A stretch of DNA of 64,000 bases, taken from assembly GCF_036346855.1 (NCBI RefSeq), contig NZ_CP107841.1, positions 10,691,583 to 10,755,582 of the forward strand, read 5' to 3'. This DNA comes from Streptomyces europaeiscabiei (GTDB lineage Bacteria > Actinomycetota > Actinomycetes > Streptomycetales > Streptomycetaceae). A program made the translations under genes and the position numbers. Below are positions 1-64,000 of the stretch, piece after piece. Positions within the stretch are counted from its first letter, which is position 1. Every line of letters begins with the position of its first letter. The notes beneath the pieces were generated by a model, which was not told the DNA's origin, did not search any database, and saw only the letters and a list, made by a program, of their open reading frames with translations.

Positions 1-1205
1 AGCAGCCGCCGTCCGTCGACGGCCGTCCGGTAGCGCGCCGCCCGGTCGTCGAGCCGCAGCGGGATCTCCGGCCCGGAAACCCCGAGCGCGGTGAGGAACC
101 CGGCGAGCGCCTGGGCCGCGGACACCGGCTCCTCCGGGTCGTAGCCCCGCAGATCGACGTAGAGCTGCCCGTCGGGAAAGGCGTCCCGCATCCGGTGCGC
201 CCAGTGGACGGCCAGCGCGGTCTTGCCGACGCCCGCGGTGCCGGAGACGGCGGAGACGGCCACCGCCGCCGTTCGGCGGACGTCCTCCCCGGCGAGCAGA
301 TGCTCTGTCAGTTCGGCGAGTTGCTCGTCACGGCCGGTGAAGGGACGCACGTCCATGGGGAGTTGGGTCGGGATCGGCGCGGGGGCGGCGACGGCCGGGG
401 CGGGCGCGGGGCGCGGTTCGGCGGACGGCTGCCCGGTGTCGCTCTCGCTCAGCAACTCCGCGTACATGGCCCGCAGTTCACGTCCCGGAGGTACACCGAG
501 TTCGTCGGCCAGCTGCCGCCGGATCCCGGTGTAGGCGTGCACCGCCTCCGCCGTCCGCCCGGCCTCGCCCAGGGCGCGGACGAGCATGACGGCCAAGGGT
601 TCCGACAGGGGGTGCTCGGCCGCCAGGGGGCGGAGCAGGGCGGGCACCTCCTGCGGCCTCCCCTCGCGCAGGAGGGCCCCGGCCCAGGCGAGCGCCGCCT
701 CGATCCGCTCGCCGGTCCACACGGTCCGCATGCGCTCGATCCAGGCCCCGGCCTGCTCCGGCAGCGGCGCACCCCGCCACAGCCGCAGCGCCTCCTCCAG
801 CACACGCACCCGCTCGGCCTCGGTGGGGCACACCCGGCCCCGGGCGACGAGCGCACGGAAAAGCAGCAGGTCGACGGCGTTCTCGTCCGCTTCCAGGACG
901 TAGCCACCGGAGGCCCTGACGATACGGAGCGCTCCGCCCTCCCCGTCCCGCGGGGCACCCTCCGACTCGGCCGCCGCGGCGTCCTCCAGGAGCCGTCGCA
1001 GTCGGCTGATGTGCGCGTACAGGACCGACCTGGCCCCGTCCGGCGGATCGGCGTCCCACACGCGGTCGATCAGGGTGTCCACGGGGACGGGACGCCCGGC
1101 GTCGGTCGCCAGCGCCGCGAGGACAGCCCGCCGGCGCGGCTGCCCCACCTCGCGCACCCGCCCCCCGACCCGCAGCTCCAGGGGGCCGAGCAAGTGCAGT
1201 CTCAC
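1..1205 (-). CDS. AfsR/SARP-family transcriptional regulator, 3' end outside window
   Basis: This is the N-terminal ~400 residues of a large activator; the rest lies beyond the left edge. Read leftward from a GTG at 1205, it opens with a winged-helix OmpR-like DNA-binding region (LHLLGPLELRVGGRVREVGQ), then a bacterial transcriptional-activator (BTAD) TPR region (about residues 100-250). After a proline/alanine linker comes an NB-ARC-type P-loop, SGTAGVGKTALAVHWAH. That order (SARP HTH, BTAD, NB-ARC) is the AfsR layout; such proteins activate secondary-metabolite or developmental genes. The start is uncertain: a GGAGG near 1230 is rather far from the GTG. The open reading frames on the plus strand here are shadows. 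Confidence 0.85.
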   Translation of the reverse strand, partial: MRLHLLGPLELRVGGRVREVGQPRRRAVLAALATDAGRPVPVDTLIDRVWDADPPDGARSVLYAHISRLRRLLEDAAAAESEGAPRDGEGGALRIVRASGGYVLEADENAVDLLLFRALVARGRVCPTEAERVRVLEEALRLWRGAPLPEQAGAWIERMRTVWTGERIEAALAWAGALLREGRPQEVPALLRPLAAEHPLSEPLAVMLVRALGEAGRTAEAVHAYTGIRRQLADELGVPPGRELRAMYAELLSESDTGQPSAEPRPAPAPAVAAPAPIPTQLPMDVRPFTGRDEQLAELTEHLLAGEDVRRTAAVAVSAVSGTAGVGKTALAVHWAHRMRDAFPDGQLYVDLRGYDPEEPVSAAQALAGFLTALGVSGPEIPLRLDDRAARYRTAVDGRRL

Positions 1206-1471
1206 CGTTGACGCCGCGCTTCCACTGGTCCTCCGATCGATCCGCCACCTCCGTGACCGGTCGGCACAGCGCCGGACGTCACAAGGTTTTCGCAAGGTCC
1301 ACCGTAGATCCTCACGGCGCAGGTCGTCGGGCGTTCCACCGCACGAACCAGCCCCACAGGAAAGCATCCTGACGGGGCGTCGCATCACCGCCGCCGGGTC
1401 CCCTGTCGTGCGGGGTTCGGCAGGGGCCCGGGTCGGCCTGGACCCAGAAACACCCCAAGAGGAGACAGAAC

Positions 1472-1921
1472 ATGAACCTTCGGCGCTGGGCCGCGGCCGC
1501 GTCCGTCCTGATGATGGCCGGGGCGGGCACCGCCGTCGCCGCCCCCGCTCATGCGGCCCCGGCCGCGGGCTGCTACGGCGCGTCCTGCGAGGGCAAGGAC
1601 CCCGACGTCTACTGCGCGGACGACGCGAGGTCCCCCGTGGGCGGGGTGCGGATAGGCCAGGCGTACGTGGAGCTGCGCTACAGCCCGAGCTGCCGGGCGG
1701 CGTGGGCGCGCATCTCTGACGCGAGCTACGGGAACGGCCAGTTCACCCCGTTCGTGACCGTCCACCGCAACTCCGACGGGCGCGAGTACACCTGCGCCGT
1801 GCAGCGCGGCGCCACGGGCTGCTACACCCGGATGGTCAACGACGTCAACGTGACCTCGTACGCCAAGGGCGAGTGGGACAGCGGCGCGCGGACCTACACG
1901 GGGCGCACGTCGAGCTACTGA
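1472..1921 (+). CDS. Secreted DUF2690 domain protein
   Basis: A 149-residue exported protein. Residues 1-28 form a Sec signal peptide (basic MNLRRW, then an alanine-rich core ending near AHA|AP). The mature part begins with the CYGASCEGKDP motif and has paired cysteines and an ELRYSPSC segment, the signature of DUF2690, a small secreted actinobacterial family of unknown function. The ATG follows an AGGAGA ribosome-binding site at about 7 nt. It is monocistronic, with a strong hairpin directly downstream. The family assignment is confident; no biochemical role is claimed. Confidence 0.88.
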   Translation: MNLRRWAAAASVLMMAGAGTAVAAPAHAAPAAGCYGASCEGKDPDVYCADDARSPVGGVRIGQAYVELRYSPSCRAAWARISDASYGNGQFTPFVTVHRNSDGREYTCAVQRGATGCYTRMVNDVNVTSYAKGEWDSGARTYTGRTSSY

Positions 1922-1941
1922 CACGCACCGACCCCGGTACC

Positions 1942-1980
1942 GGGCAGGGCCCGCCGCGACGCACGCGGCGGGCCCTGCCC
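1942..1980 (+). terminator. Strong hairpin terminator after the DUF2690 gene
   Basis: A perfect 17-bp GC stem (arms 1942-1958 and 1964-1980) with a 5-nt loop begins 20 nt after the stop codon. There is no long T tract, which is usual for Streptomyces terminators. Confidence 0.8.
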
Positions 1981-2400
1981 CGTCGTACTGACTGACCGTC
2001 ACGAGCCGAGGGTGAACAAGTCCCGCTGGCATTGCGGCAGTTCCACAGTGTCGGCGTGGAGCAGCGCGTCGGCGGGCTCGAAGAAGCGGCTTGCAAGGTC
2101 GTCGATGTCGCAGCGGCTGCCACCCATATGTCCGGACTGCCGGAGCGCCATCGTCGCCGCACGGTGCGGCTTGCCCGGCAGACATCCCAGGTGGCGCGGA
2201 GGTGAGCGGCCAAGGGCCGCACGTCTCGTCCGCCGTCGGCCGCACCCGTTCCCCGCAGCACCGCGCTGCACCGTCGTAACGTCGCGGCACGGAAAGGTAC
2301 TTCCGTACAGGAGGACCCGTCTGACATCTTGCATCCACCACTCGTTTCGTACGGCCCGGCCGGTGCCCTCAGCACGGCCGGGCCGTCTCCGGAGGACGCC
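1981..2400. other. Intergenic region with a short coding-like fragment
   Basis: No convincing complete gene. On the minus strand, about 1999-2150 reads as a coding-like tail (ALRQSGHMGGSRCDIDDLA to a stop at 1999), perhaps the remnant or whole of a very small protein. It lies in a much longer open frame that is only the antisense shadow of the peptidase gene. A ribosome-binding site for the peptidase sits at the right edge. Confidence 0.4.
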
Positions 2401-4200
2401 TTGATACCCCACATATCCAGCCGATCCAGACGCACGCTGGTGCTGGCGGCCACGCTCGGCACCGCCCTCGCGTTCGGCGCCCCGGGCGCCCTCGCGGGCA
2501 CGCTCCCCGTCGCCCCCTCCACCGCGCCGGCCGCCAAGGCCCACGCTCCGGCCGCCGTGCCGGCTTCCCAGAGCGCGACCTGGGTGGCCGGCACGCGTGC
2601 CTACCTCGTGATCACCGCCCCCGGTGACAGTTCGGCGGTCCGCTCCGCGATCGCGGCAGGCGGCGGCACCGTCTTCTCGAACTTCGACGCCATCGGCGTG
2701 ATCGTCGCCCACTCGGCGTCCAGCGGATTCGCCGCCACCATGCGCGCCGTCGCCGGCGTGCAGCAGGTCGGCGCCACGCGCACCTCGGACGTCCCGGCCG
2801 ACGCCTACAACCCGGCGCTCCCGGCCAATCCGGCTCAGGCCTCGACCCCGGCCGGAGAACCGGTCCGGGCCGACATGAGCCAGATCAAGGCCGACCAGGC
2901 CTGGGCCGTGAACCCGGGCTCCGCCTCGGTCAAGGTCGGCATCCTGGACACCGGTGTGGACGACCGGCACCAGGACCTGGCGCCCAACTTCAACGCGGCC
3001 GACTCGGTCTCCTGCGCCTACGGCAAGCCCGACACCCGTGCCGGCGCCTGGCGGGACGTCGACACGCACGGCACCCACGTGGCGGGCACCGTCGCCGCGG
3101 CCAAGAACGGCAAGGGCGTCGTCGGCGTGGCCCCCGGGGTGACGATCGCCGCGGTCCGGGTCGCCGAGCCGGGCAACGCCTTCTTCTTCGCCGAGAACAC
3201 CATCTGCGGCTTCGTCTGGGCCGGTGACCACGGCTTCAAGGTCACCAACAACAGCTACTACACGGACCCGTGGCAGTTCAACTGCCCGGACAACATCGAC
3301 CAGGCCGCCATCATCGAGGGCGTCAAGCGCGCCCAGGAGTACGCCGAAAGCAAGGGCTCCCTCCAGGTCGCCGCCGCGGGCAACGAGAACTACGACCTCG
3401 CCCACAAGACGACCGACTCCGCGAGCCCGAACGACTCGACGCCGGTCACCCGCACCATCACCAACGCCTGCCTCGACATCCCGACCGAGCTGCCGGGCGT
3501 GGTCACGGTCGCGGCCAACGGCACGGGCGTCACCAAGGCCTCGTTCTCCAACTACGGGCAGGGCGTCATCGACATCGCGGCGCCGGGCAGCAGCGTGTAC
3601 TCCACCGTCCCCGGCGGCGGCTACGGCAGCAAGAGCGGCACCTCGATGGCCGCCCCGCACGTGGCCGGCGTGGCGGCACTCATCGCCAGCGCCGACCCGG
3701 GCATCACCCCGGCGCAGATCCGCGCCAAGCTGGCCGCCCAGGCCAACGACATCGCCTGCCCCTCGGACAGCCGCTGCACGGGCACGACGGCCGACAACGC
3801 GTTCTTCGGCGAGGGACAGACCGACGCCCTCAAGGCCGTCGGGGCCACCCCGCCGCCCGGCAAGTACTTCGAGAACCTCGCGGACTTCGCCGTCAACGAC
3901 AACGCGACCGTCGAGAGCCCGATCGCCGTCACCGGCGTGACCGGCAACGCACCGGCCACCCTCAAGGTGGGTGTCGACATCAAGCACACCTACATCGGTG
4001 ACCTGAAGGTCGACCTGGTGGCGCCGGACGGCACCGTCTACACGCTGCACAACCGCGCCGGCGCCGGCGCCGACAACATCGCCCAGACCTACACCGTGAA
4101 CGCCTCCTCGGAGGTCGCGAACGGCACCTGGAAGCTGCGCGTCAACGACAACGCCGCCTCCGACACGGGCAAGATCGACGCCTGGAACCTGACCTTCTAG
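2401..4200 (+). CDS. Secreted S8 subtilisin-family serine protease with P-domain
   Basis: A 599-residue extracellular protease. The TTG at 2401 is preferred because GGAGG lies 6 nt upstream and a signal peptide (SSRSRRTLVLAATLGTALA) follows at once; an upstream in-frame TTG at 2329 has no such site. After a propeptide inhibitor-like region comes the peptidase S8 domain with the catalytic triad Asp183 (ILDTGVDD), His223 (DTHGTHVAGT) and Ser415 (GTSMAAPH), and the oxyanion Asn in AAGNEN. The last ~110 residues (YFENLADFAVNDN to DAWNLTF) form a proprotein-convertase P-domain, a beta-sandwich common in secreted Streptomyces subtilases. All key residues are present, so it should be active. No partner gene is adjacent. 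Confidence 0.93.
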   Translation: MIPHISSRSRRTLVLAATLGTALAFGAPGALAGTLPVAPSTAPAAKAHAPAAVPASQSATWVAGTRAYLVITAPGDSSAVRSAIAAGGGTVFSNFDAIGVIVAHSASSGFAATMRAVAGVQQVGATRTSDVPADAYNPALPANPAQASTPAGEPVRADMSQIKADQAWAVNPGSASVKVGILDTGVDDRHQDLAPNFNAADSVSCAYGKPDTRAGAWRDVDTHGTHVAGTVAAAKNGKGVVGVAPGVTIAAVRVAEPGNAFFFAENTICGFVWAGDHGFKVTNNSYYTDPWQFNCPDNIDQAAIIEGVKRAQEYAESKGSLQVAAAGNENYDLAHKTTDSASPNDSTPVTRTITNACLDIPTELPGVVTVAANGTGVTKASFSNYGQGVIDIAAPGSSVYSTVPGGGYGSKSGTSMAAPHVAGVAALIASADPGITPAQIRAKLAAQANDIACPSDSRCTGTTADNAFFGEGQTDALKAVGATPPPGKYFENLADFAVNDNATVESPIAVTGVTGNAPATLKVGVDIKHTYIGDLKVDLVAPDGTVYTLHNRAGAGADNIAQTYTVNASSEVANGTWKLRVNDNAASDTGKIDAWNLTF

Positions 4201-5109
4201 CGCGCAGGGCCCGGCAACGCCCGCGTACAGCACGCACTGCGCCGGCGACAGCTCCCCGCCCGCGGCCGCGGACAAGGCGGGCTGCGGTCTGTTCGGCCAG
4301 AGCTGCGAACTGCTGGGCGGCAGAGGGCATGGGGGCCTCGGCGGCGGTGCACGCCGCGGTCGGGGCCCCACCATGCCGGACACCGTTCCCGGGAAGGCCG
4401 CGGACGGCCTGGGGACGGTGTCCGGCTCACCGTGCGCGTCCCTGAGGAGCTGCAGGGCGGTGTCCGCGCTGACCGGCCGGGCCGACCCTGACCCGGGGCG
4501 CACGGGAGACCGCGTACGCCTGGCCGGAGATCGAGACGATCGCCGTGGTGGCCTGGCCCCGTGGCGTTGTGACCAGGCCCCGTGGCGTTCGCCACCTGGG
4601 GCTGCTTGCGATCCGGCCCATGGGGCGCATCGAGGAGAGGACCGACCGTACGAAAGCCTGCTGCCGAGACCGGTGCCGGGTGACCTGACTCTGTGTCTGC
4701 TGCCGGAGGCGACGCATGATCGGCGGCTCCTGGAGACCGCGCTCGCGAGGTTCGCCGACGAGGAGCAGCTCGCCCTGCCCGGCCAGGCATGGCTGCGGAC
4801 GTCTGCCGGGGTCCCGGCGCCTCCCAGGACCGGCTCCGCGTTCGTCGGCCGTCAACCGATGAAGGTGTCCGCCCTCATGGGGCCGGTGCTCAGGGCCCCT
4901 CGGCCGGAACAACAGGAAGGCGCCGTGCTGCGAGCCACGATGGCAGTCTCCTCCGGCTCCGGTCGGCGGCAGGCCGTGCACCTCCCGGCCGGCGGCAACC
5001 GTCGTCGTCGGCCGTCGTCGTCGGCCGTCGTCGGCCGGGGTGGTTGCGCGAGCATGCCCATGCGGCCTTGCCGCGACGGTGGGGTGGTGTGCGAGGCATG
5101 CGCGCCCCG
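4201..5109. other. Decayed non-coding stretch with small repeats
   Basis: No intact gene is visible. A coding-like piece (CLLPEATHDRRLLETALARF and onward, about 4690-4800, plus) has no identifiable start or family. There are two short repeat features: a 14-bp direct repeat GGCCCCGTGGCGTT at about 4555 and 4576, and a cluster of CGTCGTCGGC units at about 4998-5037. The stretch reads as a graveyard leading into the transporter fragment that follows. Confidence 0.5.
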
Positions 5110-5506
5110 AGCCCGGGCTGGTCTGTGCGCCATCGCGGTCTGCGGGATCGGCGCGCTCACCCTCCTCGCCGTGTTCGGCACGCCCGGCATGCTGGTGGTC
5201 ACGCTGGTCTTCATCGGGATGGCGGTGCCGACGGCCGGGGCCACCACCCCGATCGAGGCGCTGCCCGGCTTCTTCCGCTTCCTCGCGGAGTTCGAGCCAC
5301 TGCGGCAGATCACCGGCGGCATCCGCTCGATCCTCTGCTTCGACGCGCAGGGCGACGCGGGCCCGACCCGGGGCTGGGTGATGATGGCCGCCGGCCTCCT
5401 GGCGGCCGTACTGTTCGGCTTCGGCGTGCTGGGCTGGTACGACCGCAAGGGACTGCACCGCATCCCGGTCGAGACGGAGCCCGGGAAGAGCGCCGCCCCG
5501 GTGTAG
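5110..5506 (+). pseudogene. C-terminal fragment of a YhgE/Pip-like (DUF3533) membrane protein
   Basis: About 130 residues with three hydrophobic segments (IAVCGIGALTLLAVFG, TLVFIGMAVPTAGATTPIEA, MMAAGLLAAVLFGFGVLGWY) and a basic tail, ending in a clean TAG. The pattern, including the PGFFRFLAEFEPLRQITGG loop, matches the C-terminus of YhgE/Pip or DUF3533 ABC-2-like membrane proteins, which are normally several hundred residues longer. The N-terminal part is absent and the upstream frame is not coding-like, so this is a truncated remnant. Confidence 0.65.
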
Positions 5507-5693
5507 CGCATCCGCTCCCGCATCACTTGGGGCGGGGCTGTGGTGCGGAGTGGCCCCGTGTGCGTGGCCCGTGGGGACGGAGGGCGGGCGCACCGTCAGG
5601 GCTCGGCGAGGGTCTTTCTCCCGGGGCCGTCGCCGAGCCTCTGGGTGGACGCGAGGTGCCCGCACGGCGCGGGGCGGCTCCCGGCACCCATGG

Positions 5694-5707
5694 AAACTGA
5701 TCGGTTT
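5694..5707. promoter_or_regulatory. Candidate TetR operator
   Basis: Inverted repeat AAACTGA/TCGGTTT (6 of 7 positions pair) in an unusually AT-rich patch 33-46 nt before the TetR start, followed by a TTTTTATTT run. Position and symmetry fit an autoregulatory operator; this is inferred only. Confidence 0.4.
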
Positions 5708-5739
5708 TTATTTCGTCCGATTCGAGTTACCCTCGCGAT

Positions 5740-6309
5740 ATGACCACCGAAGTGAAGCCAAGTTCCAGAGAGCGGCTGCTGGAGGCAGCGGCCACGCTCA
5801 CCTACCGAGACGGTGTCAACGTCGGCGTCGAGGCCCTGTGCAAGGCGGCGGGAGTGTCGAAGCGCTCCATGTACCAGCTGTTCGAGAGCAAGGACGACCT
5901 GCTGGCGGCAAGTCTGAAGGAGCACACTGCCTCCTTCGTGGCCGCTCTCCTGCCCCCGGCGGACGACGGCCGCACCCCCCGCGAACGGATCCTGCACGTC
6001 TTCGAGCAACTGGAGTCGCAGTCGGGCGCGCCCGACTTCCAGGGCTGCCGGTACCTGGCTGTGCAGATCGAGCTCAAGGATCAGACCCACCCCGCGAGCC
6101 GGGTGGCACACCAGATCAAGGCGAAACTGACGGCCTTCTTCCGTGCCGAGGCAGAACAGGGCGGCGCGAGCGACCCCGACCTGCTGGCCCGGCAGCTCAT
6201 CCTGGTCTTCGACGGCGCCAGCGCCCGCGCGGGGATCGGAGCCGACACCATCACGGGACTCATCGCCCCCACCGTGGTCACCCTGCTCGACACGGCAGGC
6301 GTGCGCTGA
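5740..6309 (+). CDS. TetR/AcrR family transcriptional regulator
   Basis: A 189-residue one-component repressor. Residues 8-57 form the TetR helix-turn-helix (RERLLEAAATLTYRDGVNVG...ALCKAAGVSKRSMYQLFESK). The remaining alpha-helical part is the ligand/dimer domain, with the QGCRYLAVQIEL motif often seen in regulators of small dehydrogenases or efflux genes. The ATG is preceded by an AT-rich promoter-like stretch containing an inverted repeat. No obvious target gene lies on either side: the left neighbour is a transporter fragment and the right flank is decayed, so the original target may have been lost. Confidence 0.9.
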   Translation: MTTEVKPSSRERLLEAAATLTYRDGVNVGVEALCKAAGVSKRSMYQLFESKDDLLAASLKEHTASFVAALLPPADDGRTPRERILHVFEQLESQSGAPDFQGCRYLAVQIELKDQTHPASRVAHQIKAKLTAFFRAEAEQGGASDPDLLARQLILVFDGASARAGIGADTITGLIAPTVVTLLDTAGVR

Positions 6310-6900
6310 CGCCTCGTCCTTCCCGCGTTTCCCGGATCCTCGTCGGGCCCGCCCGGACGACCTCGCCGATCAGGCCGCCGGCCTGTGTCCCGGCGGCCGC
6401 CACGGCGGCACATCCCTGCATCTGCATGTGCATCAGAAACGTTTCGGGGCGTGTCGAGACCACCCGCGTGTGAGCGTTCGCCATTGCCCGAAGGGCCGGC
6501 GCTCCCCTCTCCATCCCGTTGGCCGCCCTCTCGAAGCAGGCACGTGTCTTCCGCGCTCCGTGCTCCGCGCCAGTGCGGCGGCGAAGATCGCCCCTTCGAG
6601 TGATCCTGTTGTGCGCCGTCCGGTGAGGTGGCGGTCATGGCGGCGTCGGCCGCGTGGGCCCCTGCCGAACCCACGAGGCCCAGCCGAGGCGGCCCCCCCC
6701 CACCGATACCGCCGCCGTCCTGAGGATTCCACGCCGGGGATCAGTACAGCCCTCCCCGGAGTGAGTCGCGTGCGAGGACTGGCGTGGGGGAGCAGGCGGA
6801 GAGCGTGGGCCCCCGACACGGACTCGGTCCGTGTTCAGCCGGGCACGCCCACACTCACCGGTTGGCCCTGGACGGCGGCACCTGCCGTCGGCGCAGTCGA
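6310..6900. other. Gap without a confident gene
   Basis: About 590 bases with only weak frames. The best is a minus-strand 78-codon frame (6278-6514) reading MANAHTRVVSTRPETF, which overlaps the TetR 3' end and matches nothing I recognise. No repeat or RNA gene is seen. Confidence 0.4.
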
Positions 6901-7062
6901 TCACTGCTCGGTCAGGGTGACCTCGTCGCAGTAGCCGTCGCCCGTTCCGGGGACGAGGTGGCAGTAGATGCGGGCGGCCGTCACACCTGCCCCCGTCGTG
7001 AAGGTCGTCGACTGCTTGGAGAAGGTGCTCGACGTGGTCGAGGCACTCGTGACGCGGAGCCG
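6901..7062 (-). pseudogene. C-terminal fragment of a secreted carbohydrate-binding protein
   Basis: Minus-strand frame ending TAARIYCHLVPGTGDGYCDE followed by VTLTEQ and a TGA at 6903-6901. Such endings (ARIYC...GDGYCDEVTL) are typical of the last beta-strands of family CBM4/9-like or discoidin-type carbohydrate-binding modules on Streptomyces glycoside hydrolases. Only ~50 residues remain. Coding sense stops abruptly where the next gene's 3' end begins, so the rest was deleted. Confidence 0.55.
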
Positions 7063-7068
7063 TTATAG

Positions 7069-7920
7069 CTATGGTGCTGTGAAGAGCAGCGGGAAGCGCA
7101 GGCCCAGCCACGGTTTGCGGCCCCAGACGACAACCTTGGCGCGGGCCATGACGGTGGGGACGGTCCAGCGGCCCAGGGCGAGGAGGAGGAAGGCCACGGG
7201 GTCGATGGCTATCGTGCAATCGGGGCGCCTGGGCGGGGTGTCGGTGACCGTGGGCACGCCGTCCGCGAAGGTGACGGCGAAGCGGTCGCGGCCGATCCGC
7301 AACAGATAGCACGCATGGTGGCCGGCCGCGCCGGGGTTCACTACACGCGGCATGGCCAGTCGTATGAAGGGCAGCGTGAACGCGACCACTTCTCGGTCGA
7401 CCATGTGCGGCCCGCGCAGCGCGACCGCGATGTCGTATCCGTGCCCGAGCAGGTGCGTGAGCAGGTACGAGCCCAGGGTGGCCCTATCCATCGGCCCCAT
7501 CGGCGTCAGCACCGCCTCCCGCGGACTGCAACCGGCCGCGGCCGCAACGAAGGCCCGGGCCCTGTCCGCGATCTCCGCGCCGAGGACCGCCGGATCCCGC
7601 TGCGGGAAGACGGCCAGAGCCGCACGGTTGGCCGCCGCGAGACCGCTCGGCGTCCCATCGCCGTAGGGACGGTCCTCGCCCGCCCCGATGTCCCCCATCA
7701 GCTTCCCTGCCAGCGCGAGGTGCGCCGCCGCCTCCCCCACCGTCCACTCCGCGCCGGGCAACGGCGTCCGCGGGTCGGCTCCCGCCTCGAGCAGCACCGC
7801 GATCCGGTCGGCAGTGGCGACAATGGCCCCCTCGAGTGTCATGGGCACGATCGTGTACGCAGTCGGACGTCCTGTCCAGTGCCCTGTCGGTCCCGCTCCC
7901 GCCTGTACCTGAAGAACCAC
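7069..7920 (-). CDS. Maleylpyruvate isomerase-like (DinB-fold, mycothiol-dependent) protein
   Basis: A 283-residue protein of the maleylpyruvate isomerase N-terminal/DinB four-helix family, recognised from WTVGEAAAHLALAGKLMGD and the LLTHLLGHGYDIAVAL metal-site region, followed by a C-terminal SCP2-like sterol-carrier region (DRFAVTFADGVP...). In this family a divalent metal is held by histidines and mycothiol may be the co-substrate; many members are annotated only as DinB-like. The GTG at 7920 is chosen because AAAGGAGG stands 6 nt upstream; an ATG at 7842 (MTLEGAIVATADR) is the alternative nearer to where family similarity starts. The gene stands alone. Confidence 0.75.
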   Translation of the reverse strand: MVLQVQAGAGPTGHWTGRPTAYTIVPMTLEGAIVATADRIAVLLEAGADPRTPLPGAEWTVGEAAAHLALAGKLMGDIGAGEDRPYGDGTPSGLAAANRAALAVFPQRDPAVLGAEIADRARAFVAAAAGCSPREAVLTPMGPMDRATLGSYLLTHLLGHGYDIAVALRGPHMVDREVVAFTLPFIRLAMPRVVNPGAAGHHACYLLRIGRDRFAVTFADGVPTVTDTPPRRPDCTIAIDPVAFLLLALGRWTVPTVMARAKVVVWGRKPWLGLRFPLLFTAP

Positions 7921-8434
7921 TACTGACCTCCTTTCGGATTGTCCTCGGGCGCCGGGGGCAAGGGTCGGACCGGTTTCGGTGAGGCAGCCGTTGATGGGTT
8001 CGGGATGGCACTGGATGTGGGCGAGGCCTCGGCGGAGGGTGCGGGTGAGGTGCTCGGGATCGCTGAATGCGGTGCTGGCCGTCCACCCGCACCGTAACAG
8101 GGGCCGGACACCTTCCACCGGGTTCAAGTCCGCTCTGCAGAAAGGAAGTTGGGCGATGGTGGGTCAGTCGTGGCCGGCTGCGTACCTACACCCGCGGCAA
8201 GGACCGCATCCTGCGACGCATCACGTGAGCCGGATCGGCGAGGAGTGCCAGGGCGCCGAGGGTGCCGTTGCCTGGGCTGCATCCGCCGGCATCCCCGTCA
8301 CGCCGAAGTCAGCCAGGATCGAAGAACTGCTGTGCTCACACGAGACCTTCGCAGAAGACCTCTTCAGCACACTGCTCGACCAGCCGGGCTTCCCGGCCTG
8401 CGACGCCGGGGCGAGGCACGCATAAAGTATCCGG
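7921..8434. other. Gap with unassigned coding-like fragments
   Basis: Two short plus-strand pieces look coding but have no clear family: a tail RLRTYTRGKDRILRRIT ending near 8228, and a frame from about 8226 (RIGEECQGAEGAVAWAASAG onward) ending at 8425. Both resemble 3' ends of lost genes. GGTTCAAGTCC at 8121 looks like a tRNA T-arm, but no tRNA folds around it. Confidence 0.35.
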
Positions 8435-8893
8435 ATGATCATTGGAGGGGGCAGGTACGCCCGAAGTGCCGTCTGTACGGCACTGCTTGCCCTTGCCGCC
8501 GCAACAGCCGGATGCAGCAGGGCAACGGACGGTGGGACCGCGCAGCCCACCGACATCGTCACGTCCGCGCCTGATCCGAGCGAAACAGCCGGGCGCAAGG
8601 CATGCATTGACGCGTGGGCCAAGGCCGTCCTCGCCCACCCCAGGCACTGGAGTCCGGGTCTGGAGGAAACGCCCGAAGAGTGCCCAGGGCAGTTGGGAGA
8701 CACCTGGGCGACCCTGTACGTGCTCGGCAAGGAGAAAGCCGAGAAGGAAAGGGTGAAACTTCCGCCGATCGATGACGGTGCTCCGACCGCGGCGCTGTAC
8801 GAGGTGCCCGGGGAGATCGAGCAGTTGGTGCAGGAACACCAGGGGCCGGGCGACGAGGAGATCGAAGAGCCGACCGCTCCCCGAGGGACATGA
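8435..8893 (+). CDS. Putative lipoprotein
   Basis: A 152-residue predicted lipoprotein: basic start (GGGRYARS), hydrophobic core (AVCTALLALAAATAG) and a lipobox-like TAGC with the acceptor cysteine near residue 27. The mature region is acidic, has a DPSETAGRKACIDAWAKAV segment and ends EEIEEPTAPRGT. It resembles small Streptomyces membrane-anchored lipoproteins of unknown function. Its stop overlaps the next ATG (ATGA at 8890), implying coupling with the following small frame. Confidence 0.68.
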   Translation: MIIGGGRYARSAVCTALLALAAATAGCSRATDGGTAQPTDIVTSAPDPSETAGRKACIDAWAKAVLAHPRHWSPGLEETPEECPGQLGDTWATLYVLGKEKAEKERVKLPPIDDGAPTAALYEVPGEIEQLVQEHQGPGDEEIEEPTAPRGT

Positions 8894-9285
8894 GCACTAA
8901 CCGCCTGGCCGCCGTGCTCTTCGACGGCGACTGGACGGCCGAGGACAGCGCGCTGTCAGTGCCCCGCCGTAAGGTGCCGGGCGTGGCACGTCATCGGCCT
9001 CGACCCGCAGTTGTCACCACCCCCGGCCCGCACCGCTGTCCGGAAAGCCCGACAGAGAGCAGATCCCGCCGTGTTCCAGGAGACCCCCATCTTCAGCCGC
9101 CTAGTCGACGAGCGCGGCGACGTCCCCGCCCAGGTACGGGGCGAGGCCGAACGCATACGACACGACTTGGCCCGCGTTCTGCGCCAGGCGCCCGCATCCT
9201 CCCTGAGCACACCGCGCAACGCCCCAAGCCCGACGGCTCCCTCCACCGTCTTGTAAAGGTGCGAGGGGCCGGCCGCTTGCCGTGA
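8890..9285 (+). pseudogene. Hypothetical small protein, probably decayed
   Basis: The first ~35 codons (MSTNRLAAVLFDGDWTAEDS) read well and overlap the lipoprotein stop by an ATGA. After about 9000 the frame becomes arginine/proline-rich and looks out of phase. In the +2 frame, 9011-9256 carries a better sequence (FQETPIFSRLVDERGDVP, then QVRGEAERIRHDLARVL). A single indel near 9010 would join them, so the locus is best read as a broken hypothetical gene. No function is assigned. Confidence 0.35.
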
Positions 9286-9394
9286 TCTGGCGCAGCACGT
9301 CTCACCCCTTCGGTCCTGGCCGCACTGATGGCGTCCTGCGGCCCTGCGCCTGGAACGGCCCTCGTTGTCAGTGCCGCATGGCATGGTTCGGATC

Positions 9395-11539
9395 ATGTTC
9401 GAGGGACTTGATGACATCGACTGGGCATCGATGGAGCACGCGTACGGCACCGCCGAGGAGGTACCGGCACTGCTGTGGGCGCTGCGTTCCCCGCACACCG
9501 AGGAACGCCGCACGGCCCTCGACCGCTTCTACGGCGCGGTCCATCATCAGGGCAGCGTGTACCCGTCGACGGCGGCCAGCCTGCCCTTCCTGTTCGAGCT
9601 GGCCGCCGACGGCACCACGTCTGAGCGGGCCGCCGTCGTCGCGCTGCTGGTCAGCATCGGCCGGGAGTCCCTCGACCTGGGCTTCGAGGACGACGGCACC
9701 GAGATCGAGTACTACCCACCGATGGGCTGCGGGCAGGCCGTCGCCTTCCTGCGCGAGCGGGGTGCGCAGTTCGCCGAACTCGCCCGCGACCCCGACCCGG
9801 ACGTGCGCCTGGCCGCGATCGGCGGGCTCGGACTCTTCCTCGACGACACCGACCGGGCCGCCGCCGTGCTGCGCGAGCGGCTGGCCGCCGAGCAAGATAT
9901 CGCGGCGCGGCTGTGGATCGTTCAGGCGGCGGCCACCCTGGCACTGCGCCTGCCGGCGGCCACGCAACAGGTGACGGGCTGGCTCTCCGGGCTCGCCGCC
10001 GACCCGGCCCATGGCCCGGTGACCCGGCTCGCGGCCGTGGTCCAGCGAGCCCGCTGCGCCCCGGATGAGATCGGTGAGGATGCCGTGCCGGTCGCCGTCG
10101 GCCTGCTGCGCGAGACCGCCCACGCCCTACCCGTGCAGCCGATCGCACCGGCCCCGAGCCGCCCGGCGGCACCCACGGACACAGTCGCGCCCCAGATCAT
10201 CGCCGCCTTCGAAGATCTCGACCGGCACACGCGCGTGTACGCACCGACCACAGCCCTGCTGCGTACGTTTCACGAAGCCCTGGGAGCCCGGGTCCCCGAG
10301 CGCACCGCAGTGCTGGCCGAGCAACTGAGCAGCCCCGACCCCGGCTCACGCCTGGACGCAGTCCGGATGAGCGGCGAGCTGATGCGCACCTGGCGCGGGG
10401 GTCACACCAGGCTCCTCCTGCTGGTCGCCGGCCAGCTCACCACGGCTGACCACGAGGTCGCCGCCGAGGCTACGGCCGTCCTGGAGGCATGCCACGCGAT
10501 CGCAGCCCCGGCCCGGGAGGCACTCGCCGCGCACATCGACGCCCAACGCGCCGCGTACGGACCCCACGTATGGGCGACCCCCGACGTACTGCTGCGCAGA
10601 AGCCACCAGGAGGCCGTCCGGGCCCTGGCGCGACTCGGCGACGCACGCGCGCTTCCGAGTCTGCTGGCCGCACTGGACAGCGACGTCGACGCCTGGCGCG
10701 CGATCCAGTGCGCAGGGCATCTGCCGCAGGCGGCGAACCAGTTGGCGCCCCGGCTCCGCGACCACCTGCACCGGCTCGACCTCTCCCAGCAGCGGAACGA
10801 GATGAGCGCCGCCGCGATCCTGACCGCCCTGGCCGCCCTCGACGATCCGGCCTCGGTTCCTGTGCTGGTGGACACGCTCGGCGCTGCGGCGCGCCATGAG
10901 CAGCACGGCGTCACGCGATCAGCCCTGAAGGCACTGAGGGCGTTCGGCCCGGCGGCAACCGGAGCACGGGCCACGATCCGGTCGCTGACCACCGCCACCG
11001 ACACACACGTACGGCCCGCCGCTGTCGCCGCGCTGTGGGCCACCGGCGGCGACCTGGCCGAGGTCATGCCGCTCCTGCTCGGCCTCCTCGACGACCCGAT
11101 CACCTTCCGGATCAGCGACGCGGCTGATCTGCTCGGACAGATAGGCCCGCCCGCCTCCACCGCACTTCCGCGCCTGCGAGGCCTCCTGACACACGACAAC
11201 GAATGGGTCAGGGTGCACTGCGCGGCCGCGCTCTGGGAGATCGCCGGCGAGGCCGAGGCACCGCCCGTCCTGGACACCCTGCTGCAGGCCATGGCCAAGA
11301 ACCCCGCAACGGCCAACCACGTCGTGAACTGCCTGGACCGCATGGGCCCCCTCGCGGCACCGGCCCTGCCCCTGCTCCGCGAGCAACTGGCCCAGCCCCG
11401 GCGCGGCGGCAGGTTCCAGAGCATCGACCACGACGAGGAACTCCAGCAGGTCAGTCGTACCCTCATCGCCCGGCTCGATCCCCAAGCGCCGGCTGGTCCG
11501 CCCACCTCGCCCCCGACGACGCGCTCCGGCTGCCCCTGA
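9395..11539 (+). CDS. HEAT-repeat domain protein
   Basis: A 714-residue soluble alpha-solenoid with no signal peptide. Repeating ~35-residue helix pairs are visible throughout (for example DPDVRLAAIGGLGLFLDDTD, DPGSRLDAVRMSGELM, LARLGDARALPSLLAALDSD, DPASVPVLVDTLGAAARHEQ, HVRPAAVAALWATGGD), the hallmark of HEAT/PBS-lyase-like repeats that serve as protein-binding scaffolds. The ATG at 9395 (MFEGLDDIDWASMEHAYG) fits similar Streptomyces proteins; a TTG ten codons earlier is possible. The C-terminus runs into proline-rich low-complexity sequence at the stop. Gene context gives no partner. Confidence 0.85.
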   Translation: MFEGLDDIDWASMEHAYGTAEEVPALLWALRSPHTEERRTALDRFYGAVHHQGSVYPSTAASLPFLFELAADGTTSERAAVVALLVSIGRESLDLGFEDDGTEIEYYPPMGCGQAVAFLRERGAQFAELARDPDPDVRLAAIGGLGLFLDDTDRAAAVLRERLAAEQDIAARLWIVQAAATLALRLPAATQQVTGWLSGLAADPAHGPVTRLAAVVQRARCAPDEIGEDAVPVAVGLLRETAHALPVQPIAPAPSRPAAPTDTVAPQIIAAFEDLDRHTRVYAPTTALLRTFHEALGARVPERTAVLAEQLSSPDPGSRLDAVRMSGELMRTWRGGHTRLLLLVAGQLTTADHEVAAEATAVLEACHAIAAPAREALAAHIDAQRAAYGPHVWATPDVLLRRSHQEAVRALARLGDARALPSLLAALDSDVDAWRAIQCAGHLPQAANQLAPRLRDHLHRLDLSQQRNEMSAAAILTALAALDDPASVPVLVDTLGAAARHEQHGVTRSALKALRAFGPAATGARATIRSLTTATDTHVRPAAVAALWATGGDLAEVMPLLLGLLDDPITFRISDAADLLGQIGPPASTALPRLRGLLTHDNEWVRVHCAAALWEIAGEAEAPPVLDTLLQAMAKNPATANHVVNCLDRMGPLAAPALPLLREQLAQPRRGGRFQSIDHDEELQQVSRTLIARLDPQAPAGPPTSPPTTRSGCP

Positions 11540-11599
11540 CCCGGCCGGCGCCGAGCACACCCCACCGCGCGCCCCGGGCACCACCGCCGAACGCGCGGC

Positions 11600-12002
11600 C
11601 GCGCACCTGGGCGACCGTAACGCGCCCGCACCGGCCGCCCTCACAGCTCGCGTCGGCACGGTCCGCCTGCGGCTACCAGCACATCGAGGCGATCACGGAC
11701 GCCGCCTACACCGAGGACATCACCCGCTCCTTCCCGCTCAGCCCCCCGGGCGCGCCCCGCCTCGTCAAAGGGAGCGAGACGCCCCGATCCGAAACCGGAG
11801 CCTGGACGACAAACGGGCGGCCGCGGCCGCACATGCTGCTGCCCTCACATGGACCGGCGAAACGGGCGACATCAAGGCAGCCACGATCCTGCTCGTCGAC
11901 GACATCTTCACCAGCGGGTCGCAGCTTCAGCAGGTCGCACTCCGGCTCCGGGCATCCGGCGCCGCCGACGTCCGCGGACTCGTCCTTGCGCGCGTCCCCT
12001 GA
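11600..12002 (+). pseudogene. Phosphoribosyltransferase-like pseudogene
   Basis: The 3' part carries the PRPP-binding signature ILLVDDIFTSGSQLQQVALR and ends LVLARVP-stop at 12000-12002, as in ComF/amidophosphoribosyltransferase-type PRTases. Upstream coding sense is split over two frames: HIEAITDAAYTEDITRSF (frame from about 11680), then after about 11760 DAPIRNRSLDDKRAA in the frame of the PRPP motif. At least one frameshift and a missing N-terminus make it non-functional. Confidence 0.6.
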
Positions 12003-12153
12003 AGCGGATGACCGGCGGCTGGGCAACACCCCAGCCAGCAGGGGAGAGGGGGATCACTCCCATCCGGCGCTGAACAGCGCGCATTCGAGCAGGTCGGGGG
12101 CTGCACCAGGCGGCCAGGCGCCGGTGGAGGCCAGCTGACGGGCGGCTGCGTGC

Positions 12154-12306
12154 ATGAAGGACCTCCGCCAGGAGTACGATACCCACGTCCGCCGCTACCT
12201 ATGGGGCGGACACTTCTGGTCCGGCTCCTACTTCGCAGGCTCCTGCGGCGGCGCACCCCTGACCGTCGTCCGCCAGTACATCGAGAACCAGCAGCGGCCC
12301 GTGTGA
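12154..12306 (+). pseudogene. IS200/IS605 TnpA transposase, 3' fragment
   Basis: Fifty codons reading LWGGHFWSGSYFAGSCGG then TVVRQYIENQQ, the C-terminal end of the small Y1 HUH transposase TnpA of IS200/IS605 elements, including the helix with the catalytic tyrosine (RQY). The HUH motif-bearing N-terminal two thirds are missing. The sequence to 12420 looks like the right end of such an element. Confidence 0.75.
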
Positions 12307-12420
12307 GCCGGTGACCCAAGGCGCAGTGAACTCCGGCGCTCCGGGCCTCCGGGCCTCCGGGCCTCCGGGCCAAGGATGCGCTACACCTCCGCCCTGAAGG
12401 ACGGAGCACTGCGCAAGATC
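12307..12420. repeat. IS200/IS605-like right end and GGGCCTCC tandem repeat
   Basis: A short tandem array of GGGCCTCC units (about 12343-12370) is followed by CCGCCCTGAAGGACGG (about 12391-12406). This small hairpin resembles the subterminal hairpin that marks the right end of IS605-type elements. No tnpB remains between them. Confidence 0.4.
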
Positions 12421-13534
12421 AGAGGTAGAAGCGGCGAACGAAGACGTCCGACTTGCCGTTGGTGTCGCCGGGCACGATGTCGTCGGCCGTGGACTGGAAC
12501 ACCACGTCGCGCCCACCAGCGCTGACCGCGTCGGTCCCGGCCGAGGCGGGCTGGTTCGAGACGATCTCGTCGGTGCCCGTCTCCAGGTCGCGCAGCGTGA
12601 GCGACGGTCCGTTCGTGTCGTGAGGGGCGTACAGCAGATAGCGGCCGGTGGGATCAATGGCCACGCCCCGCACGTTCGGCACCAGTTGGTCGGTGCCCGA
12701 GCTCACGTCGTGGACGTAGGTGTCGGAGCCCGAGAGGTAGACGACCTTGCTGCCGTCCTCGCTGAGCTGGACGAGAGCCGCCGCCTTGGACGGGCCCTCG
12801 ATCGGGTCGGATGTGGTGCCGTCGGTCCGGTCCCACACGAAGACGTCCTCCGCCTTGCCGTCCTGGTAGGCGAGATGGCGGCCGTCACCGCTGATGGACG
12901 GCCAGGACGGGAGAGTGTGGTCGAAGTTGGCGATGGACTTCTTGGTGTTGTAGTCGTCATAGTCCAGAATCTCGATGCTCTGACTGGACGACTGTGGCTT
13001 GTAGCGGCGTTCGACGAGGGCGATGTAGCGGCCGTCCGCGCTCAGCGACGGCTGGTTGCAGTTGTACCAGCAGTTGGCGGAGATCTCGGATGTCGTCCTC
13101 ACCTGAACCTGGCGAATCCGATTGTTGTTGAACCACACGTGCGGATAGGCGAGATATTCCCCGTCCCCGCTGATCACCGGGGGCTGGAGTGGGCTCTGGG
13201 TCCCCATCCGATTGGTCTGCCTCGTCCGCTGGTCGCGGAGGAACACCCTGTCGCCTACCGTCGTGTCGCCGGGTATCAGGTTCTTTGCCGACGACGTGAA
13301 GACGATACGGCGGCCGTCGGTCGTGATCGAGGCGCCTACGGAGTTGTCGTCGGCCTGGGTGCCGTCGGCCGCGACACTGATCCTCTCGACACCGGCACCG
13401 CCGTCGCCCGCGATGCCCGTGGACTCGGCTGAGGCCGCTCCGTGCGGCACCGCCGTGACCGCGCAAACCGCGACCGCCGCGGTCAGGGCGGCCCGCACAC
13501 GTCTGGTGGTGCTCCAGTTCGTGTTTCCCCTCAT
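12419..13534 (-). CDS. Secreted TolB-like beta-propeller (PD40/WD40-like) protein
   Basis: A 371-residue exported protein. The start at 13534 (MRGNTNWSTTRRVRAALTAA) follows GGGGGGAAG and gives a signal peptide cleaved near GAASA|ES. The mature region repeats the PD40 pattern: SADGRYIALVERRYK, ISGDGRHLAYQDGKAED, LSEDGSKVVYLSGSD, DPTGRYLLYAPHDT, SAGGRDVVFQSTADD. These are four-stranded blades of a TolB-type propeller, probably six to seven in all. It ends with GDTNGKSDVFVRRFYL, a form common in secreted actinobacterial propellers of unknown ligand. It converges with the IS200 remnant. Confidence 0.85.
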   Translation of the reverse strand: MRGNTNWSTTRRVRAALTAAVAVCAVTAVPHGAASAESTGIAGDGGAGVERISVAADGTQADDNSVGASITTDGRRIVFTSSAKNLIPGDTTVGDRVFLRDQRTRQTNRMGTQSPLQPPVISGDGEYLAYPHVWFNNNRIRQVQVRTTSEISANCWYNCNQPSLSADGRYIALVERRYKPQSSSQSIEILDYDDYNTKKSIANFDHTLPSWPSISGDGRHLAYQDGKAEDVFVWDRTDGTTSDPIEGPSKAAALVQLSEDGSKVVYLSGSDTYVHDVSSGTDQLVPNVRGVAIDPTGRYLLYAPHDTNGPSLTLRDLETGTDEIVSNQPASAGTDAVSAGGRDVVFQSTADDIVPGDTNGKSDVFVRRFYL

Positions 13535-13674
13535 CTTCCCCCCATGCAGGACACGGCCTCTCCTCCAGTTCCCCACCGGAGGCCCACAAGCATGCAACCG
13601 TGATGGCGCTGTGGGGTCAAGGCGTCACATGACGTATTGAGAGGCGTGGTTTCGGCCATGTGAGGGGGAAACAC

Positions 13675-14060
13675 CGCGGGCCACGCTGGAGGCGCTGGCC
13701 TGCGCGGCCCCGGACTGGCTGACCGGGGCGGTGCCCGTCCGGGAATGGGCCGAACGCTACGGCCCGCGGACCCACTCCCGGCATCCGCCGGCTTCTGCGA
13801 GCCAGCGCGAGGAGATGGCCCTGGTCTACGGCCGGGACGCATTCACGCTGCTGGAGGCGGTACATGCCCCTGATGCCCCGGCCTGGCTGCGCGAACTCCC
13901 GGCGGTGCAGGTCCTGCGCACGATGCGGGTGCAGAACTACCACCGCACCGCAACCGAGGCCGGAGCGGAGGTGAAGCGGCGGGAGAGCAAAGACCTCCCG
14001 CCCGGGCAGAATGAGGCTGGCCTCTCCGTACGACACCGACGCCCGCCACGGACTTCCTGC
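13675..14060 (+). pseudogene. IS1182-type transposase fragment, frameshifted
   Basis: Coding sense reads APDWLTGAVPVREWAERYGP, SQREEMALVYGRDAFTLLEA, then LRELPAVQVLRTMRVQNYHR. This closely follows the N-terminal half of actinobacterial IS1182-family DDE transposases. After about 14010 the expected RLASPYDTDARHG continues in another frame, so there is a frameshift, and everything downstream is lost. No catalytic triad survives. Confidence 0.65.
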
Positions 14061-14267
14061 GACGATGCCGATGATCAGGACTCAGCTACCGGCCAGGCAC
14101 CGGTCTCTGGACTCACTGATGTGGATCTTGTAGCCGGTCCACCAGGAGAGGTGCGCAGGCGGCGGTGCTCGTCGAAGTCGTAGTTCGGGGCATCGGCGGC
14201 ACGGGTATGCCATGTTCTGCCGCGCGCATGCCACGAGCGCGGATCCAGCTTCGGCCGAGGGGCGTCA
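14061..14267. other. Intergenic region, nothing recognised
   Basis: About 200 bases between the IS1182-type fragment and the membrane protein gene; no gene, repeat or clear regulatory site is seen. Confidence 0.4.
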
Positions 14268-14768
14268 GTGCGAAACGGAACAGCTGGCCTGGGGCTCGGT
14301 GAAATCCGCGGCGATTACGCCATCATCAACCCGGCGACAGGCGCCATGGCGCAGGTGCTGCGGGGATTCTTACTGCTCCTTTGGATCGCCCTGCTCGTCG
14401 CCACTGTCGTCAACCCGTCCGCAGTCGACGACAATGCCGTTGTCACGACAGCGGTCGTGGCCGCGGTCTACGCCCTGAAGTTCGGATGGCGTCGGCTGAC
14501 CGCCCGGCTTGGTGTGAACAGGTGTTACCTGTGCGCGGACGGCGTCGCCGTCACCAACCGGTTCGGCCGGCTACGCGACTCCGTGGCGTGGGACGAGGTG
14601 ACCGGGGTGCAGCAGACGGCATTGGTGGGTCTCGTCCTGGGCTGCCACCGCATCGAAATCTTCAGAAGCCGTTCCGCCACGCCCCTCTGGTTCATGGCGC
14701 CGGGAGTGAAGTCCGCCCTGGTGCAGGCTCTGCTCGACGAGGGCAGGCGCAGCGGCGCCCTCCAGTAG
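14268..14768 (+). CDS. Hypothetical membrane protein, PH-like
   Basis: A 166-residue protein with two adjacent transmembrane helices (residues ~28-65: LLLLWIALLVATVV and AVVTTAVVAAVYALKF). These are followed by a C-terminal cytosolic beta-rich part (CYLCADGVAVTNRFGRLRDS, VAWDEVTGVQQ), the layout of bacterial PH-domain membrane proteins (YcxB/DUF304-like). The GTG start is uncertain; ATG codons inside the frame at MAQVLRGF are possible. No operon partner is seen. Confidence 0.6.
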   Translation: MRNGTAGLGLGEIRGDYAIINPATGAMAQVLRGFLLLLWIALLVATVVNPSAVDDNAVVTTAVVAAVYALKFGWRRLTARLGVNRCYLCADGVAVTNRFGRLRDSVAWDEVTGVQQTALVGLVLGCHRIEIFRSRSATPLWFMAPGVKSALVQALLDEGRRSGALQ

Positions 14769-15144
14769 CGCATGCAGGGCCATTGACGGCGACTCTGACG
14801 GCAACGACGTCACGCAGAGGCACATGATCGCCGGCTTGGGTGATCAGAGCAGGCACGGGCACTTCTCACAGAGGGTGCCCGATCCTACGGTCCAGCTGGT
14901 CCAACAGGTGCTGCCGTCGGCGCCGTGCACGTCGAGGTCATCACGTACTGCGGCGGAGGTGGTTCGAGCGGCTCCACATCCGCTACGAGCGACGCGCCGG
15001 TCTCCACCAGGGCCTGCTCGAAGAGGCGCGCAGTTTCATCTGCTCGAGTACTGGACGCAGTTGGGCGGTCCGACGTCGAAGCGAGCAGCGGTGCTGGGCC
15101 GCGCGGCCCAGCGGGACCTTGACGACAGAGACTCGCGGTCCCTG
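14769..15144. pseudogene. Gap holding an IS5-family transposase remnant
   Basis: Between the membrane protein and the monooxygenase only a fragment is readable: plus strand, about 14955-15045, WFERLHIRYERRAGLHQGLL, then EEARSFIC. This is the end of IS5-type transposases (FRRLHRRYER...). Its start, catalytic residues and element ends are missing. Confidence 0.45.
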
Positions 15145-16335
15145 CTACCCGGGGAGGCGGAAGCCGTTGAAGAGGTCGTCCATGGCGTGCAGGGCCAGGC
15201 GGGCAGGGGTGGCACGGACAGCGAGGTCGCGGGCCGCCACTACGAGCGGGTTACGCAGGGCGCCCAGGCGGCCGACCCGGCGGGCGCGGACGCGCACGGC
15301 GTCGGTACGCCCGCGGCGGGCGGCGGTGTACGCGGCGAGGGCGGCCGGGACGGAGTCTGTGCTGTCTGTGCCGTCTGCGCTGTCTCCGGCGGGAAGCAGG
15401 TGCGCGAGGAGCACCGCGTCCTCGATGGCCTGGCAGCCGCCCTGGCCCAGGTTGGGGGCCATGGCGTGGGCGGCGTCGCCCAGCCAGGCGATCCGGCCGT
15501 GGTGCAGGGTGGGGAGCGGGGCGGCCAGGTCGTAGAGGTCGTTCTGGAGGACGTCGGCAGGGTCGAGGCGGCGGATGCGGTCCAGCAGGGCTGGAATCGG
15601 GTCGTGCCACGAGCCGAAGCGGCGCCGGAGTTCGGCGCGGGGGTCGGCCGACCGGGTGCCGGCCGGGAGGACCGCGGTGGCGTAGAGGTAGAACCGGCCG
15701 TCGGAGAGCGGGGTGACGCCGAACCGCTCGCCCCGCCCCCAGGTCTCGCTCATGGCCGGTATCCGGAGGTCCGGGGCGTCCACGATGGTCCGCCAGGCGG
15801 TCTCGCCGATGTAGTGCAGGCCGGGGTGGGCGGGGAAGTACGCGCGGCGCAGCGGGCTGTGGATGCCGTCGGCGGCGACGACCAGATCGGCGGGAAGGTC
15901 CGGGCCGACTGCCGTACGGATGGTCGGGCGGCCCGCGGCGTCGTCGACGGCGGTCACGGCGGTGCCGTAGCGCAGGGCCTCCGGCGGCAGGGAGGCGGCC
16001 AGGGCGGCGGTGAAGGCCGGGCGCGGGACGGCGATCGGGGGCATGCCGTAGCGGGCTGCCATGTCGGCGGTGTCGGTCCGGGTGAGCCACTGGCCGTCGG
16101 AGCGGCGTACGCCCATCGTCGTGGGTACGGCGCTGCCGGCGGCGCGGGCGGCGTCGACGCCGATGGTGTCGAGTGCGCGCAGGGCGTTGGGGGCGAGGCC
16201 GATGCCGGCGCCGGTGGCCGGGGGTTCGGGGGCGCGTTCGCAGACGGTGACGTGCCAGCCGCGGCGGTGCAGTGCTACGGCGGCGGTGAGGCCGCCGATT
16301 CCGGCCCCGGCCACCACCGCGTGACGTTTCGGCAT
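15145..16335 (-). CDS. FAD-dependent monooxygenase
   Basis: A 396-residue flavoprotein of the PHBH/aromatic hydroxylase type. Residues 6-16 are the Rossmann FAD motif (VVAGAGIGGLTAAVAL), a DxD-like segment LVVAADGIHSPLRR lies mid-protein, and GDAAHAMAPNLGQGGCQAIE binds the FAD ribityl chain. Family members hydroxylate aromatic or polyketide substrates with NAD(P)H and O2. The start MPKRHAVV at 16335 places the GxGxxG at the expected position. There is no pathway cluster around it, so the substrate cannot be inferred. Confidence 0.9.
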   Translation of the reverse strand: MPKRHAVVAGAGIGGLTAAVALHRRGWHVTVCERAPEPPATGAGIGLAPNALRALDTIGVDAARAAGSAVPTTMGVRRSDGQWLTRTDTADMAARYGMPPIAVPRPAFTAALAASLPPEALRYGTAVTAVDDAAGRPTIRTAVGPDLPADLVVAADGIHSPLRRAYFPAHPGLHYIGETAWRTIVDAPDLRIPAMSETWGRGERFGVTPLSDGRFYLYATAVLPAGTRSADPRAELRRRFGSWHDPIPALLDRIRRLDPADVLQNDLYDLAAPLPTLHHGRIAWLGDAAHAMAPNLGQGGCQAIEDAVLLAHLLPAGDSADGTDSTDSVPAALAAYTAARRGRTDAVRVRARRVGRLGALRNPLVVAARDLAVRATPARLALHAMDDLFNGFRLPG

Positions 16336-16658
16336 GGAGCACCACTTCCGTTCGGTTCGAGCACCCTCTCCAGCCGCAGAGCCCTGCCTCTGCAATCGTA
16401 GAGTCAGGGCATGCCAGCACGGGCTGCGCGTTGCGCGCCGGGATCACGGTAGTCCCACCCGTAGGCGACCATGACGGAGCTGCACGGCTCGGCGCCAGGC
16501 CGAGCGCAGCGTGGACAAACCGCAGGTGTGACGGGAGCCGTCGCGCGATCCTTCTGGGCGAAGCGGACATGACGCAGACGCGCGCTCTCCTCGACGACGT
16601 CGCGCAGAGCAATGACCGCCGCTACCGTGTTGAACAGGCTTACGATCCGGGGGAAGTC
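16336..16658. other. Gap without a confident gene
   Basis: About 320 bases. An in-frame extension of the following small gene (MTQTRALLDDVAQSNDRRYR from about 16570) is possible but lacks a ribosome-binding site. A minus-strand frame (VCPRCARPGAEPCSSVMVAY) has paired cysteines but no start or family I recognise. Confidence 0.35.
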
Positions 16659-16841
16659 ATGAGCAGCGACAGCGACAGCGACAAGCGGGACGACCACGAC
16701 CAACACTCCAGGCGTCGTGCGGAAACGCTCTGGCGCATCGGCTTCGCGGTCGCCCTCATAGCCTGGTTCTGCTTCCTCATCTACATCGCTGACGACCCCG
16801 GCCCGGTGTGCGGCACGGGCCAGGACAAAGGCCCCTGCTAG
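16659..16841 (+). CDS. Small single-span membrane protein
   Basis: Sixty residues: an acidic/polar N-terminus (MSSDSDSDKRDDHDQHSRRR), one transmembrane helix (residues ~24-43, IGFAVALIAWFCFLIYIA) and a short extracellular tail with two cysteines (DPGPVCGTGQDKGPC). The ATG at 16659 has GGGGGAAG 3 nt upstream; an in-frame ATG at 16570 would add 30 residues. Function unknown. Confidence 0.6.
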   Translation: MSSDSDSDKRDDHDQHSRRRAETLWRIGFAVALIAWFCFLIYIADDPGPVCGTGQDKGPC

Positions 16842-16878
16842 TGCCGCATCAAGCAACGTTGGCCCTGTTGTGATGTGA

Positions 16879-16902
16879 CGCGCCGTCCCGCAGGGCGGCG
16901 CG
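16879..16902 (+). terminator. Hairpin after the small membrane protein gene
   Basis: Arms CGCGCCG-CCC and GGG-CGGCGCG (16879-16889, 16893-16902) with a one-base bulge and a GCA loop, 38 nt after the stop. It could also be part of the left end of the IS630 element that follows. Confidence 0.5.
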
Positions 16903-16921
16903 TGTCCGACAGCCTGTCCGA

Positions 16922-17545
16922 GTGGCAGAGCGAGTACGAGTCCGAGAGATCGACGATGACGAGGGCCGGCGGCTTCTGCGGATCATCCGCAGGGGGACCG
17001 GGTCGGTGGTGACGTGGCGGCGGGCCCAGATGGTGCTGCTCTCCGCGCAGGGCATGCCGGTGGCGAGGATCGCCGAGGTGTCGTTCACCAGTGACGACCG
17101 GGTCCGCGATGTGATCCACAACTTCAACACCGACGGCTTCGACTCGCTGTATCCGAAGTACAAGGGCGGGCGGCCCAGGACGTTCACGCTGCCCGAGCGC
17201 CGTGAGATCAAGAAGATCGCCAAGTCCAGGCCGACGGAACACGACCTGCCCTTTTCCACCTGGAGCCTGGCCAAGCTGGCGGACTTCCTGGTCGCCGAGG
17301 GGGTGGTCGACGACATCAGCCACGAGGGCCTGCACATCCTACTCCGCGAGGAAGGCGTCTCCTTTCAACGCCTGAAGACGTGGAAGACCTCCCGCGATCC
17401 GGACTACGCGGCCAAGAAGGCCCGCGTCGAGCACCTCTACGCCATCGCCGACGGCGAGGTCATACCCGAGGACGGCGAACCCGAAGTCGTCTTCTGCATG
17501 GACGAGTTCGGACCCCTCAACGTGATGCCCGCGCCAGTGAGGTGA
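16922..17545 (+). pseudogene. IS630-family transposase, C-terminally truncated
   Basis: The first 207 residues of an IS630 transposase. The HTH region (WRRAQMVLLSAQGMPVARIA), the GGRPRTFTLPERREIKKIA linker and the first catalytic aspartate in VVFCMDEFGPLN are intact. The frame then departs from the family at PAPVR and stops at 17545. Full-length proteins have ~340-370 residues with the remaining D and E residues downstream, all absent here. Confidence 0.8.
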
Positions 17546-17622
17546 GGCGAACAGGCTGGACAGGGTAATGGTCTCGGGATAGGTGGCGAGCTCGATGATG
17601 AGGGCAGCCCGTTCTGTGAACC

Positions 17623-18315
17623 TCACACTCCACGCCGACGCTCGCCCACGAGCCCGGTCTCGTAGGCGACGATCACGAGCTGGGCACGGTCGCGCGCACG
17701 CAGCTTGCTGAGCAAGCGTCCGATGTGGGTCTTGACCGTGGCCAGGCTCAGATGGAGGTGCTCTGCCATCTCTGTGTTGGACAACCCTCGCGCGATCAGA
17801 CCGAGCACCTCCAGCTCCCGGTCGGTGACCCCGTCCAGCGAGCGGCTGGGCGGGCGCGCAGGCTCCGGACGGCGGGCGAACTCCGCGATCAGGCGGCGGG
17901 TCACCGAGGGAGCGAGCAGTGCCTCGCCCGCGGCAACGACGCCGACGGCGGTGAGGACCTCGGACGGCGGGGTGTCCTTGAGCAGAAAGCCCGCGGCGCC
18001 GGCGCGCAGGGCGGCGTAGACGTACTCGTCCAGGTCGAAGGTGGTGAGGATGAGGACGCGGACGCCGGACAGGGCCGGGTCTGCGCAGATCTGCCGGGTC
18101 GCCTCAATGCCGTCAAGGTCCGGCATGCGTATGTCCATCAGCACGACGTCCGGCCGTTCGCGGCGGGCGAGTTCGACGGCCTCCGCTCCGTTCGCGGCCT
18201 CGCCTACGGCCGTCATGCCGGGCGTGTGGTCGACGAGGACCCGGAAACTGCCGCGCACCATCGCCTGGTCGTCGACGATCAGTACCCGGACCGGGGTCAC
18301 GTCGGTCATGGTCAT
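17623..18315 (-). CDS. NarL/FixJ-family response regulator
   Basis: A 230-residue two-component regulator. The receiver domain (residues ~9-125) has the acidic pair Asp15/Asp16 (VLIVDDQ), phospho-acceptor Asp61 (VVLMDIRMPD), the Thr of ILTTF and Lys of FLLKDTPP. A LuxR-type HTH follows (VTDRELEVLGLIARGLSNTE). Its ATG overlaps the kinase stop (ATGA, 18312-18315), so it is co-translated with the histidine kinase that presumably phosphorylates it. Targets may include the membrane protein at the head of the operon. Confidence 0.94.
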   Translation of the reverse strand: MTMTDVTPVRVLIVDDQAMVRGSFRVLVDHTPGMTAVGEAANGAEAVELARRERPDVVLMDIRMPDLDGIEATRQICADPALSGVRVLILTTFDLDEYVYAALRAGAAGFLLKDTPPSEVLTAVGVVAAGEALLAPSVTRRLIAEFARRPEPARPPSRSLDGVTDRELEVLGLIARGLSNTEMAEHLHLSLATVKTHIGRLLSKLRARDRAQLVIVAYETGLVGERRRGV

Positions 18316-19493
18316 TGGTTCCCTTCGACGGGCAGGCGGACGGACACCGCGAAGCCGCCCTCCGGCCGGGGCCCCGCCTCGAAGCTGCCGCCGTACATCA
18401 TCGCCCGCTCCCGCATCCCCAGGAGTCCATGCCCGCCCGGCAGTTCACCGCCGGACCGCCCGCGTGCGGACGGCGGTCCCTCGTCCGCGACATCGATGCG
18501 GACCTCTCGCGCATCGGCCTCGACCGTGACCTGACAGCGGGTCGGTGCTGCGTGGCGGACCGCGTTGGTGAGGGCCTCCTGGACGATCCGGTAGATGGTC
18601 AGCTGTGTGCCCTCGGCCAGACCTTCCGTGGCATGCACCGTCAGGTCGACGTCCACCCCTGCCCGGTGTGCCTCCGCGGCGAGCGAGTCGAGGCGGTCGA
18701 GATCCGGTACGGGTCCCAGAGGCGCGCCCTCGGTACGCAGCACGCCGAGCGTGCGCCTCATCTCGGTCAGTGCGGAACGGCTTGTCTCCTCGATGACCTT
18801 GAGGGCGGCCCGTGCCTCCCGCGGGTCGGCCTCCGCCACATGCCCGGCGACGCCCGCCTTGACGGCGATCAGGCTGAGGTTGTGCGAGACGATGTCATGC
18901 AGTTCACGGGCGATCCTCAGACGCTCCTCGTCCAGTGCGCGCTTCGACCGGCGCCGCAGTTCACGGGCCGCCTCGGCTCGGCGACCGCGCACAGTGAACC
19001 CCACGGCCCAGGCCCCACCGATGACCAGGAGCACAAGCCCGGCCATCCCGACGGCGCCTTGCTGGTCTTCGGCGGGAGTGACCACCGCCTCGCTCAGGTA
19101 GACGGCACCGCCCGCCACCGGCAGCGTCACCGCGAGTGCGAGCACGGACTGGCGGGCGGGCTCGGCCAGTCCGACGAGGTAGGCCGCGAGCCCGGCGGCC
19201 GCGTACGGCTCACGGGGGATGTCGAGGAGCGACGCCGTGGCCAGGGCGGCCAGCACGGCCATCAGAACCGGGAGCGGCCAACGGCGGCGTACGGCGATCG
19301 GCAGGCCGACCGCGGCGGCGATCAGACAGCCGAGCCAGGGCGGCCCTGTGAAGGCGGGTTGGCCGTCGTCGGCGGTCAGCCGGGCGAAGCCGACGTACAC
19401 GGCGGTCAGAGCCAGGGCCGCGCTGAGGTCGAGGGCGTACAGATGGCGTTGCCCCTTGGACTTCATGGCCCGACCGTACCTGTAGGCGGGCAC
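18312..19493 (-). CDS. Sensor histidine kinase, HPK7/NarL-type
   Basis: A 393-residue membrane kinase. It has about five to six hydrophobic helices in residues 22-175, then the HisKA_3 dimerisation segment with His199 (LRIARELHDIVSHNLSLIA). The C-terminal HATPase has the ADEGPP N/D box and the GHGLLGMRERAMMYGG G box. This layout matches the DesK/NarX-like kinases that pair with LuxR-type regulators in Streptomyces. The GTG at 19493 directly abuts the upstream stop (TGAGTG), suggesting coupling. An ATG at 19466 (MKSKGQRHLY) is an alternative start. Confidence 0.92.
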   Translation of the reverse strand: MPAYRYGRAMKSKGQRHLYALDLSAALALTAVYVGFARLTADDGQPAFTGPPWLGCLIAAAVGLPIAVRRRWPLPVLMAVLAALATASLLDIPREPYAAAGLAAYLVGLAEPARQSVLALAVTLPVAGGAVYLSEAVVTPAEDQQGAVGMAGLVLLVIGGAWAVGFTVRGRRAEAARELRRRSKRALDEERLRIARELHDIVSHNLSLIAVKAGVAGHVAEADPREARAALKVIEETSRSALTEMRRTLGVLRTEGAPLGPVPDLDRLDSLAAEAHRAGVDVDLTVHATEGLAEGTQLTIYRIVQEALTNAVRHAAPTRCQVTVEADAREVRIDVADEGPPSARGRSGGELPGGHGLLGMRERAMMYGGSFEAGPRPEGGFAVSVRLPVEGNQ

Positions 19494-20282
19494 TCAACCG
19501 GCCTGTCCCAGCAGCACCATCAGCCCGAGCGTCACCAGTGTCAGCGGCACCCAGCGCAGCACCGCTGCCCGGCTGGGACGGGGCGCCTCACACAGCAGCG
19601 CCAGGCCCAGCGGCACCAGCGCGACGCACAGTCCGGCCAGGGCCACCAGCGACAGAGGAGTGGTCCCCTTGAGCACCCCGAGAGGCAGTGCCGCGGTGAG
19701 GCCGAGTGCGGCAGCGCGGACCGGGCCGAGCACCCGGGTACGCCAGGCACCGAGGGCAAGGACCAACCACCCGGCGAGGATGGCGACGTTCAGCGTGGCG
19801 AAGACGTGAAGGGCGCCGTAGCCGGCGGAGACCGCTTCGGTGGCGGGCCCGACCCCCTCGGAACGCACCAGCTGAAAAGCCAGATGGTCCACCCCCGCGT
19901 GGAAGGTGCGGGCGAACAGCCCGAACATGACCAGCACCCCGCCCCACAGTCCCCAGCCGGCGCTGCGTACCCCGATCCGTGCGGCCACCACGGCCACGGC
20001 GGGCCAGAGCAGCAGGCTACCCGCGCCAAAGAGGCCGTATGCGGTGGCCATCAGGGTGGGGTGCCGCTCGTACGCGGTGAGTTGATCGGGGTAGAAGAAG
20101 TGGAAGCGGGCCCGCAATAACGCGCCGGTCAGCATCAGGAGTGGGCCGAGCACCATGGCAGTGCCGCCCACCCAACGTCCGGGGAAGCCGGTGGCCTCCA
20201 ACCGTTCCACAGGCAGCGCGCCCCGCAGTCGGGCGCCGATCGTTGTCACCGGGGTGGACATGGATGTCGTCGGGTTCGTCAT
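19494..20282 (-). CDS. Polytopic membrane protein at head of two-component operon
   Basis: A 262-residue integral membrane protein with about seven hydrophobic segments (for example VGGTAMVLGPLLMLTGALL, LLLWPAVAVVAARIG, LNVAILAGWLVLALGAW, TLVTLGLMVLLGQ). It carries no domain I can name. It is first in a tightly packed operon with the kinase and response regulator, so it is plausibly either the sensor's partner or the effector it regulates. The start ATG has MTNPTTSMSTPVTTIG as a cytosolic leader. Confidence 0.75.
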   Translation of the reverse strand: MTNPTTSMSTPVTTIGARLRGALPVERLEATGFPGRWVGGTAMVLGPLLMLTGALLRARFHFFYPDQLTAYERHPTLMATAYGLFGAGSLLLWPAVAVVAARIGVRSAGWGLWGGVLVMFGLFARTFHAGVDHLAFQLVRSEGVGPATEAVSAGYGALHVFATLNVAILAGWLVLALGAWRTRVLGPVRAAALGLTAALPLGVLKGTTPLSLVALAGLCVALVPLGLALLCEAPRPSRAAVLRWVPLTLVTLGLMVLLGQAG

Positions 20283-20489
20283 ACCGATGACGATGCCCGC
20301 GTCTTCCCTGCGGGGCGTCGGACCAGGAGCTGAACCCCAGGGTCAGACCTGGGTATGACCCATCGGGCTGCCTGAACAAGCACTGCCTCCAGCCCGCTGC
20401 AGGAGCAATCGACGTCTTGGCGAAAGGTCCTACAGCAAGTGTGGTTGCGTCCAGGGAAGTGGTGTACGGGTTCGACCTGATCCAGGAGT

Positions 20490-20831
20490 TTGCGCCGGCT
20501 TCTGGCTGATGCCCGCATAGATGAACGACCACCGGCTGCTTGGCCGGGTGTCAGGGCACAGAACGTGGCGGCCTGGTCCAAGTGGAGTCCGCCATCCTGG
20601 GCGTGCCCGAGGCGCCCGTCGGGGCGAGTGCGGGCGGCGGCGTACAGGGCCAGGAGGCGAGTGCCGCCGCGGTGGCCCTTTTTCTCGCGGATCTTCCGGT
20701 CACCCACAGCTTTCTGCGCCCAGCCGGAGATCCTCGCGCGGGTGGTCTTGCCGAAGGGGAAACGGGCGGGGCTGCTCGGGCAGCAGGGTGGGGACGGTGA
20801 CCGCGACGGGGTCTTCGGAGCGGGAAGTCAT
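20490..20831 (-). pseudogene. Frameshifted unknown gene
   Basis: From an ATG at 20831 the frame reads MTSRSEDPVAVTVPTLLPEQ, then an apparent extra C near 20760 shifts it. The other frame continues FGKTTRARISGWAQKAVGDR, KGHRGGTRLLALYAAARTRP and LDQAATFCALTP before sense fades near 20500. Together they form one protein N-terminus of a family I do not recognise, apparently all-alpha. The gene is broken by the indel and truncated. Confidence 0.45.
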
Positions 20832-20885
20832 CGCTTCGGCGACGGCGCCGGGGGGTGCCCCTATGTCTTTGGTCAAGCTGGTCGG

Positions 20886-21350
20886 GTGTGGGTTCGGGAC
20901 GTCTGGAACGATGTGTCCGTGCATGCTGATGATCAGGTTGGCGAGGGTGTCCCCGCGGAGCTCGCGGCATTCCTGCGGGGTGCGGTCGACGGCCGCCCGG
21001 TGAAGATCGCTCCTTCCATCTGCGAGGGGTGCGGCGGTCGTGTGTTCTTCGTGCTGGTCAACACGTCCGGAGCGGAACGCGAGTGTTCCGGCTGCGGCAG
21101 CCGTGCGTTCATCGCGGACAGTGAGGAGTACTGGAACGAGGAGTCCTGGGAGGACGACGAGCCCGGTGCGGCCGGCTGCCCGTGCGGCAGCGAGGAGTTC
21201 GAGGCCGCGGTCGCGTTCTCACTCGCCGACGACGGATCCGTCCGTTGGGTGACCCTTGGCCTGCAGTGCATCAAGGACGGATTCTCCGGCGTCTATGCCG
21301 ACTGGAAGATCGACTACGGACCCACGGATCACCTCCTGACCATGGTCTAG
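20886..21350 (+). CDS. Hypothetical zinc-ribbon-like protein
   Basis: About 154 residues from a GTG at 20886. It has three cysteine pairs spaced like metal sites: CEGCGG, CSGCGS and CPCGSEEF. The middle is very acidic (EEYWNEESWEDDEPG) and it ends in an aromatic-rich VYADWKIDYGPTDHLLTMV. This suggests a small zinc-binding cytosolic protein, family unknown. Upstream frame extension is not coding-like. It abuts the IS110 remnant at its 3' end (21347). Confidence 0.6.
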   Translation: MWVRDVWNDVSVHADDQVGEGVPAELAAFLRGAVDGRPVKIAPSICEGCGGRVFFVLVNTSGAERECSGCGSRAFIADSEEYWNEESWEDDEPGAAGCPCGSEEFEAAVAFSLADDGSVRWVTLGLQCIKDGFSGVYADWKIDYGPTDHLLTMV

Positions 21351-21868
21351 ATCTGCTGAGCGGCGGCCCGGACAGGCTGGGGTTCGTAGAAGGTTCCGTC
21401 GCGGAGCATCGCGAACAGGACGTCGGCCCGACGCCTGGCGAGGCAGAGCAGGGCCTGGGTGTGATGCTTGCCCTGCGCGGTCTTCCTGTCGTAGTAGGCC
21501 CGGGAGGCCGGGTCGCCCAGGGCGGCGAACGCGGAGAGGAAGAAGGCCCGTTTGAGCTGCTTGTTTCCTCTCCTGGAGGGCTGTTCGCCGCGGATCGATG
21601 AGCCCGAGCTCCGGGTCGCCGGGGCAAGTCCTGCGTAGGCGGCGAGGTGGCCGGAGGTCGGGAAGGCGCTGCCGTCACCGGCCTCGATCAGGATCCGGGC
21701 TCCGGTCCTGACACCGACTCCCGGCATCGACGTCAGGACCTTCGAAAGAGTGTTGGGCAGGCGCTTGTCGAACGCCTTCTTCCCGGCCGGTGTGACGGCG
21801 GTGGCATGGTGTTCGCCCTTGCCGGCGTCCAGGCCGAGGAAGACGTCGATGTCGCCGGTGTCGATCAC
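21347..21868 (-). pseudogene. IS110-family transposase with internal in-frame deletion
   Basis: A 173-residue frame joining the IS110 N-terminus (DVFLGLDAGKGEHHATAV, the RuvC-like DEDD start) directly to the C-terminal transposase_20 region (LTSMPGVGVRTGARILIEAG, YAGLAPATRSSGSSIRGE, then LKRAFFLSAFAALGDPASRA). Intact IS110 proteins are ~400 residues, so roughly 220 residues between KRLPN and LSKVL are missing, including most of the catalytic core. The ends are otherwise neat, so the element could still be mobilised in trans. Confidence 0.8.
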
Positions 21869-22119
21869 GTGCAGGCCCCTCCATCACGCTTTCGTCCGGC
21901 CTGCCACGGCACCGAGCTGCCACATCCACGTTACGGAGAGCTCTTCGGGCCCGGGTGAAGCCGGTGCTCAAGCCCCTCATCAGCGGTCCGTCGATGCCTC
22001 CGGGACCGACCCCCGGCGTCGTGGAGGGTCATGTCAACCGGATCAAAATGCTCAAGCGCCAGATGTTCGGCCGTGCGGGATTCGCCTTGCTTCGCAAACG
22101 AGTCCTCCTGGCCACGTGA
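21869..22119 (+). pseudogene. ISL3-family transposase C-terminal remnant
   Basis: The frame ending at the TGA 22117-22119 reads GVVEGHVNRIKMLKRQMFGR, then AGFALLRKRVLLAT. This is the conserved tail of ISL3 (transposase_12) proteins, where NRIK and the preceding E of VEG lie in the catalytic region. Only ~45 residues are clear; the rest and the element ends are missing. Confidence 0.7.
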
Positions 22120-22181
22120 GCGTTTGTCAGTGTCTGCTGGAATGCTGGCTTCGTCCGCGAGAGCGATACCAGGAGCCGTGC

Positions 22182-22598
22182 ATGGGAACGTGGGGAACAG
22201 GCCCATTCGACAGCGATCTCGCTGCCGACTTCGTCGATGAACTCGAGGGACTGACTCCTCAGAAGGTCATCGAAGTGCTCGAGCGAGCATTCCAGCGAGT
22301 CACTCCCGGAGGACGCGTGGATGGCGGCGACGGCACCGATGCGGTGGCCGCCGCGGCTCTCGTTGCCAGCACAATCCCGGGCAGCGGGATTGTGATCGCC
22401 CCTGATGACGGACCCAGAGAACCTCTGCCGCAGCTCCCGTTGGCTCTCCGCACGTCAGCCGTGCTCGCTCTGCAGTGCGTACTCCAAGACGGATCGGAAC
22501 TGCTGACCGGCTGGGTGGACAGTGCCGACGCCGCTCAGTGGCGCCACGAAGTCCAACGGATCGCGGAGGCCCTGGGACCGATCGGTCACGAGCAGTAA
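22182..22598 (+). CDS. DUF4259 domain protein
   Basis: A 138-residue cytosolic protein starting MGTWGTGPFDSDLAADFVDE, the diagnostic opening of DUF4259, with a helical body (QKVIEVLERAF, VAAAALVASTIPG, then LRTSAVLALQCVLQ). The family is widespread in bacteria, often near immunity-like genes, and has no known activity. The ATG follows AGGAG by 7 nt. Monocistronic. Confidence 0.88.
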   Translation: MGTWGTGPFDSDLAADFVDELEGLTPQKVIEVLERAFQRVTPGGRVDGGDGTDAVAAAALVASTIPGSGIVIAPDDGPREPLPQLPLALRTSAVLALQCVLQDGSELLTGWVDSADAAQWRHEVQRIAEALGPIGHEQ

Positions 22599-22805
22599 CC
22601 GCGCCACACGAAGTGGACCAGAGCCCGTTCTCGCGGACAGAGCCACCGTGCCAAAGACGTACGGGCTGGGGCCGATGCCCTGGCGTGGGAGTACGGAGAC
22701 CTACCGCCCGCACCGCGCCAGTTGCAATGATGCGGGTACCACAAGTGTGCTGGACAGTCCGTGATGCGGATCTACCCGAATCCGCGCCGACGCCTGGCCT
22801 GACGG

Positions 22806-23177
22806 TCAGACGGCGCGCAGTCGAGGGGGGTCAGGCTGCTCCGGCTCGGCCTCCGCAACAACCGTGAGGGGAACGGGGGCCTCGGTGTCGGTGGTCTCCT
22901 CCGCCCGGCGGCGCAGCTTCGACCTAAGGCTGATCAGCCCGCTCTTGACTTGCGGCGCGGCCTTCACCGCAACGGCCCCCAGCGCGACGCCCGTGCCGAG
23001 GATCACCAGAGCCGCCTTGGTTCCGTCGAACAGCACGGCGTGCGTGTTGAGCGTGTTGTCGTCATTCCGCGCCAGCGGGCTCTTTCCGCCCGGAGTGCTC
23101 GACTGCGAGAGGTGTGTGTCGGAAGGATGCTCTACCAGCATCAGTTCCCTGATCGAGTCACCCCAGTTGAACTCCAT
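22806..23177 (-). CDS. Hypothetical single-span membrane protein
   Basis: 123 residues with a soluble N-terminus, one transmembrane helix around residues 55-72 (AALVILGTGVALGAVAVKAA) and a basic then acidic cytosolic tail (SLRSKLRRRAEETTDTEAPV). No family recognised. It is transcribed away from the following SnoaL-like gene across a ~120-bp shared upstream region. Confidence 0.6.
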   Translation of the reverse strand: MEFNWGDSIRELMLVEHPSDTHLSQSSTPGGKSPLARNDDNTLNTHAVLFDGTKAALVILGTGVALGAVAVKAAPQVKSGLISLRSKLRRRAEETTDTEAPVPLTVVAEAEPEQPDPPRLRAV

Positions 23178-23299
23178 GACGCAACTGTAGAGGCGGCCTG
23201 GCGCGCCGCGGCCCGGAACGGCATGGTCTCCACTTTGGTCAACGGACGAGGCCCCGAAGACCCTTTGTCGGGGACTCCGGGGCGGGAGAGGATGCGTCC

Positions 23300-23692
23300 A
23301 TGATCGACACGAATGAGAAACCCGAGAAACAGGCCGCGATCGCCGCGGCGAAGGACGGTGAACTCCGCCTGCATGACCCCGCCGTCCGGGCCTCCGCCGT
23401 CGGCGTCCGGCTGTTCGACCCCGAGTTCGTCGAGATCGGCGCCTCCGGGCGGCGCTGGACGTACGAGGAGATGGTCGCGGCCCTGCCCACCCTGCACGGC
23501 GGAGTGGACAGCCCGCACATCGAGGCCTCCGGGATGCGCGGGGTGCTCCTCACCGCGGACCTCGTGCACCTGACATACAAGAGCGTCATCGCCGGACGCC
23601 GGGCGCGCCGCAGCTCCCTGTGGCGCAAGGGCCAGGGCGACACCGGATGGCGGCTCTACTACCACCAGGGCACTCCCGTCCCCGAGGGCTGA
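23300..23692 (+). CDS. DUF4440/SnoaL-like (NTF2-fold) protein
   Basis: 130 residues with the NTF2-like DUF4440 pattern: AIAAAKDGELRLHDPAVRAS, LFDPEFVEIGASGRRWTYEE, RGVLLTADLVHLTYKS and a final WRLYYHQGTPV. These cone-shaped alpha+beta proteins act as small-molecule binders or isomerases; this member's substrate is unknown. The ATG follows GGGAGAGG by 7 nt. Confidence 0.78.
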   Translation: MIDTNEKPEKQAAIAAAKDGELRLHDPAVRASAVGVRLFDPEFVEIGASGRRWTYEEMVAALPTLHGGVDSPHIEASGMRGVLLTADLVHLTYKSVIAGRRARRSSLWRKGQGDTGWRLYYHQGTPVPEG

Positions 23693-23830
23693 ACACACCT
23701 TCAGTCAGGGCCTTCGGGCCTCCCCAGGGGATGGCCTGCCGACCGCCATAGGCGGCGACACGCGCGTGTCATGTGTGTTTCGTTCTGCTGCGTCGATAGG
23801 AAGTCACGCAACCCGATTGGAGGGACCGCG

Positions 23831-24358
23831 TCAGCGGCAGAGCTTGTCCAGGTCCTCCGAGAAGGACGGGAACTCGGCCTGTGCCTCGGTGATGATGTCC
23901 CGGGCGGGTCGGCGCGCCGTGGTGGCGTGGCGCTCGGCGAGTTCGGTCAGTGCCGGGTTCGGTCGCGCTTCGCGCTGCTCGTACTCGACGACCTCCATCG
24001 GGCCGAGGCCGTCGGCCAGCAGCCACAGGAAGTCGGACAGGTTTCCGGCCACGACGCCGCGTCCGCCCTCCGAGCCCAGGAACACCACGGGCTGTTCGGC
24101 GAGGGGCCGGCCCGGGCGCACACGCCACAGGGCGACGAGGCCGCCGGTGCCGTCCTGTCCGAAGACCCGGTAGGCGTCGTTGTCCAGTTCGTGGTTGCCG
24201 GTCCAGTTGCGGATCCAGTCGGTGGTCTCCTCAGCGGAGTCGAAGGCGTCGTAGGGCTCGAAGTCCACGCCCTCGCCGTCGTCGTAGTCAAACTCCACCT
24301 GGGCGACGGCGGCCAGGGCGGGCGGGAAGCGGCGGTCGTCGCCGGTCGTCTCGATCAT
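23831..24358 (-). CDS. SMI1/KNR4 family protein
   Basis: 175 residues with SMI1/KNR4 (SUKH-type) features: an N-terminal DDRRFPPALAAVAQVEFDYD, a central beta strand ending PVVFLGSEGGRGVVAGNLSD (the family's gly-rich strand) and an FLWLLADGL helix. SUKH proteins are frequent immunity proteins for polymorphic toxins in bacteria; no toxin gene sits next to it. Monocistronic. Confidence 0.75.
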   Translation of the reverse strand: MIETTGDDRRFPPALAAVAQVEFDYDDGEGVDFEPYDAFDSAEETTDWIRNWTGNHELDNDAYRVFGQDGTGGLVALWRVRPGRPLAEQPVVFLGSEGGRGVVAGNLSDFLWLLADGLGPMEVVEYEQREARPNPALTELAERHATTARRPARDIITEAQAEFPSFSEDLDKLCR

Positions 24359-24588
24359 GCCCGCAGGCTAGCCGCCGCCACTGACAACGGCCCTGGCCGA
24401 CGGAGATGTCCACTGATCCCCAAGGCCGAACGCGCTTGCTCCCGGACCGGCAGGCAGGCCGACCTGTCGTCCGCATCATGCGCCGCGTGAAGGCCATCTG
24501 GAACATGTGTGTCCGGGTTGTGACCCTGATCGTGTGATGGTCCGGCCGCTGGTCACCGCCGGGTACTCACCACACCAGTGAGGACCCT

Positions 24589-24908
24589 CTACTTGTCGAG
24601 CGGCTCGGCGAGGTGCGCCTGCGCGACCACGTCGATCCGTCGGGCGAGGTCGAAGTCCGCTTCCGTCAGCTTGTGGCCGACGTCGTGCGTGGTGATCCCG
24701 AACCGCAGCTTCCCCACCGCAGATCGATGTCCGCGTGATGGCCGATCAGCCGCTCGACGTCCGCGACGTGCACGATCATCGCCACGCCACCGTGATACCG
24801 GATCCCGTACGAGCGGGTGATCTCATCCCCCTCGCGCCGCCACCCCGGCACCGTCGCCAGGGCGGCCGTGATCTCGTCCTCGGTCAGCGGCACCGGTGCC
24901 TCTGCCAC
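24589..24908 (-). pseudogene. Pterin-4a-carbinolamine dehydratase, single-base frameshift
   Basis: Starts MAEAPVPLTEDEITAALATV, passes the active-site HHADIDLRW, then loses frame at the TGGGGAAG run around 24715. Restoring one G gives GKLRFGITTHDVGHKL and TEADFDLARRIDVV to a TAG at 24591-24589, exactly the expected C-terminus of the ~100-residue enzyme that recycles 4a-hydroxy-tetrahydropterin. It is either a very recent pseudogene or a homopolymer sequencing error. Confidence 0.8.
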
Positions 24909-24909
24909 G

Positions 24910-25240
24910 TCAGCTCCCCTCGGTCACAGGCGCCAGAACCTCCGCCAGGTCCCGGCCGACCGGGGCATCCTGCCACGGCCGCATCGCCCGCTGAAGGGTG
25001 ACCAACTCCCGCGCCATCCGGGCCGACCGGGTCTCGACGGCGATGTCCGCCACCGCACGGGCGATCTCCAACGCCCGGTCCGGCTCGCCCACGCCGGCCG
25101 CCGCGGTGGCGTGCCGGGCGAGGTACACGCCGCGGTCACGGCGCGCCGTCTCGGGGACGACGTCGAGGACTTGGCCCCACAGAGAGACGGCCTCTACGCC
25201 GAGGCCGAGACGCCCGTGGCAGGTGGCGCTGCGCCGGGCC
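24910..25240 (-). pseudogene. C-terminal fragment of an XRE-type TPR regulator
   Basis: About 105 residues (VSLWGQVLDVVPETARRDRG, YLARHATAAAGVGEPDRALE, IAVETRSARMARELVTLQ) match the TPR-like C-terminus of the long helix-turn-helix transcriptional regulators abundant in Streptomyces. The N-terminal HTH and the first ~300 residues are missing; sense fades above 25240. Its stop is 2 nt from the pterin dehydratase start. Confidence 0.6.
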
Positions 25241-25537
25241 GCTCGAGGTACGGCGTGAGGGCGCACCCGCGTGGGAGGTGCCGCTGGAGACGCTCACGTG
25301 CAGCTGCTCGTGCCACCGTAAGAGCCCCCGGGCCAGTCGCAGGCACCCCCGTTAGGGCGGCCGGTCCGGGCCCCGTCCGGGTCTTGCGGATCTCGAACAT
25401 CGCACCCTTGCGCTGGGGTGTTGCGACGATCGCTAGAACTCAAGCGTTCCCCTGGGGCCAATGGACTCGTTCGAAGCCACGGGACCGGGAATCGGGCAAA
25501 GCACGAACCACGATTGGACCAAGAGCGCTGACGTCCC

Positions 25538-25966
25538 TTATCTGCCGGGAGCCCGCCTGCCCGGAACCGCGACACCGCCGGACGCCGCGGCGTCGAGGAG
25601 GCAGCGGAAGGTGGGGCACTCCATGTGGCTCGGCGCGGGGCACGCGGCGGCATGGCGCAGGGAGTCGCGCAGTACGCCCAGTTCACGGATCCTGTGGTCC
25701 AGTTCCTCCACCTTGGCCGCCAGCATCTGCCGGTCGATACGCGGCTGCCCGTCCGGCGCGAACATGAGCGCGATCTCGTCGAGCGAGAACCCGGCCGTCC
25801 GCCCCAGCGCGATCAGCGCCAGCCGCTCCAGTACGCCCGCGTCGTACTGGCGGCGCAGGCCCCGTCGGCCCGTCGAGGAGATCAGACCTTTCTCCTCGTA
25901 ATAGCGCAGGGTCGATGCTGGGACCCCGGCGCGGTGCGACACATCGGCGATGTCCACTTCTGCCAT
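25538..25966 (-). CDS. MerR-family transcriptional regulator
   Basis: 142 residues. The N-terminal winged HTH (IADVSHRAGVPASTLRYYEE) is followed by the MerR coiled-coil dimer helix (VEELDHRIRELGVLRDSLRH) and a cysteine-bearing tail CPAPSHMECPTFRC, which could bind metal or act in redox sensing. It is divergent from the methyltransferase gene with a 78-bp shared region that contains a perfect 14-bp palindrome, so it probably controls both genes. The start at 25966 follows GAGG by ~9 nt. Confidence 0.9.
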   Translation of the reverse strand: MAEVDIADVSHRAGVPASTLRYYEEKGLISSTGRRGLRRQYDAGVLERLALIALGRTAGFSLDEIALMFAPDGQPRIDRQMLAAKVEELDHRIRELGVLRDSLRHAAACPAPSHMECPTFRCLLDAAASGGVAVPGRRAPGR

Positions 25967-25972
25967 TCTGCT

Positions 25973-25998
25973 TGACCTCAAGTCGACTTGAAGTAGAA
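25973..25998. promoter_or_regulatory. Palindromic operator between MerR and methyltransferase genes
   Basis: A perfect 14-bp palindrome TCAAGTCGACTTGA (25978-25991) lies within ACCTCAAGTCGACTTGAAGT, preceded by TTGACC. Its spacing and CCTCAAGT half-site resemble the operators of SoxR-like MerR regulators. It sits a few bases upstream of the MerR ATG and ~50 bp before the methyltransferase. Confidence 0.65.
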
Positions 25999-26044
25999 CG
26001 CTGTCATCCCGGCACGACGAAGGCAACCAGAAGGAGAGAAAGTC

Positions 26045-26905
26045 ATGGACTCTGCGCGCAGTGCCGACGACGAGCAGACAGCCCGCTGGAAAGGGCCCGC
26101 CGGTCAGGCGTGGGGCGAGCTGAAGGGAGTACTGGACGAGATGTTCAGGCCCATCGAGGAGCTTCTCGTCGATGCCGTCGCCGCCGAACAGGCTCGGCAT
26201 GTGCTCGATGTCGGCTGCGGTACGGGCGGCCTCACGCTGGCCGTGGCGCGACGGCTGGGTCCGGGGGGCCGCTGTGTCGGCGTCGACATCTCCGAACCGA
26301 TGATCAGCACGGCCCGGGAGGACGCCGAACAGGAGGACGTACCGGCGTCGTTCGTCTGCGCCGACGCACAGGACCACGCCTTTGAACCCGGCGCCTTCGA
26401 CGCCGTCATCTCGCGGTTCGGTGTCATGTTCTTCCTCGATCCCGTCCGGGCCTTCGCCAACCTCCGGCGCGCTGTCAGGGACGAGGGCGCGCTGCAGTGC
26501 GTCGTCTGGCGTGATCCGGCCGAGAACCCGTTCATGACGACGGCCCAGCGCGCCGCGTCACCGCTGCTCCCGGACCTGCCCGTCCGCCGGCCGGACGAGC
26601 CGGGACAGTTCGCCTTCGCGGACGCGGACAACGTCCGGCGCATCCTGGCGGAGAGCGGCTGGGCCGGGATCGACATCCGGCCGGTCGACGTGGTCTGCAC
26701 CCTGCCCGAGCAGGAGCTGGTTCGTTACTTCACCCGGCTCGGTCCGGTGGGCATGTACCTGCCCGAGGTGGACGAGCAGACCTGCGGACGGGTCGTCGAG
26801 ACGGTCCGTGCCGCCTTCGAGCCCTTCGTGCACGGCACGGAAGTCCGCTTCACCGCGGCCTGTTGGACGGTCGGCGCCCTAGCCTCGTCAGCGGAATTTT
26901 GCTGA
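26045..26905 (+). CDS. Class I SAM-dependent methyltransferase
   Basis: 286 residues with a Rossmann methyltransferase core. Motif I VLDVGCGTGG (residues 53-62) binds SAM, VGVDISEPMI is motif II, DAQDHAFEPGAFDAVISRF is motif III/IV, and the C-terminal part has the substrate lid (WRDPAENPFMTTAQRAA). It is close to UbiE/arsenite-type methyltransferases in the core, without the cysteine triad expected for arsenite. The ATG has GGAGAG 6 nt upstream. It is divergent from, and probably regulated by, the MerR protein. Confidence 0.9.
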   Translation: MDSARSADDEQTARWKGPAGQAWGELKGVLDEMFRPIEELLVDAVAAEQARHVLDVGCGTGGLTLAVARRLGPGGRCVGVDISEPMISTAREDAEQEDVPASFVCADAQDHAFEPGAFDAVISRFGVMFFLDPVRAFANLRRAVRDEGALQCVVWRDPAENPFMTTAQRAASPLLPDLPVRRPDEPGQFAFADADNVRRILAESGWAGIDIRPVDVVCTLPEQELVRYFTRLGPVGMYLPEVDEQTCGRVVETVRAAFEPFVHGTEVRFTAACWTVGALASSAEFC

Positions 26906-26956
26906 GGCCCGGCCCTCTTGCGTGAGCGCGGGCGCCCGGCGCATGGTGAGATCACG

Positions 26957-27667
26957 ATGACGCTGAAGAAAGCCCTGGTGGTCCGCGGCGGTTGGGAAGG
27001 GCACCAGCCGGTCGAGGCGACGGAACTGTTCCTGCCCTTCCTGCGGAGCAACGGATACGCCGTCCGGGTTGAGGATTCGACCGACGTCTACGCCGACACC
27101 GCCGAGATGGCCGGCACCGACCTGATCGTGCAGTGCGTCACGATGTCGGAGATCACGGGCGAGCAGCTCACGGGGCTGACCTCCGCGGTCGTGGCCGGCA
27201 CCGGGTTCACCGGCTGGCACGGCGGCATCGCCGACTCGTTCCGCGCCTCCTCCGACTATCTCCACCTGGTGGGTGGGCAGTTCGCCACGCACCCGGGCAG
27301 GAAACCGTGCGAGCGCCGGGGCGGGCCGGAGGACAACTTCCTGCCGCATACCATCGCCGTCACCGAAGCCGGCCGCGAGCACCCCGTCACCGCGGGCATC
27401 GGGGACTTCGAGCTGCACACCGAGCAGTACTGGGTGCTCCACGACGACCTCATCGACGTCCTGGCCACCACCACGCATCCCACCCGGCCGTGGGAGCCCT
27501 GGCACCGGCCGGTCACCTCACCGGCGGTCTGGACCCGTCGGTGGGGGGCCGGGCGGATCGTGGTGACGACGCCGGGGCACAGCCTCGACGTGCTGGAGAA
27601 CCCCAACGTCCGCACCATCATCGAGAGGGGCATGCTGTGGGCGACGCGCACCGCGTCGGCGTCGTAG
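26957..27667 (+). CDS. ThuA domain protein (trehalose-utilisation family)
   Basis: 236 residues of the ThuA glutamine-amidotransferase-like fold: KKALVVRGGWEGHQPVEATE, TDLIVQCVTMSEITGEQL, FTGWHGGIADSFR, GGQFATHPG and FELHTEQYWVLHDD. ThuA proteins take part in sugar (trehalose-type disaccharide) oxidation and typically sit beside a Gfo/Idh/MocA dehydrogenase, as here. The start MTLKKAL at 26957 is chosen over 26918. Its 3' end overlaps the next gene by 31 nt. Confidence 0.9.
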   Translation: MTLKKALVVRGGWEGHQPVEATELFLPFLRSNGYAVRVEDSTDVYADTAEMAGTDLIVQCVTMSEITGEQLTGLTSAVVAGTGFTGWHGGIADSFRASSDYLHLVGGQFATHPGRKPCERRGGPEDNFLPHTIAVTEAGREHPVTAGIGDFELHTEQYWVLHDDLIDVLATTTHPTRPWEPWHRPVTSPAVWTRRWGAGRIVVTTPGHSLDVLENPNVRTIIERGMLWATRTASAS

Positions 27668-28761
27668 GGCTCGGAGTCATCTCCCGCGCGTACCTGGACA
27701 CGCTGGCCGGTCATCCCGCCGTGCGCGTGACCGCGGTCGCCGACCTTGACGCCTCCCGGTCGGCAGCGGTCGCCGCCGGACTGCCCGGCGTCCGGGCGCT
27801 GACCGTCGAGGAGCTGCTGAGCAGCCCGAACGTGGACACGGTACTGAACCTCACCACCCCCGGGGCGCACGCCGAAATCGCCCTCGGGGCCATCGGCCAC
27901 GGCAAGAACGTCTACGGGGAGAAGCCGCTCGCCGCCACGCTCGCCGACGCCCACACCGTCATGGCGGCCGCCGCGCGGGCGGGAGTCGGAGTGGGGTGCG
28001 CGCCGGACACCGTGCTGGGCACCGGAGTGCAGACGGCGCGGGCGGCCCTGGCCGCCGGGAGCATCGGACGCCCGCTGTTCGCCTCGGCCGTGATGGTCAC
28101 CCCGGGCCACGAACGCTGGCACCCGCACCCCGACTTCTACTACACCGAGGGCGGCGGCCCCCTGCTGGACATGGGGCCGTACTACCTCGCCTCCCTTGTC
28201 CATCTGCTGGGCCCGGTGCGGGCCGTGACGGGGGCGTCCAGCCGGCTGCGCGCCGAGCGGGTCATCGGTTCGGGCCCGCGCAGGGGAGAGCGGATACCGG
28301 TGGAGGTGGACAGTCATGTCTCCGGTGTGCTGGAGCACGTGGCCGGAACGCTGACGACGATCACGACGAGCTTCGACGGGGTGGCCACCACGGCGTCCCC
28401 GATCGAGGTCCACGGCGAGGTGGGAACCCTCGCCGTCCCGGATCCGAACCGCTTCGACGGCGACGTACGGCTCTTCGGACTCGGCGACACGCAGTGGCGC
28501 ACGCTCCCTCCGTCCGCGGGCTACGTCGACGGCGCACGGGGAGTGGGGCTGCTCGACTTCATCGCCGCCGACGGGCAGCGGGCATCGCGCGCGAACGGCG
28601 AACTCGCCCTGCACGTAATGGAGACGATGACCGCGCTGCTGCGTTCGTCGGCCGAGGGACGGCGCATCGAGCTGACGACGTCGGCGCAGCCGCCCGCCCC
28701 CGTACCGCTGACGGCCGCCGAGGACTGGGGTGGCAGGTCAGAGGCCACTCGATGCGCATGA
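27637..28761 (+). CDS. Gfo/Idh/MocA family oxidoreductase
   Basis: 374 residues. The NAD(P)-binding Rossmann start VGVVGLGVISRAYLDTL, the family motif GKNVYGEKPLAATLADAHT (Lys of EKP is the catalytic/cofactor lysine) and the C-terminal alpha/beta dimer domain with GGGPLLDMGPYYLASLVHLL are all present. It probably oxidises a sugar or inositol-type substrate together with the ThuA protein. The GTG at 27637 follows GAGAGGGG by 6 nt and lies inside the ThuA gene, indicating translational coupling. Confidence 0.92.
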   Translation: MGDAHRVGVVGLGVISRAYLDTLAGHPAVRVTAVADLDASRSAAVAAGLPGVRALTVEELLSSPNVDTVLNLTTPGAHAEIALGAIGHGKNVYGEKPLAATLADAHTVMAAAARAGVGVGCAPDTVLGTGVQTARAALAAGSIGRPLFASAVMVTPGHERWHPHPDFYYTEGGGPLLDMGPYYLASLVHLLGPVRAVTGASSRLRAERVIGSGPRRGERIPVEVDSHVSGVLEHVAGTLTTITTSFDGVATTASPIEVHGEVGTLAVPDPNRFDGDVRLFGLGDTQWRTLPPSAGYVDGARGVGLLDFIAADGQRASRANGELALHVMETMTALLRSSAEGRRIELTTSAQPPAPVPLTAAEDWGGRSEATRCA

Positions 28762-28950
28762 TTCGGAAGACGCCGTTCCTGAGCAGAACGAGCACTTGCG
28801 GGAGCTGGTCGACCACCTCGACGGCTTGGCGGCCGCGGTCACCGATGCCCACGGATCGCAGCGGATGACGCAGTACCTCGACGGCATCCAGGGGGCCGTC
28901 AACGGCTGGGGCGGTGCGCTGCCGGTCGACCCCGGCCACCCGGAGCGCCG
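28762..28950. other. Short coding-like fragment, unassigned
   Basis: The plus frame through here reads EQNEHLRELVDHLDGLAAAV then DAHGSQRMTQYLDGIQGAVN, helical and plausible, but it has no start, no stop of its own and no family I know. Probably a remnant. Confidence 0.35.
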
Positions 28951-29067
28951 TCAGACGGCGGACACCCGGTCTCCGCACAGCCCGCGTTCGGTGATGGCCA
29001 CGCTTGTCAGAGCCTCGCCGAGCATGGACTTCACCGGGTACCGGCGTAACGCCGTCACCATCGCCAT
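28951..29067 (-). pseudogene. MOSC N-terminal (beta-barrel) domain fragment
   Basis: 38 residues from an ATG at 29067: LRRYPVKSMLGEALTSVAIT then ERGLCGDRVSAV-stop. This is the unmistakable start of MOSC_N-containing proteins (YPVKS...G...GDR). The molybdenum-cofactor-binding MOSC domain is entirely missing. Confidence 0.7.
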
Positions 29068-29429
29068 GGATCCATCATGGGCGCTGTGGGCGTGGTGAGG
29101 CCCGCCGGAGTGCGGGCAGCCGCAGACCCTCGCGTGGAGAGCCGGGAGGCGCGGCGGGTTCTGCCGTCGGCGACGGCAGGACCCGGCAGAGGGGACACCT
29201 CACCCGGAGGTGGCTCGGTACCCGCCCTCACACCATGCACCCAAATCAGCCACAGCAACAGACCGTGGCTGGAAAACGCCAACATCCGTGTGCGGGAGGG
29301 CCGGAGCGGGCCCCGGCGGCCGGCTCCTGGCAGCGACAGCCCGCCGCGCGATGTGCCGTCGTGCCAGCCAGTCGCGTGCCCCGCGAGCCGGGCGAGCATG
29401 GCGGGCGACGATGTCTTTGCGCCGCCGCC
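29068..29429. other. Unassigned stretch
   Basis: About 360 bases between the MOSC fragment and the transposase remnant. An open minus frame continues from the transposase, but its content (low-complexity proline/arginine) does not match that family. Nothing else seen. Confidence 0.35.
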
Positions 29430-30062
29430 CCTCGCCAGGAAGCACAGCAGCGGGTGGAACCCGAAGCCGCCCTTATAGGGTGGAGCGGCCTGCTCTTTCT
29501 CGGAATGGCAGGTGACCAGCGTGGCGTCGAGGTCCAGGACCAGACCGGGCAGCATGCGTCCCGCGGCCCGAACCGCGGGTATGCCCTCACCGTGCTCGGC
29601 GGCCTGCAGCCAGGCGACTTCCCGGGCCCGGGCACGGGCGGAAGCCAGCGAGGCGAGGGCACTGTCGTCAACATAGGCGAGCAGCCGCCAGGCCGTCGGT
29701 GTCGAGGCGGCAGGGCCCAAGACTGCTGGCTGGTCCCGCAGTACGGCCAGATCCGCGATGGCCTCACCACCGTCGGCGAGCATCACCGCAAGGTCGGTGG
29801 CGATCCGGCCCGGATCATGTCCGGTCCCGCGCGGCCGAAGCGGCCTGAGGACGGCGGAGTACGCGGCGCTCAGACCGGTGGCATCAGCGAGATCCGCCAG
29901 CAGCCGCGCCCCGGCATGCCCGATCACCCCCGAACCATCGGCACTGACATGGACCTTGGGACGCAACCCGATACCCTGCACGTAGAAAGTGCCCTCCGCC
30001 TGGACCGACAGAACCCCTCAGCAAGGTTCATCGTTCCCAGGTCAGGAAGGCACTTTCGTGTT
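29430..30062 (-). pseudogene. IS1380-family transposase, truncated, with one terminal repeat
   Basis: From a GTG at 29981 the frame reads LRPKVHVSADGSGVIGHAGA, LADATGLSAAYSAVL, VLRDQPAVLGPAASTPTAWR, PGLVLDLDATLVTCHSEKEQ (first catalytic Asp region) and GGFGFHPLLCFLA, the N-terminal third of an IS1380 DDE transposase. Family similarity then ends. The right terminal repeat GGAAGGCACTTTCGTG lies at about 30046-30061, with a related inverted copy GAAAGTGCCCTCC near 29987. Confidence 0.75.
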
Positions 30063-30119
30063 TCTGCCTCAGCTGCCGCCGTACTCGGGCGAAACGGCGA
30101 GGCTAGCGGTGAGTACCCA

Positions 30120-30236
30120 TCACTTCGGGGTCTGGCCGCAGCAGGCGACGGTCTCGGTCTGGTCGGCGCCGGCGAGCGGCACTACGGCGAGCACAGCCGC
30201 CAGTGCCACGAACAAACCGAGTACGGCTCTACGCAT
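30120..30236 (-). CDS. Tiny secreted peptide, copy A
   Basis: A 38-residue exported peptide: MRRAVLGLFVALAAVLAVVP signal segment, cleavage likely at LAGA|DQ, leaving a mature tail DQTETVACCGQTPK with an adjacent cysteine pair. The ATG has AAGGAG 6-7 nt upstream. It is one of two near-identical tandem genes, each with its own ribosome-binding site. I do not know a named family. Being short, it would be missed by most gene finders. Confidence 0.65.
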   Translation of the reverse strand: MRRAVLGLFVALAAVLAVVPLAGADQTETVACCGQTPK

Positions 30237-30334
30237 CACATCTCCTTGTCGAAGGGGAACGTGTCCAGTACTTCCGCTGGCGATGGCCGTGCCCGTCACA
30301 TCGTCGGGCCGGTCGCGCCAGCGGTGAGTACCCA

Positions 30335-30451
30335 TTACTTCGGGGCATGGCCGCAGCAGGCGACGGTCTCGCTCTGGTCGGCGCCGGCGAGCGGCACCAC
30401 CGCAAGCACCGCCGCCAGTGCCACGAACAAACCGAGTACGGCTCTACGCAC
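30335..30451 (-). CDS. Tiny secreted peptide, copy B
   Basis: 38 residues, differing from copy A at only three positions of the whole protein (DQSETVACCGHAPK tail), with GTG start preceded by GGAGGAGAGA. Several differences between the two copies are silent (for example GCGAGCACAGCC versus GCAAGCACCGCC), the pattern expected if the peptide is under purifying selection after duplication. The mature product would be ~14-16 residues with a Cys-Cys pair. Confidence 0.65.
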   Translation of the reverse strand: MRRAVLGLFVALAAVLAVVPLAGADQSETVACCGHAPK

Positions 30452-30659
30452 TCTCTCCTCCTGATCGCCGGAATCCGGTGCCGCTTCAAGCGGTCACTGA
30501 TTCAGATGCACGAAACAGAGGCCTGGTTGTACGGGAGTTGTGACTCCTGCGGAAGCGCACCAACGTCCGGCAGGCCCCAAGCGGGAACTCCAGCGCCGCA
30601 TCGGTCTTGCCGCCCCCACGGCCGGGCCGCAGATGTCCCAAGCGCAGGAAGAAAATCAC

Positions 30660-31040
30660 CTACTGAGGCGTGCGGCATGTACTGGATCCAGCATCGTCGC
30701 CCGAACGCCTCCCGGATCTCCTCCACGGAGCCAGGGTCCCGGACGTCGCGCCAGGCCCGCGGATCCATCCGCGGGCCTCCACCAGCGCCATCACCTCCTT
30801 CCGGGCCCGGTCGTCCGGCAGCTGCGCCATGACCTCCACCGAGGGTTCCTCCACCACCACGCCCGTACCGCATTCCGCACACCCCCGTGTGATCGACTCG
30901 GGCAGCAGCGTACGAAGGAACCGCCGATCGCGTTCGGGCCTGTGGATAAAGGAGTTCCTCGCGGCTGCGGGCTGCACTCGCGAGGCCACCTTCGGTGTCA
31001 TCGGTATCGGCACCCGATCGCCTGCGTTTGCCTTGCCCAT
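30660..31040 (-). CDS. Hypothetical protein with CxxC motif
   Basis: 126 residues. The ATG at 31040 has a very strong AGGGAGGTGG 6 nt upstream. The first ~95 residues look real (MGKANAGDRVPIPMTPKVAS, FIHRPERDRRFLRTLLPESI, ECGTGVVVEEPSVEVM, then LPDDRARKEVMALVEARGWI) and contain CAEC, a possible half metal site. After about 30760 a second overlapping frame starts from ATG 30768 (MDPRAWRDVRDPGSVEEIRE) with GGAGG before it, so either the tail is frameshifted or a second small gene overlaps. No family recognised. Confidence 0.45.
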   Translation of the reverse strand: MGKANAGDRVPIPMTPKVASRVQPAAARNSFIHRPERDRRFLRTLLPESITRGCAECGTGVVVEEPSVEVMAQLPDDRARKEVMALVEARGWIRGPGATSGTLAPWRRSGRRSGDDAGSSTCRTPQ

Positions 31041-31060
31041 GGTGAACCACCTCCCTGTCC

Positions 31061-31270
31061 ATGGTCCTCACGGTGGAGGCCGGCCAGGCATCCGACGTGG
31101 TCATCACCATGGGGTGCGGCGGCACCTGCCCCGTCTTCCCCGGCAAGCGGTACCTCGACTGGCAGCCTGACGACCCGGCCGGTCACGGTGTCGATGCCGT
31201 ACGCCCCATCCGTGACGCGATCGAGGCACGAGTGCGGAGCCTGCTCGATGAGATGGGTGCCCCCGGCCAC
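31061..31270 (+). pseudogene. Arsenate reductase (low-molecular-weight phosphatase type), C-terminal fragment
   Basis: About 68 residues: ASDVVITMGCGGTCPVFPGK, RYLDWQPDDPAGHGVDAVRP, then IRDAIEARVRSLLDEMG. This is the second half of thioredoxin/mycoredoxin-type ArsC, including the conserved TMGCG..CPVFPGKRY..W..DDP segment. The N-terminal P-loop with the nucleophilic CX5R is missing, so it cannot be active. Confidence 0.8.
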
Positions 31271-31736
31271 AGCCTGACCGCTGCACGCGATCATGCGTCG
31301 GCACTGAAGGCGGTCTGGCCTTTTGCGCCATGCAGGAAATCGGCATACAACCCCCACTGCATTGAGGGGAGTTGGGTACCACGATTCTGCAACGGTCTGA
31401 TCGAGTCCTGTACGTCTGGTGCGCCGCGACTCTGTAACGGGTGCCGTCCGGCGGGGATTCGCCCTGGGGGCGTCAGACAGGCGGTCATGCGCGCTGGGCC
31501 AAGGGACGTTTCCGCTGCCTGCGCAGCCGATATGACCAGCCGGCTGTGCCGGTATTCCGACTTTCAACTCCCCGTCTGTGTGCGGGGATACCTAGGCGCT
31601 GAGCATCCTGCTCGCTGAGATGCGGATTGCCGCGGTGGGGCGCATGCTGATGGTATAGCCGGTTATATCCGCGCTCTGGATTCGTCCACCAGATTGCTGC
31701 AGCGGTTGACCGCGCTGTTCATCTGTCCCGCCGCTC
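31271..31736. other. Gap with a short direct repeat
   Basis: No gene recognised in ~465 bases. A 14-bp near-repeat CGATTCTGCAACGG (31382) / CGACTCTGTAACGG (31427) lies 45 bp apart. The right part (31640-31720) is AT-richer (TATAGCCGGTTATATCC) and probably belongs to the disrupted IS3 element. Confidence 0.4.
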
Positions 31737-32060
31737 GTGCGGAGTGAACTGACAACTCGCCTGGTGCGTGCGGGAGTTCACGCGTCCATGGGCTCGGTCG
31801 GGGACTCGTACGATAACGCTCTCGCGGAGCATGTGTGGATGCTGATCAAGACGGAGTGCATCCGCGACCGCGCCTTCGCGACCAGGGCCGAGGCGAACCT
31901 CGCGCTCTTCGAGTACATCGACGGCTTCTATGACTCCCGGCGCATCCAGAAACGGCTCGGCTACCTCAGCCCGGTCGAGTTCGAGGAGAAGCACTACGCC
32001 GACCAGGCAACGACCGAACGAACGAACCTGAAACCCCGTCAACCCGCCCTGAACAGCTGA
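31737..32060 (+). pseudogene. IS3-family OrfB integrase, C-terminal fragment
   Basis: 107 residues from the third catalytic region onward: GSVGDSYDNALAEHVWMLIK (E of ALAE is the DDE glutamate), then ECIRDRAFATRAEANLALFE and YIDGFYDSRRIQKRLGYLSP. The first ~190 residues with the two aspartates and the whole OrfA are absent. It ends exactly where the MFS fragment begins, indicating that the element inserted into that gene. Confidence 0.85.
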
Positions 32061-32345
32061 TCAGCACCTCCCGCACACCGGGGGAAGCTCAGTCACGGCG
32101 CCGAGAACGGCAGTGGCCGCATAGCCACCCACGGCGACCTTGCGGCGCCGGGACGAATCATCCGCCAGGACGCCGCCACCGAACCTGGCCGCGCAGGCCA
32201 GGGCGTCGGAGACCCCTTCGATCACGCCCAAAGCCGCCGCCGGAGCGCCGAGGGATGTAAGCAAAGAGGGCAGCAGTGCGGGAGGACTTTCATGGCCGAC
32301 ATCAGCAAGGAAGCTGGCGGAGCCGATGCCCTTGACGCCCGGAGT
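32061..32345 (-). pseudogene. MFS transporter N-terminal fragment interrupted by IS3
   Basis: Starting near the GVKGIGSASFLADVGHESPP segment, the frame shows the first transmembrane region of a major-facilitator protein (LLPSLLTSLGAPAAALGVIE and GVSDALACAARFGGGVLADD, then RRRKVAVGGYAATAVLGAVT). Coding sense stops at 32061 at the IS3 border. The RRRKVAVGGY loop after helix 2-3 is typical MFS motif A context. Confidence 0.65.
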
Positions 32346-32394
32346 GAGCCATCCATCCTGGTCGCGGGCGGCGTTGGGAGGCGGCACGTTCTCG

Positions 32395-32485
32395 CTGCCG
32401 ATGTGGGGCCGTAGTAACGGGCGCCCATCCTGTACAGGCCCGTCGGGTCCGGGTGGGCGCCGCTGTAGCGGAACGGCTGAGGCAC
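32395..32485 (-). pseudogene. RHS-repeat core fragment
   Basis: The frame FRYSGAHPDPTGLYRMGARY then YGPT is the RHS-associated core signature (GLY.MGARYYDP) of polymorphic toxin/YD-repeat proteins. Only ~30 residues survive, next to the MFS fragment. Confidence 0.7.
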
Positions 32486-32560
32486 CGCCTCTGTCGGCGT
32501 CGCTCGCGGCAGGCCGGCCGGGCCGCAGGCCTAGCTGTGGGTGCGCTTGGTGACGCCTAC

Positions 32561-35551
32561 CTACCGGCCCGGCGTGCCCGGCAGCCCCGGCGCGTCCTCC
32601 GGCACGGGATCGGCGTTGAAGGAGTGGTGGTAGCTCTCCGGCGGCGCGAGGTAGGTGACGGGCAGCCCGCCGGTGTCGATGACGATCTGGTCCACGGCGA
32701 TCGCGGGATCGACCATGAAGAGCCGCAGGACGTGTTCGCCGGGTTCGGTGACTGTCACGGTGGTGGTCAGTTTCTCGATGCCGTCCTCGACGTTGCGGGC
32801 CCACGCGTCGCCGCGGTTGCCCGTGGCGACGGCCTGTCCCGCCAGGACGGCGACCGGCTGGTCGTCGAGGGCCAGGGCGACCCGGCGACGGCCGCGTTCG
32901 TCGAGGGAGGGGAGCCTGAAGACGGTGACCCGGAAGTCCCCGGTGCCGGCGAAACGGACTCGGTAGCTCAACTCCGGTGCCCGAGTGGTGAACTCCTCGG
33001 TGATCGGGGCTGCCGTCGAAGGCGCCGCCTCCATGGCGGCCGTACGGCGGCCGAGCCCGCGTACCGTCCGCCAACGGGCCCCGCCGCGCGCCACCCGGTG
33101 GTCGTGGTGCGCGGCGTCTATCGAGACATACCCGTGGGCCTCGACGAAGCCGCGCGCCCGCCGGCGCGCCCGCCTCCCGTCGTTGAGCACCCGTAGGGGT
33201 ACGTCGAACCTGTTGCCTGCACCGGTGACGGTCACCGTGGCTTCGTGTGCGCCCTCGGGCACCCGCTCCCAGTCGATCTCCACCGACACCCGGGTCTGTT
33301 CGGTCATCGTGCCGCCGGAGGTGCTCAGCCGTACCCAGGGGTGGCTCGCCTCCGCGGCCCAGTCCAGGGGGAGGAAGCCGGTGTTGAACACGTCGACGAA
33401 GCGCCGGTCACGGGTGTAGGAGGAGAAGGACAGCGGCCGCCCGGTGCCGGTCTCGTTGCCCTCGGCCGCCACGCCCAGACCCGAGGTCTCCTTCCGGGCG
33501 ACCCTGGTGACGCTCGGACGGCCCGGCGCCTTGGGGATCTGCGAGGGGTAGGGGTTGACGATCCCGTTCCACTTTCCGCCGGCCACCTCGGTGTTGTAGC
33601 GCCTGGTGATCGCCGCCTCCTCGGCGTGGGCGGCGTCGGACAGGTCCGCGAAACGGTTCGTGCCGGCCCCGCGCCCCTGACGGACCGCGAGTGCGTTGCG
33701 CTCCGCCCAGTAGAACTTCAGGTTCATCAAGTAGGCGCCGTGGACCGGGTATTCGACCAGTTCGTAGAAGGCGTCACGGTAGGCCTCCGGCAGCTTGGCG
33801 CCGAGCGCGCGGACCCGCTGCAGGAGGCGGTCGTACGCGGACATCCGGCGGCCCGCCTCGTCGCCGTGGTGGACCACGGAGAGCAGACCGCGGGCGACGA
33901 ACTCCGGCCGCAGCTCCGCCGCGAGGCGGTAGTACTCGGTGCGGATCGCGGCGATCTCCGCGCCGTGGCGGTGCCCGAACTGCCGCCCGGCCCATTCGAC
34001 GAGGAAGCCCTCCACCTCGTCGGCGTTCCACCGGTCCACGTCCCAGGCCATGTCCATGGAGAAGGACAGCCCGGTCTCGATCGACTTGATGTCTCCCACG
34101 TTGAAGATCCACATACGGTCGGCGCCGTGCTCGTGCACCCGACGCAACTCCTGCCAGATTTTGGCGAGTTGGGTGGTGTCCAGCCACAGATAGCTCTTGG
34201 GGCGGCCCCAGTAGGAGAGGTGGTAGTAGATGCCGTTGCCGCCCGGTCGCCGCCGCTCGGCCTCGTCGGGCAGTTGGCGCATGTTGCCGTGGTTGTCGTC
34301 CGGCCAGATCAGCGTGACGTCGTCGGGCACCTGGACACCCGCGTTGTACAGGTCCAGGACCTCCTTGTACGGGATGAAGATCTGCGGTTCGGCCGCGGTG
34401 CCCACCTCCTCGGCCAGAAGGCGGCGCTGGTCCGCGATGATGTCGTTCATCACCACGACCTTCTCCGCGAGGGTGGTGGCGTGCTTCGTCTCCAGCGCGC
34501 TGTCGTGCAGACCGCGCATCCCCAGGGTCCAGCTGCTCTCGTAGCCGGCGTTCTGCCGCGCCCTCGCCCGCCAGTAGTCCGAGATGACAGCGGGGTTCAC
34601 CGTGTAGTCGTACACCGGCAGGCTGCCGTCGGCGGCCGGGTGATCCTTGGCCCAGGGGTCCCATTCGTGGACGCCGTTGCGCAGCATGGCCTCGGGGTGG
34701 CTGGATCCGACGACGATGCCGTAGTGGTCGGCCAGTTCGGGGTTCGCGCGGTGTTTGTTGAAGAAGTCGGAGTACGGATGCATGGCGGGCCACAGGTAGT
34801 TGGCCTTGAGGCGGAGCAGCAGCTCGAAGACGCGTCGGTAGGTTTCGGGGCCGATGTGCTTGTCCGGTTCCTGCATCCGGTGGGACCAGGTGGTGAGGTT
34901 CTGCTCGTCGTTGATGAAGATGCCCCGGTAGCGGACGGACGGCTCGTACCGCTTCTGCGTGCCCGACGGGACCGTCACCGTGTCGCGGCGTTCGACCGGA
35001 ACGTCGGCCCACCAGTGCCACGGCGACACCCCGATGCGCTCCGAGGTGTCGTAGACGCCGTAGACGGTGCCGCGCCGGTCGCTGCCGGCGATCACCAGGG
35101 CGCGTTCCACGCCGGGCAGCGGGCGGTCCACGACCTGGGTCACGGACGCCTCCCAACGGCCCTTCACCCGGGAGACGTCCAGCCGCCGGTCCGCGATGAG
35201 CCGGTCGATGGCCGGGCTCGCGCCGATGGTGCCCACCAGGACAAGGAGTGAGGCCTCCTGGGGCAGGGCGCGCAGCAGCCGCGGACGCACCCCGCCGACC
35301 CGCTCCATGTCCGCCTGGAGATCCCCGGCCGCGCGGGACACGGCGGGATCGGCGGCCGGGTCGACGAACAGGTCGACGACCACGCCGTCCCGCAGCAGAG
35401 GGAAGCCGGCGGCATCGTCCGACGAGACGGCCCGGGCCGGCGAGGGCAGCACCCCGGGTAGCAGCGGGGCCACACCGACTGCCGTCATTCCCCGGAGGAA
35501 CGACTTACGGGTCCACGCGGTCGACGGGCTCTGTGGTTCGTCGTGCGGCAC
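32561..35551 (-). CDS. Glycoside hydrolase family 115 (xylan alpha-1,2-glucuronidase)
   Basis: 996 residues, exported. The N-terminal TRKSFLRGMTAVGVAPLLPG is a signal peptide of Tat-like character. The GH115 catalytic part covers most of the chain, with landmark segments ALVIAGSDRRGTVYGVYDTS, SPWHWWADVPV, RYRGIFINDEQNLTTWS, LKANYLWPAMHPYSDFFNKH, LIWPDDNHGNMRQLP and YYHLSYWGRPKSYLWLDTT. A C-terminal beta-sandwich region (residues ~830-960) is typical of the family. GH115 enzymes remove (4-O-methyl)glucuronic acid from xylan. The GTG at 35551 follows GGAAAGG; an upstream start at 35590 is possible. A LacI-type operator lies ~150 bp upstream. Confidence 0.92.
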   Translation of the reverse strand: MPHDEPQSPSTAWTRKSFLRGMTAVGVAPLLPGVLPSPARAVSSDDAAGFPLLRDGVVVDLFVDPAADPAVSRAAGDLQADMERVGGVRPRLLRALPQEASLLVLVGTIGASPAIDRLIADRRLDVSRVKGRWEASVTQVVDRPLPGVERALVIAGSDRRGTVYGVYDTSERIGVSPWHWWADVPVERRDTVTVPSGTQKRYEPSVRYRGIFINDEQNLTTWSHRMQEPDKHIGPETYRRVFELLLRLKANYLWPAMHPYSDFFNKHRANPELADHYGIVVGSSHPEAMLRNGVHEWDPWAKDHPAADGSLPVYDYTVNPAVISDYWRARARQNAGYESSWTLGMRGLHDSALETKHATTLAEKVVVMNDIIADQRRLLAEEVGTAAEPQIFIPYKEVLDLYNAGVQVPDDVTLIWPDDNHGNMRQLPDEAERRRPGGNGIYYHLSYWGRPKSYLWLDTTQLAKIWQELRRVHEHGADRMWIFNVGDIKSIETGLSFSMDMAWDVDRWNADEVEGFLVEWAGRQFGHRHGAEIAAIRTEYYRLAAELRPEFVARGLLSVVHHGDEAGRRMSAYDRLLQRVRALGAKLPEAYRDAFYELVEYPVHGAYLMNLKFYWAERNALAVRQGRGAGTNRFADLSDAAHAEEAAITRRYNTEVAGGKWNGIVNPYPSQIPKAPGRPSVTRVARKETSGLGVAAEGNETGTGRPLSFSSYTRDRRFVDVFNTGFLPLDWAAEASHPWVRLSTSGGTMTEQTRVSVEIDWERVPEGAHEATVTVTGAGNRFDVPLRVLNDGRRARRRARGFVEAHGYVSIDAAHHDHRVARGGARWRTVRGLGRRTAAMEAAPSTAAPITEEFTTRAPELSYRVRFAGTGDFRVTVFRLPSLDERGRRRVALALDDQPVAVLAGQAVATGNRGDAWARNVEDGIEKLTTTVTVTEPGEHVLRLFMVDPAIAVDQIVIDTGGLPVTYLAPPESYHHSFNADPVPEDAPGLPGTPGR

Positions 35552-35702
35552 GGGGCGCTGCCTTTCCGCGTCAGCCCTGCCCGACGCCACGTCCGGGCCG
35601 TCGCGCAGGGCTGACGCATGACTCGCTGGCGGGAGGCGGGGAGCGGTGCTGTCGGCGCGGGGAGTGGGGCACGGCCCGGGTCACAGGTTGGCATGACCAG
35701 GC

Positions 35703-35718
35703 CAGAAAGCGCTTGCTG
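35703..35718. promoter_or_regulatory. LacI-family operator upstream of the GH115 gene
   Basis: CAGAAAGCGCTTGCTG is a near-perfect 16-bp palindrome centred on AAGCGCTT, the classic central motif of LacI/CcpA-type operators. It lies ~150 bp upstream of the glucuronidase start, as expected for sugar-induced Streptomyces hydrolase genes; the repressor gene is not in this window. Confidence 0.6.
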
Positions 35719-36079
35719 CGTACCCTAGGTCAGGCAAGCGGACGCGTCCAGACGCGGGGGAGCCTTCTCGCACGGCCGCCGTGGTACGCCGTCACGGGAG
35801 ACGAGCATGCGGACCCTCTGTTCGCCGATCTCGGGCTTGCCGCACGGCACTTGCCCGAACTCGCGTGGCCGGCACGCGGGCCGGCGAGGCGATGCGGCTG
35901 CAGCGCCGGCCACGGGAAACCGTGATCGTCGCGCGCGGCCTCGATCCCGCCCGGCGCACCACGGGGCGCCTCGACTGCGAACCCGGTGTCACCGATCGCG
36001 TGGGCGCGGGAAAGGGAGGAATGGAGTGAGGGCGGCTGAGCGCACCGCCGTCCGGTGGGCACACGGCTGATCATCACAG
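35719..36079. other. Gap without a confident gene
   Basis: About 360 bases upstream of the hydrolase. A plus-strand piece (DEHADPLFADLGLAARHLPE) is coding-like for ~40 codons and then ends; no family is recognised. Confidence 0.35.
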
Positions 36080-36430
36080 CTGGAGGCTTGTGGGGGTGAC
36101 GCTCGCGCTTGCCCTCGGAGCGTTTGCGGTCGTAGAACCGGCGGGAGTCCTCGCAGTGTCGGATGCTGAACAACGCAGTGATGTAGAAGACTCGTTGGAG
36201 TCGGCGGTTGTAGCGTCGTGGGCGGCGGAGGTCGCCGCTGATCTTGCCGGAGTCGCGGGGAACGGGCCGGTTCGGGCGGCTGTGGGAGTTGGCCGAGAGC
36301 CTGGACGCGCTGCCGCGGCCAGGCGCTTCTTTCGTCGCCTTCTCAAGAAGACGGGTGCGGTGCCCCGCCACGACGTCTCCTTCAACGATCATCGGCGAAC
36401 AGAAGGCGGACAGGAACCGCTGGGCTGCGG
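36080..36430. pseudogene. Mixed IS110 and IS6 remnants
   Basis: Minus strand, ~36110-36260: GDLRRPRRYNRRLQRVFYIT then IRHCEDSRRFYDRKRSEGK, the C-terminal part of an IS110-type transposase. Plus strand, ~36310-36365: RRFFRRLLKKTGAVPR, a piece of an IS6-type transposase. Just after it, GCGGACAGGAACCGCTGGGCTGCG (36405-36428) repeats the 3' region of the intact IS6 gene on the right. Two elements have been shuffled together here. Confidence 0.6.
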
Positions 36431-36513
36431 TGGGCGTGATCCTCGGTGCCGAGTTCCTTGCCGCTGGAGAATGCCGCGCCTGCCCCGCAGCAGGCTGCGA
36501 AGTCCGACAGTGC

Positions 36514-37374
36514 CGTTGTCACGTTGTTGGGTGTGGGGTTGTCTGACGGTGTGCCGGGGCGGTGGTGGAGTCGGGTTCCGGCTGTGTACTTACGGCGCGG
36601 TGGGCAGGCCGGCAACTCCGGTGATCTGCTCCCAGATCGCGAAGCGGATGGTCATCTCGGTGCGGTAGTCGGATGCGGGGATCAGATGACGTCGGGGTCG
36701 GAAGTGGGGTGAGATGCCGCTGAACGCGGACAAGAACCGCTGGGCTGCGCCGGTGCCGCGGAAGCCTTTCATCGCCCGTTCGCGCTGCCGTGTTGGCTGG
36801 TGGCTGTTCTCCGCCCGGTTGTTCAGGCCCTTGTGGGAGCGGTGCTCGACGGAGGGCATGACCTCGCGGTGGGCCGCGCCGTAGGAGCGGAGCCTGTCGG
36901 TGACGATCACCCGCGGCACCGTGCGGGTCTTCTTCATCAGCCTGCGCAAGAAGCGCCTGGCCGCAGCCTTGTCCCGGCGGCTCTGTACCACGATGTCCAG
37001 GACGTTGCCGTCCTGGTCGACCGCCCGACACAGATACTTCTGTTCCCCATTGATCTTGATGAAGACCTCGTCCAAGTGCCACTTGTCACCAGGCCGGGGC
37101 CGGCAGCGGCGCAGCGAATCGGCGTACCGCTGCCCGAACTTGGCGCACCAGCGGCGCACCGTTTCGTAGGAGAGGACGATCCCGCCCTCGAGCATCAGCT
37201 CCTCGACCTCTCGGAACGACAGCGGGAAGCGGTGATACAGCCACACGCAGTGGGAGATGACCGCGACCGGGTACCGGTACCCCTTGTACGACGGCGACAC
37301 GGCCCCCACGGACAGCCCCCTCCAGCACGATCAACCAGAAGATCATCCCACCTGCTCAGCCAACGTGACAGCGC
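36514..37374 (-). mobile_element. IS6-family insertion sequence
   Basis: A complete-looking element of ~860 bp around one transposase gene. Its ends carry imperfect inverted repeats: GTTGTCACGTTGTTGGG on the left (about 36515) and the complement of CTCAGCCAACGTGACAGC on the right (37355-37372). The size fits IS6-family elements, which transpose replicatively and form cointegrates. Exact ends and target duplication are not established. Confidence 0.7.
36590..37309 (-). CDS. IS6-family transposase
   Basis: 239 residues, full length for the family. N-terminal helices (YRYPVAVISHCVWLYHRFPL, then SYETVRRWCAKFG) precede the DDE core: D in KWHLDEVFIKINGEQKYLCR, D in VIVTDRLRSYG, E in GLNNRAENSHQPTRQRERAM, each in its conserved context. 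It appears functional. The start is a GTG at 37309. It lies inside the element described above. Confidence 0.93.
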   Translation of the reverse strand: MGAVSPSYKGYRYPVAVISHCVWLYHRFPLSFREVEELMLEGGIVLSYETVRRWCAKFGQRYADSLRRCRPRPGDKWHLDEVFIKINGEQKYLCRAVDQDGNVLDIVVQSRRDKAAARRFLRRLMKKTRTVPRVIVTDRLRSYGAAHREVMPSVEHRSHKGLNNRAENSHQPTRQRERAMKGFRGTGAAQRFLSAFSGISPHFRPRRHLIPASDYRTEMTIRFAIWEQITGVAGLPTAP

Positions 37375-37582
37375 CCCAGAAGGCCTTGCTGGAGGAGCCG
37401 TACCTGGCTACGGCCGCGACGGCCTGCGTGATCACGCGGGTGGGCAGCACTCCCGATAATGCGTTTACGGACGCGGCGGCCATCCTGTGGCCGACCCGGT
37501 GCAAGAGGCGGCGCTCGGTGCAGAACCGAACCGGCAGAGGGCCGGCACCCGATACCAGGTCCCGGCCCTGCGGATGAGCGGC
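37375..37582. other. Short gap, possible remnant
   Basis: The plus frame TAPQKALLEEPYLATAATAC then VITRVGSTPDNAFTDAAAIL is coding-like but has no start or family. Nothing else seen. Confidence 0.3.
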
Positions 37583-38191
37583 TCAGCTCTCGCAGTCGAA
37601 CTCCTGGTCGCCCACGTCCCCCGGGCAGATGTCCGTGCCAGTGTCGCCGTTGGAGGAGTCGTTGCCTCCCACACCGTCGATGGCGCCCAGCCGGTCGTTT
37701 CCGGCGTTGCCGTCCATGATGTCCCGGCCAGCCCCACCGACGATCTCGTCGTCGCCCGCACCGCCGATCAGGATGTCGTTGCCGTCGCCCCCGACCAGGA
37801 CAGCGCGTTGCGTGCTGTCGATCGTCTGGAGAGTGTCGCCGCCCGCGTCGCCGTTGAGCGTGGCCCGCAGGCTCGCCCGCAGGATGACCGTGTCATTGCG
37901 GTCGCCCGCGCTGAGGAGGATCGTCCGTGTGCCCGCCGGGCAGGACACCGAGTTGGCGCTGAGCTGGGTACAACCCGCCCCCGCGGTGACGGTGTCACCG
38001 TTGTCGATGACGGTGATGTTGCTGCCGGACGGGTTGATGATGATCTGGTTCGCCTTGTCGGCCGCGGCGTTGATATTGATGAAGGCCGAGTTCGCGGTCA
38101 CACCGGTGGCGGCGTGGGCCTGCCCGGCCGACAAAGCCAGCGCCGCGCCCATCGCGCCTGCCATCACCACGGCCTGTAAACCCTTGCGCAT
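37583..38191 (-). CDS. Secreted RTX-type (hemolysin calcium-binding repeat) protein
   Basis: 202 residues. It has a signal peptide MRKGLQAVVMAGAMGAALAL ending AHA|AT, then a beta-helical region with hydrophobic/Asn-rich strands (NQIIINPSGSNITVIDNGDT, DRNDTVILRASLRATLNGDA) and several GGxGxDx calcium-binding nonapeptides (GGDGNDILIGGAGDDEIVGG, then AGRDIMDGNAGNDRL). It ends with paired cysteines (TDICPGDVGDQEFDCES). It is probably a small cell-surface or secreted calcium-binding parallel-beta protein. It does not have the RTX secretion apparatus nearby and uses Sec export. Confidence 0.88.
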   Translation of the reverse strand: MRKGLQAVVMAGAMGAALALSAGQAHAATGVTANSAFININAAADKANQIIINPSGSNITVIDNGDTVTAGAGCTQLSANSVSCPAGTRTILLSAGDRNDTVILRASLRATLNGDAGGDTLQTIDSTQRAVLVGGDGNDILIGGAGDDEIVGGAGRDIMDGNAGNDRLGAIDGVGGNDSSNGDTGTDICPGDVGDQEFDCES

Positions 38192-38568
38192 CGAGGTTCC
38201 CACTGTTCCTCCAGTCAGTACGGTGCCTGCGATCAAGCATCGACGGGGAAGGAGGGCCGCACATGGGGAGAGAACCCCCAGATAGTGTTCGAGACGGATG
38301 GGACGAGCCCGTCGGGCCCGGCGCCCTGGGGTCCCGAGAAACGGGGCAACCGTATGCCATTCCCCACCTGCGCAGCACGGACAGTGAGCGGCACCGTACT
38401 ACCCGGCACCGGCGTACGGGGGCGGGCTGTGAATTGCACCGCGGGCACCGACCCCCCTTGTGTTGTGATCATGCGAGGAAGAATGTGCAAGGCACGCCGA
38501 TCGGGTCCACGCCTGCTCACCGGCCCGCACCCTTGCCGTCGGCGGCAGACGGAGCAAAGGATCAGGGC

Positions 38569-38832
38569 ATGGAGGACCAGCTCGGCGCGCTCGGCCTGGC
38601 CCTGAACGCCGTAGTGCTCTTCAACAGCCTTTACATCGACGCCGCCGTCAAGCAGCTCGCGGCCGACGGCTTCCCCGTCACCGACGACCTCCTCGCCCGG
38701 CTCTCCCCACTCCAGTACGACCACATCGACTTCCTCGGCCGGTACGTCTTCACCCGCCCGCCGGCGCCGGGCCTGCGGCCACTGCGCGACCCGCACACGG
38801 ATGACGGGACGGACGACGCCGAGGACGGATAG
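38569..38832 (+). pseudogene. Tn3-family transposase C-terminal fragment
   Basis: 87 residues: DQLGALGLALNAVVLFNSLY, IDAAVKQLAADGFPVTDDLL, then ARLSPLQYDHIDFLGRYVF. This is the highly conserved end of Tn3 TnpA proteins (LGLVLNA..LWNT.Y.......G....E...RLSPL...HI..LGRY.F). The remaining ~900 residues are missing. Confidence 0.85.
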
Positions 38833-38968
38833 CCGCAGGCGTGTGCGATCAAAAGCGGTCCGGTCCCGCAGTCACCACCTACGTCTCCGGGCTGGAACGC
38901 TTAATGACGGGTGCTCAGGGGTCAGGAGCCGACCGGGCCGAGCTCTGCGGGTGTGGATTCACTCCTGC

Positions 38969-39568
38969 TCAGGGGCCGAAAGCTCTGAGGGTCGCGTCGA
39001 CAAGTGAGTCGGCGTATGCGGCGTTCAGCGGACCGCTGCGGTGCAGCCACCGCTGGAAGAGAGGGGCGTAGAGCACTTCGAGGACCAGGTCGAGGTCGGC
39101 GTCGGCGTCGAGCTGGCCGACTTCCTGGGCGCTGCGCAACCGTGCTTTCTTCGCTTCTTCCAGCGGTTGGGCCAGCTTCTCGCGGTACTCGGCCGCCAGC
39201 GCGGCATCGCTGGCGATCTCGGTGTTGAGGGCCCGGATCAGCCTGTCGAAGGACGGATCGGCGAACTCCTCCGCCGTGGCACGCATAACGAACTTGAGGT
39301 CTGCCTCAAGGTCGCCTGTGTTCGGCAGCGCGACCGACTGCCCGTCCGTATCCTCACTCAAAGCCAGAATGGCGGCAAAGACGACCGCGCTCTTCGACGG
39401 CCACCGCCGATAGATTGTCTGCTTGCCGACGCCGGCACGGGCAGCGATGGCTTCGACAGTGACCTTCTCGTACGACTCCTCTGCGACCAGCGCGCGGGCC
39501 GCCGCGAGGATCGCCTGCCGGGACCGTTCCTTGCGCCGGGAGTGGTCCGGCCCCTTCTTGTTGGACAT
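38969..39568 (-). CDS. TetR/AcrR family transcriptional regulator
   Basis: 199 residues. The HTH covers residues 14-60 (SRQAILAAARALVAEESYEK, EAIAARAGVGKQTIYRRWPS). The C-terminal domain is TetR_C_11-like (FADPSFDRLIRALNTEIASD, LVLEVLYAPLFQRWLHRSGP). It is divergent from the SDR gene 116 bp away; direct repeats in the shared region are candidate operators, so it most likely represses the dehydrogenase. Confidence 0.92.
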   Translation of the reverse strand: MSNKKGPDHSRRKERSRQAILAAARALVAEESYEKVTVEAIAARAGVGKQTIYRRWPSKSAVVFAAILALSEDTDGQSVALPNTGDLEADLKFVMRATAEEFADPSFDRLIRALNTEIASDAALAAEYREKLAQPLEEAKKARLRSAQEVGQLDADADLDLVLEVLYAPLFQRWLHRSGPLNAAYADSLVDATLRAFGP

Positions 39569-39592
39569 GCGTCCAGCCTACCTCCGCAATAA

Positions 39593-39660
39593 AACGAGAC
39601 GATCCGTATTGTGGTGACTCATGTGATGCCCTAGACTCAAAACGAATCGAGACGAACCGT
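39593..39660. promoter_or_regulatory. Paired direct-repeat operator between TetR and SDR genes
   Basis: Two near-identical 15-mers, AACGAGACGATCCGT (39593-39607) and ATCGAGACGAACCGT (39646-39660), same orientation, 53 bp apart, one near each divergent promoter. This is the arrangement of a repressor acting on both genes. Confidence 0.6.
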
Positions 39661-39684
39661 TTTCTTTACTGATAGTGAGGCGCC

Positions 39685-40506
39685 GTGACGAATCCAAGAG
39701 TCTGGCTCATCACCGGTGCATCCCGCGGCCTGGGCAGGGCTTTCGCCGCGGCCGCCTTGGCGTGCGGCGACCGGGTAGTGGCTGCCGCCCGCAACGTCGG
39801 GCCCCTGGAGGAACTGACCGAGAGGTATCCCGGCCACCTGGTCCCGCTTTCGTTGGACGTCGCCGACCGTCAGAGCGTGTTCGACGGGGTGGAGCGGGCG
39901 GCAGCTGCGTTCGGCAGACTGGACGTGGTCGTCAACAACGCAGGCGGAATGCTCTACGGCATGGTGGAGGAAGCCACGGAGGAACAGATCCGGGCGCATA
40001 TGGATGTGAACTTCTTCGGCGCCGTGTGGGTGGCTCAGGCGGTCCTTCCTCACTTGCGCGCCCAAGGCGGGGGACGGCTCCTCCAGGTCACCTCGATGGG
40101 TAGCGGCGGCGGCATGGCCACCGTCGGCTTCTACGGCGCAGGCAAGGCCGCGCTGGACTCGGTCAGCGAGGCACTGGCGATGGAGGTCGAAGGGTTCGGC
40201 GTCAAGGTCACCATCGTGCAGATGGGCGGCTACAACACCGGCCTGTTCACCGCTGGCACCACGACCACCGAACCCCTGGCGCAGTATCAGTCCCTGCGCA
40301 CCGAGATGGAGGCGATGTGGGGCGACTCCGTCGCCCCGGAGCCGGACACCGCTGCCCCGGTCATCATGAAGCTGGCCGCACTGCCGGACCCGCCCCGACG
40401 GCTGATAGTCGGCAGCCAGTCCTTTGATCACGTCTTGGAGATGGACCAGGCTCAAGCGGATCTGTACCGGTCCTGGGAGCACCTCAGCCGTATCGCCCCT
40501 GGCTGA
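39685..40506 (+). CDS. Short-chain dehydrogenase/reductase
   Basis: 273 residues, classical SDR: cofactor motif TGASRGLG (residues 10-17), VVVNNAGG (82-89), catalytic Ser137, Tyr150 and Lys154 (VTSMGS...FYGAGK). The C-terminal part (QMGGYNTGLFTAGTTTTEPL) is of the type seen in NADP-dependent SDRs of unknown substrate. The GTG start has TGAGG 6 nt upstream. It is regulated, by inference, by the divergent TetR protein. Confidence 0.93.
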   Translation: MTNPRVWLITGASRGLGRAFAAAALACGDRVVAAARNVGPLEELTERYPGHLVPLSLDVADRQSVFDGVERAAAAFGRLDVVVNNAGGMLYGMVEEATEEQIRAHMDVNFFGAVWVAQAVLPHLRAQGGGRLLQVTSMGSGGGMATVGFYGAGKAALDSVSEALAMEVEGFGVKVTIVQMGGYNTGLFTAGTTTTEPLAQYQSLRTEMEAMWGDSVAPEPDTAAPVIMKLAALPDPPRRLIVGSQSFDHVLEMDQAQADLYRSWEHLSRIAPG

Positions 40507-40804
40507 ACGGGTCCCGCACCACGACGTGTCCGTCCCCGTCCCGCTGCGCAGTCGCCGGGACGGGCGTGTTCCGAGAAGCACGCCGTACCGGCAGGAACCG
40601 CTGGAGTCGACCGCAGGGCAGGCTGCCCCGTCGGTCTGGGAGGTGCGTTCGGCCGCGGAGGATTCGAACGCCCACGTAAAACGCGTCTTGCTGGCCTGAC
40701 CGGGCGTCACCAAGGCCTCGGCGCTCGGTCCACGCCGACCGACGGGACGTCGCCGAGTTCAACGACAGCCCGGCCCGGCGCCGGGGCGGTCAACGCCCCC
40801 TGCC

Positions 40805-41166
40805 CGCACCCGCCTGAGAGGCTTCCTCAACTGGGCCATGCAGGGCCGCCACTGCCCACGTTCCCTGGACGTCCCCGCGATGAAGATCTCCCGCCGGCCC
40901 GCGCTGAGCGAGGACGAACGTCTCGCCGCCCTTGGGTGCCTGCTGACTGATACGGAGATACCGATGCGGCTCCGCGCCGTCGGCGTCATCGTTCTTCTCT
41001 ACGCGCAACCTCTGAGCCGCGTCGTCCGGCTAACCGCGGACGACGTCGTCCACGACGGCGACGCCGTGCTGCTACGACTCGGCGAGCCGGCGTCGCCCGT
41101 TCCCGCGCCGGTCACCGCCCTGCTGCTGGAGCACCTTGCTACCCGCTCAGCCAACGTGACAGCGCT
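40805..41166 (+). pseudogene. Tyrosine-recombinase/integrase fragment ending at an IS6-like end
   Basis: The frame shows RGFLNWAMQGRHCPRSLDVP, ALSEDERLAALGCLLTDTEI, VGVIVLLYAQPLSRVVRLTA, then VPAPVTALLLEHLATR, the core of actinobacterial tyrosine recombinases around the first catalytic arginine region. Sense stops at 41146-41166, where CTCAGCCAACGTGACAGCGC is identical to the right end of the IS6 element at 37355. The C-terminal HxxRH and catalytic Tyr are missing. Confidence 0.6.
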
Positions 41167-41322
41167 CTTCCGCGGACTCCAACGTCAGGGCGTACAGACA
41201 GTCAACGATCACCGCATGCGTCACTCCTTGGCCAAATTCTCCCGGTGCCCGCTCTCCTCACCGACCGTTCGGCCAAAGCTGCGACTGATGTCCGTGCCCC
41301 ATGTCAGGCTGTCGGCGTGATC

Positions 41323-42855
41323 ATGCAGCCCCCTCACGACGCGGCCGACTTCGCCTTCAGCCCGACCGACGCCCTGGACATACCCGTCGTCGTACGCGAC
41401 TTCAGCTCGCTGCGGCGGCCCTCCGAACCTCTGTGGAGGGGTGCCACACAGCCGTGGCCGGGGGTGGCCGACATGCCTTCGTACGGGACCTACCTGGCGA
41501 CCACGACCTGGCGGCAGGTCCTCCTCGCGGCCAAGGGCGTCGGGCGCGACCTGACCCCGTGGCTGCGCCGCACCCCCTGGCTCGCCGTCAACGAGCTCAT
41601 CTCCCGTATCGCCCCCCTCCAGGCCTACCTCCAGCTCAAGGACGTGCCCGCACCCGCGCCCGCGGCCGGCCGCAGGCTCTTCGTGAACGCCCTCTACCAG
41701 TACGGCAGTGAGCGCAGCGCCCACTCGGCCTTCGGCTACCACTTGGGCATGACGATGGCGCACTGGCTCTGCGCCGGGATGGCCGGCCTGGGAAGCACCT
41801 GGCATCTCGAAGCCCGAGGTCCGGGCGGCCTGCCCGGCTTCACCGACCCGGCTGCCAAGCTGCCCGACCTGTGGGGCAACCACCACGCCGCCGGCCTGCC
41901 CTGGCTGATCGAGGCGAAGGCAGCCCGTGCACTCGGCGCAGGCGTGCTGAAGAACGGGAGAATCCAGCTGGACGGTGGTAGCGCCCTCATGCCCGGCATG
42001 GCACACCGGCAGGTCCTCTGCGGCACGTCGCTGCCCGGCAATAAGCCCGGCCAGTGGGAGCAGGACCACCTGTTCCTGGCCCTGCATACGGCCCACCCCC
42101 ACGGCGGGCCGCAGACCGGCGCCTCCCCGGCCGGCAGTCCGCAAGGCGACGCGGAGGATTACGTCGCCGATGACTCCGAGGCCCTGATGGCCGTCACCCG
42201 GCAGCAGCTCCTGACGTACCAGGCCTTGGCCTTCGGGGCCGTGGAGCAGTTGCGCGTCGTCCCGATGCGCCGCGACCGTACGGAGCGCGGGCGTCACCGC
42301 ACCGGTTCCCTGACACTGCTGGAACACGACGAATCCACCACCGGCCTGCGCCGTCGGCTGCGCGCACAGCAGGTGGACACCAAGGGGAGCCTGGCGTCAC
42401 ACACGGACGCCACCGCGTTCATCGCCGCCCGCATCCCCGGCACCGGCATCCACCTTGGTCTCTCCCGCCGCCTCTACGCGGCGTGTGAGGCCCTGTACCT
42501 CCAGCAGACCGACATGCCCGACACCGTGGCCTTCGCCGACGGCCCCCGTCTGAACGACCCCGGCTTCGGTCAGGACCAGGACGACGACGAGGCCCGTGAG
42601 CAGTACGCGCGTCGGGCTCGCCAAGCCCACCACGAGCAGGAGCAGCGGTATCGGACGCGCGTTCGTGAGGCGGTGAGCACGGCCTTCCGGCTGGCTGAGG
42701 AACACCCGGAGGACAGCTGGCTCACGGGCCCACTTCTTCCCGTACGCGTGGACGACCCCGACAAGCCCCTGCTCCTCGAAGCCGCCACGGCAGAGAGTTA
42801 CCTGGCCCTCGAGCCGACCGACCCCGTCCTCTCCACGGCGGGCCGCACCGCCTGA
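41323..42855 (+). CDS. Large protein of unknown function, possible nuclease-like core
   Basis: 510 residues, soluble, no signal. An N-terminal region (PPHDAADFAFSPTDALDIPV, TWRQVLLAAKGVGRDLTPWL) precedes a conserved-looking core with AFGYHLGMTMAHWLCAGMAG and GLPWLIEAKAARALGAGVLK, then GTSLPGNKPGQWEQDHLFLA. The IEAKAAR segment has the [DE]xK shape of PD-(D/E)XK nucleases, with an acidic strand ahead. The C-terminal third is coiled and charged (DDDEAREQYARRARQAHHEQ). I cannot name the family. The ATG at 41323 is weakly supported; GTG 41317 is equally possible. Confidence 0.65.
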   Translation: MQPPHDAADFAFSPTDALDIPVVVRDFSSLRRPSEPLWRGATQPWPGVADMPSYGTYLATTTWRQVLLAAKGVGRDLTPWLRRTPWLAVNELISRIAPLQAYLQLKDVPAPAPAAGRRLFVNALYQYGSERSAHSAFGYHLGMTMAHWLCAGMAGLGSTWHLEARGPGGLPGFTDPAAKLPDLWGNHHAAGLPWLIEAKAARALGAGVLKNGRIQLDGGSALMPGMAHRQVLCGTSLPGNKPGQWEQDHLFLALHTAHPHGGPQTGASPAGSPQGDAEDYVADDSEALMAVTRQQLLTYQALAFGAVEQLRVVPMRRDRTERGRHRTGSLTLLEHDESTTGLRRRLRAQQVDTKGSLASHTDATAFIAARIPGTGIHLGLSRRLYAACEALYLQQTDMPDTVAFADGPRLNDPGFGQDQDDDEAREQYARRARQAHHEQEQRYRTRVREAVSTAFRLAEEHPEDSWLTGPLLPVRVDDPDKPLLLEAATAESYLALEPTDPVLSTAGRTA

Positions 42856-43480
42856 GCTTGTTCATCGTCGACCATGATCTGTCAGGCCTGCCGATGGCCT
42901 CTGGGGGCTTGGGGCGTTTGCCGGTCTGGCCGACGTCGTAGCGGGTGGCGGCCGTTGGCTTTCCCTCGCGCGCTTCCCGACGACCACAGCACTTGCTGAT
43001 GCCTGGTCCGGCCGATGACCGCGTCGTAGGTCACCCGGGGTCATCCCCGCGTACGCGAGGGCGCGAAATGTCCACGAGTGGTCTTTCTATGGCCATGACG
43101 TGGAAGACATCCGCCTGCTTGAGTTCGAACCGCCAGCCTTTGCCGCCAACTGAACTGCGAGCGTGCCGAGCTCGTACCGGTCCTCCAGGAGGAACTGCAC
43201 CGTGCGCCCGTTTCGGGAGGGCGAGGCCGTGCGGCGGACCTGGGTGTAGCTGCGATCTCTCGGGTTGGTGTCGGTGGTGGTGAGAGTCGGTCGTGCTGGT
43301 CCAGGGGTGGGTGTTACGGGGCTGGTCAGCGGCTGTTTACGGGTGGGCAGGCCGCTGTCATGAGGTGAGAGATTAATGGGTGGGATCGCTGTCGTGGGGC
43401 TTTATCGCATGGCAGCTGATGTTGTCTCAGATTCGAGAGTTCTTATGCGCTGAGGTTGGCCCGGTCGGTGTGATCGTGGG
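42856..43480. other. Long non-coding stretch left of the transposition module
   Basis: About 625 bases with no credible gene on either strand. It may hold the left end of the four-gene transposition module, but I find no convincing repeat pair with the right side. A single GGTCATCCCCGCGTACGCGAGGG (43038) resembles a type I-E CRISPR repeat but is solitary. Confidence 0.4.
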
Positions 43481-44710
43481 GTGGACCAAGAGGTAAGGGC
43501 CGGTCGTGGGCCCGTGCTGCCCCGGGGGTTGGTGGTGCGTCGTCTGCTGGAGCGGCAGCAGGCGGGGGAACTGGCCACGCGGCATGTGCGTGCGGTCGCG
43601 GAGACGGTGGGTGTCTCGGAGCGTACGGTGTGGCGCTGGCTGGAGCAGGCCAAGACGACCGGGCAGGTGGAGGCGCCGGTCCGGCAGGGGTATGCGGTGT
43701 CGGACGAGGTGTGGGCGCTGCTGGGCGAGGTGGGAGGGAATGTCGCTGAGCTGAGACGCCGGCTGGCCGCGGCTGGCGGGGCGTCGGTTCCGTCGGCGTC
43801 GACACTGCACCGGGTGATCCGCAGGGACCGCCGGGCGGGCCGGGCGTTGATGGTCGAGCGGGAGCCCGTGGTGGCCGGGCCACGCAGGCCTGATCCGCTC
43901 AGCGAGCTCGGCCTGAACGTCGTGGCAGGCCAAGGCACAGGCGGGCAGGTGATCCTGCGGGAGCAGAAGCATCTGGCGCAGGTTCCGGTCCTGGTGCCGG
44001 GCGCGCAGGTGGTGCACACGTCTGCTGTGCGGTCGGTGCTGCGGACGGTCGCGCACGCGGCCGCGGTGGGGGCGGTGGTGTGTTTGTACGGCGACGCCGG
44101 CCAGGGCAAGACCGTCGCGCTGCAGTACGCCCTGTCCCAGTTGCCGCACCCGGCCAGGGTCCGTCGGGTCCATGTCGGTGTGCATCCGACGGTGCCGGAA
44201 CTGCGCCGGGTGCTCGCGGATGCCCTTGAGCTGGGCAGGCGTCTGCCGCGCGGGGCGGGGGAGGCCGACCTGATGCTGGTGAACGCGCTACGGCAGCCGC
44301 GCGTGCTGGTGCTGGACGAGGCACAGCGTCTTCCGGGGCCGGCGCTGGAGTTTCTGCGCGGGCTGTGGGACCACCCGGACACGGACACGGCACTCGTGCT
44401 GGCGGGCGCGGGCAGCGAACGGGCGCTGCGCCGGGTGCCCGCGCTGGCCTCTCGGGTGCTGACCTGGGAGTTGGTGCCTCGTCTTCGCCCGGACGAGGTG
44501 GCCACCGTGATGGCGGCCTTCCACCCGCTGTGGGAGGACGTGAGCGAGGACGATGTCGCGTGGGTGGACGAGCATGTGGGCCACGGCAATTTCCGGACCT
44601 GGGCGAAGCTCACCTCGCACCTGACCGCCGAGGTCTACGGCAAGAGCCGTGCGGTAGTGGACCGCCGGATGCTGGAGCGGGCCTGCGCACGGCTCATGGG
44701 GCCGCTGTGA
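43481..44710 (+). CDS. HTH-AAA+ fusion protein of a Tn7/Mu-like transposition module
   Basis: 409 residues. Residues ~15-130 are a double DNA-binding region: VRRLLERQQAGELATRHVRA, ETVGVSERTVWRWLEQAKTT, then PSASTLHRVIRRDRRAGRAL. It is clearly homologous to the N-terminus of the adjacent transposase. Residues ~175-409 are a TnsC-type AAA+ ATPase: Walker A GDAGQGKT (204-211), Walker B VLVLDEAQ (Asp279/Glu280), and a C-terminal part (PALASRVLTWELVPRLRPDE, AFHPLWEDVSEDDVAWVDEH, GHGNFRTWAKLTSHL) paralogous to the ATPase two genes downstream. A TnsB-like DNA-binding region fused to a TnsC-like ATPase is unusual and suggests direct recognition of element ends or targets by the ATPase. Its stop overlaps the transposase start (GTGA). 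Confidence 0.85.
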   Translation: MDQEVRAGRGPVLPRGLVVRRLLERQQAGELATRHVRAVAETVGVSERTVWRWLEQAKTTGQVEAPVRQGYAVSDEVWALLGEVGGNVAELRRRLAAAGGASVPSASTLHRVIRRDRRAGRALMVEREPVVAGPRRPDPLSELGLNVVAGQGTGGQVILREQKHLAQVPVLVPGAQVVHTSAVRSVLRTVAHAAAVGAVVCLYGDAGQGKTVALQYALSQLPHPARVRRVHVGVHPTVPELRRVLADALELGRRLPRGAGEADLMLVNALRQPRVLVLDEAQRLPGPALEFLRGLWDHPDTDTALVLAGAGSERALRRVPALASRVLTWELVPRLRPDEVATVMAAFHPLWEDVSEDDVAWVDEHVGHGNFRTWAKLTSHLTAEVYGKSRAVVDRRMLERACARLMGPL

Positions 44711-46419
44711 CCGGCGCCTCCGGGACGGGAGAGGCTGGCAGCCACGAGGACGGGCACGCGCGGGGAGGTCTGCCTTCTTCCTCCCTGTCGGCGCTGCGCG
44801 GCCCTGCTGTGCGCCGGCTGCTCGCCCTGCGACAGGACCAGAAACTGACGTCCCGCCATGTACGGCTGATGGCGGAGTCGTTGGAGGTGACCGAGCGCAC
44901 GGTGTGGCGGTGGCTTGCCGCTGCCGAGCGTGACGAGTCCGCGGCTGCGGAGCCCGGGGCGCGGGCCCAGAGCAAAGACCGCTTCTCCGTCACTCCGGAG
45001 GTGCGCCGCCTGTTGGCTTTGTGGAAGGGCAACGTCGCGGCGGTCCATCGTGAGCTGATCGCTCGCGCGGCCAAGGGCGAGGGGGAGCCTCCTCCGTCGA
45101 TCCCGACGCTGCACCGGGCGATCCAGCGGGATCTGACGCCGGGGGAGCGGGCGGGGCTTGCGGGAGGGGAACGTGCGGCACGCAAGCACGATGTGTTCCT
45201 GGCCCGGCCGCGCGGCTGGCGCAACCAGGTGTGGGAGACCGACCACGTCCAAGCGGCGGTGCTGGTCGACGTCGAGGGCAAGGCCCGCAGGCCGTGGATC
45301 ACCTGGTTCACCGACTGCGCGACGAACGCGATCACCGGTGTCGCGGTCACGCCGGGGGATCCGTCGCGGGAGTCGGTACTGGCCGCGCTGCGCTCCGCGG
45401 TCTTGCGCGAGGACCCCTACGGCCCGATCGGCGGCCTGCCCGAGAAAGTACGGGTCGACCGCGGTAAGGACTTCCTGTCCCGGACGGTGACCGCAGCGTT
45501 TGATCTCCTGGACGTGACGGTGGAGGACCTGCCCGCCTACACCCCCCACCTCAAGGGCACCGTGGAGGGCCTGAACCGTGCGGTGGAGAGTATGTTCCTG
45601 GCCGCGCTGCCCGGCTATGCCCGCCAGCCGCGCCCCGGCAAACGGGCTTCCCGCCCGAAGGACGAAGTACTGCTCGGCTTCGAGGACTTCACCGCCCGGC
45701 TGCTGGCCTGGACGCTCTGGTGGAACACCGAGCACCGCCCGGCGCCGTTGCGGGGCAAGACTCCGCTCGAGGCGTGGCAGGGGGATCCCACCCCGCTGCG
45801 GGACGTGCCCGCGACGGATCTGTGGACGTTCACCCTGGAGGACGCCGGCACCCGCACGCTGACCACCCGCGGCATCCGCTTCAGGAAACGCGACTACGTG
45901 GGGCCGTGGATGACCGGCCAGACCGGGATCCAGGTCCGCATCCGCTTCATGCCCCACCACGACCACCGCATCGAGGTGTACCACGCGGCCACTGGCCGCT
46001 ATCTGGGTCCCGCGGACCTGGCCGACCATGCCACCGAGGAACAGGTCAGCGCCGTACGGCGAGCACGGGCCGCCCGTGCGCGCCGTCTGAAGAAGGACCT
46101 GGAGGCTTCCCAGCGCGAGCGCTACGCCGCCGCCATCCAGCCCGAGGCACCTCAGCGGCTCGGCGCGCTGACCACCGCGCAGGCCGAGGCCGAACTCGCC
46201 CAGACTGCCGACACCGACCTCGCGCAGCTCGCAATGCCGGACCTCATCCCGCCCGCCGCGCCCCCGGCCGACTGGCGCACCCCTGCTTCCCTGGCCGCGC
46301 TGACCACGCCGGGCCCGCGCGTCCCGCACCCGCCCGGCCGTGATGGCGCTTCCGCCCCGTACGGCCGCAACGGGCGGGCCGCACGTCCCACCACCGACGA
46401 AGACGGAGACGCCTCGTGA
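44707..46419 (+). CDS. TnsB/Mu-type DDE transposase
   Basis: 570 residues. The N-terminal HTH regions (VRRLLALRQDQKLTSRHVRL, VTERTVWRWLAAAERDE, SIPTLHRAIQRDLTPGERAG) are followed by an RNase H-like rve core with Asp179 (WETDHVQAAVLVD), Asp251 (VRVDRGKDFLS) and Glu287 (KGTVEGLNR), giving the D-D-35-E spacing. A C-terminal Mu-type beta-barrel (FTLEDAGTRTLTTRGIRFRK, RDYVGPWMTGQ) and a charged, alanine-rich tail complete it. The GTG overlaps the upstream stop and its own stop overlaps the next GTG, so the genes are co-translated. All catalytic residues are present. Confidence 0.9.
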   Translation: MTGASGTGEAGSHEDGHARGGLPSSSLSALRGPAVRRLLALRQDQKLTSRHVRLMAESLEVTERTVWRWLAAAERDESAAAEPGARAQSKDRFSVTPEVRRLLALWKGNVAAVHRELIARAAKGEGEPPPSIPTLHRAIQRDLTPGERAGLAGGERAARKHDVFLARPRGWRNQVWETDHVQAAVLVDVEGKARRPWITWFTDCATNAITGVAVTPGDPSRESVLAALRSAVLREDPYGPIGGLPEKVRVDRGKDFLSRTVTAAFDLLDVTVEDLPAYTPHLKGTVEGLNRAVESMFLAALPGYARQPRPGKRASRPKDEVLLGFEDFTARLLAWTLWWNTEHRPAPLRGKTPLEAWQGDPTPLRDVPATDLWTFTLEDAGTRTLTTRGIRFRKRDYVGPWMTGQTGIQVRIRFMPHHDHRIEVYHAATGRYLGPADLADHATEEQVSAVRRARAARARRLKKDLEASQRERYAAAIQPEAPQRLGALTTAQAEAELAQTADTDLAQLAMPDLIPPAAPPADWRTPASLAALTTPGPRVPHPPGRDGASAPYGRNGRAARPTTDEDGDAS

Positions 46420-47159
46420 CCGCGGCCACCTACCAGTACGTCGACCTGCCCGATGCGTCCGTGGTCACCACCCGCGCCCTGCTCACCGCCCGGGAGAACA
46501 TCTCCGACACGGTCGCCGCCCGCGCCATGATGTGCATCCACGGCGGCGCCGGCTTCGGCAAGACCCTCGCTGTCAACACCTGCCTGCGCGCACTCGAGCC
46601 CGGTGAGGACGTCCGCAAGATCACCTTCCGGGCCCGGCCCACCGCTCGCGCGGTGCGCTACGAACTGTTCACCGCGCTCGACTTGGCCGGCGAACCGCCG
46701 CGCCACCCCAGCGAGTTCGACCGCCTGCTGAAAACCGCCCTGGCCGAACGCCCCCGCACCTTCCTGGTGGACGAGGCCCAGTGGCTCAACGGGGAGGCGT
46801 TCGAGTACTTCCGCTACCTGTGGGACGAACCCTCAACCCAGCTCGCGATCATCTTCGTCGGTGGGGAGGGCTGCCACACCGTGCTGCGCCGCGAACCGAT
46901 GCTGTCCTCCCGCATCTTCATCTGGCAGCACTTCACCCGTCTCACCCCCGGCGAGGTCCTGGAGGCCATCCCCTTGTTCCATCCGGTGTGGGCCGACGCC
47001 GATCCCGACGACATCGCCTTCGCCGACCAGCACGCCGCACACGGCAATTTCCGCGCTTGGGCCCAGTTGACCGCCCACACCCGCACCGCCCTGACCCGCA
47101 CCGGCCGCTCCCGTGTCGATCAGGAGCTGCTGCGCTGGGCCTTCAGCCGCCTCGCCTGA
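46416..47159 (+). CDS. TnsC/TniB-like AAA+ ATPase
   Basis: 247 residues. Walker A HGGAGFGKT (residues 42-50), Walker B TFLVDEAQ (Asp119/Glu120), a sensor-like LAIIFVGGEG, and a C-terminal region PMLSSRIFIWQHFTRLTPGE then HGNFRAWAQLTAHTRTALTR typical of TniB/TnsC/IstB-type regulators that activate and target DDE transposases. It is paralogous to the ATPase half of the first gene but lacks the DNA-binding extension. GTGA overlap with the transposase stop. Confidence 0.88.
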   Translation: MTAATYQYVDLPDASVVTTRALLTARENISDTVAARAMMCIHGGAGFGKTLAVNTCLRALEPGEDVRKITFRARPTARAVRYELFTALDLAGEPPRHPSEFDRLLKTALAERPRTFLVDEAQWLNGEAFEYFRYLWDEPSTQLAIIFVGGEGCHTVLRREPMLSSRIFIWQHFTRLTPGEVLEAIPLFHPVWADADPDDIAFADQHAAHGNFRAWAQLTAHTRTALTRTGRSRVDQELLRWAFSRLA

Positions 47160-47176
47160 CCACCACGCCGCCTGCC

Positions 47177-48277
47177 GTGTCGCCGACACCCGTTGCCGTG
47201 GTCATCGACCCGGGCGACGACGCGGTCCACACGCACACCGCCCTGGCCGCCCACCATCCGCCGTCCGGCCGGATCACCCTGCACCCCGGCCCGGGCACCA
47301 CCAGCGAGACCGGCCTCGCCCACGACCTTCTCGCCGCCCTGGGCAAACCGCCCCTGCTCCCGGGGCGTTTCCCCGCCGGCCGTCAGCCCGCCTGGGAAGC
47401 CGCCACCGCCTGGATCACGGCCCTGCCCGTCACCCGGCTGACCGTCCTGCGCGCCCACCGCCTCACCGCCCGCCGCACGATGCGCCTCCTGCAGTTGCGC
47501 GCCCTCACCGGCATCCGCCTGACGCTGGTCTGCCACCGCCCCCATCTGCCCGCCGCCCTGCACCAGGCGCTGCGGACGGCCGACTACGCCGTCACCACAG
47601 ACTTCCAGGCAGCCCGCCGCCACTACTACGGCGCGACTGCTCCCGTACCCCCGCCTGCAGAGGAGCCCGCCCGGTCGCCAGACCGGTGGCTCACCCTGTC
47701 CGTGCTGGACCGCCTCGTCTCCTACGACAGCCCCATCCCCTGTACCGCCCCGTGCACACCGCCGCCGATCACCTTCCGGCACCGCCCGCCACCCGCACCC
47801 CTCACCGGGCAGACAACCCGGGAAGTCACCCGGCGCCTCTCCACCGTGACCGCCCACCCCCGCCTGGCCACCGCCCTCGCCGCCGCGCTCTTCACCGGCG
47901 CCTCCTTCCAGCAGCTTGCCACCGCCCGCCCCGGCGACTACGACGACGCCGCGGCTACCCTGGCCCTGCACGACCGCGCTCGCTACACCGACGGCTGCGC
48001 CACCCACCGGGTGCCGCCGTGGGCGCGCGTCTTCCTGAAAGCCGCAGTGTGCTTCGCCCGGCTCGCGCCCGGCCAGGACCAGCACCTGCTGGCCGGCCCC
48101 CACGACCGCACCCACCTGCTGCTCGTGGCCGAGGCGGCCAGGATGCGCCCGCCCCAGCCGCCCGTCGGTCAGCGCACCGGCCCTGTCGGCCGCATCCAGT
48201 GGGACTGGCGCGAACGAAAGGAAGCCCAGTACTACGACGCGATGCTGACACGGCACCAGACCCCGCCCTCGCCCTGA
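47177..48277 (+). CDS. Fourth protein of the transposition module, unrecognised
   Basis: 366 residues from a GTG 18 nt after the ATPase stop. The first ~140 residues follow the plan of an AAA+ core without a Walker A (PVAVVIDPGDDAVHTHTALA, VTRLTVLRAHRLTARRTMRL, LTGIRLTLVCHRPHLPAALH), as if a third, inactivated ATPase. The C-terminal half (THPRLATALAAALFTGASFQ then QLATARPGDYDDAAATLALH, WARVFLKAAVCFARLAPG) has helices faintly like a tyrosine-recombinase core but no catalytic set. Its position is where TniQ/TnsD targeting proteins stand in related transposons, so a target-selection role is an inference only. It converges with the Tpg paralogue (20 bp apart). Confidence 0.7.
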   Translation: MSPTPVAVVIDPGDDAVHTHTALAAHHPPSGRITLHPGPGTTSETGLAHDLLAALGKPPLLPGRFPAGRQPAWEAATAWITALPVTRLTVLRAHRLTARRTMRLLQLRALTGIRLTLVCHRPHLPAALHQALRTADYAVTTDFQAARRHYYGATAPVPPPAEEPARSPDRWLTLSVLDRLVSYDSPIPCTAPCTPPPITFRHRPPPAPLTGQTTREVTRRLSTVTAHPRLATALAAALFTGASFQQLATARPGDYDDAAATLALHDRARYTDGCATHRVPPWARVFLKAAVCFARLAPGQDQHLLAGPHDRTHLLLVAEAARMRPPQPPVGQRTGPVGRIQWDWRERKEAQYYDAMLTRHQTPPSP

Positions 48278-48297
48278 GCCCGAACCTTGGTACACGG

Positions 48298-48852
48298 TCA
48301 GTCGATGGAGAACTCGGCGAACTCCACATCGGTGAAGGCGATCCCCAGACCGTGGGCACGCAGGCCTCCATCACGGAAGTAGGCATGCCCCAAAGCTCGG
48401 GCGAGGATCACCATCTGCTGCTGCTCACCCCCGCCGGCGTCCCGGGCGGCGAACAGCTCGCGGGCCACTTCTCCCGACAGGTACTGGGTGATCAGCCGTA
48501 CCCGCGGATCGTCGGACGATCCTGCCGGAGCGGCGAATCCGAACCGCGCCCTGGTGTGGAGGACAAAGCCGTCGGCCTCGGCCCGGGCCCGCTGGCGGGC
48601 CCGCACCCGGGGCTGCCACCGTGCCCTGACGGCCTCTTCGATCAACCCCACGTGTACAACGCTGGGGCGGCGGCGCACTGCCGGCCGGGCGGTGACCCAT
48701 CGCTGTACCGTGCGCTGGGAGATTCCCAGGAGGGCAGCCACGTTCTTCGTGGAGCCCTTCTCCGCCCTGAGCAGGAAACGCACAGCGGCGTCACCAGTGG
48801 GCACGGGACGGGTCAGCAGCGCTCGCTCAAGCCCCTTGACGATCTCCTCCAT
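48298..48852 (-). CDS. Tpg-like telomere terminal protein paralogue
   Basis: 184 residues, the length of Streptomyces Tpg. It shares with the Tpg at 51854 the start (IVKGLERALLTRPVPTGDAA), the HTH segment (KNVAALLGISQRTVQRWV), the basic region (RARWQPRVRARQRARAEADG), the RARFGFAAPAG motif, and the C-terminal REL, LGHAYFRDGGL and IAFTDVEFAEFSID. Tpg proteins bind covalently to telomere 5' ends and prime the last lagging-strand gap. It reads toward the transposition module and has no tap gene of its own. Divergence at the N-terminus and middle suggests a plasmid-type or specialised copy. Confidence 0.9.
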   Translation of the reverse strand: MEEIVKGLERALLTRPVPTGDAAVRFLLRAEKGSTKNVAALLGISQRTVQRWVTARPAVRRRPSVVHVGLIEEAVRARWQPRVRARQRARAEADGFVLHTRARFGFAAPAGSSDDPRVRLITQYLSGEVARELFAARDAGGGEQQQMVILARALGHAYFRDGGLRAHGLGIAFTDVEFAEFSID

Positions 48853-49083
48853 GCCTGCCCCCGAGCCGCTCTGCCCGCCGCACAGCGGGCGTCTGCGCCC
48901 TCAGGTCTTTCACACCCGCGCGCTGTCTCTGGCTAGTTCCGGCGTACGTGAGACATCCCTGCGGGTCCTCGACTAGAGGACCTGCTCCTATCGCACTGAG
49001 CCTGAGCTCGTCTCACTGAACCTGATCGCCGCTCCGTAGCTCGCGCGCCCACGCAGCCGGTCGAGCAGCGTCCATCTTTAAGA

Positions 49084-49109
49084 AAACCTAGCTAACTTCT
49101 ACTAGGTTT
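49084..49109. promoter_or_regulatory. Inverted-repeat operator over a promoter
   Basis: A perfect 8-bp inverted repeat AAACCTAG (49084-49091) / CTAGGTTT (49102-49109) with a 10-bp spacer, in a strikingly AT-rich island. TATAGT at 49111-49116 could be the -10 box, and the GTG start is 10 nt further. The symmetry suggests a dimeric repressor, perhaps the encoded winged-helix protein itself. Confidence 0.7.
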
Positions 49110-49125
49110 CTATAGTCTTCTCCTC

Positions 49126-49482
49126 GTGAACTCCTACAGCGAGGACCTCGCCAGCGTCGAGCGTGAACTCCATGAAGCCGAACTCGAGCGTGACCGACTC
49201 GGCGCTCATATCGAGGGGCTCAAGGCCAAGCTGGACGCCTTCAAGAAGCTGAGCGCAGCGGTATCCGAGCCGGGGTCGGCGATCCAAGACCTCACCAAGG
49301 CGGATGCCATCGTCAAGATCCTCAGGGTGTCGCCTCAGCCCATGTCTCTCGGTGATATTGCGGACGCTTTGACCGCCGCCGGCAAGCAGGCCAACCGCAA
49401 CGGCGTCTCTGTCTACATAGACGGTCTGCTTAAGGCTGGCCGCGTCGTCCGCGTTGCACGGAACCAATACCGCGACGCCTGA
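49126..49482 (+). CDS. Small coiled-coil plus winged-helix protein
   Basis: 118 residues. An N-terminal coiled coil (VERELHEAELERDRLGAHIE, then GLKAKLDAFKKLSAAV, ~residues 8-48) precedes a winged-helix DNA-binding domain (DAIVKILRVSPQPMSLGDIA, ALTAAGKQANRNGVSVYIDG, LLKAGRVVRVARNQY). The plan fits a dimeric regulator that could bind the inverted repeat in its own promoter. It lies just upstream of tap in the same direction, so it may tune telomere-protein expression; that link is inferred. Start GTG at 49126. Confidence 0.75.
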   Translation: MNSYSEDLASVERELHEAELERDRLGAHIEGLKAKLDAFKKLSAAVSEPGSAIQDLTKADAIVKILRVSPQPMSLGDIADALTAAGKQANRNGVSVYIDGLLKAGRVVRVARNQYRDA

Positions 49483-49566
49483 CAGCTTCACTGGGGTGCG
49501 CCCATAGTTCGGTGAGATGGGGCACCTGCGACAGCCCGGGCGACGCAACCGTATCTTACGCAGCCC

Positions 49567-49588
49567 GTACGCATTTGGTACGCGAAAT
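49567..49588 (+). promoter_or_regulatory. TACGC direct repeats before tap
   Basis: GTACGCATTTG and GTACGCGAAAT occur back to back (49567-49577, 49578-49588), 37 nt before the tap start and next to a TTACGCAGCCC. They are candidate regulator sites of the tap-tpg promoter. Confidence 0.4.
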
Positions 49589-49624
49589 GTGCGCTTCACG
49601 CTAGGGTCGGGCAGGAGGTGCTGC

Positions 49625-51847
49625 ATGTCCGAGCTGTTCGACGCGGTCGACGCGCTCATCGCGTCCCGCTCCCCGTTGCCGCCCCCGGCGGAACGCAAGC
49701 GGCTGCGCCAGGCGCACGGCCTGACGCTGGATGAGGTGGCCGCCGCACTGCAGGTGCGGCGCGCGACGGTCAGCGGCTGGGAGGCCGGCAAGACCGAGCC
49801 ACGGCCGCCGGAGCGTGACGCATACGCCCGCATGCTCAAGCAGCTCGCCCAGCTCTACCCCGCCAACGGTCCGGTGCCCCCTGTGGACACGGCGATTCCC
49901 AAGACGCCTGCCGTCGCGGCCGCTCCTGCGCCATCGGAAGTTGAGCCGGCCCAAGCCCGCACCGCACCTACAGACCCGGCTGCTGAGCCTGCGAACACCG
50001 CACTCCGCCCCGCTGCCCCTGCCGCCGTACCGGGCCCGACGGCCACGACCAGGCCGACGCCGCGCCGTCCGGCCGCGAAGAAGGCCGCCCCCGCAGGCAC
50101 ACCGACGTGCGGCGCCGATCGGCGGTTCGAGAACGGTCCGCTCGCGGTCGTCGACGTTGACGTCGACGGTCAGGTGCTGGCGTACTGCGTCGGCGGCCTG
50201 GTCCTGGACGTACCGGCCAAGTCGATCCCGGCCCTGGTGGAGTGGACGCTCCGCGAAGGGCGGCTCGGACAGCCGAAGTTGTCCGGGCCGGGCAAGGACG
50301 CCGACCCGCTGATCGTGCTGACCGAGGCCGCGTGCGAGCACTACGGCCTGCCCGTCACGCTGACACAGCAGGAGCGTCTGGCCGGCCGGATCCCGGAGGG
50401 CCACAAGGTCATCAAGCAGCTGACGCGTGCCAACTGGCAGCTGACCAAGCGCGGCTTCGGGCCGTGGGCGAGGATCTACCGCCCCGCGCAGGGTTCGGAG
50501 CGATCCTGCGTGCAGCTGTGCATTCCGTCGTGGGACGCGCTCGACATCCGGCACTGGGCCAACGCGGGGCAGCTGCCGCCGGCGGATCTGGCCCGGCTGC
50601 TGGGCACGTATGCGGCCCGGGTGATGACGCCGCGCGGATCGACCGCCGTGACCGGCCTGGAGCTGATGACCGCGCTGCACCCGCCGACCCGCGCATCCGA
50701 GCCCGATGCCGACGGCAAGCGGCACTCCGAACACAACCCCGGCTCACTGGGGAAGGGTCCGGTGGACTGCGCGCCGGGCGAGGCCCCCGACGGGCACCCG
50801 CTGCTGAAAGACCTTCCGCGCTTCCACCACCGCACCCCGGCGGAGGTCCTGGTGGAGGAGGCGTACGACTGGGCGCGCCCGCTCACCGACGCCGAATGCC
50901 TTCGCCCCCATCTGGTGGGCATCGACGTGAACATGGCCTTCGCCGCCGGCGCCAACGGCCTCACGGTCGGCCTAGGCGCGCCGACGCACGTCAAGAACCC
51001 CGTCTTCGACGCGAAACTGCCCGGTTCCTGGCTGGTCGACCTGAGCCACGTCGACCTGTCCCGCGTGAAGCTCGGCAAGGAGTGGACGGACCTGGACGGC
51101 GAGCTGCTGCCCAGTCCGTTCACACCGAAAGGCGAGCGCCCGGCAGGACCGGCCTGGTACGCCACGCCGACCGTGGCGTACGCGGTGGAGCTCGGCTACG
51201 ACGTCGCGCCGGTCGAGGCGTACGTCCGTCACGACAACGGCCGCTACCTGGACGGCTGGTACAACCGGCTGCGTGACGCCTACCTCGCCACGATGGCCGA
51301 CCTCGGCGTGCACGCGGACATGCCGCCAGCCGACTTCCTCGCGGCGATGGACGGCTACCGGCAGCGTGACCCTCAGCTGGCGATCGTGGTGTCCGCGATC
51401 AAGGCGACCGTGAAGGGCGGCATCGGCAAGCTGCGCGAGCGCCCGCGCGGGGAGGGCTGGAAGCCCGGGCAGCCGTGGCGGGCCCTTGCCCGGCCCACCT
51501 GGCGCCCGGACATCCGCGCCGCCGTCATCTCCCGCACGCGGATCAACATGCACCGCAAGATCGTCAAGCACGCCGCCTTCACCGGGCAGTACCCGGTCGC
51601 GGTCCTCTCGGACTGCGCCGTCTACGCCTCCGACGGGCCCTCCCCGCTGGACTTCCTGCCCTACCGGGACGGCAAGCCGCTGCCGGGCGGCTTCAAGCTC
51701 GGCGTGAACCCCGGGCTGGTGAAGCACGAGGGCACCCAGAGCGTGCTGTGGGGCGAGGGGGTGCGCGAGCAGTTCAACGCTCCGGAGCTCAACCTCGCCC
51801 GGTACATCAAGGACGGCACCGTTACCGTTCAGGACACCGGGGAGTAG
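49625..51847 (+). CDS. tap: Telomere-associated protein Tap
   Basis: 740 residues, the expected length. The N-terminus has an XRE-type HTH (RKRLRQAHGLTLDEVAAALQ, then VRRATVSGWEAGKTEPRPPE, residues ~20-62), a proline/alanine linker, and the long family-specific region (NGPLAVVDVDVDGQVLAYCV, HYGLPVTLTQQERLAGRIPE, FGPWARIYRPAQGSERSCVQ, GIDVNMAFAAGANGLTVGLG, RTRINMHRKIVKHAAFTGQY). Tap binds the telomere 3' overhang and recruits Tpg to patch chromosome ends in linear Streptomyces replicons. The ATG has AGGAGG 7 nt upstream. tpg follows after 6 nt, the classic tap-tpg operon. Confidence 0.95.
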   Translation: MSELFDAVDALIASRSPLPPPAERKRLRQAHGLTLDEVAAALQVRRATVSGWEAGKTEPRPPERDAYARMLKQLAQLYPANGPVPPVDTAIPKTPAVAAAPAPSEVEPAQARTAPTDPAAEPANTALRPAAPAAVPGPTATTRPTPRRPAAKKAAPAGTPTCGADRRFENGPLAVVDVDVDGQVLAYCVGGLVLDVPAKSIPALVEWTLREGRLGQPKLSGPGKDADPLIVLTEAACEHYGLPVTLTQQERLAGRIPEGHKVIKQLTRANWQLTKRGFGPWARIYRPAQGSERSCVQLCIPSWDALDIRHWANAGQLPPADLARLLGTYAARVMTPRGSTAVTGLELMTALHPPTRASEPDADGKRHSEHNPGSLGKGPVDCAPGEAPDGHPLLKDLPRFHHRTPAEVLVEEAYDWARPLTDAECLRPHLVGIDVNMAFAAGANGLTVGLGAPTHVKNPVFDAKLPGSWLVDLSHVDLSRVKLGKEWTDLDGELLPSPFTPKGERPAGPAWYATPTVAYAVELGYDVAPVEAYVRHDNGRYLDGWYNRLRDAYLATMADLGVHADMPPADFLAAMDGYRQRDPQLAIVVSAIKATVKGGIGKLRERPRGEGWKPGQPWRALARPTWRPDIRAAVISRTRINMHRKIVKHAAFTGQYPVAVLSDCAVYASDGPSPLDFLPYRDGKPLPGGFKLGVNPGLVKHEGTQSVLWGEGVREQFNAPELNLARYIKDGTVTVQDTGE

Positions 51848-51853
51848 ACCGCG

Positions 51854-52411
51854 ATGAGCATGTTCGGGGACGGCCTGGACGCCGCGGTGCAGAAGGCGTT
51901 CACCCGCCCGGTGCCCAAGAGCGCGCCCGCGCAGATGCGGTACCTGGTCAAACAGCTCAAGGGCACCAAGGCGGTCGCCCAGATGCTGCGGATCTCGCAG
52001 CGCACGGTCGAGCGGTACGTGAAGGACCAGATCAAGAAGCCCCGCCCGGACCTCGCAGCCCGCCTGGAGCGGGAGGTGAAGAAGCGGTGGCAGCCGCAGA
52101 TCCGTGCCCAGGCGCGGCAGAAGGCGGCGACCACCGGCGGCATCGTCATCGACACCCGCGCCCGGATCGGCTACACCGCGCCGATCGGGACGACGGACGA
52201 AGACCGGCTGCGGCACCTGACGGTCGCGCTGCCTCCCCAGTACGCCGCCCGCCTCTTCGACGCCCAGGAGCAGGGCGCCACCGACCAGCAGCTCCAGCAG
52301 ATCGCCGCCGAAGCCCTCAAGGAGGTGTACTTCCAGGACAGCGGCCGCCGCGCAGGCCAGCTGGAGGAGGTCCGCCTCACCGGCATTGAACACCTCGAGT
52401 TCGACCTGTAG
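51854..52411 (+). CDS. tpg: Telomere terminal protein Tpg
   Basis: 185 residues. MSMFGDGLDAAVQKAFTRPV start, an HTH-like region (KAVAQMLRISQRTVERYVKD) that recalls a reverse-transcriptase-thumb/DNA-binding segment, a strongly basic middle (RLEREVKKRWQPQIRAQARQ), ARIGYTAPIGTTDEDRLRHL and the C-terminal EVRLTGIEHLEFDL. Tpg is covalently attached to the 5' telomere ends and, with Tap and polymerase, fills the terminal gap. The gene follows tap immediately, with GGAG 9 nt before the ATG. The window therefore encodes its own telomere-capping system. Confidence 0.95.
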   Translation: MSMFGDGLDAAVQKAFTRPVPKSAPAQMRYLVKQLKGTKAVAQMLRISQRTVERYVKDQIKKPRPDLAARLEREVKKRWQPQIRAQARQKAATTGGIVIDTRARIGYTAPIGTTDEDRLRHLTVALPPQYAARLFDAQEQGATDQQLQQIAAEALKEVYFQDSGRRAGQLEEVRLTGIEHLEFDL

Positions 52412-52857
52412 AGAACGGCCGTGACGAGGCGAGCCCCGGGCCGTCGGCCTGTAGCTCGCTCACGCAGCGGCGACTTGCTGCAGTAGTTACGGCGCCTTCA
52501 CAAAGCGGCGTCACCGAAAGAGGGCGGCGTTGTCGGTGGGCCCCGGTACTCTGGACGACAGCATTCGGCTCCATGCCGTGAGTCTTCCTGAACCCCCAGT
52601 GGCCCATCCGGGTCGGGGGCGTCCGCAATGACCGTCTGGTCACGCGATCCCCGGATCGCGACACGATCTTCGGATCGTGACGACCACCGCGTCGCGGCAG
52701 AGGGCCGACGAGCGGACGGGTTCAGCGCTCATATCGCGTATGCGTGCGGCAGCTGAGACTGATGACCCCCGAGAAAGTGCGGGTGTCCGGGCGCCTTCGT
52801 GCTCTGCCCGGACCAGCCGGCCCAGGCAGCCGCGTACCCCCATCTCGGGAGGCAGCC
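52412..52857. other. Intergenic region with two stacked hairpins
   Basis: About 445 bases without a gene. It includes the tap-tpg 3' end and the promoter of the large downstream gene. The two hairpins are listed separately. Confidence 0.5.
52643..52679. terminator. Two adjacent short perfect hairpins
   Basis: CGCGATCC-CC-GGATCGCG (52643-52660) and CACGATC-TTCG-GATCGTG (52662-52679) follow each other with one base between; the second has a stable C(UUCG)G tetraloop. They could terminate tap-tpg transcription or form a structured 5' leader/operator for the next gene (start 52858). The shared GATC/CGATC core also suggests a protein-binding array. Confidence 0.5.
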
Positions 52858-55083
52858 ATGAATCCTGACATCATCGAGGACTACGAGTCCGACGAGGACC
52901 ACCCCCAGAGCAATCCGTTCCCGGGCGCCGACAAGGTCACGTGGACGCGCACCTTCTCCGTCGCGCTGCACGAGACCACCGGGCTCCCCCTGGAAATCAC
53001 CGACGGTCTCGCCCCCTACATCGTCCACCCCAAGGACTACCTCCTCAGGCAGCGCGGCGAAGACGGTGCCGAGTACCGGATCAAGCCCGGAGTGATCAAC
53101 CGCGACCCGAGCACCGGCCTCGACATCATGGAGGTCACCGTCCATGGGTTCGCCGGCACTCCCGGCGAGTACAACGAGCGCATCCGCCGCTTCTTCCACT
53201 CTCCCGCGCGCCACAACCCTGACCCGGCCCGCATGCTTCCGCGTCTGGTCACCGGCCGACACGAGGGCGCGCTGCCGGCGGCATTCCTGACGACCGCGGC
53301 CCCGGTGGACAGCCAGACGCTGAGCGGGCTGATCGGCACCATGACCGATGCCCTCGACCAGGCTGATGGGGACCGCGGCTACAAGCTGATCGACGACATG
53401 CAGGTCTACGGGCAGAACGAGACCACCCTGCACGCCCTGCTGCTGCGTCAGGTCCGGGAACCGGTCAAGGAACTGGACGGTGGCATCACTGCCCAGGTGC
53501 GCCGGGTTCTCGACGCGACCGCCGTCAAGGGCGCGAACCGGAGCCGGGCCCGCCTCGCGCTTCACGGCCTGGTGCCGAAGGACATCATCTTCGGCATCGA
53601 TCGCGGTCTCCTCGGACTCGACGGTGTCGACGGCGTTCCCGCGAAGGTGGCCGACCCCGCGGTGTGGGTGCCGGCGTTCGCGGAGAGGCTGCGCGTCGCC
53701 TTCGACGACGAGCGGCACTCCCTCCATGGCCAGGCGAAGCAGGCCGCCATGGTCGCCACGGTCAGGATGCAGATCATCGTGGGGACCTCCGCCCCGGAGG
53801 ACTTCCACAACGTCGTCTTCGACCCGAATCGGGCCGACCACCGGCGCCCGCCCCTGGGCTACACCCTGGTCGAGAAGGCGGCCTCCGACCTGCGTGCCGT
53901 TCTGCGGGATGCGAAGCAGCGCGGATGGATCAGCGAGGAGGAGCGTGCCTGGCTCGCCGGGGAGGGTCCCGATCCCGAGCACCGTCCCGGCGAAGGCATC
54001 GTCACTGCCCGCGACCGGCGCGACCGCGCCCTGTACGCCGTCGTCTTCCCCAAGGACCCCGCCCGGGCCAGGGCCCTGCGCCGGGTGCTGGGCGAGCCGG
54101 CCCGCTACGCCACGAGCAAGGACCACGTCTGGCACCGCCTGCGCATGGTCTCCTCGGTGATCGGCGAGGGATACAGCTTCCGCTGGAATCCTCGCGTCCT
54201 GGACGGCCTGCTGAGCAGCACCTTCATCAAGTCCCAGGGGCACCTCGCCGAGGAACCCGCGTGGGACAAGGTGATCGGCGCCGTCAGTACGGCCGGTCAG
54301 CCGCTCGATCTCGATGCGCTCGACCGCTTCCTGACGACCCGCGGCATCCACTGGCTCGCCGAGTGCAAGATCATCGAGGCGGACCGTGGGTCGATCGGTG
54401 CACAGAGCGGCAGCGGGGAGCTCGAGGACGGCGAAACCGTCGCTGACAAGAAGATCCGCCGGAGCACGATCAACGCCCGCAAGGCCATGCTCAGCCAGCC
54501 CCGCCGGACGGTCGGGCTGATGAACGAGCTCGCCAGGGCAACGGCCAAGAACACCACGCCCCGGCAGGTGGACCCCGAAGGCCTTCCTATCGAAGACACC
54601 AAGGCGGACAAGTCCTGGTTCGATACGGTCTTCCCGAAGGCCCAGACCAAGCGCCCGCCGACGTTCACGCCCCGGGGCAGCAGCACCGATGGGACGACCC
54701 CGCAGCCTCCGGACCCCACCCCCCTGGAGATCTTTAACGACACCCGTGGCCGCTTCTACGACGCAGTCACCGGCGATCTGCCCGCGGCCCTGGTCGAGGT
54801 GCTCAAGACAGCGCGGTCCCTTCTGTCCGACGCGCAGGGGGCCGGTCAGCGGCCTCTGCACGGAGCCGTGGAGCAGGAAATCGCCGCTCTTCTCCGCGCT
54901 CTGTCCGTGGTGCACTCCGACGTGGGCATGCTGAAGTCGGCCATCATCGACATGCAGTACGGCAACCCGACCATCGAGGAGTCCGCGTCGGAGAAGTTCC
55001 TCACGGAGGCCAGCGACTCCGACGAGGACGACGACCTGGCGGAGTTCGAGGAGGAGTTCACGGAGGAGGGTGACGCCCTGTGA
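52858..55083 (+). CDS. Large protein of unknown function, first gene of a two-gene operon
   Basis: 741 residues, soluble, no recognised domain. Visible features: an acidic N-terminus (DIIEDYESDEDHPQSNPFPG), a beta-rich part that reads like a DGQHR/ParB-nuclease-like opening (TRTFSVALHETTGLPLEITD then HPKDYLLRQRGEDGAEYRIK), a helical middle (FAERLRVAFDDERHSLHGQA), WLAGEGPDPEH, a WHRLRMVSSVIGEGYSFRW region, and a very acidic C-terminus (ASDSDEDDDLAEFEEEFTEE). The start ATG has GGGAGG 6 nt upstream; an earlier in-frame start at 52744 is less likely. Its stop overlaps the next GTG. Long, telomere-proximal and coupled to a small gene, it has the look of an accessory or defence operon. Confidence 0.75.
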   Translation: MNPDIIEDYESDEDHPQSNPFPGADKVTWTRTFSVALHETTGLPLEITDGLAPYIVHPKDYLLRQRGEDGAEYRIKPGVINRDPSTGLDIMEVTVHGFAGTPGEYNERIRRFFHSPARHNPDPARMLPRLVTGRHEGALPAAFLTTAAPVDSQTLSGLIGTMTDALDQADGDRGYKLIDDMQVYGQNETTLHALLLRQVREPVKELDGGITAQVRRVLDATAVKGANRSRARLALHGLVPKDIIFGIDRGLLGLDGVDGVPAKVADPAVWVPAFAERLRVAFDDERHSLHGQAKQAAMVATVRMQIIVGTSAPEDFHNVVFDPNRADHRRPPLGYTLVEKAASDLRAVLRDAKQRGWISEEERAWLAGEGPDPEHRPGEGIVTARDRRDRALYAVVFPKDPARARALRRVLGEPARYATSKDHVWHRLRMVSSVIGEGYSFRWNPRVLDGLLSSTFIKSQGHLAEEPAWDKVIGAVSTAGQPLDLDALDRFLTTRGIHWLAECKIIEADRGSIGAQSGSGELEDGETVADKKIRRSTINARKAMLSQPRRTVGLMNELARATAKNTTPRQVDPEGLPIEDTKADKSWFDTVFPKAQTKRPPTFTPRGSSTDGTTPQPPDPTPLEIFNDTRGRFYDAVTGDLPAALVEVLKTARSLLSDAQGAGQRPLHGAVEQEIAALLRALSVVHSDVGMLKSAIIDMQYGNPTIEESASEKFLTEASDSDEDDDLAEFEEEFTEEGDAL

Positions 55084-55505
55084 GCGGAGCCCTGCCGACC
55101 GGCCCGGTCCTGACCGACGGCCGCCTGGGTGCCCTGCCCCGAGCAGCCGGCCGGTACCTCGACGAGGTTCTCTTCCGGCCCGTGCGCTGGGCCGAGCGGT
55201 GGCGGTACGAGGAACTGGACATCACCACCGCGATCTACCTGATCTCAGACACGGAGCACCGTCTCCGCTGGCTGGGGCAGGCCAACCGTGCGGACGGCCT
55301 GCTCGGACGGCTGGACAGGCACGACAACAATCCGGCGAAACGCAGGGTCTTCGCCCGGATCCGCGTCCTGAGGCTCACCGATCACACGCCGCCGGAGGCC
55401 GTGGACGCGATCGAGGGCCGGTGCGCTGACCTCCTGCGGATCCGGGATGTGATGCGGCCGCGGAGGTGGCCGCCTGCCGACGACTGGTTCGTACTCACCT
55501 CCTGA
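55080..55505 (+). CDS. Small partner protein of the two-gene operon
   Basis: 141 residues beginning at a GTG that overlaps the upstream stop (GTGA). Mostly alpha-helical: AGRYLDEVLFRPVRWAERWR, LDITTAIYLISDTEHRLRWL, NPAKRRVFARIRVLRLTDHT, ending PRRWPPADDWFVLTS. No family recognised. The tight coupling suggests a complex with the 741-residue protein. A strong terminator follows. Confidence 0.7.
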   Translation: MSGALPTGPVLTDGRLGALPRAAGRYLDEVLFRPVRWAERWRYEELDITTAIYLISDTEHRLRWLGQANRADGLLGRLDRHDNNPAKRRVFARIRVLRLTDHTPPEAVDAIEGRCADLLRIRDVMRPRRWPPADDWFVLTS

Positions 55506-55515
55506 CGCGTGTGCG

Positions 55516-55553
55516 GTAAGACGCCCCCAGTGATGCTGTGGGGCGTCTTACCT
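55516..55553. terminator. Strong hairpin terminator
   Basis: A perfect 13-bp stem GGTAAGACGCCCC / GGGGCGTCTTACC (55516-55528, 55541-55553) with a 12-nt loop, 10 nt after the stop codon of the two-gene operon. Confidence 0.8.
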
Positions 55554-55752
55554 GGTGCTCGGTGCACACCGACTCCCGGCCGTGGGCGTGATGCAGACGC
55601 AGCCGGGAGTTCGGGGCATCCCGACCGTGTGCATCGGCGAGCCCTGTGGTAGCCCGCGACACAGCGGTGGGCTCGTGGGGGAAGTGGTAACGGAGAAGAG
55701 GTCCCAGGCGGAACGGGAATGGGTTGTCAGAGGTGTGCGGCATCATCGGCAG

Positions 55753-56637
55753 ATGGCCGCCACACAAGCCCCGCCGACGTACCTGGAACGCCTCCGCTCC
55801 GACCTGGACCTGATCGAAGCGGATTTCCTCAAGGCTCTCGCGGACTCGCAGATCCGGAACATCGACCCGAACCGCCCATCCGGCGGCATCTTGTACGTCG
55901 GTGCCGCGAAGTGGGGCTGGGTACCCAGTGGCCCCGAGCTCGAGACGCGAAGGATGGAACTGCTGGGGCGCGTACGGGAGTGGGAGCCGTTGTTCCGGCT
56001 GCTGTTCCCGCACCCGACCCCGGAGGTCACCAAGCGCCTCGACGGGACCCTCGGCCTGTTGCAGCGCTGGCTTGTACGCCCCCGGGACACCACCGTGCCG
56101 GCCAGCATCGACAAGGCCGTCGACAAGGTCAATGCGGCCGCAGCCACGCTCCGGAAGCTGGGCGAGCTCCTGCCGGATGACGCCTGGGCGGTGCGTGTAG
56201 CGGTCGACACGAACGTGCTGCTCGATGACCCCGACGTGGCGGTCTACACGCCGCTGCTCGGGAATCGGTACATGGTCCACCTGCTGCCCGTTGTCCTGCG
56301 GGAGTTGGACGACCACAAGCTCGCCGGCCGCAACCCCGACATCCGCGACGCGGCGAAGAAGGCCGACCGCCGACTGAAAGGGCTTCGGACCAACGGCGAC
56401 GTTCTGCGCGGCGTACGAGTGGCCGGCGATGTGCACGCCCTCTTCGAGCACATCGAACCCAAGGGCGACGGACTGCCCAACTGGCTCGACCTCGACGTGC
56501 CCGACGACCGCTTCGTGGCCTCCACCCTGCTGCTGCAGTCCCGGCACCCCGGCTCCGCCGTCTACGTGGCCACCAGGGACATCAACCTTCAGACGAAACT
56601 CGCCGCCGTCGGACTGCCCTTCATCAAAAAGCCATGA
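55753..56637 (+). CDS. PIN-domain protein
   Basis: 294 residues. The N-terminal ~140 residues are helical and unknown (YLERLRSDLDLIEADFLKAL...). The C-terminal half is a PIN-like nuclease: VRVAVDTNVLLDDPDVAVYT (first metal-binding Asp), VHLLPVVLRELDDHKL (Glu), RDAAKKADRRLKGLRTNGD and LDVPDDRFVASTLLLQS then VATRDINLQTKLAAVG (third and fourth acidic sites). This resembles the PhoH-type/large PIN domains that cleave RNA. The unusual N-terminal extension and the absence of a small antitoxin gene argue against a simple VapBC pair. The next gene follows after 39 nt. Confidence 0.85.
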   Translation: MAATQAPPTYLERLRSDLDLIEADFLKALADSQIRNIDPNRPSGGILYVGAAKWGWVPSGPELETRRMELLGRVREWEPLFRLLFPHPTPEVTKRLDGTLGLLQRWLVRPRDTTVPASIDKAVDKVNAAAATLRKLGELLPDDAWAVRVAVDTNVLLDDPDVAVYTPLLGNRYMVHLLPVVLRELDDHKLAGRNPDIRDAAKKADRRLKGLRTNGDVLRGVRVAGDVHALFEHIEPKGDGLPNWLDLDVPDDRFVASTLLLQSRHPGSAVYVATRDINLQTKLAAVGLPFIKKP

Positions 56638-56676
56638 GCACCAGCAAGCCCGTCGTACCGAGCAAGGGAGCACCCT

Positions 56677-57609
56677 GTGTCCGCCGACTTCTCCACCCTG
56701 CACGAACCGCTCGTGGAGTGGGTCTACGACCGCACGAGAACTGATCCGCTGGGCGGAGTGCCGATCACCGAGTTCGGGCAGTCGCATGGCCTCACCGAGA
56801 ACCAGACCTACCGGCTCCTGCAGTTCTGCAAGGTCCAACGGCTCCTGGGCGACCGTGACACCACCCACGACGGCCCGGAAGCCAACCTGACCCCGCGCGG
56901 CCTTGAATGGATGGAGGAGCGCAGGCGCCGGCGCGCCGACCCGGCCGCGCGGGCCGCCGCCGCACGCAAGGGCCTGCTGGTCTGGCTGTGGCATCGCAAA
57001 CACGACGACATCCTGCTGCCTGCCGTCGCGGACGTGCTGAACGATCCGCTGTCCCTCTTCGAGGGCGAACGCCTCACCGACAGGGACATCGACCGGGCCT
57101 CCGCCTACCTGAGCGCCAAGGGCCTGATCAAGGGGGACCGGAACGGGAGCTCGGACGGGCCCGTGCAAGCCGAGATCACCGCCGAAGGAGAAGACTGCGT
57201 GGACAACTACCAGGGTGACATCGGCGCGTACGAACGCCGCAACACCAGTGGGAACACCACTTTCCACATCGGGCAGAACACGGGCAACATCGCCGCGAAC
57301 AGCCGCGACTTCACGCTGAACGCGACCACGAACAGCGGCGTCGACCTCGCCCAGGTCGTCATGGCCGCCCGCGCACTCCGCCAGGCCGTGCCGATTCTGG
57401 GGCTGCCCGAAGACGATGCCGCTGAGATCACCCAACTGGCGACGCGCATGGAAGAGGAAGCCACCAGCGTTAGCCCCGATCCAAGCCGTCTCCAGCGGTG
57501 GGGTGCCCAGACGCTGGCCGTCCTGTCGCCCGTTGCCAGTGGTGCGCTGGGCAGCGTTCTCGCCGCCTACCTCGGAGTCGTGCTGCCTGGACTGCCGACA
57601 GGGGGCTGA
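56677..57609 (+). CDS. Winged-helix protein with Asn/Gly motif and hydrophobic tail
   Basis: 310 residues. Two winged-helix-like segments (LVEWVYDRTRTDPLGGVPIT, HGLTENQTYRLLQFCKVQRL and later RDIDRASAYLSAKGLIKGDR) are followed by a low-complexity, beta-prone Asn/Gly/Thr stretch (GNTTFHIGQNTGNIAANSRD then FTLNATTNSGVDLAQ) and a C-terminal hydrophobic segment (LAVLSPVASGALGSVLAAYL). The Asn/Gly stretch recalls amyloid-type signalling motifs at effector tails in actinobacteria. With a membrane segment and a PIN nuclease neighbour, a conflict or defence role is an inference. GTG start after AAGGGAG. Confidence 0.7.
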   Translation: MSADFSTLHEPLVEWVYDRTRTDPLGGVPITEFGQSHGLTENQTYRLLQFCKVQRLLGDRDTTHDGPEANLTPRGLEWMEERRRRRADPAARAAAARKGLLVWLWHRKHDDILLPAVADVLNDPLSLFEGERLTDRDIDRASAYLSAKGLIKGDRNGSSDGPVQAEITAEGEDCVDNYQGDIGAYERRNTSGNTTFHIGQNTGNIAANSRDFTLNATTNSGVDLAQVVMAARALRQAVPILGLPEDDAAEITQLATRMEEEATSVSPDPSRLQRWGAQTLAVLSPVASGALGSVLAAYLGVVLPGLPTGG

Positions 57610-57801
57610 CGCGCCAGGACGGAGCTCCATCTGTGTCGGATCGCCCGCGCGAGCAGATGTGACTCATCGTGGAGGCGCACAGCCGCTCACGCCCCGAACG
57701 TGCCCGGTCAATCTGCGCCGTGATGACGTCCACGCCTCCGCCTTCGCCGACGAACGTGTTGGACTGGTGGCGTCCCGTACGCAACTCCCCGGGGAGGGAC
57801 C
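57610..57801. other. Intergenic region, nothing recognised
   Basis: 190 bases between the winged-helix protein and the degenerate AAA-like gene; it ends with the GGGGAGGGACC ribosome-binding site of the latter. Confidence 0.4.
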
Positions 57802-58321
57802 ATGGGCGAGGCCGCCACGGCCGTGTCCGACGAAGCGTTCTCCGCACTTGCCGAGAACCTGGGCCACATCCTTTGAGACCCGCGCGCTGCTGTGCGTCAT
57901 CGCGCCGAAGGACGTCCAGGGTGCGGCCGTGGTGGAGGCTTCCCTCAGCCGCTGCGACGGGGCCGACTCCGTCGTGGTCACGACCGCCGCGCCGGGCAAC
58001 CTCGCGGCGCTCCTGGACGCGTTCCACGCCGCCCTGCACCTCGGTGTCCGGCCGCGACGGCTGGCCGACGCACAGCGGGCTGTCGAGAACGAACTCGGCC
58101 GCCGCTCCTGGCCGGTGGTGGTTGTACGCGATGCCCATCTGCTGCGGACCGAGGCCCTTCAGTACATCTACGGGCTGTGGAGCCTGTTCCAGGACCGTGA
58201 ACGCCGCATGCCTGTCGTCCTGGTGGGACCCGAGCGGATCCGGTCCGTGCTGCGCCGGCCGTCACTCGCCAGCCTGGAGAGCTGCATCTTCATCTGGCAC
58301 CGACTCACGCCTCCACCCTGA
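57802..58321 (+). pseudogene. Degenerate AAA-like (TniB/TnsC-related) gene with frameshift
   Basis: A strong ribosome-binding site (GGGGAGGGACC) precedes ATG 57802 (GEAATAVSDEAFSALAENLG). The frame then stops at 57870 while the +1 frame continues RALLCVIAPKDVQGAAVVEA, RSWPVVVVRDAHLLRTEALQ, RRMPVVLVGPERIRSVLRRP and SLESCIFIWHRLTPPP. The order matches a TnsC-type ATPase (Walker B position VVVVRDAH, sensor VVLVGPE, then a FIWHRLTP tail like FIWQHFTRLTP in the module at 46416), but Walker A is replaced by APKDVQG. With one frameshift and no P-loop it is a pseudogene or a deliberately inactive paralogue. Confidence 0.55.
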
Positions 58322-58542
58322 AGGCGCGAGACCCCGACCCCTGGACTTCTGCGTACGGCGCCACGGCCGTGCAGTGATCAGTTCAACCGGGCGAGGGTGG
58401 CAGCCCGTCATCTCCCCGCCCAGCACGTGACCAGCCGACTACGGCCGCACAGAGGCTCAACCGACCGTGCCGACAGGGCGCACAGGAGGCCACTGCGTAC
58501 GCAGACATCGACCGGCAGCCGCTCGAGTAACAGGTGCCTGAT
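58322..58542. other. Intergenic region, nothing recognised
   Basis: 220 bases between converging genes; no gene or clear terminator seen. Confidence 0.4.
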
Positions 58543-59514
58543 CTATAGCCTCGGTGATCTTGAGGTGGCTTCTTCTCGGACTAGCGCGGCGAGGGAGCTG
58601 TTCGGGCGGGTGTACACGTATTCGCGGGCGGCTTTGATCTGCAGCACGTTCATCTTGTCGACCGCGGACTTGGCGAGGCGGCCGTAAAGGGGAGTCGGCC
58701 TCAGAGCCAGCATGTGGTGGGGGCCGATAGGGAGGACGGTGATGTGCGAGTCGAGAAGGGCCATGCCGTGGGAGAGGCTGTCGCCTTCCTTGCGTACGGT
58801 CAGAGCAGGGTTGTCGCCGATCAGGAATTCACCCTCTTCGGGCTCCAGGATCGCCAGGGCATACTGAGCCATGAGCTGGCGGGCTTGGTCGAAGGAGGCC
58901 TCAATGCGCACGCGAAGCAGTGATCCGTCGTGGAACTGGTCAAGCATCGGGCTGAATATCTCGTCGGCGATGGCAGCCAAGTCCTCCGGTCCGGCCGCGG
59001 GCCGCCCTGTGTGCTGCAAGTAGGCAGCTTCCAGTTGGCCAGCACGCTCGGTGAGGAGCCACTCCCGTTGCCGCGGCAAGAAGTCGGTGAAAACGCGGTT
59101 GAAGGCCTCGCGGTAGTGGTGGGACCGGATGTAGTGCAATGCGATCAGGTCACGCAGAATCCCGGCGGTACGCGGCTCTCCAAGTGCGGTCCCCGCTTTG
59201 ACCGAGGCGAGGGCGTCGCGTAGCTCTTGCTCGACCAGGTTCCACTTGGTCTCCAGCGACGTGGAAGCCCACGGCACGAAGTTCTCGACCTTTCCGATGC
59301 CCCGAGGCGGCCGGGTGTTGAGTCGGCGCTCCGGGTGTTGCAGATCGTAGGGTTGCACGTGCTCAACGGTGGTGTGCTTCACGGCGGCGGCCCATTCACG
59401 CAACAGCACCTTCGAAACGACGTGCTGGCCCGTCACGTTCTCGTTCGCCTGGGGAGTGAGTTCGGCGATCCGTTCCGGATCTCTGCTTCCGGGCCCGGTG
59501 ATTTTGACGTTCAC
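58543..59514 (-). CDS. DUF4238 domain protein
   Basis: 323 residues with DUF4238 landmarks: GQHVVSKVLLREWAAA (the family's QH..P/S..L..F-like start), VQPYDLQHPERRLNTRPPRG, GILRDLIALHYIRSHHYREA and the EEGEFLIGDNPALTVRKEGD motif (IGDNPA is highly conserved). The domain is common in bacterial accessory regions and suspected to be nuclease-like or defence-linked; no biochemistry is claimed. The GTG at 59514 lacks a strong ribosome-binding site. Confidence 0.85.
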   Translation of the reverse strand: MNVKITGPGSRDPERIAELTPQANENVTGQHVVSKVLLREWAAAVKHTTVEHVQPYDLQHPERRLNTRPPRGIGKVENFVPWASTSLETKWNLVEQELRDALASVKAGTALGEPRTAGILRDLIALHYIRSHHYREAFNRVFTDFLPRQREWLLTERAGQLEAAYLQHTGRPAAGPEDLAAIADEIFSPMLDQFHDGSLLRVRIEASFDQARQLMAQYALAILEPEEGEFLIGDNPALTVRKEGDSLSHGMALLDSHITVLPIGPHHMLALRPTPLYGRLAKSAVDKMNVLQIKAAREYVYTRPNSSLAALVREEATSRSPRL

Positions 59515-59626
59515 GGGATCTATGGTCGCGAACCGGGAAGGACCGCGCTTGGGTTTTCCGCTGTCCGCCGATCGCTCACGGGCTGGGACGCGTAGGTGCG
59601 GCGGCTATCTGCCAGCCGACAGCACG

Positions 59627-59662
59627 AGACCCCAGGCCTCTCGAAGAGAGGGTCCGGGGTCT
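59627..59662 (-). terminator. Terminator of the terminal helicase operon
   Basis: A nested hairpin: outer arms AGACCCC (59627-59633) and GGGGTCT (59656-59662), inner CCTCTC-GAA-GAGAGG (59637-59651). It lies 33-68 nt downstream of the last minus-strand gene of the telomeric operon. Confidence 0.75.
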
Positions 59663-59694
59663 GGCGTGGTGGGGCGGGAGCAGGCAGAGCCTTC

Positions 59695-59892
59695 TCAGTA
59701 GTCGTCCCGTTCGGAGGGCGGTCCGTACTGCTCGATGAGGTCGCAGGTGCAGGTGCCGCCCGCGTACAGCATCTTGTCGCACTCGTCATGGTGGTCCCGC
59801 TCCAGCAGCGGCTTCGCCGGAACGGGCCGCGAGCTGACTGCGGCGGGCCGGGCCGGGGCAGTCTGGTCGGCAGTGCGGAACTCGATGTCCAC
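59695..59892 (-). CDS. Small cysteine-rich protein after the helicase
   Basis: 65 residues: DIEFRTADQTAPARPAAVSS, then LLERDHHDECDKMLYAGGTC and TCDLIEQYGPPSERDDY. Three cysteines and two histidines (HHDEC...CTC) could bind zinc. It starts 27 nt after the helicase stop on the same strand and ends at a terminator, so it belongs to the terminal operon. No family recognised; possibly an accessory subunit. Confidence 0.6.
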   Translation of the reverse strand: MDIEFRTADQTAPARPAAVSSRPVPAKPLLERDHHDECDKMLYAGGTCTCDLIEQYGPPSERDDY

Positions 59893-59919
59893 GACAGCGG
59901 AGGCGATTTCGTCCTTGCG

Positions 59920-62841
59920 TCACTTCTCGGGGGAGTTGTGGTTCACCAGACCGCCCGCGTAGGCCATGCGCAGCAGTTCGGCTTTGGTGTGCTTGCGCAT
60001 CAGCTTGTTCTTGCGCGACATCCGCGCCCTGCCCCGCGCCGCCTGGCGCTCTTCCTCCGTCACGGTGTCGCCCTGGTCGTGCTCCTTCTGCGCCTGCGCG
60101 TCCGACGGCGTGGGCTGGACGGGACCGTCGTCGACCGATGCCGGGCTGGACGGGGCCGGCACCGCTGCCTTCGCCCAGGGCACGCCCAAGGCGGCGAGGG
60201 CGGCCTGCTGTTCGGAGGTGAGCTTGTCCCACCTGGCACGGGTGTTCGAGTTCCATACGCCCAGTTTCACGATCACCGGTTCCGTCTCGCCGTCGACCAT
60301 GATCTGCTCGCTGTGCCCGCGCGGCGTGGGCTTGTCCGCGCCTTCCCGTTCGACCCACTGCGCGAGGGCCGCCAGCCCTCGCTGGAACGCCTGTTCCGCC
60401 TTGCTCGGACCCTTCGCCGTACGCGTGGCCGCCGGGGCGGGAGACGGCGCTTCAAGTGGCTGTACGCCCAGCTGGGACAGCCGCTCCTGCTGCTCGGTGG
60501 ACAGCTGCGCCCAGGTGCCCGGCTGGGTCTGCCGCTGGAGCCACCGTCCGAGGTCGTCGCCGTCCATGAGTACGCCGGGTGCGATGTCGGGCAGGTGGCC
60601 GTCGGCGTCGACGAGGTCGGCGAGGATGCGGTAGTGGCGTTGCCAGTCGAGCGGCCAGGGGCAGTTCCAGTCCGGGTCGACCGCCGCCAGCTGCTTGGCG
60701 CGCTCCGCCGCCCGCTCAGCGTCCTTCCCGAGACCGCCCTTCCGCCTGAGATTGGCGACATGCTGCCCGACCGGCACCATCGCTTCGCCCTCGCCCCACA
60801 TCTGGTCCTGACGCGGAGCAAGGTGCCCGGTGGACCGCCGGTACGACCGCAGCGCGGCGAGCTTGGTCTCCCAGGCTTCCTCGCCCGGCTCCCACACCAT
60901 CCCGGCCTCGGGAGCGTCCAGGAGCTCCTTGCGCCGCGGTTCCAGTTCCCCGGCCCGTAGTGCCTTTCGCTGGTGGTGCACCCACCTGCCCAGGGGAAAG
61001 TCCTTCGTGACGCCCACCGTCGTCTCGGTGTCGTAGGGGACGGCGTAGAGGCCGGTGATGTGGTTCTCCTTCCGCCAGCGGATGAGGGCTTGGTATCCCT
61101 CGAGCCACACCAGCGAGTCCGGCCGGTAGACGCGGGTGCGCAGGAAAGTGGCGATCGTGGCCGCGTCGCGGGGAGTGGAGAAGTGGAGCAGGGCGGATTC
61201 GGCGGCGGCCTGGGTGTCGTCGTGCTCCTGGTCCTCGCCGTCGCCCTCGCCGTCCGCGCCGACGATCCGGCCCTCCTCATCGCGCTGCACGTGGATCTTG
61301 CGGGCGTGCTTGCCCCGGCTGAGGGCGCGGGAGGCGAGCTGCTCGACAAGTCGTTCATCATGACTGCGGAGCCCTTGCAAAACGGCTACAAGGGGGCGAA
61401 AACTGGCGCTGGCGACCATGTCGGTGGGGTCCTCGTTCGGCTCCAGGAAGATCGGCACGATGATCCTGGCAATCTTCGTGCTGCCGTCGCGGTTCAACCT
61501 CAGCGCGCGGCCGATGTTCTGCACGATCTCCACCTGCGAGCCGCGGGTGTCGGCGAAGCAGATGGCCTCGACTCCCCGTTCGCCGGTGATGTCGACGCCT
61601 TCTCCGAGCACGCGAACGCTGGCGAGGAAGGCGCGGTGGACCCGGCGCCCGGTGGCGTCGATGCCGTTGGCGAACTGCCGCAGCACCTCGCGGCGTTCGG
61701 CTACGAGGTGGTCGCCGCACAGCCACGCCGACCAGACGCGGTCCGGGGGTACGTGGCGGCTGGCCTCGAGTTCGTAGAACTCCGCGTCGATCGAGGACTT
61801 CGGCAGCCGGTCGGCGGCGGCCAGGTCGTCGTCAGAGGTGTCGTTCATGTACAGCTCGGCCGCCGTCTCGGGCAGCTTCTCCGCGAACGCGGCGGCCTCC
61901 TCCACCTTCTGGTGGAACGTCATGACGGTCTTGAGGTTCCACTTCGCCGCGTGCTCCAGGAGCGCGGTTTGCAGGAGCGCCAGGCGCCGGCCGCGCCGGG
62001 CTTCCTCGGACTCCCCGACGACGGGGGAGGGGTCGCGGATCTCCAGGACGTCGATCTCGAACCCGGCGAGAATCTCGCGATCGATCGCCTCCGAGAGTCC
62101 GAGCTCTGCGAGCCACGTGCCGTAGGTGCCGTCCGGGTCGTCGGCCATGGTCGCGATCTCCGCCTCCTGGCCGTCCGCGCCCTTCTGTGGGCGGGCGGCG
62201 GCGAGGATGCGCGGCGTGGCGGTCAGGTAGAGCCGGAAGGCGGCGGGGATGCGGGCGTTGTCGTGGATGGCAGCCCAAGGCCGCCCGAGATCACCGGCGG
62301 TGCCGTGGGCCTCATCCACGATGGCGAGGTCGAAGCCGGTCATGCGCTGGCCGTACAGGCGGTCTCCGCCTGTCAGAGCGGCCTCCAGCGGCCCGCGAAC
62401 CTTGCGCTGGCCCTCGGGTGCGTCGATGTCCTCGCGGTCCACGAGCGAGGCGTACGTGGCGAACACGACCACCGGCCCGGACCCGGCCCACAGGGCCAGC
62501 TGGATCGGGTTGGTGGTGGTCCGCACGCCCAGCTCCTTCAGCACCGGGTCGTTCTCCAGCGAGCACACCGCGACCATCGGGGCCCGGTGACCGACCAGAC
62601 TCCACGCCTGGGCGGTCTGCGCGAGCAGGTCCAGGGTGGGCACGGTGACGAGGATCCGGCCGTCCGCGAACGACTCCAGCGCGCACGCTGCGGCCGTGAT
62701 CGTCTTGCCCGAGCCGGTCGCTGACACGATCGTGCCCCGGGCGCCCTGCGGGGGCACAGATGACCTTGAAGGGAATCCCACCCACCTACGGAAAGCAGAC
62801 CTCTGGTCAACCTGGTGTTCCCGAAGCTGAATACCCGGCAT
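59920..62841 (-). CDS. ttrA: Telomere-proximal helicase, TtrA-like
   Basis: 973 residues. A SF2 DEAD/DEAH-type core: Walker A SATGSGKTITAAACAL (residues ~40-55), motif II LAIVDEAHGTAGD, motif III LTATPRIL, helicase_C motifs VRVLGEGVDITGERGVEAIC and GSQVEIVQNIGRALRLNRD. The C-terminal half carries helicase-associated (HA) repeats (WETKLAALRSYRRSTGHLAP, WQRHYRILADLVDADGHLPD, QERLSQLGVQPLEAPSP). Homologues sit at the very ends of Streptomyces chromosomes and linear plasmids; TtrA has been linked to conjugal transfer of linear DNA. The ATG has GGGGGAGG 8 nt upstream. It is transcribed inward from the telomere, after the terminal ORF. Confidence 0.92.
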   Translation of the reverse strand: MPGIQLREHQVDQRSAFRRWVGFPSRSSVPPQGARGTIVSATGSGKTITAAACALESFADGRILVTVPTLDLLAQTAQAWSLVGHRAPMVAVCSLENDPVLKELGVRTTTNPIQLALWAGSGPVVVFATYASLVDREDIDAPEGQRKVRGPLEAALTGGDRLYGQRMTGFDLAIVDEAHGTAGDLGRPWAAIHDNARIPAAFRLYLTATPRILAAARPQKGADGQEAEIATMADDPDGTYGTWLAELGLSEAIDREILAGFEIDVLEIRDPSPVVGESEEARRGRRLALLQTALLEHAAKWNLKTVMTFHQKVEEAAAFAEKLPETAAELYMNDTSDDDLAAADRLPKSSIDAEFYELEASRHVPPDRVWSAWLCGDHLVAERREVLRQFANGIDATGRRVHRAFLASVRVLGEGVDITGERGVEAICFADTRGSQVEIVQNIGRALRLNRDGSTKIARIIVPIFLEPNEDPTDMVASASFRPLVAVLQGLRSHDERLVEQLASRALSRGKHARKIHVQRDEEGRIVGADGEGDGEDQEHDDTQAAAESALLHFSTPRDAATIATFLRTRVYRPDSLVWLEGYQALIRWRKENHITGLYAVPYDTETTVGVTKDFPLGRWVHHQRKALRAGELEPRRKELLDAPEAGMVWEPGEEAWETKLAALRSYRRSTGHLAPRQDQMWGEGEAMVPVGQHVANLRRKGGLGKDAERAAERAKQLAAVDPDWNCPWPLDWQRHYRILADLVDADGHLPDIAPGVLMDGDDLGRWLQRQTQPGTWAQLSTEQQERLSQLGVQPLEAPSPAPAATRTAKGPSKAEQAFQRGLAALAQWVEREGADKPTPRGHSEQIMVDGETEPVIVKLGVWNSNTRARWDKLTSEQQAALAALGVPWAKAAVPAPSSPASVDDGPVQPTPSDAQAQKEHDQGDTVTEEERQAARGRARMSRKNKLMRKHTKAELLRMAYAGGLVNHNSPEK

Positions 62842-62885
62842 TTAGCAATCCTCCCCCTGACTCGTTTTCTGACCGTTTCGGGAAA

Positions 62886-63419
62886 TCACCGGGACGGCGT
62901 GAAGGGCGGGACTGAAACCGTACCGTCCTCGGTGACCACGACTCGCTCGGCGAGCTGCGCCAGGACCTGGGCAGGCATGAGCCCGGCCCGATCGGCCGCC
63001 GCGCGGATCAGCCGGCCGGGTGCGGCAGACAGCCACAGCTCCGCCCGCAGGTCATCCGCCTCCTCCCGCCGCCGCGCCTCGAAGGCGGCCTGGGCAGCGA
63101 GAGCGCCGTCGCGCTGCTCCTCGCGCTCCTGAGCCCATTTGGAGCCTGGAGTGTCCCGCTCCGCCTTGTACGCTCCCCAACCGGCCTGAGCCATCAAGTC
63201 CCTGACGCGCCGCCACTCCACATGCTTGGCAGCCCACACGGAAGCCAGTCGCTCCGGATCCATCTCGAACTCGGAGAAGGAATCGCCCCGCCTCAACTGC
63301 TCCGCTGTCTCGCGCTCGCGGGCAGCAGCCTCCGTGACCTTCTCCGCAACGGCGGCCATGTCGAGACCGTTTGCCTGGCGCCTAACTTGTTCCCGTGCCG
63401 CATCCTGAGCGCACCACAT
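62886..63419 (-). CDS. Terminal ORF next to the telomere
   Basis: 177 residues. The ATG at 63419 (MWCAQDAAREQVRRQANGLD) has GGAAAGGG 6-7 nt upstream. Almost entirely alpha-helical and charged (VTEAAARERETAEQLRRGDS, AAKHVEWRRVRDLMAQAGWG, REEQRDGALAAQAAFEARRR), with a short C-terminal LMPAQVLAQLAERVVVTEDG. It is the last gene before the telomere and 44 nt upstream of the helicase, presumably co-transcribed. Similar proteins precede TtrA-type helicases at other Streptomyces ends; function unknown. Confidence 0.8.
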   Translation of the reverse strand: MWCAQDAAREQVRRQANGLDMAAVAEKVTEAAARERETAEQLRRGDSFSEFEMDPERLASVWAAKHVEWRRVRDLMAQAGWGAYKAERDTPGSKWAQEREEQRDGALAAQAAFEARRREEADDLRAELWLSAAPGRLIRAAADRAGLMPAQVLAQLAERVVVTEDGTVSVPPFTPSR

Positions 63420-63578
63420 ACGGTTTCCCTTTCCTTTTTGCCGAGTATCGGATTCCGCCCGTGTGATGGTTGGCGGGTGTCCTGTGTTTCCGCCAACGGT
63501 ACATGCTGCATCAACCTGATGCAGCCACCACACTGGAACCCACGCGAACGAGCGACCCCCACCCCTCGTAGCCAGCCT
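63420..63578. promoter_or_regulatory. Promoter region of the terminal operon
   Basis: No gene. This stretch lies between the telomeric palindromes and the terminal ORF and must hold its promoter; the T-rich TTTCCCTTTCCTTTTT (63422-63439) on the plus strand provides the purine-rich ribosome-binding site on the minus strand. Confidence 0.5.
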
Positions 63579-63850
63579 GGCCCGCGTCAGCGGGCCCCAG
63601 GGTTCTGGAGGCGCAGCCGGAAGAACCGTCAGGCGGGGGAGCGTAGCGGACCCGCCCCGGGAGTCCGCAGGACTCCCCAACTCCCCAACCACACACCCGA
63701 CTAGCCGCACCTGACATGCCCTCAGCCAGGGGCGCGCACCGCACGCCGTGCCGACCGCGCAGCGGCCGGCCCCACCCGATCCCGGAGCACAGCGAAGGGA
63801 TCCGCCCACGCATCGCGTGGGCAGCGGGAGCGCAGCGACCGCCCTCCTTG
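63579..63850. repeat. Subtelomeric palindromes, inner part
   Basis: A series of hairpins, several with a GCA loop: GGCCCGC-GTCA-GCGGGCC (63579-63596), GGTTCT..GGC-GCA-GCC..AGAACC (63601-63627), GGCGGG...CCCGCC (63632-63656), GGGAGTCC-GCA-GGACTCCC (63659-63677), GATCCC...GGGATC (63778-63802) and GCCCACGC-ATC-GCGTGGGC (63804-63822). They become less regular away from the end. Confidence 0.8.
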
Positions 63851-64000
63851 CACATCGCGCAGCGATGTGACCCAACTCGATTGCGCAGCAATTGAGTTGC
63901 TGCGATGGGCGCAGCCCATCGCCAGCGCTTCCGCGGAGCGGAAGCGCAACACCCGTGCGCAGCACGGGTGTTCGCTTGCACATCGCGCAGCGATGTGGTA
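63851..64000. other. Streptomyces-type telomere (terminal palindromes II onward)
   Basis: Five to six close-packed palindromes, nearly all with a GCA (or GGA) triloop: CACATCGC-GCA-GCGATGTG (63979-63997 and again 63851-63869), an 11-bp AACACCCGTGC-GCA arm pair (63948-63972), GCGCTTCCGC-GGA (63925-63947), GCGATGGGC-GCA (63902-63922) and CAACTCGATTGC-GCA (63873-63899). Read from the end inward this is the archetypal Streptomyces telomere, in which single-stranded 3' ends fold into hairpins during end patching. The archetypal outermost CCCGCGGAGCGGG palindrome would come just beyond GTGGTA and is not in the window. Confidence 0.93.

What the first reader, a model, noticed from the sequence alone, without database searches (positions are those of the whole stretch)
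43481..48277. Four-gene Tn7/Mu-like transposition module with a TnsB-like DNA-binding region fused to a TnsC-like ATPase
Seen directly: four genes are chained by GTGA overlaps or an 18-nt gap. The first protein's N-terminus (VSERTVWRWLEQA, PSASTLHRVIRRD) is homologous to the transposase N-terminus (VTERTVWRWLAAA, PSIPTLHRAIQRD). Its C-terminal ATPase is paralogous to the third gene's ATPase (AFHPLWEDVSEDD / LFHPVWADADPDD, HGNFRTWAKLTSHL / HGNFRAWAQLTAHT). Known: Tn7 and Tn5053 families use TnsB/TniA plus one AAA+ regulator and a separate targeting protein. Inferred: this arrangement, with two AAA+ paralogues, one carrying a transposase-like DNA-binding region, no TnsA and no recognisable TniQ, is a distinct transposon architecture in which the ATPase itself could read element ends or the target.
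Basis: partly seen in the sequence, partly recalled or inferred. Interest (0 to 1): 0.85.

Follow-up and report, generated by a model that had tools for sequence, protein, structure and literature searches.

The report
Telomere-bounded transposon at chromosome end
The four genes are the moving parts of a jumping element that has one true DNA end and uses the chromosome tip as its other boundary, so each jump appears to give a linear bacterial chromosome or plasmid a new tip.

Summary
The four genes are real and in the stated order. They belong to a 20.7-kb element, window 43251-64000, running from one sharp transposon end (5'-TGCGATCTCTCGG...) to the telomere of a linear Streptomyces chromosome. 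It also carries Tpg, Tap and a terminal helicase; an identical copy sits at the other chromosome end. Mobility is supported by comparison: different flanks stop at the same base in many relatives, the uninterrupted target exists in three genomes and its distal side was not found here, one genome carries a related element at all four replicon ends with different flanks, and some copies sit inside older telomeric genes. The HTH-AAA fusion is real, with conserved HTH and ATPase residues. The fourth protein's N-terminus is predicted to fold like TnsC/MuB but lacks both Walker motifs: three AAA+ modules, no TniQ. Telomeric transposons were published in 2025 (Hsieh et al., not readable here), so this is filed as a new member of a known kind. 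I propose one-ended strand transfer of the Tpg-capped strand, with the HTH-AAA protein reading the inner end; that is inferred.

The parts
43142..43250 (.). Interrupted target: remnant of a sequence that is continuous in three other genomes; ends at the element junction
   Evidence: 91%, 88% and 86% identical to L085, L086, L087; all three alignments stop at 43250 although the query ran to 43400; the empty sites continue ...TGGGTGTAGC|GGAC...
43251..43480 (+). Inner transposon end: 5'-TGCGATCTCTCGGGTTGGTGTCGGTGG..., with CTGTCATGAGG-type repeats at about 43355 and 43389
   Evidence: Sharp start of homology in 14 of 24 loci with different flanks, plus L030 whose contig begins there; alignment of 24 ends; the only match to the end motif in the window at up to 5 mismatches
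43481..44710 (+). P1: HTH-AAA fusion (start codon uncertain)
44707..46419 (+). P2: TnsB/MuA-type DDE transposase (D179, D251, E287 by motif)
   Evidence: Mu-transpos_C 1.6e-11, rve 3.5e-7; PDB TnsB 7svw E 1e-14 over residues 51-462; motif positions
46416..47159 (+). P3: TnsC/MuB-type AAA+ ATPase, the most conserved member (89-97% between families A, B and C)
   Evidence: AAA_22 3e-16
47177..48277 (+). P5: predicted N-terminal degenerate AAA+ (about 1-144) without Walker A or B, plus a poorly modelled C-terminus
48298..48852 (-). Module-associated second Tpg-type terminal protein (Tpg2)
   Evidence: NF047541 182.9 bits, cut-off 90
49517..51847 (+). Tap, telomere-associated protein
   Evidence: NF047542 1131.5 bits, cut-off 600
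51854..52411 (+). Tpg, terminal protein
   Evidence: NF047541 299 bits, cut-off 90
52412..59919 (.). Cargo region, mostly unassigned; DUF4238 protein at 58543-59514 (-)
59920..62841 (-). Terminal helicase (TtrA-type): DEAD/ResIII plus four HA stretches, transcribed inward
   Evidence: HA 1.4e-41, ResIII 4e-15; inward ttrA at replicon ends described in PMC8743542 (passages); the name TtrA is by position and domains
63700..64000 (.). Telomere: palindrome-rich terminal sequence, the element's outer boundary; the last bases may be missing (L017 runs on further)
   Evidence: Sequence, and matches to contig ends of L012, L017, L030; window = end of contig C1

Best explanation
It is a Tn7/Mu-related telomeric transposon. 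Shown by comparison: one specific inner end at 43251, the telomere as outer boundary, insertion at different sites, and no trace here of the target DNA distal to the insertion. Inferred mechanism: P2 nicks the 3' end of the strand that runs from the inner end (3') to the telomere (5'). The 5' end of that strand is already capped by Tpg, so a single strand transfer into a target would move a complete capped strand. Copying from the target's 3'-OH out to the telomere then finishes a new replicon end, and the distal target fragment is lost. No second transposon end and no targeting protein is needed, because only insertions that delete a dispensable distal arm and point outward survive. P1 probably binds inner-end repeats through its TnsB-like HTH region and couples that end to the P3 (TnsC-like) ATPase, with pseudo-ATPase P5 as a modulator. 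Tpg2 may link the complex to the telomere. P5 and Tpg2 are not universal: they gave no match beside the module in G067.
For: Sharp inner end: 14 of 24 loci, plus L030 whose contig starts there. Empty target in 3 genomes, junction exact; distal target not found in this genome, while a query spanning the junction hits both ends only up to the junction (one further 45-bp weak match elsewhere). G067 (related family B): copies 99.93-99.98% identical at 4 of 4 replicon ends, each breaking at the inner end with a different flank; G140: two ends, same pattern (the stretches fetched at the right-hand ends stop 1.6-5 kb short of the tips). Of 29 junction flanks, 5 lie in ttrA-type genes, all five with the inward, C-terminal side kept at the junction; 2 lie in or at the end of older module genes. 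Plasmids: of 24 listed P1 homologues with at least 89% coverage, 22 lie within 32.6 kb of a record end and all 22 point outward, 4.9 expected near an end (cut-off chosen after seeing the data); P3 at 69% identity or more: 35 of 38 listed, all outward, 8.7 expected. One end motif in the window. Tap/Tpg in the element. P1 role: window vs family C identities are P1 HTH 50-53%, P1 AAA 49-50%, P2 N-terminus 69-73%, but P2 core 93-94% and P3 95-97%.
Against: No transposition was observed; all evidence is comparative. Homologous recombination or break-induced replication between ends also spreads telomeres (PMC7205883, passages), and best explains the two identical 64-kb ends here. 2 of 24 P1 homologues are internal: one is a head-to-head fusion of two ends, the other (NZ_CP109439) is unexplained. 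G007 carries two copies in the middle of a 9.96-Mb contig. In P1 the AAA part diverges as much as the HTH part, and in family B the P2 core has diverged too (65-67%), so the covariation argument rests on family C, two genomes. Two end-located loci (L107, L108) have the P2-P3-P5 set without P1, so P1 is not needed for end location. P5's fold rests on a model with mean pLDDT 57, good only in about residues 1-150.
Confidence: 0.88

Rival explanations
1. A conventional two-ended Tn7/Tn5053-like transposon that inserted near a chromosome end and whose second end has been lost or not recognised.
For: P2-P3-P5 relatives without P1 also occur on a circular Rhodococcus plasmid whose nearby genes include one annotated as TnsA-like.
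Against: One match to the end motif in the window. The module-to-telomere side diverges at variable points (about 48699-49516 in loci that carry the whole module) with no shared right boundary, while the left boundary is fixed. End location and outward polarity in 35 of 38 P3 rows.
Confidence: 0.06
2. A telomere cassette spread only by homologous recombination or break-induced replication between replicon ends; the transposase genes are passengers.
For: Streptomyces ends are known to exchange, attributed mainly to recombination (PMC7205883, PMC8743542, passages); the two ends here are identical over at least 64 kb.
Against: Four ends in G067 share the element but not the flanks, and break at the same base. 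The window's target is continuous elsewhere with an exact junction. All 24 aligned inner ends start with TGYGA.
Confidence: 0.04
3. A variant of the best explanation: P1 binds the telomere or the target, not the inner end, and so replaces TniQ or acts as second-end factor.
For: Listed P1 homologues are nearly all at replicon ends, and no TniQ is present in the window.
Against: P1's HTH region is homologous to the N-terminal, presumably end-binding part of P2, and the telomere-proximal DNA has no copy of the inner-end motif. Two end-located loci lack P1.
Confidence: 0.3

Closest known systems
Telomeric transposons of linear bacterial genomes (Hsieh et al., Science 2025, eadp1973; not readable here, seen as a reference and one sentence in PMC12669027)
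   Same: From recall of the abstract: elements in Streptomyces and cyanobacteria with one specific transposon end and the telomere as the other boundary. PMC12669027 states that a CAST variety lacking TniQ-TnsD is associated with telomeric transposons.
   Different: Whether that paper describes this family, its HTH-AAA protein or its degenerate AAA+ protein could not be checked.
Tn7 / CAST / Tn5053 elements
   Same: TnsB-type transposase (PDB TnsB 7svw, E 1e-14) and TnsC-type AAA+ models.
   Different: No TniQ and no TnsA_N match in the window; two AAA+ paralogues with Walker motifs plus a degenerate one; single end.
Bacteriophage Mu (MuA/MuB)
   Same: MuB is the top Foldseek match for P1 and for P5 and close to the top in the second look; Mu-type C-terminal transposase domain. 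MuB has an N-terminal extension of its own (PMC11208146, passage); that it contains an HTH is recalled.
   Different: P1's HTH region is homologous to the same element's transposase N-terminus; replicon-end location.
SLP2 of Streptomyces lividans (right end)
   Same: Carries the last 44 residues of P3 (93%), P5 (78%) and Tpg2 (80%), then ABC-three component genes and a terminal helicase up to the tip.
   Different: The rest of P3, P2 and P1 gave no match in the fetched 22 kb; an AraC-type gene, an oxidoreductase gene and IS4811 lie upstream, so it looks like a remnant.

Membership tests
Telomeric transposon (2025 definition, recalled) | One specific transposon end sequence | tested here: met
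Telomeric transposon (2025 definition, recalled) | Second boundary is the telomere | tested here: met
   Window is the contig end; L012, L017, L030 contig ends match; no shared right boundary
Telomeric transposon (2025 definition, recalled) | Moves autonomously | not testable with these tools
   Comparative signs of movement only; no assay
Tn7-like (core) | TnsB-type DDE transposase with TnsC-type AAA+ | tested here: met
Tn7-like (canonical) | TnsA endonuclease | tested here: not met
   PF08722 only: no match above cut-off in the genome; one sub-threshold match at 2.81 Mb
Tn7-like / Tn5053 | TniQ/TnsD targeting protein in the element | tested here: not met
   TniQ matches only at 1.68 and 2.81 Mb of C1; P5 has no Pfam match
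Tn7-like / Mu (two-ended) | Two inverted ends and a target-site duplication | tested here: not met
   One match to the end motif in the window; no outer junction with target found, distal target absent; a strongly divergent second end is not excluded
MuB family | HTH domain followed by AAA+ with MuB/TnsC fold | tested here: inconclusive

The most novel reading that the evidence does not exclude
A one-ended transposition machine in which a single strand transfer moves a strand whose 5' end is already capped by the terminal protein, so each transposition directly builds a new telomere. An HTH-AAA protein reads the inner end and, with an active and a degenerate TnsC/MuB paralogue, replaces both the missing second end and the missing TniQ.
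Probability: 0.3. Interest if true: 0.85.

Novelty: new member of a known kind. Interest (0 to 1): 0.62.

Why it matters
Exchange of Streptomyces telomeres has been explained mainly by recombination (PMC7205883, PMC8743542; passages). A defined inner end, an exact empty site and a four-end example make transposon-driven telomere replacement directly testable. The three AAA+ modules give a concrete system for asking how such a transposase works with one end, no TnsA and no TniQ. S. venezuelae NRRL B-65442 carries an intact-looking copy on its linear plasmid.

Tried and rejected
Second transposon end: a scan for the inner-end motif (up to 5 mismatches) gave one hit in the window; 20 shuffles gave 0.4 on average. 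It gave one hit each in the fetched stretches of Sven, G140C1L and G232L, and two in G067C2L, one of them with 5 mismatches outside the element. A strongly divergent end cannot be excluded. The shorter repeat motif alone is not enriched in the window: 4 hits against 7.35 in shuffles, 2 of the 4 in the inner end.

P5 as a TniQ: no Pfam or NCBIfam match. The fold comparison listed TnsC/MuB-type and other AAA+ chains, no TniQ chain by itself; absence from that list is not proof. No Foldseek match of P5 reached E 0.001. P5 vs P3 by profile gave nothing; P5 vs P1 was weak but in register (E 0.0083, probability 4.8%).

P1-HTH as the sole specificity module: rejected as over-simple, because P1's AAA part diverges equally.

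Many left-flank matches at query 1601-1707 and 1840-1893 recur across genomes and stop short of the junction; not taken as empty sites. One search used a frame off by one base and was replaced.

Literature: ten searches. In the listings, and in the passages of the papers I opened, none describes this family; most subscription papers are not held, so this is no proof of absence.

Full report
What is there. The window lies at the very end of a 10,755,582-base contig, and the other end of that contig carries the same 64 kb: no mismatch in 64,000 positions. So the four genes sit about 15.7-20.5 kb from both tips of a linear chromosome. The genus is Streptomyces: the genome sample drawn from it includes contigs that match named Streptomyces records by length and sequence (G125 and L014; G067 C2 and NZ_CP108040 by length). 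The proteins are: P1, HTH region plus AAA+ ATPase; P2, TnsB/MuA-type transposase; P3, AAA+ ATPase; P5, a 366-residue protein without Pfam match. Next come a second Tpg-type terminal protein on the other strand, then Tap and Tpg, cargo, a terminal helicase with HA domains, and the telomere.

The inner end. Of the 24 loci found with P1, 14 show homology to the window starting at 43248-43251, with different DNA before it. In a fifteenth, L030, the contig itself starts there. The other nine were left out of junction counts: in L013, L022, L023, L031, L032, L033 and L035 homology starts further in, L017's contig starts inside the element, and L019's alignment runs on to 43217. The shared start is TGYGA, followed by conserved blocks and CTGTCATGRGG-type repeats (24 ends aligned). 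The motif matches once in the window.

The other boundary. On the telomere side there is no common stop: in loci with the whole module, alignments end anywhere from about 48699 to 49516, while L012, L017 and L030 end in sequence like the window's own telomere. A compact example, on a linear plasmid of strain NBC_00987, is P1-P2-P3, a helicase and the tip.

Movement. (a) The window's own target is continuous in three genomes; the match ends exactly at 43250, and the distal side was not found in this genome. A query spanning the junction matched both chromosome ends only up to the junction, plus one 45-bp weak match elsewhere. (b) In G067, with one chromosome and one plasmid, a family B element (99.93-99.98% identical between copies) stands at all four ends with four different flanks. 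The fetched right-hand stretches end 1.6 and 1.9 kb before the tips. G140 shows the same at two ends. (c) Of 29 junction flanks examined, 5 lie inside a ttrA-type helicase gene, and all five keep the inward, C-terminal side at the junction. L012 lies inside P5 of an older copy, G007a at the 3' end of a divergent P2, and G140C3R about 190 bases from a tpg-type gene. New elements thus replace older tips. The other flanks, the window's included, gave no match to these genes.

Position statistics. In the plasmid collection, 95 records match P1 and 40 were listed. Of the 24 listed with at least 89% coverage, 22 lie within 32.6 kb of a record end and all 22 are transcribed toward it, against 4.9 expected near an end if placed at random. 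For P3, 104 records match and 60 were listed: at 69% identity or more 35 of 38 are near an end, all outward (8.7 expected); below 61%, 17 of 22 are near an end, 7 outward and 10 inward. The cut-off was chosen after seeing the table, some records are near-duplicates, and I checked linear or circular form only for the records fetched. In the genus sample, 27 of 295 genomes, this one included, have a P1 match at E 1e-60 or better.

Which parts vary together. Between the window and family C (G165R, G232L), P2's catalytic core (93-94%) and P3 (95-97%) are nearly unchanged, while the inner end (62% over 230 bases), the P2 N-terminus (69-73%) and P1 (HTH 50-53%, AAA 49-50%) have diverged. This fits P1 and the P2 N-terminus working on the inner end, but it is indirect: in family B the P2 core has diverged too (65-67%), and P1's AAA part changes as much as its HTH part.

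Is P1 always there? No. Four fetched relatives have P2, P3 and a P5-type gene without P1: a circular Rhodococcus plasmid (L103), an inward-oriented end locus (L102) and two outward end loci (L107, L108). So P1 is an addition in this branch, not a condition for end location.

Mechanism (inferred). DDE transposases join a 3' end to the target (established knowledge). At this inner end the 3'-ending strand is the one whose 5' end lies at the telomere, where Streptomyces DNA is capped by Tpg (established knowledge). One strand transfer therefore carries a complete capped strand, and copying outward from the target finishes a new end. Only outward insertions into dispensable arms would survive, which explains the uniform polarity and the lack of a targeting protein.

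Known or new. Telomeric transposons of linear bacterial genomes were published in 2025 (Hsieh et al.). I saw the reference and one sentence about it in PMC12669027; the paper itself is not held, and its abstract is recalled. This element fits that kind. Whether its three-AAA+ set is described there is unknown to me. Earlier papers on telomere exchange in Streptomyces give recombination as the main cause (PMC7205883, PMC8743542; passages), the latter naming classical transposition as one possibility.

Noticed in passing
L102 (NZ_CP108982) and rows H154-H160: A second group (P3 about 50% identical) lies near plasmid ends but is transcribed inward in 7 of 7 near-end rows listed below 52% identity; possibly an independent telomeric family.
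   Followed up: partly
L104 (NZ_CP114282 172327-197553): Two copies of the element's inner part head to head, as a 7,712-base perfect inverted repeat: fused replicon ends or an assembly artefact.
   Followed up: partly
G007 contig C1 near 4.98 and 5.28 Mb (L078, L079): Two facing copies in the middle of a 9.96-Mb contig, one placed at the end of a divergent family's transposase gene; possibly a fused or rotated chromosome.
   Followed up: no
L101 (SLP2, NC_004933): The classical S. lividans plasmid SLP2 carries a remnant at its right end: the last 44 residues of P3, P5 and Tpg2.
   Followed up: partly
L067 (S. venezuelae plasmid) and L106 (NBC_00299): ABC-three component system genes lie inside the element as apparent cargo in S. 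venezuelae, and outside it, on the inward side of the inner end, in NBC_00299.
   Followed up: no
G000 C1 1.675 and 2.81 Mb (L114-L116): Separate TniQ-bearing loci in the same genome, one with a weak TnsA-like match about 3.4 kb away: possibly conventional Tn7-like elements.
   Followed up: no
L107 and L108 (NZ_CP106799, NZ_CP033583): End-located P2-P3-P5 sets without P1; in L108 they are preceded by a 617-residue AAA ATPase that P1 does not match.
   Followed up: partly
L109 (NZ_CP108732): Beside the compact P1-P2-P3 module lies a divergent, oppositely oriented transposase and ATP-binding pair, perhaps a second system.
   Followed up: no
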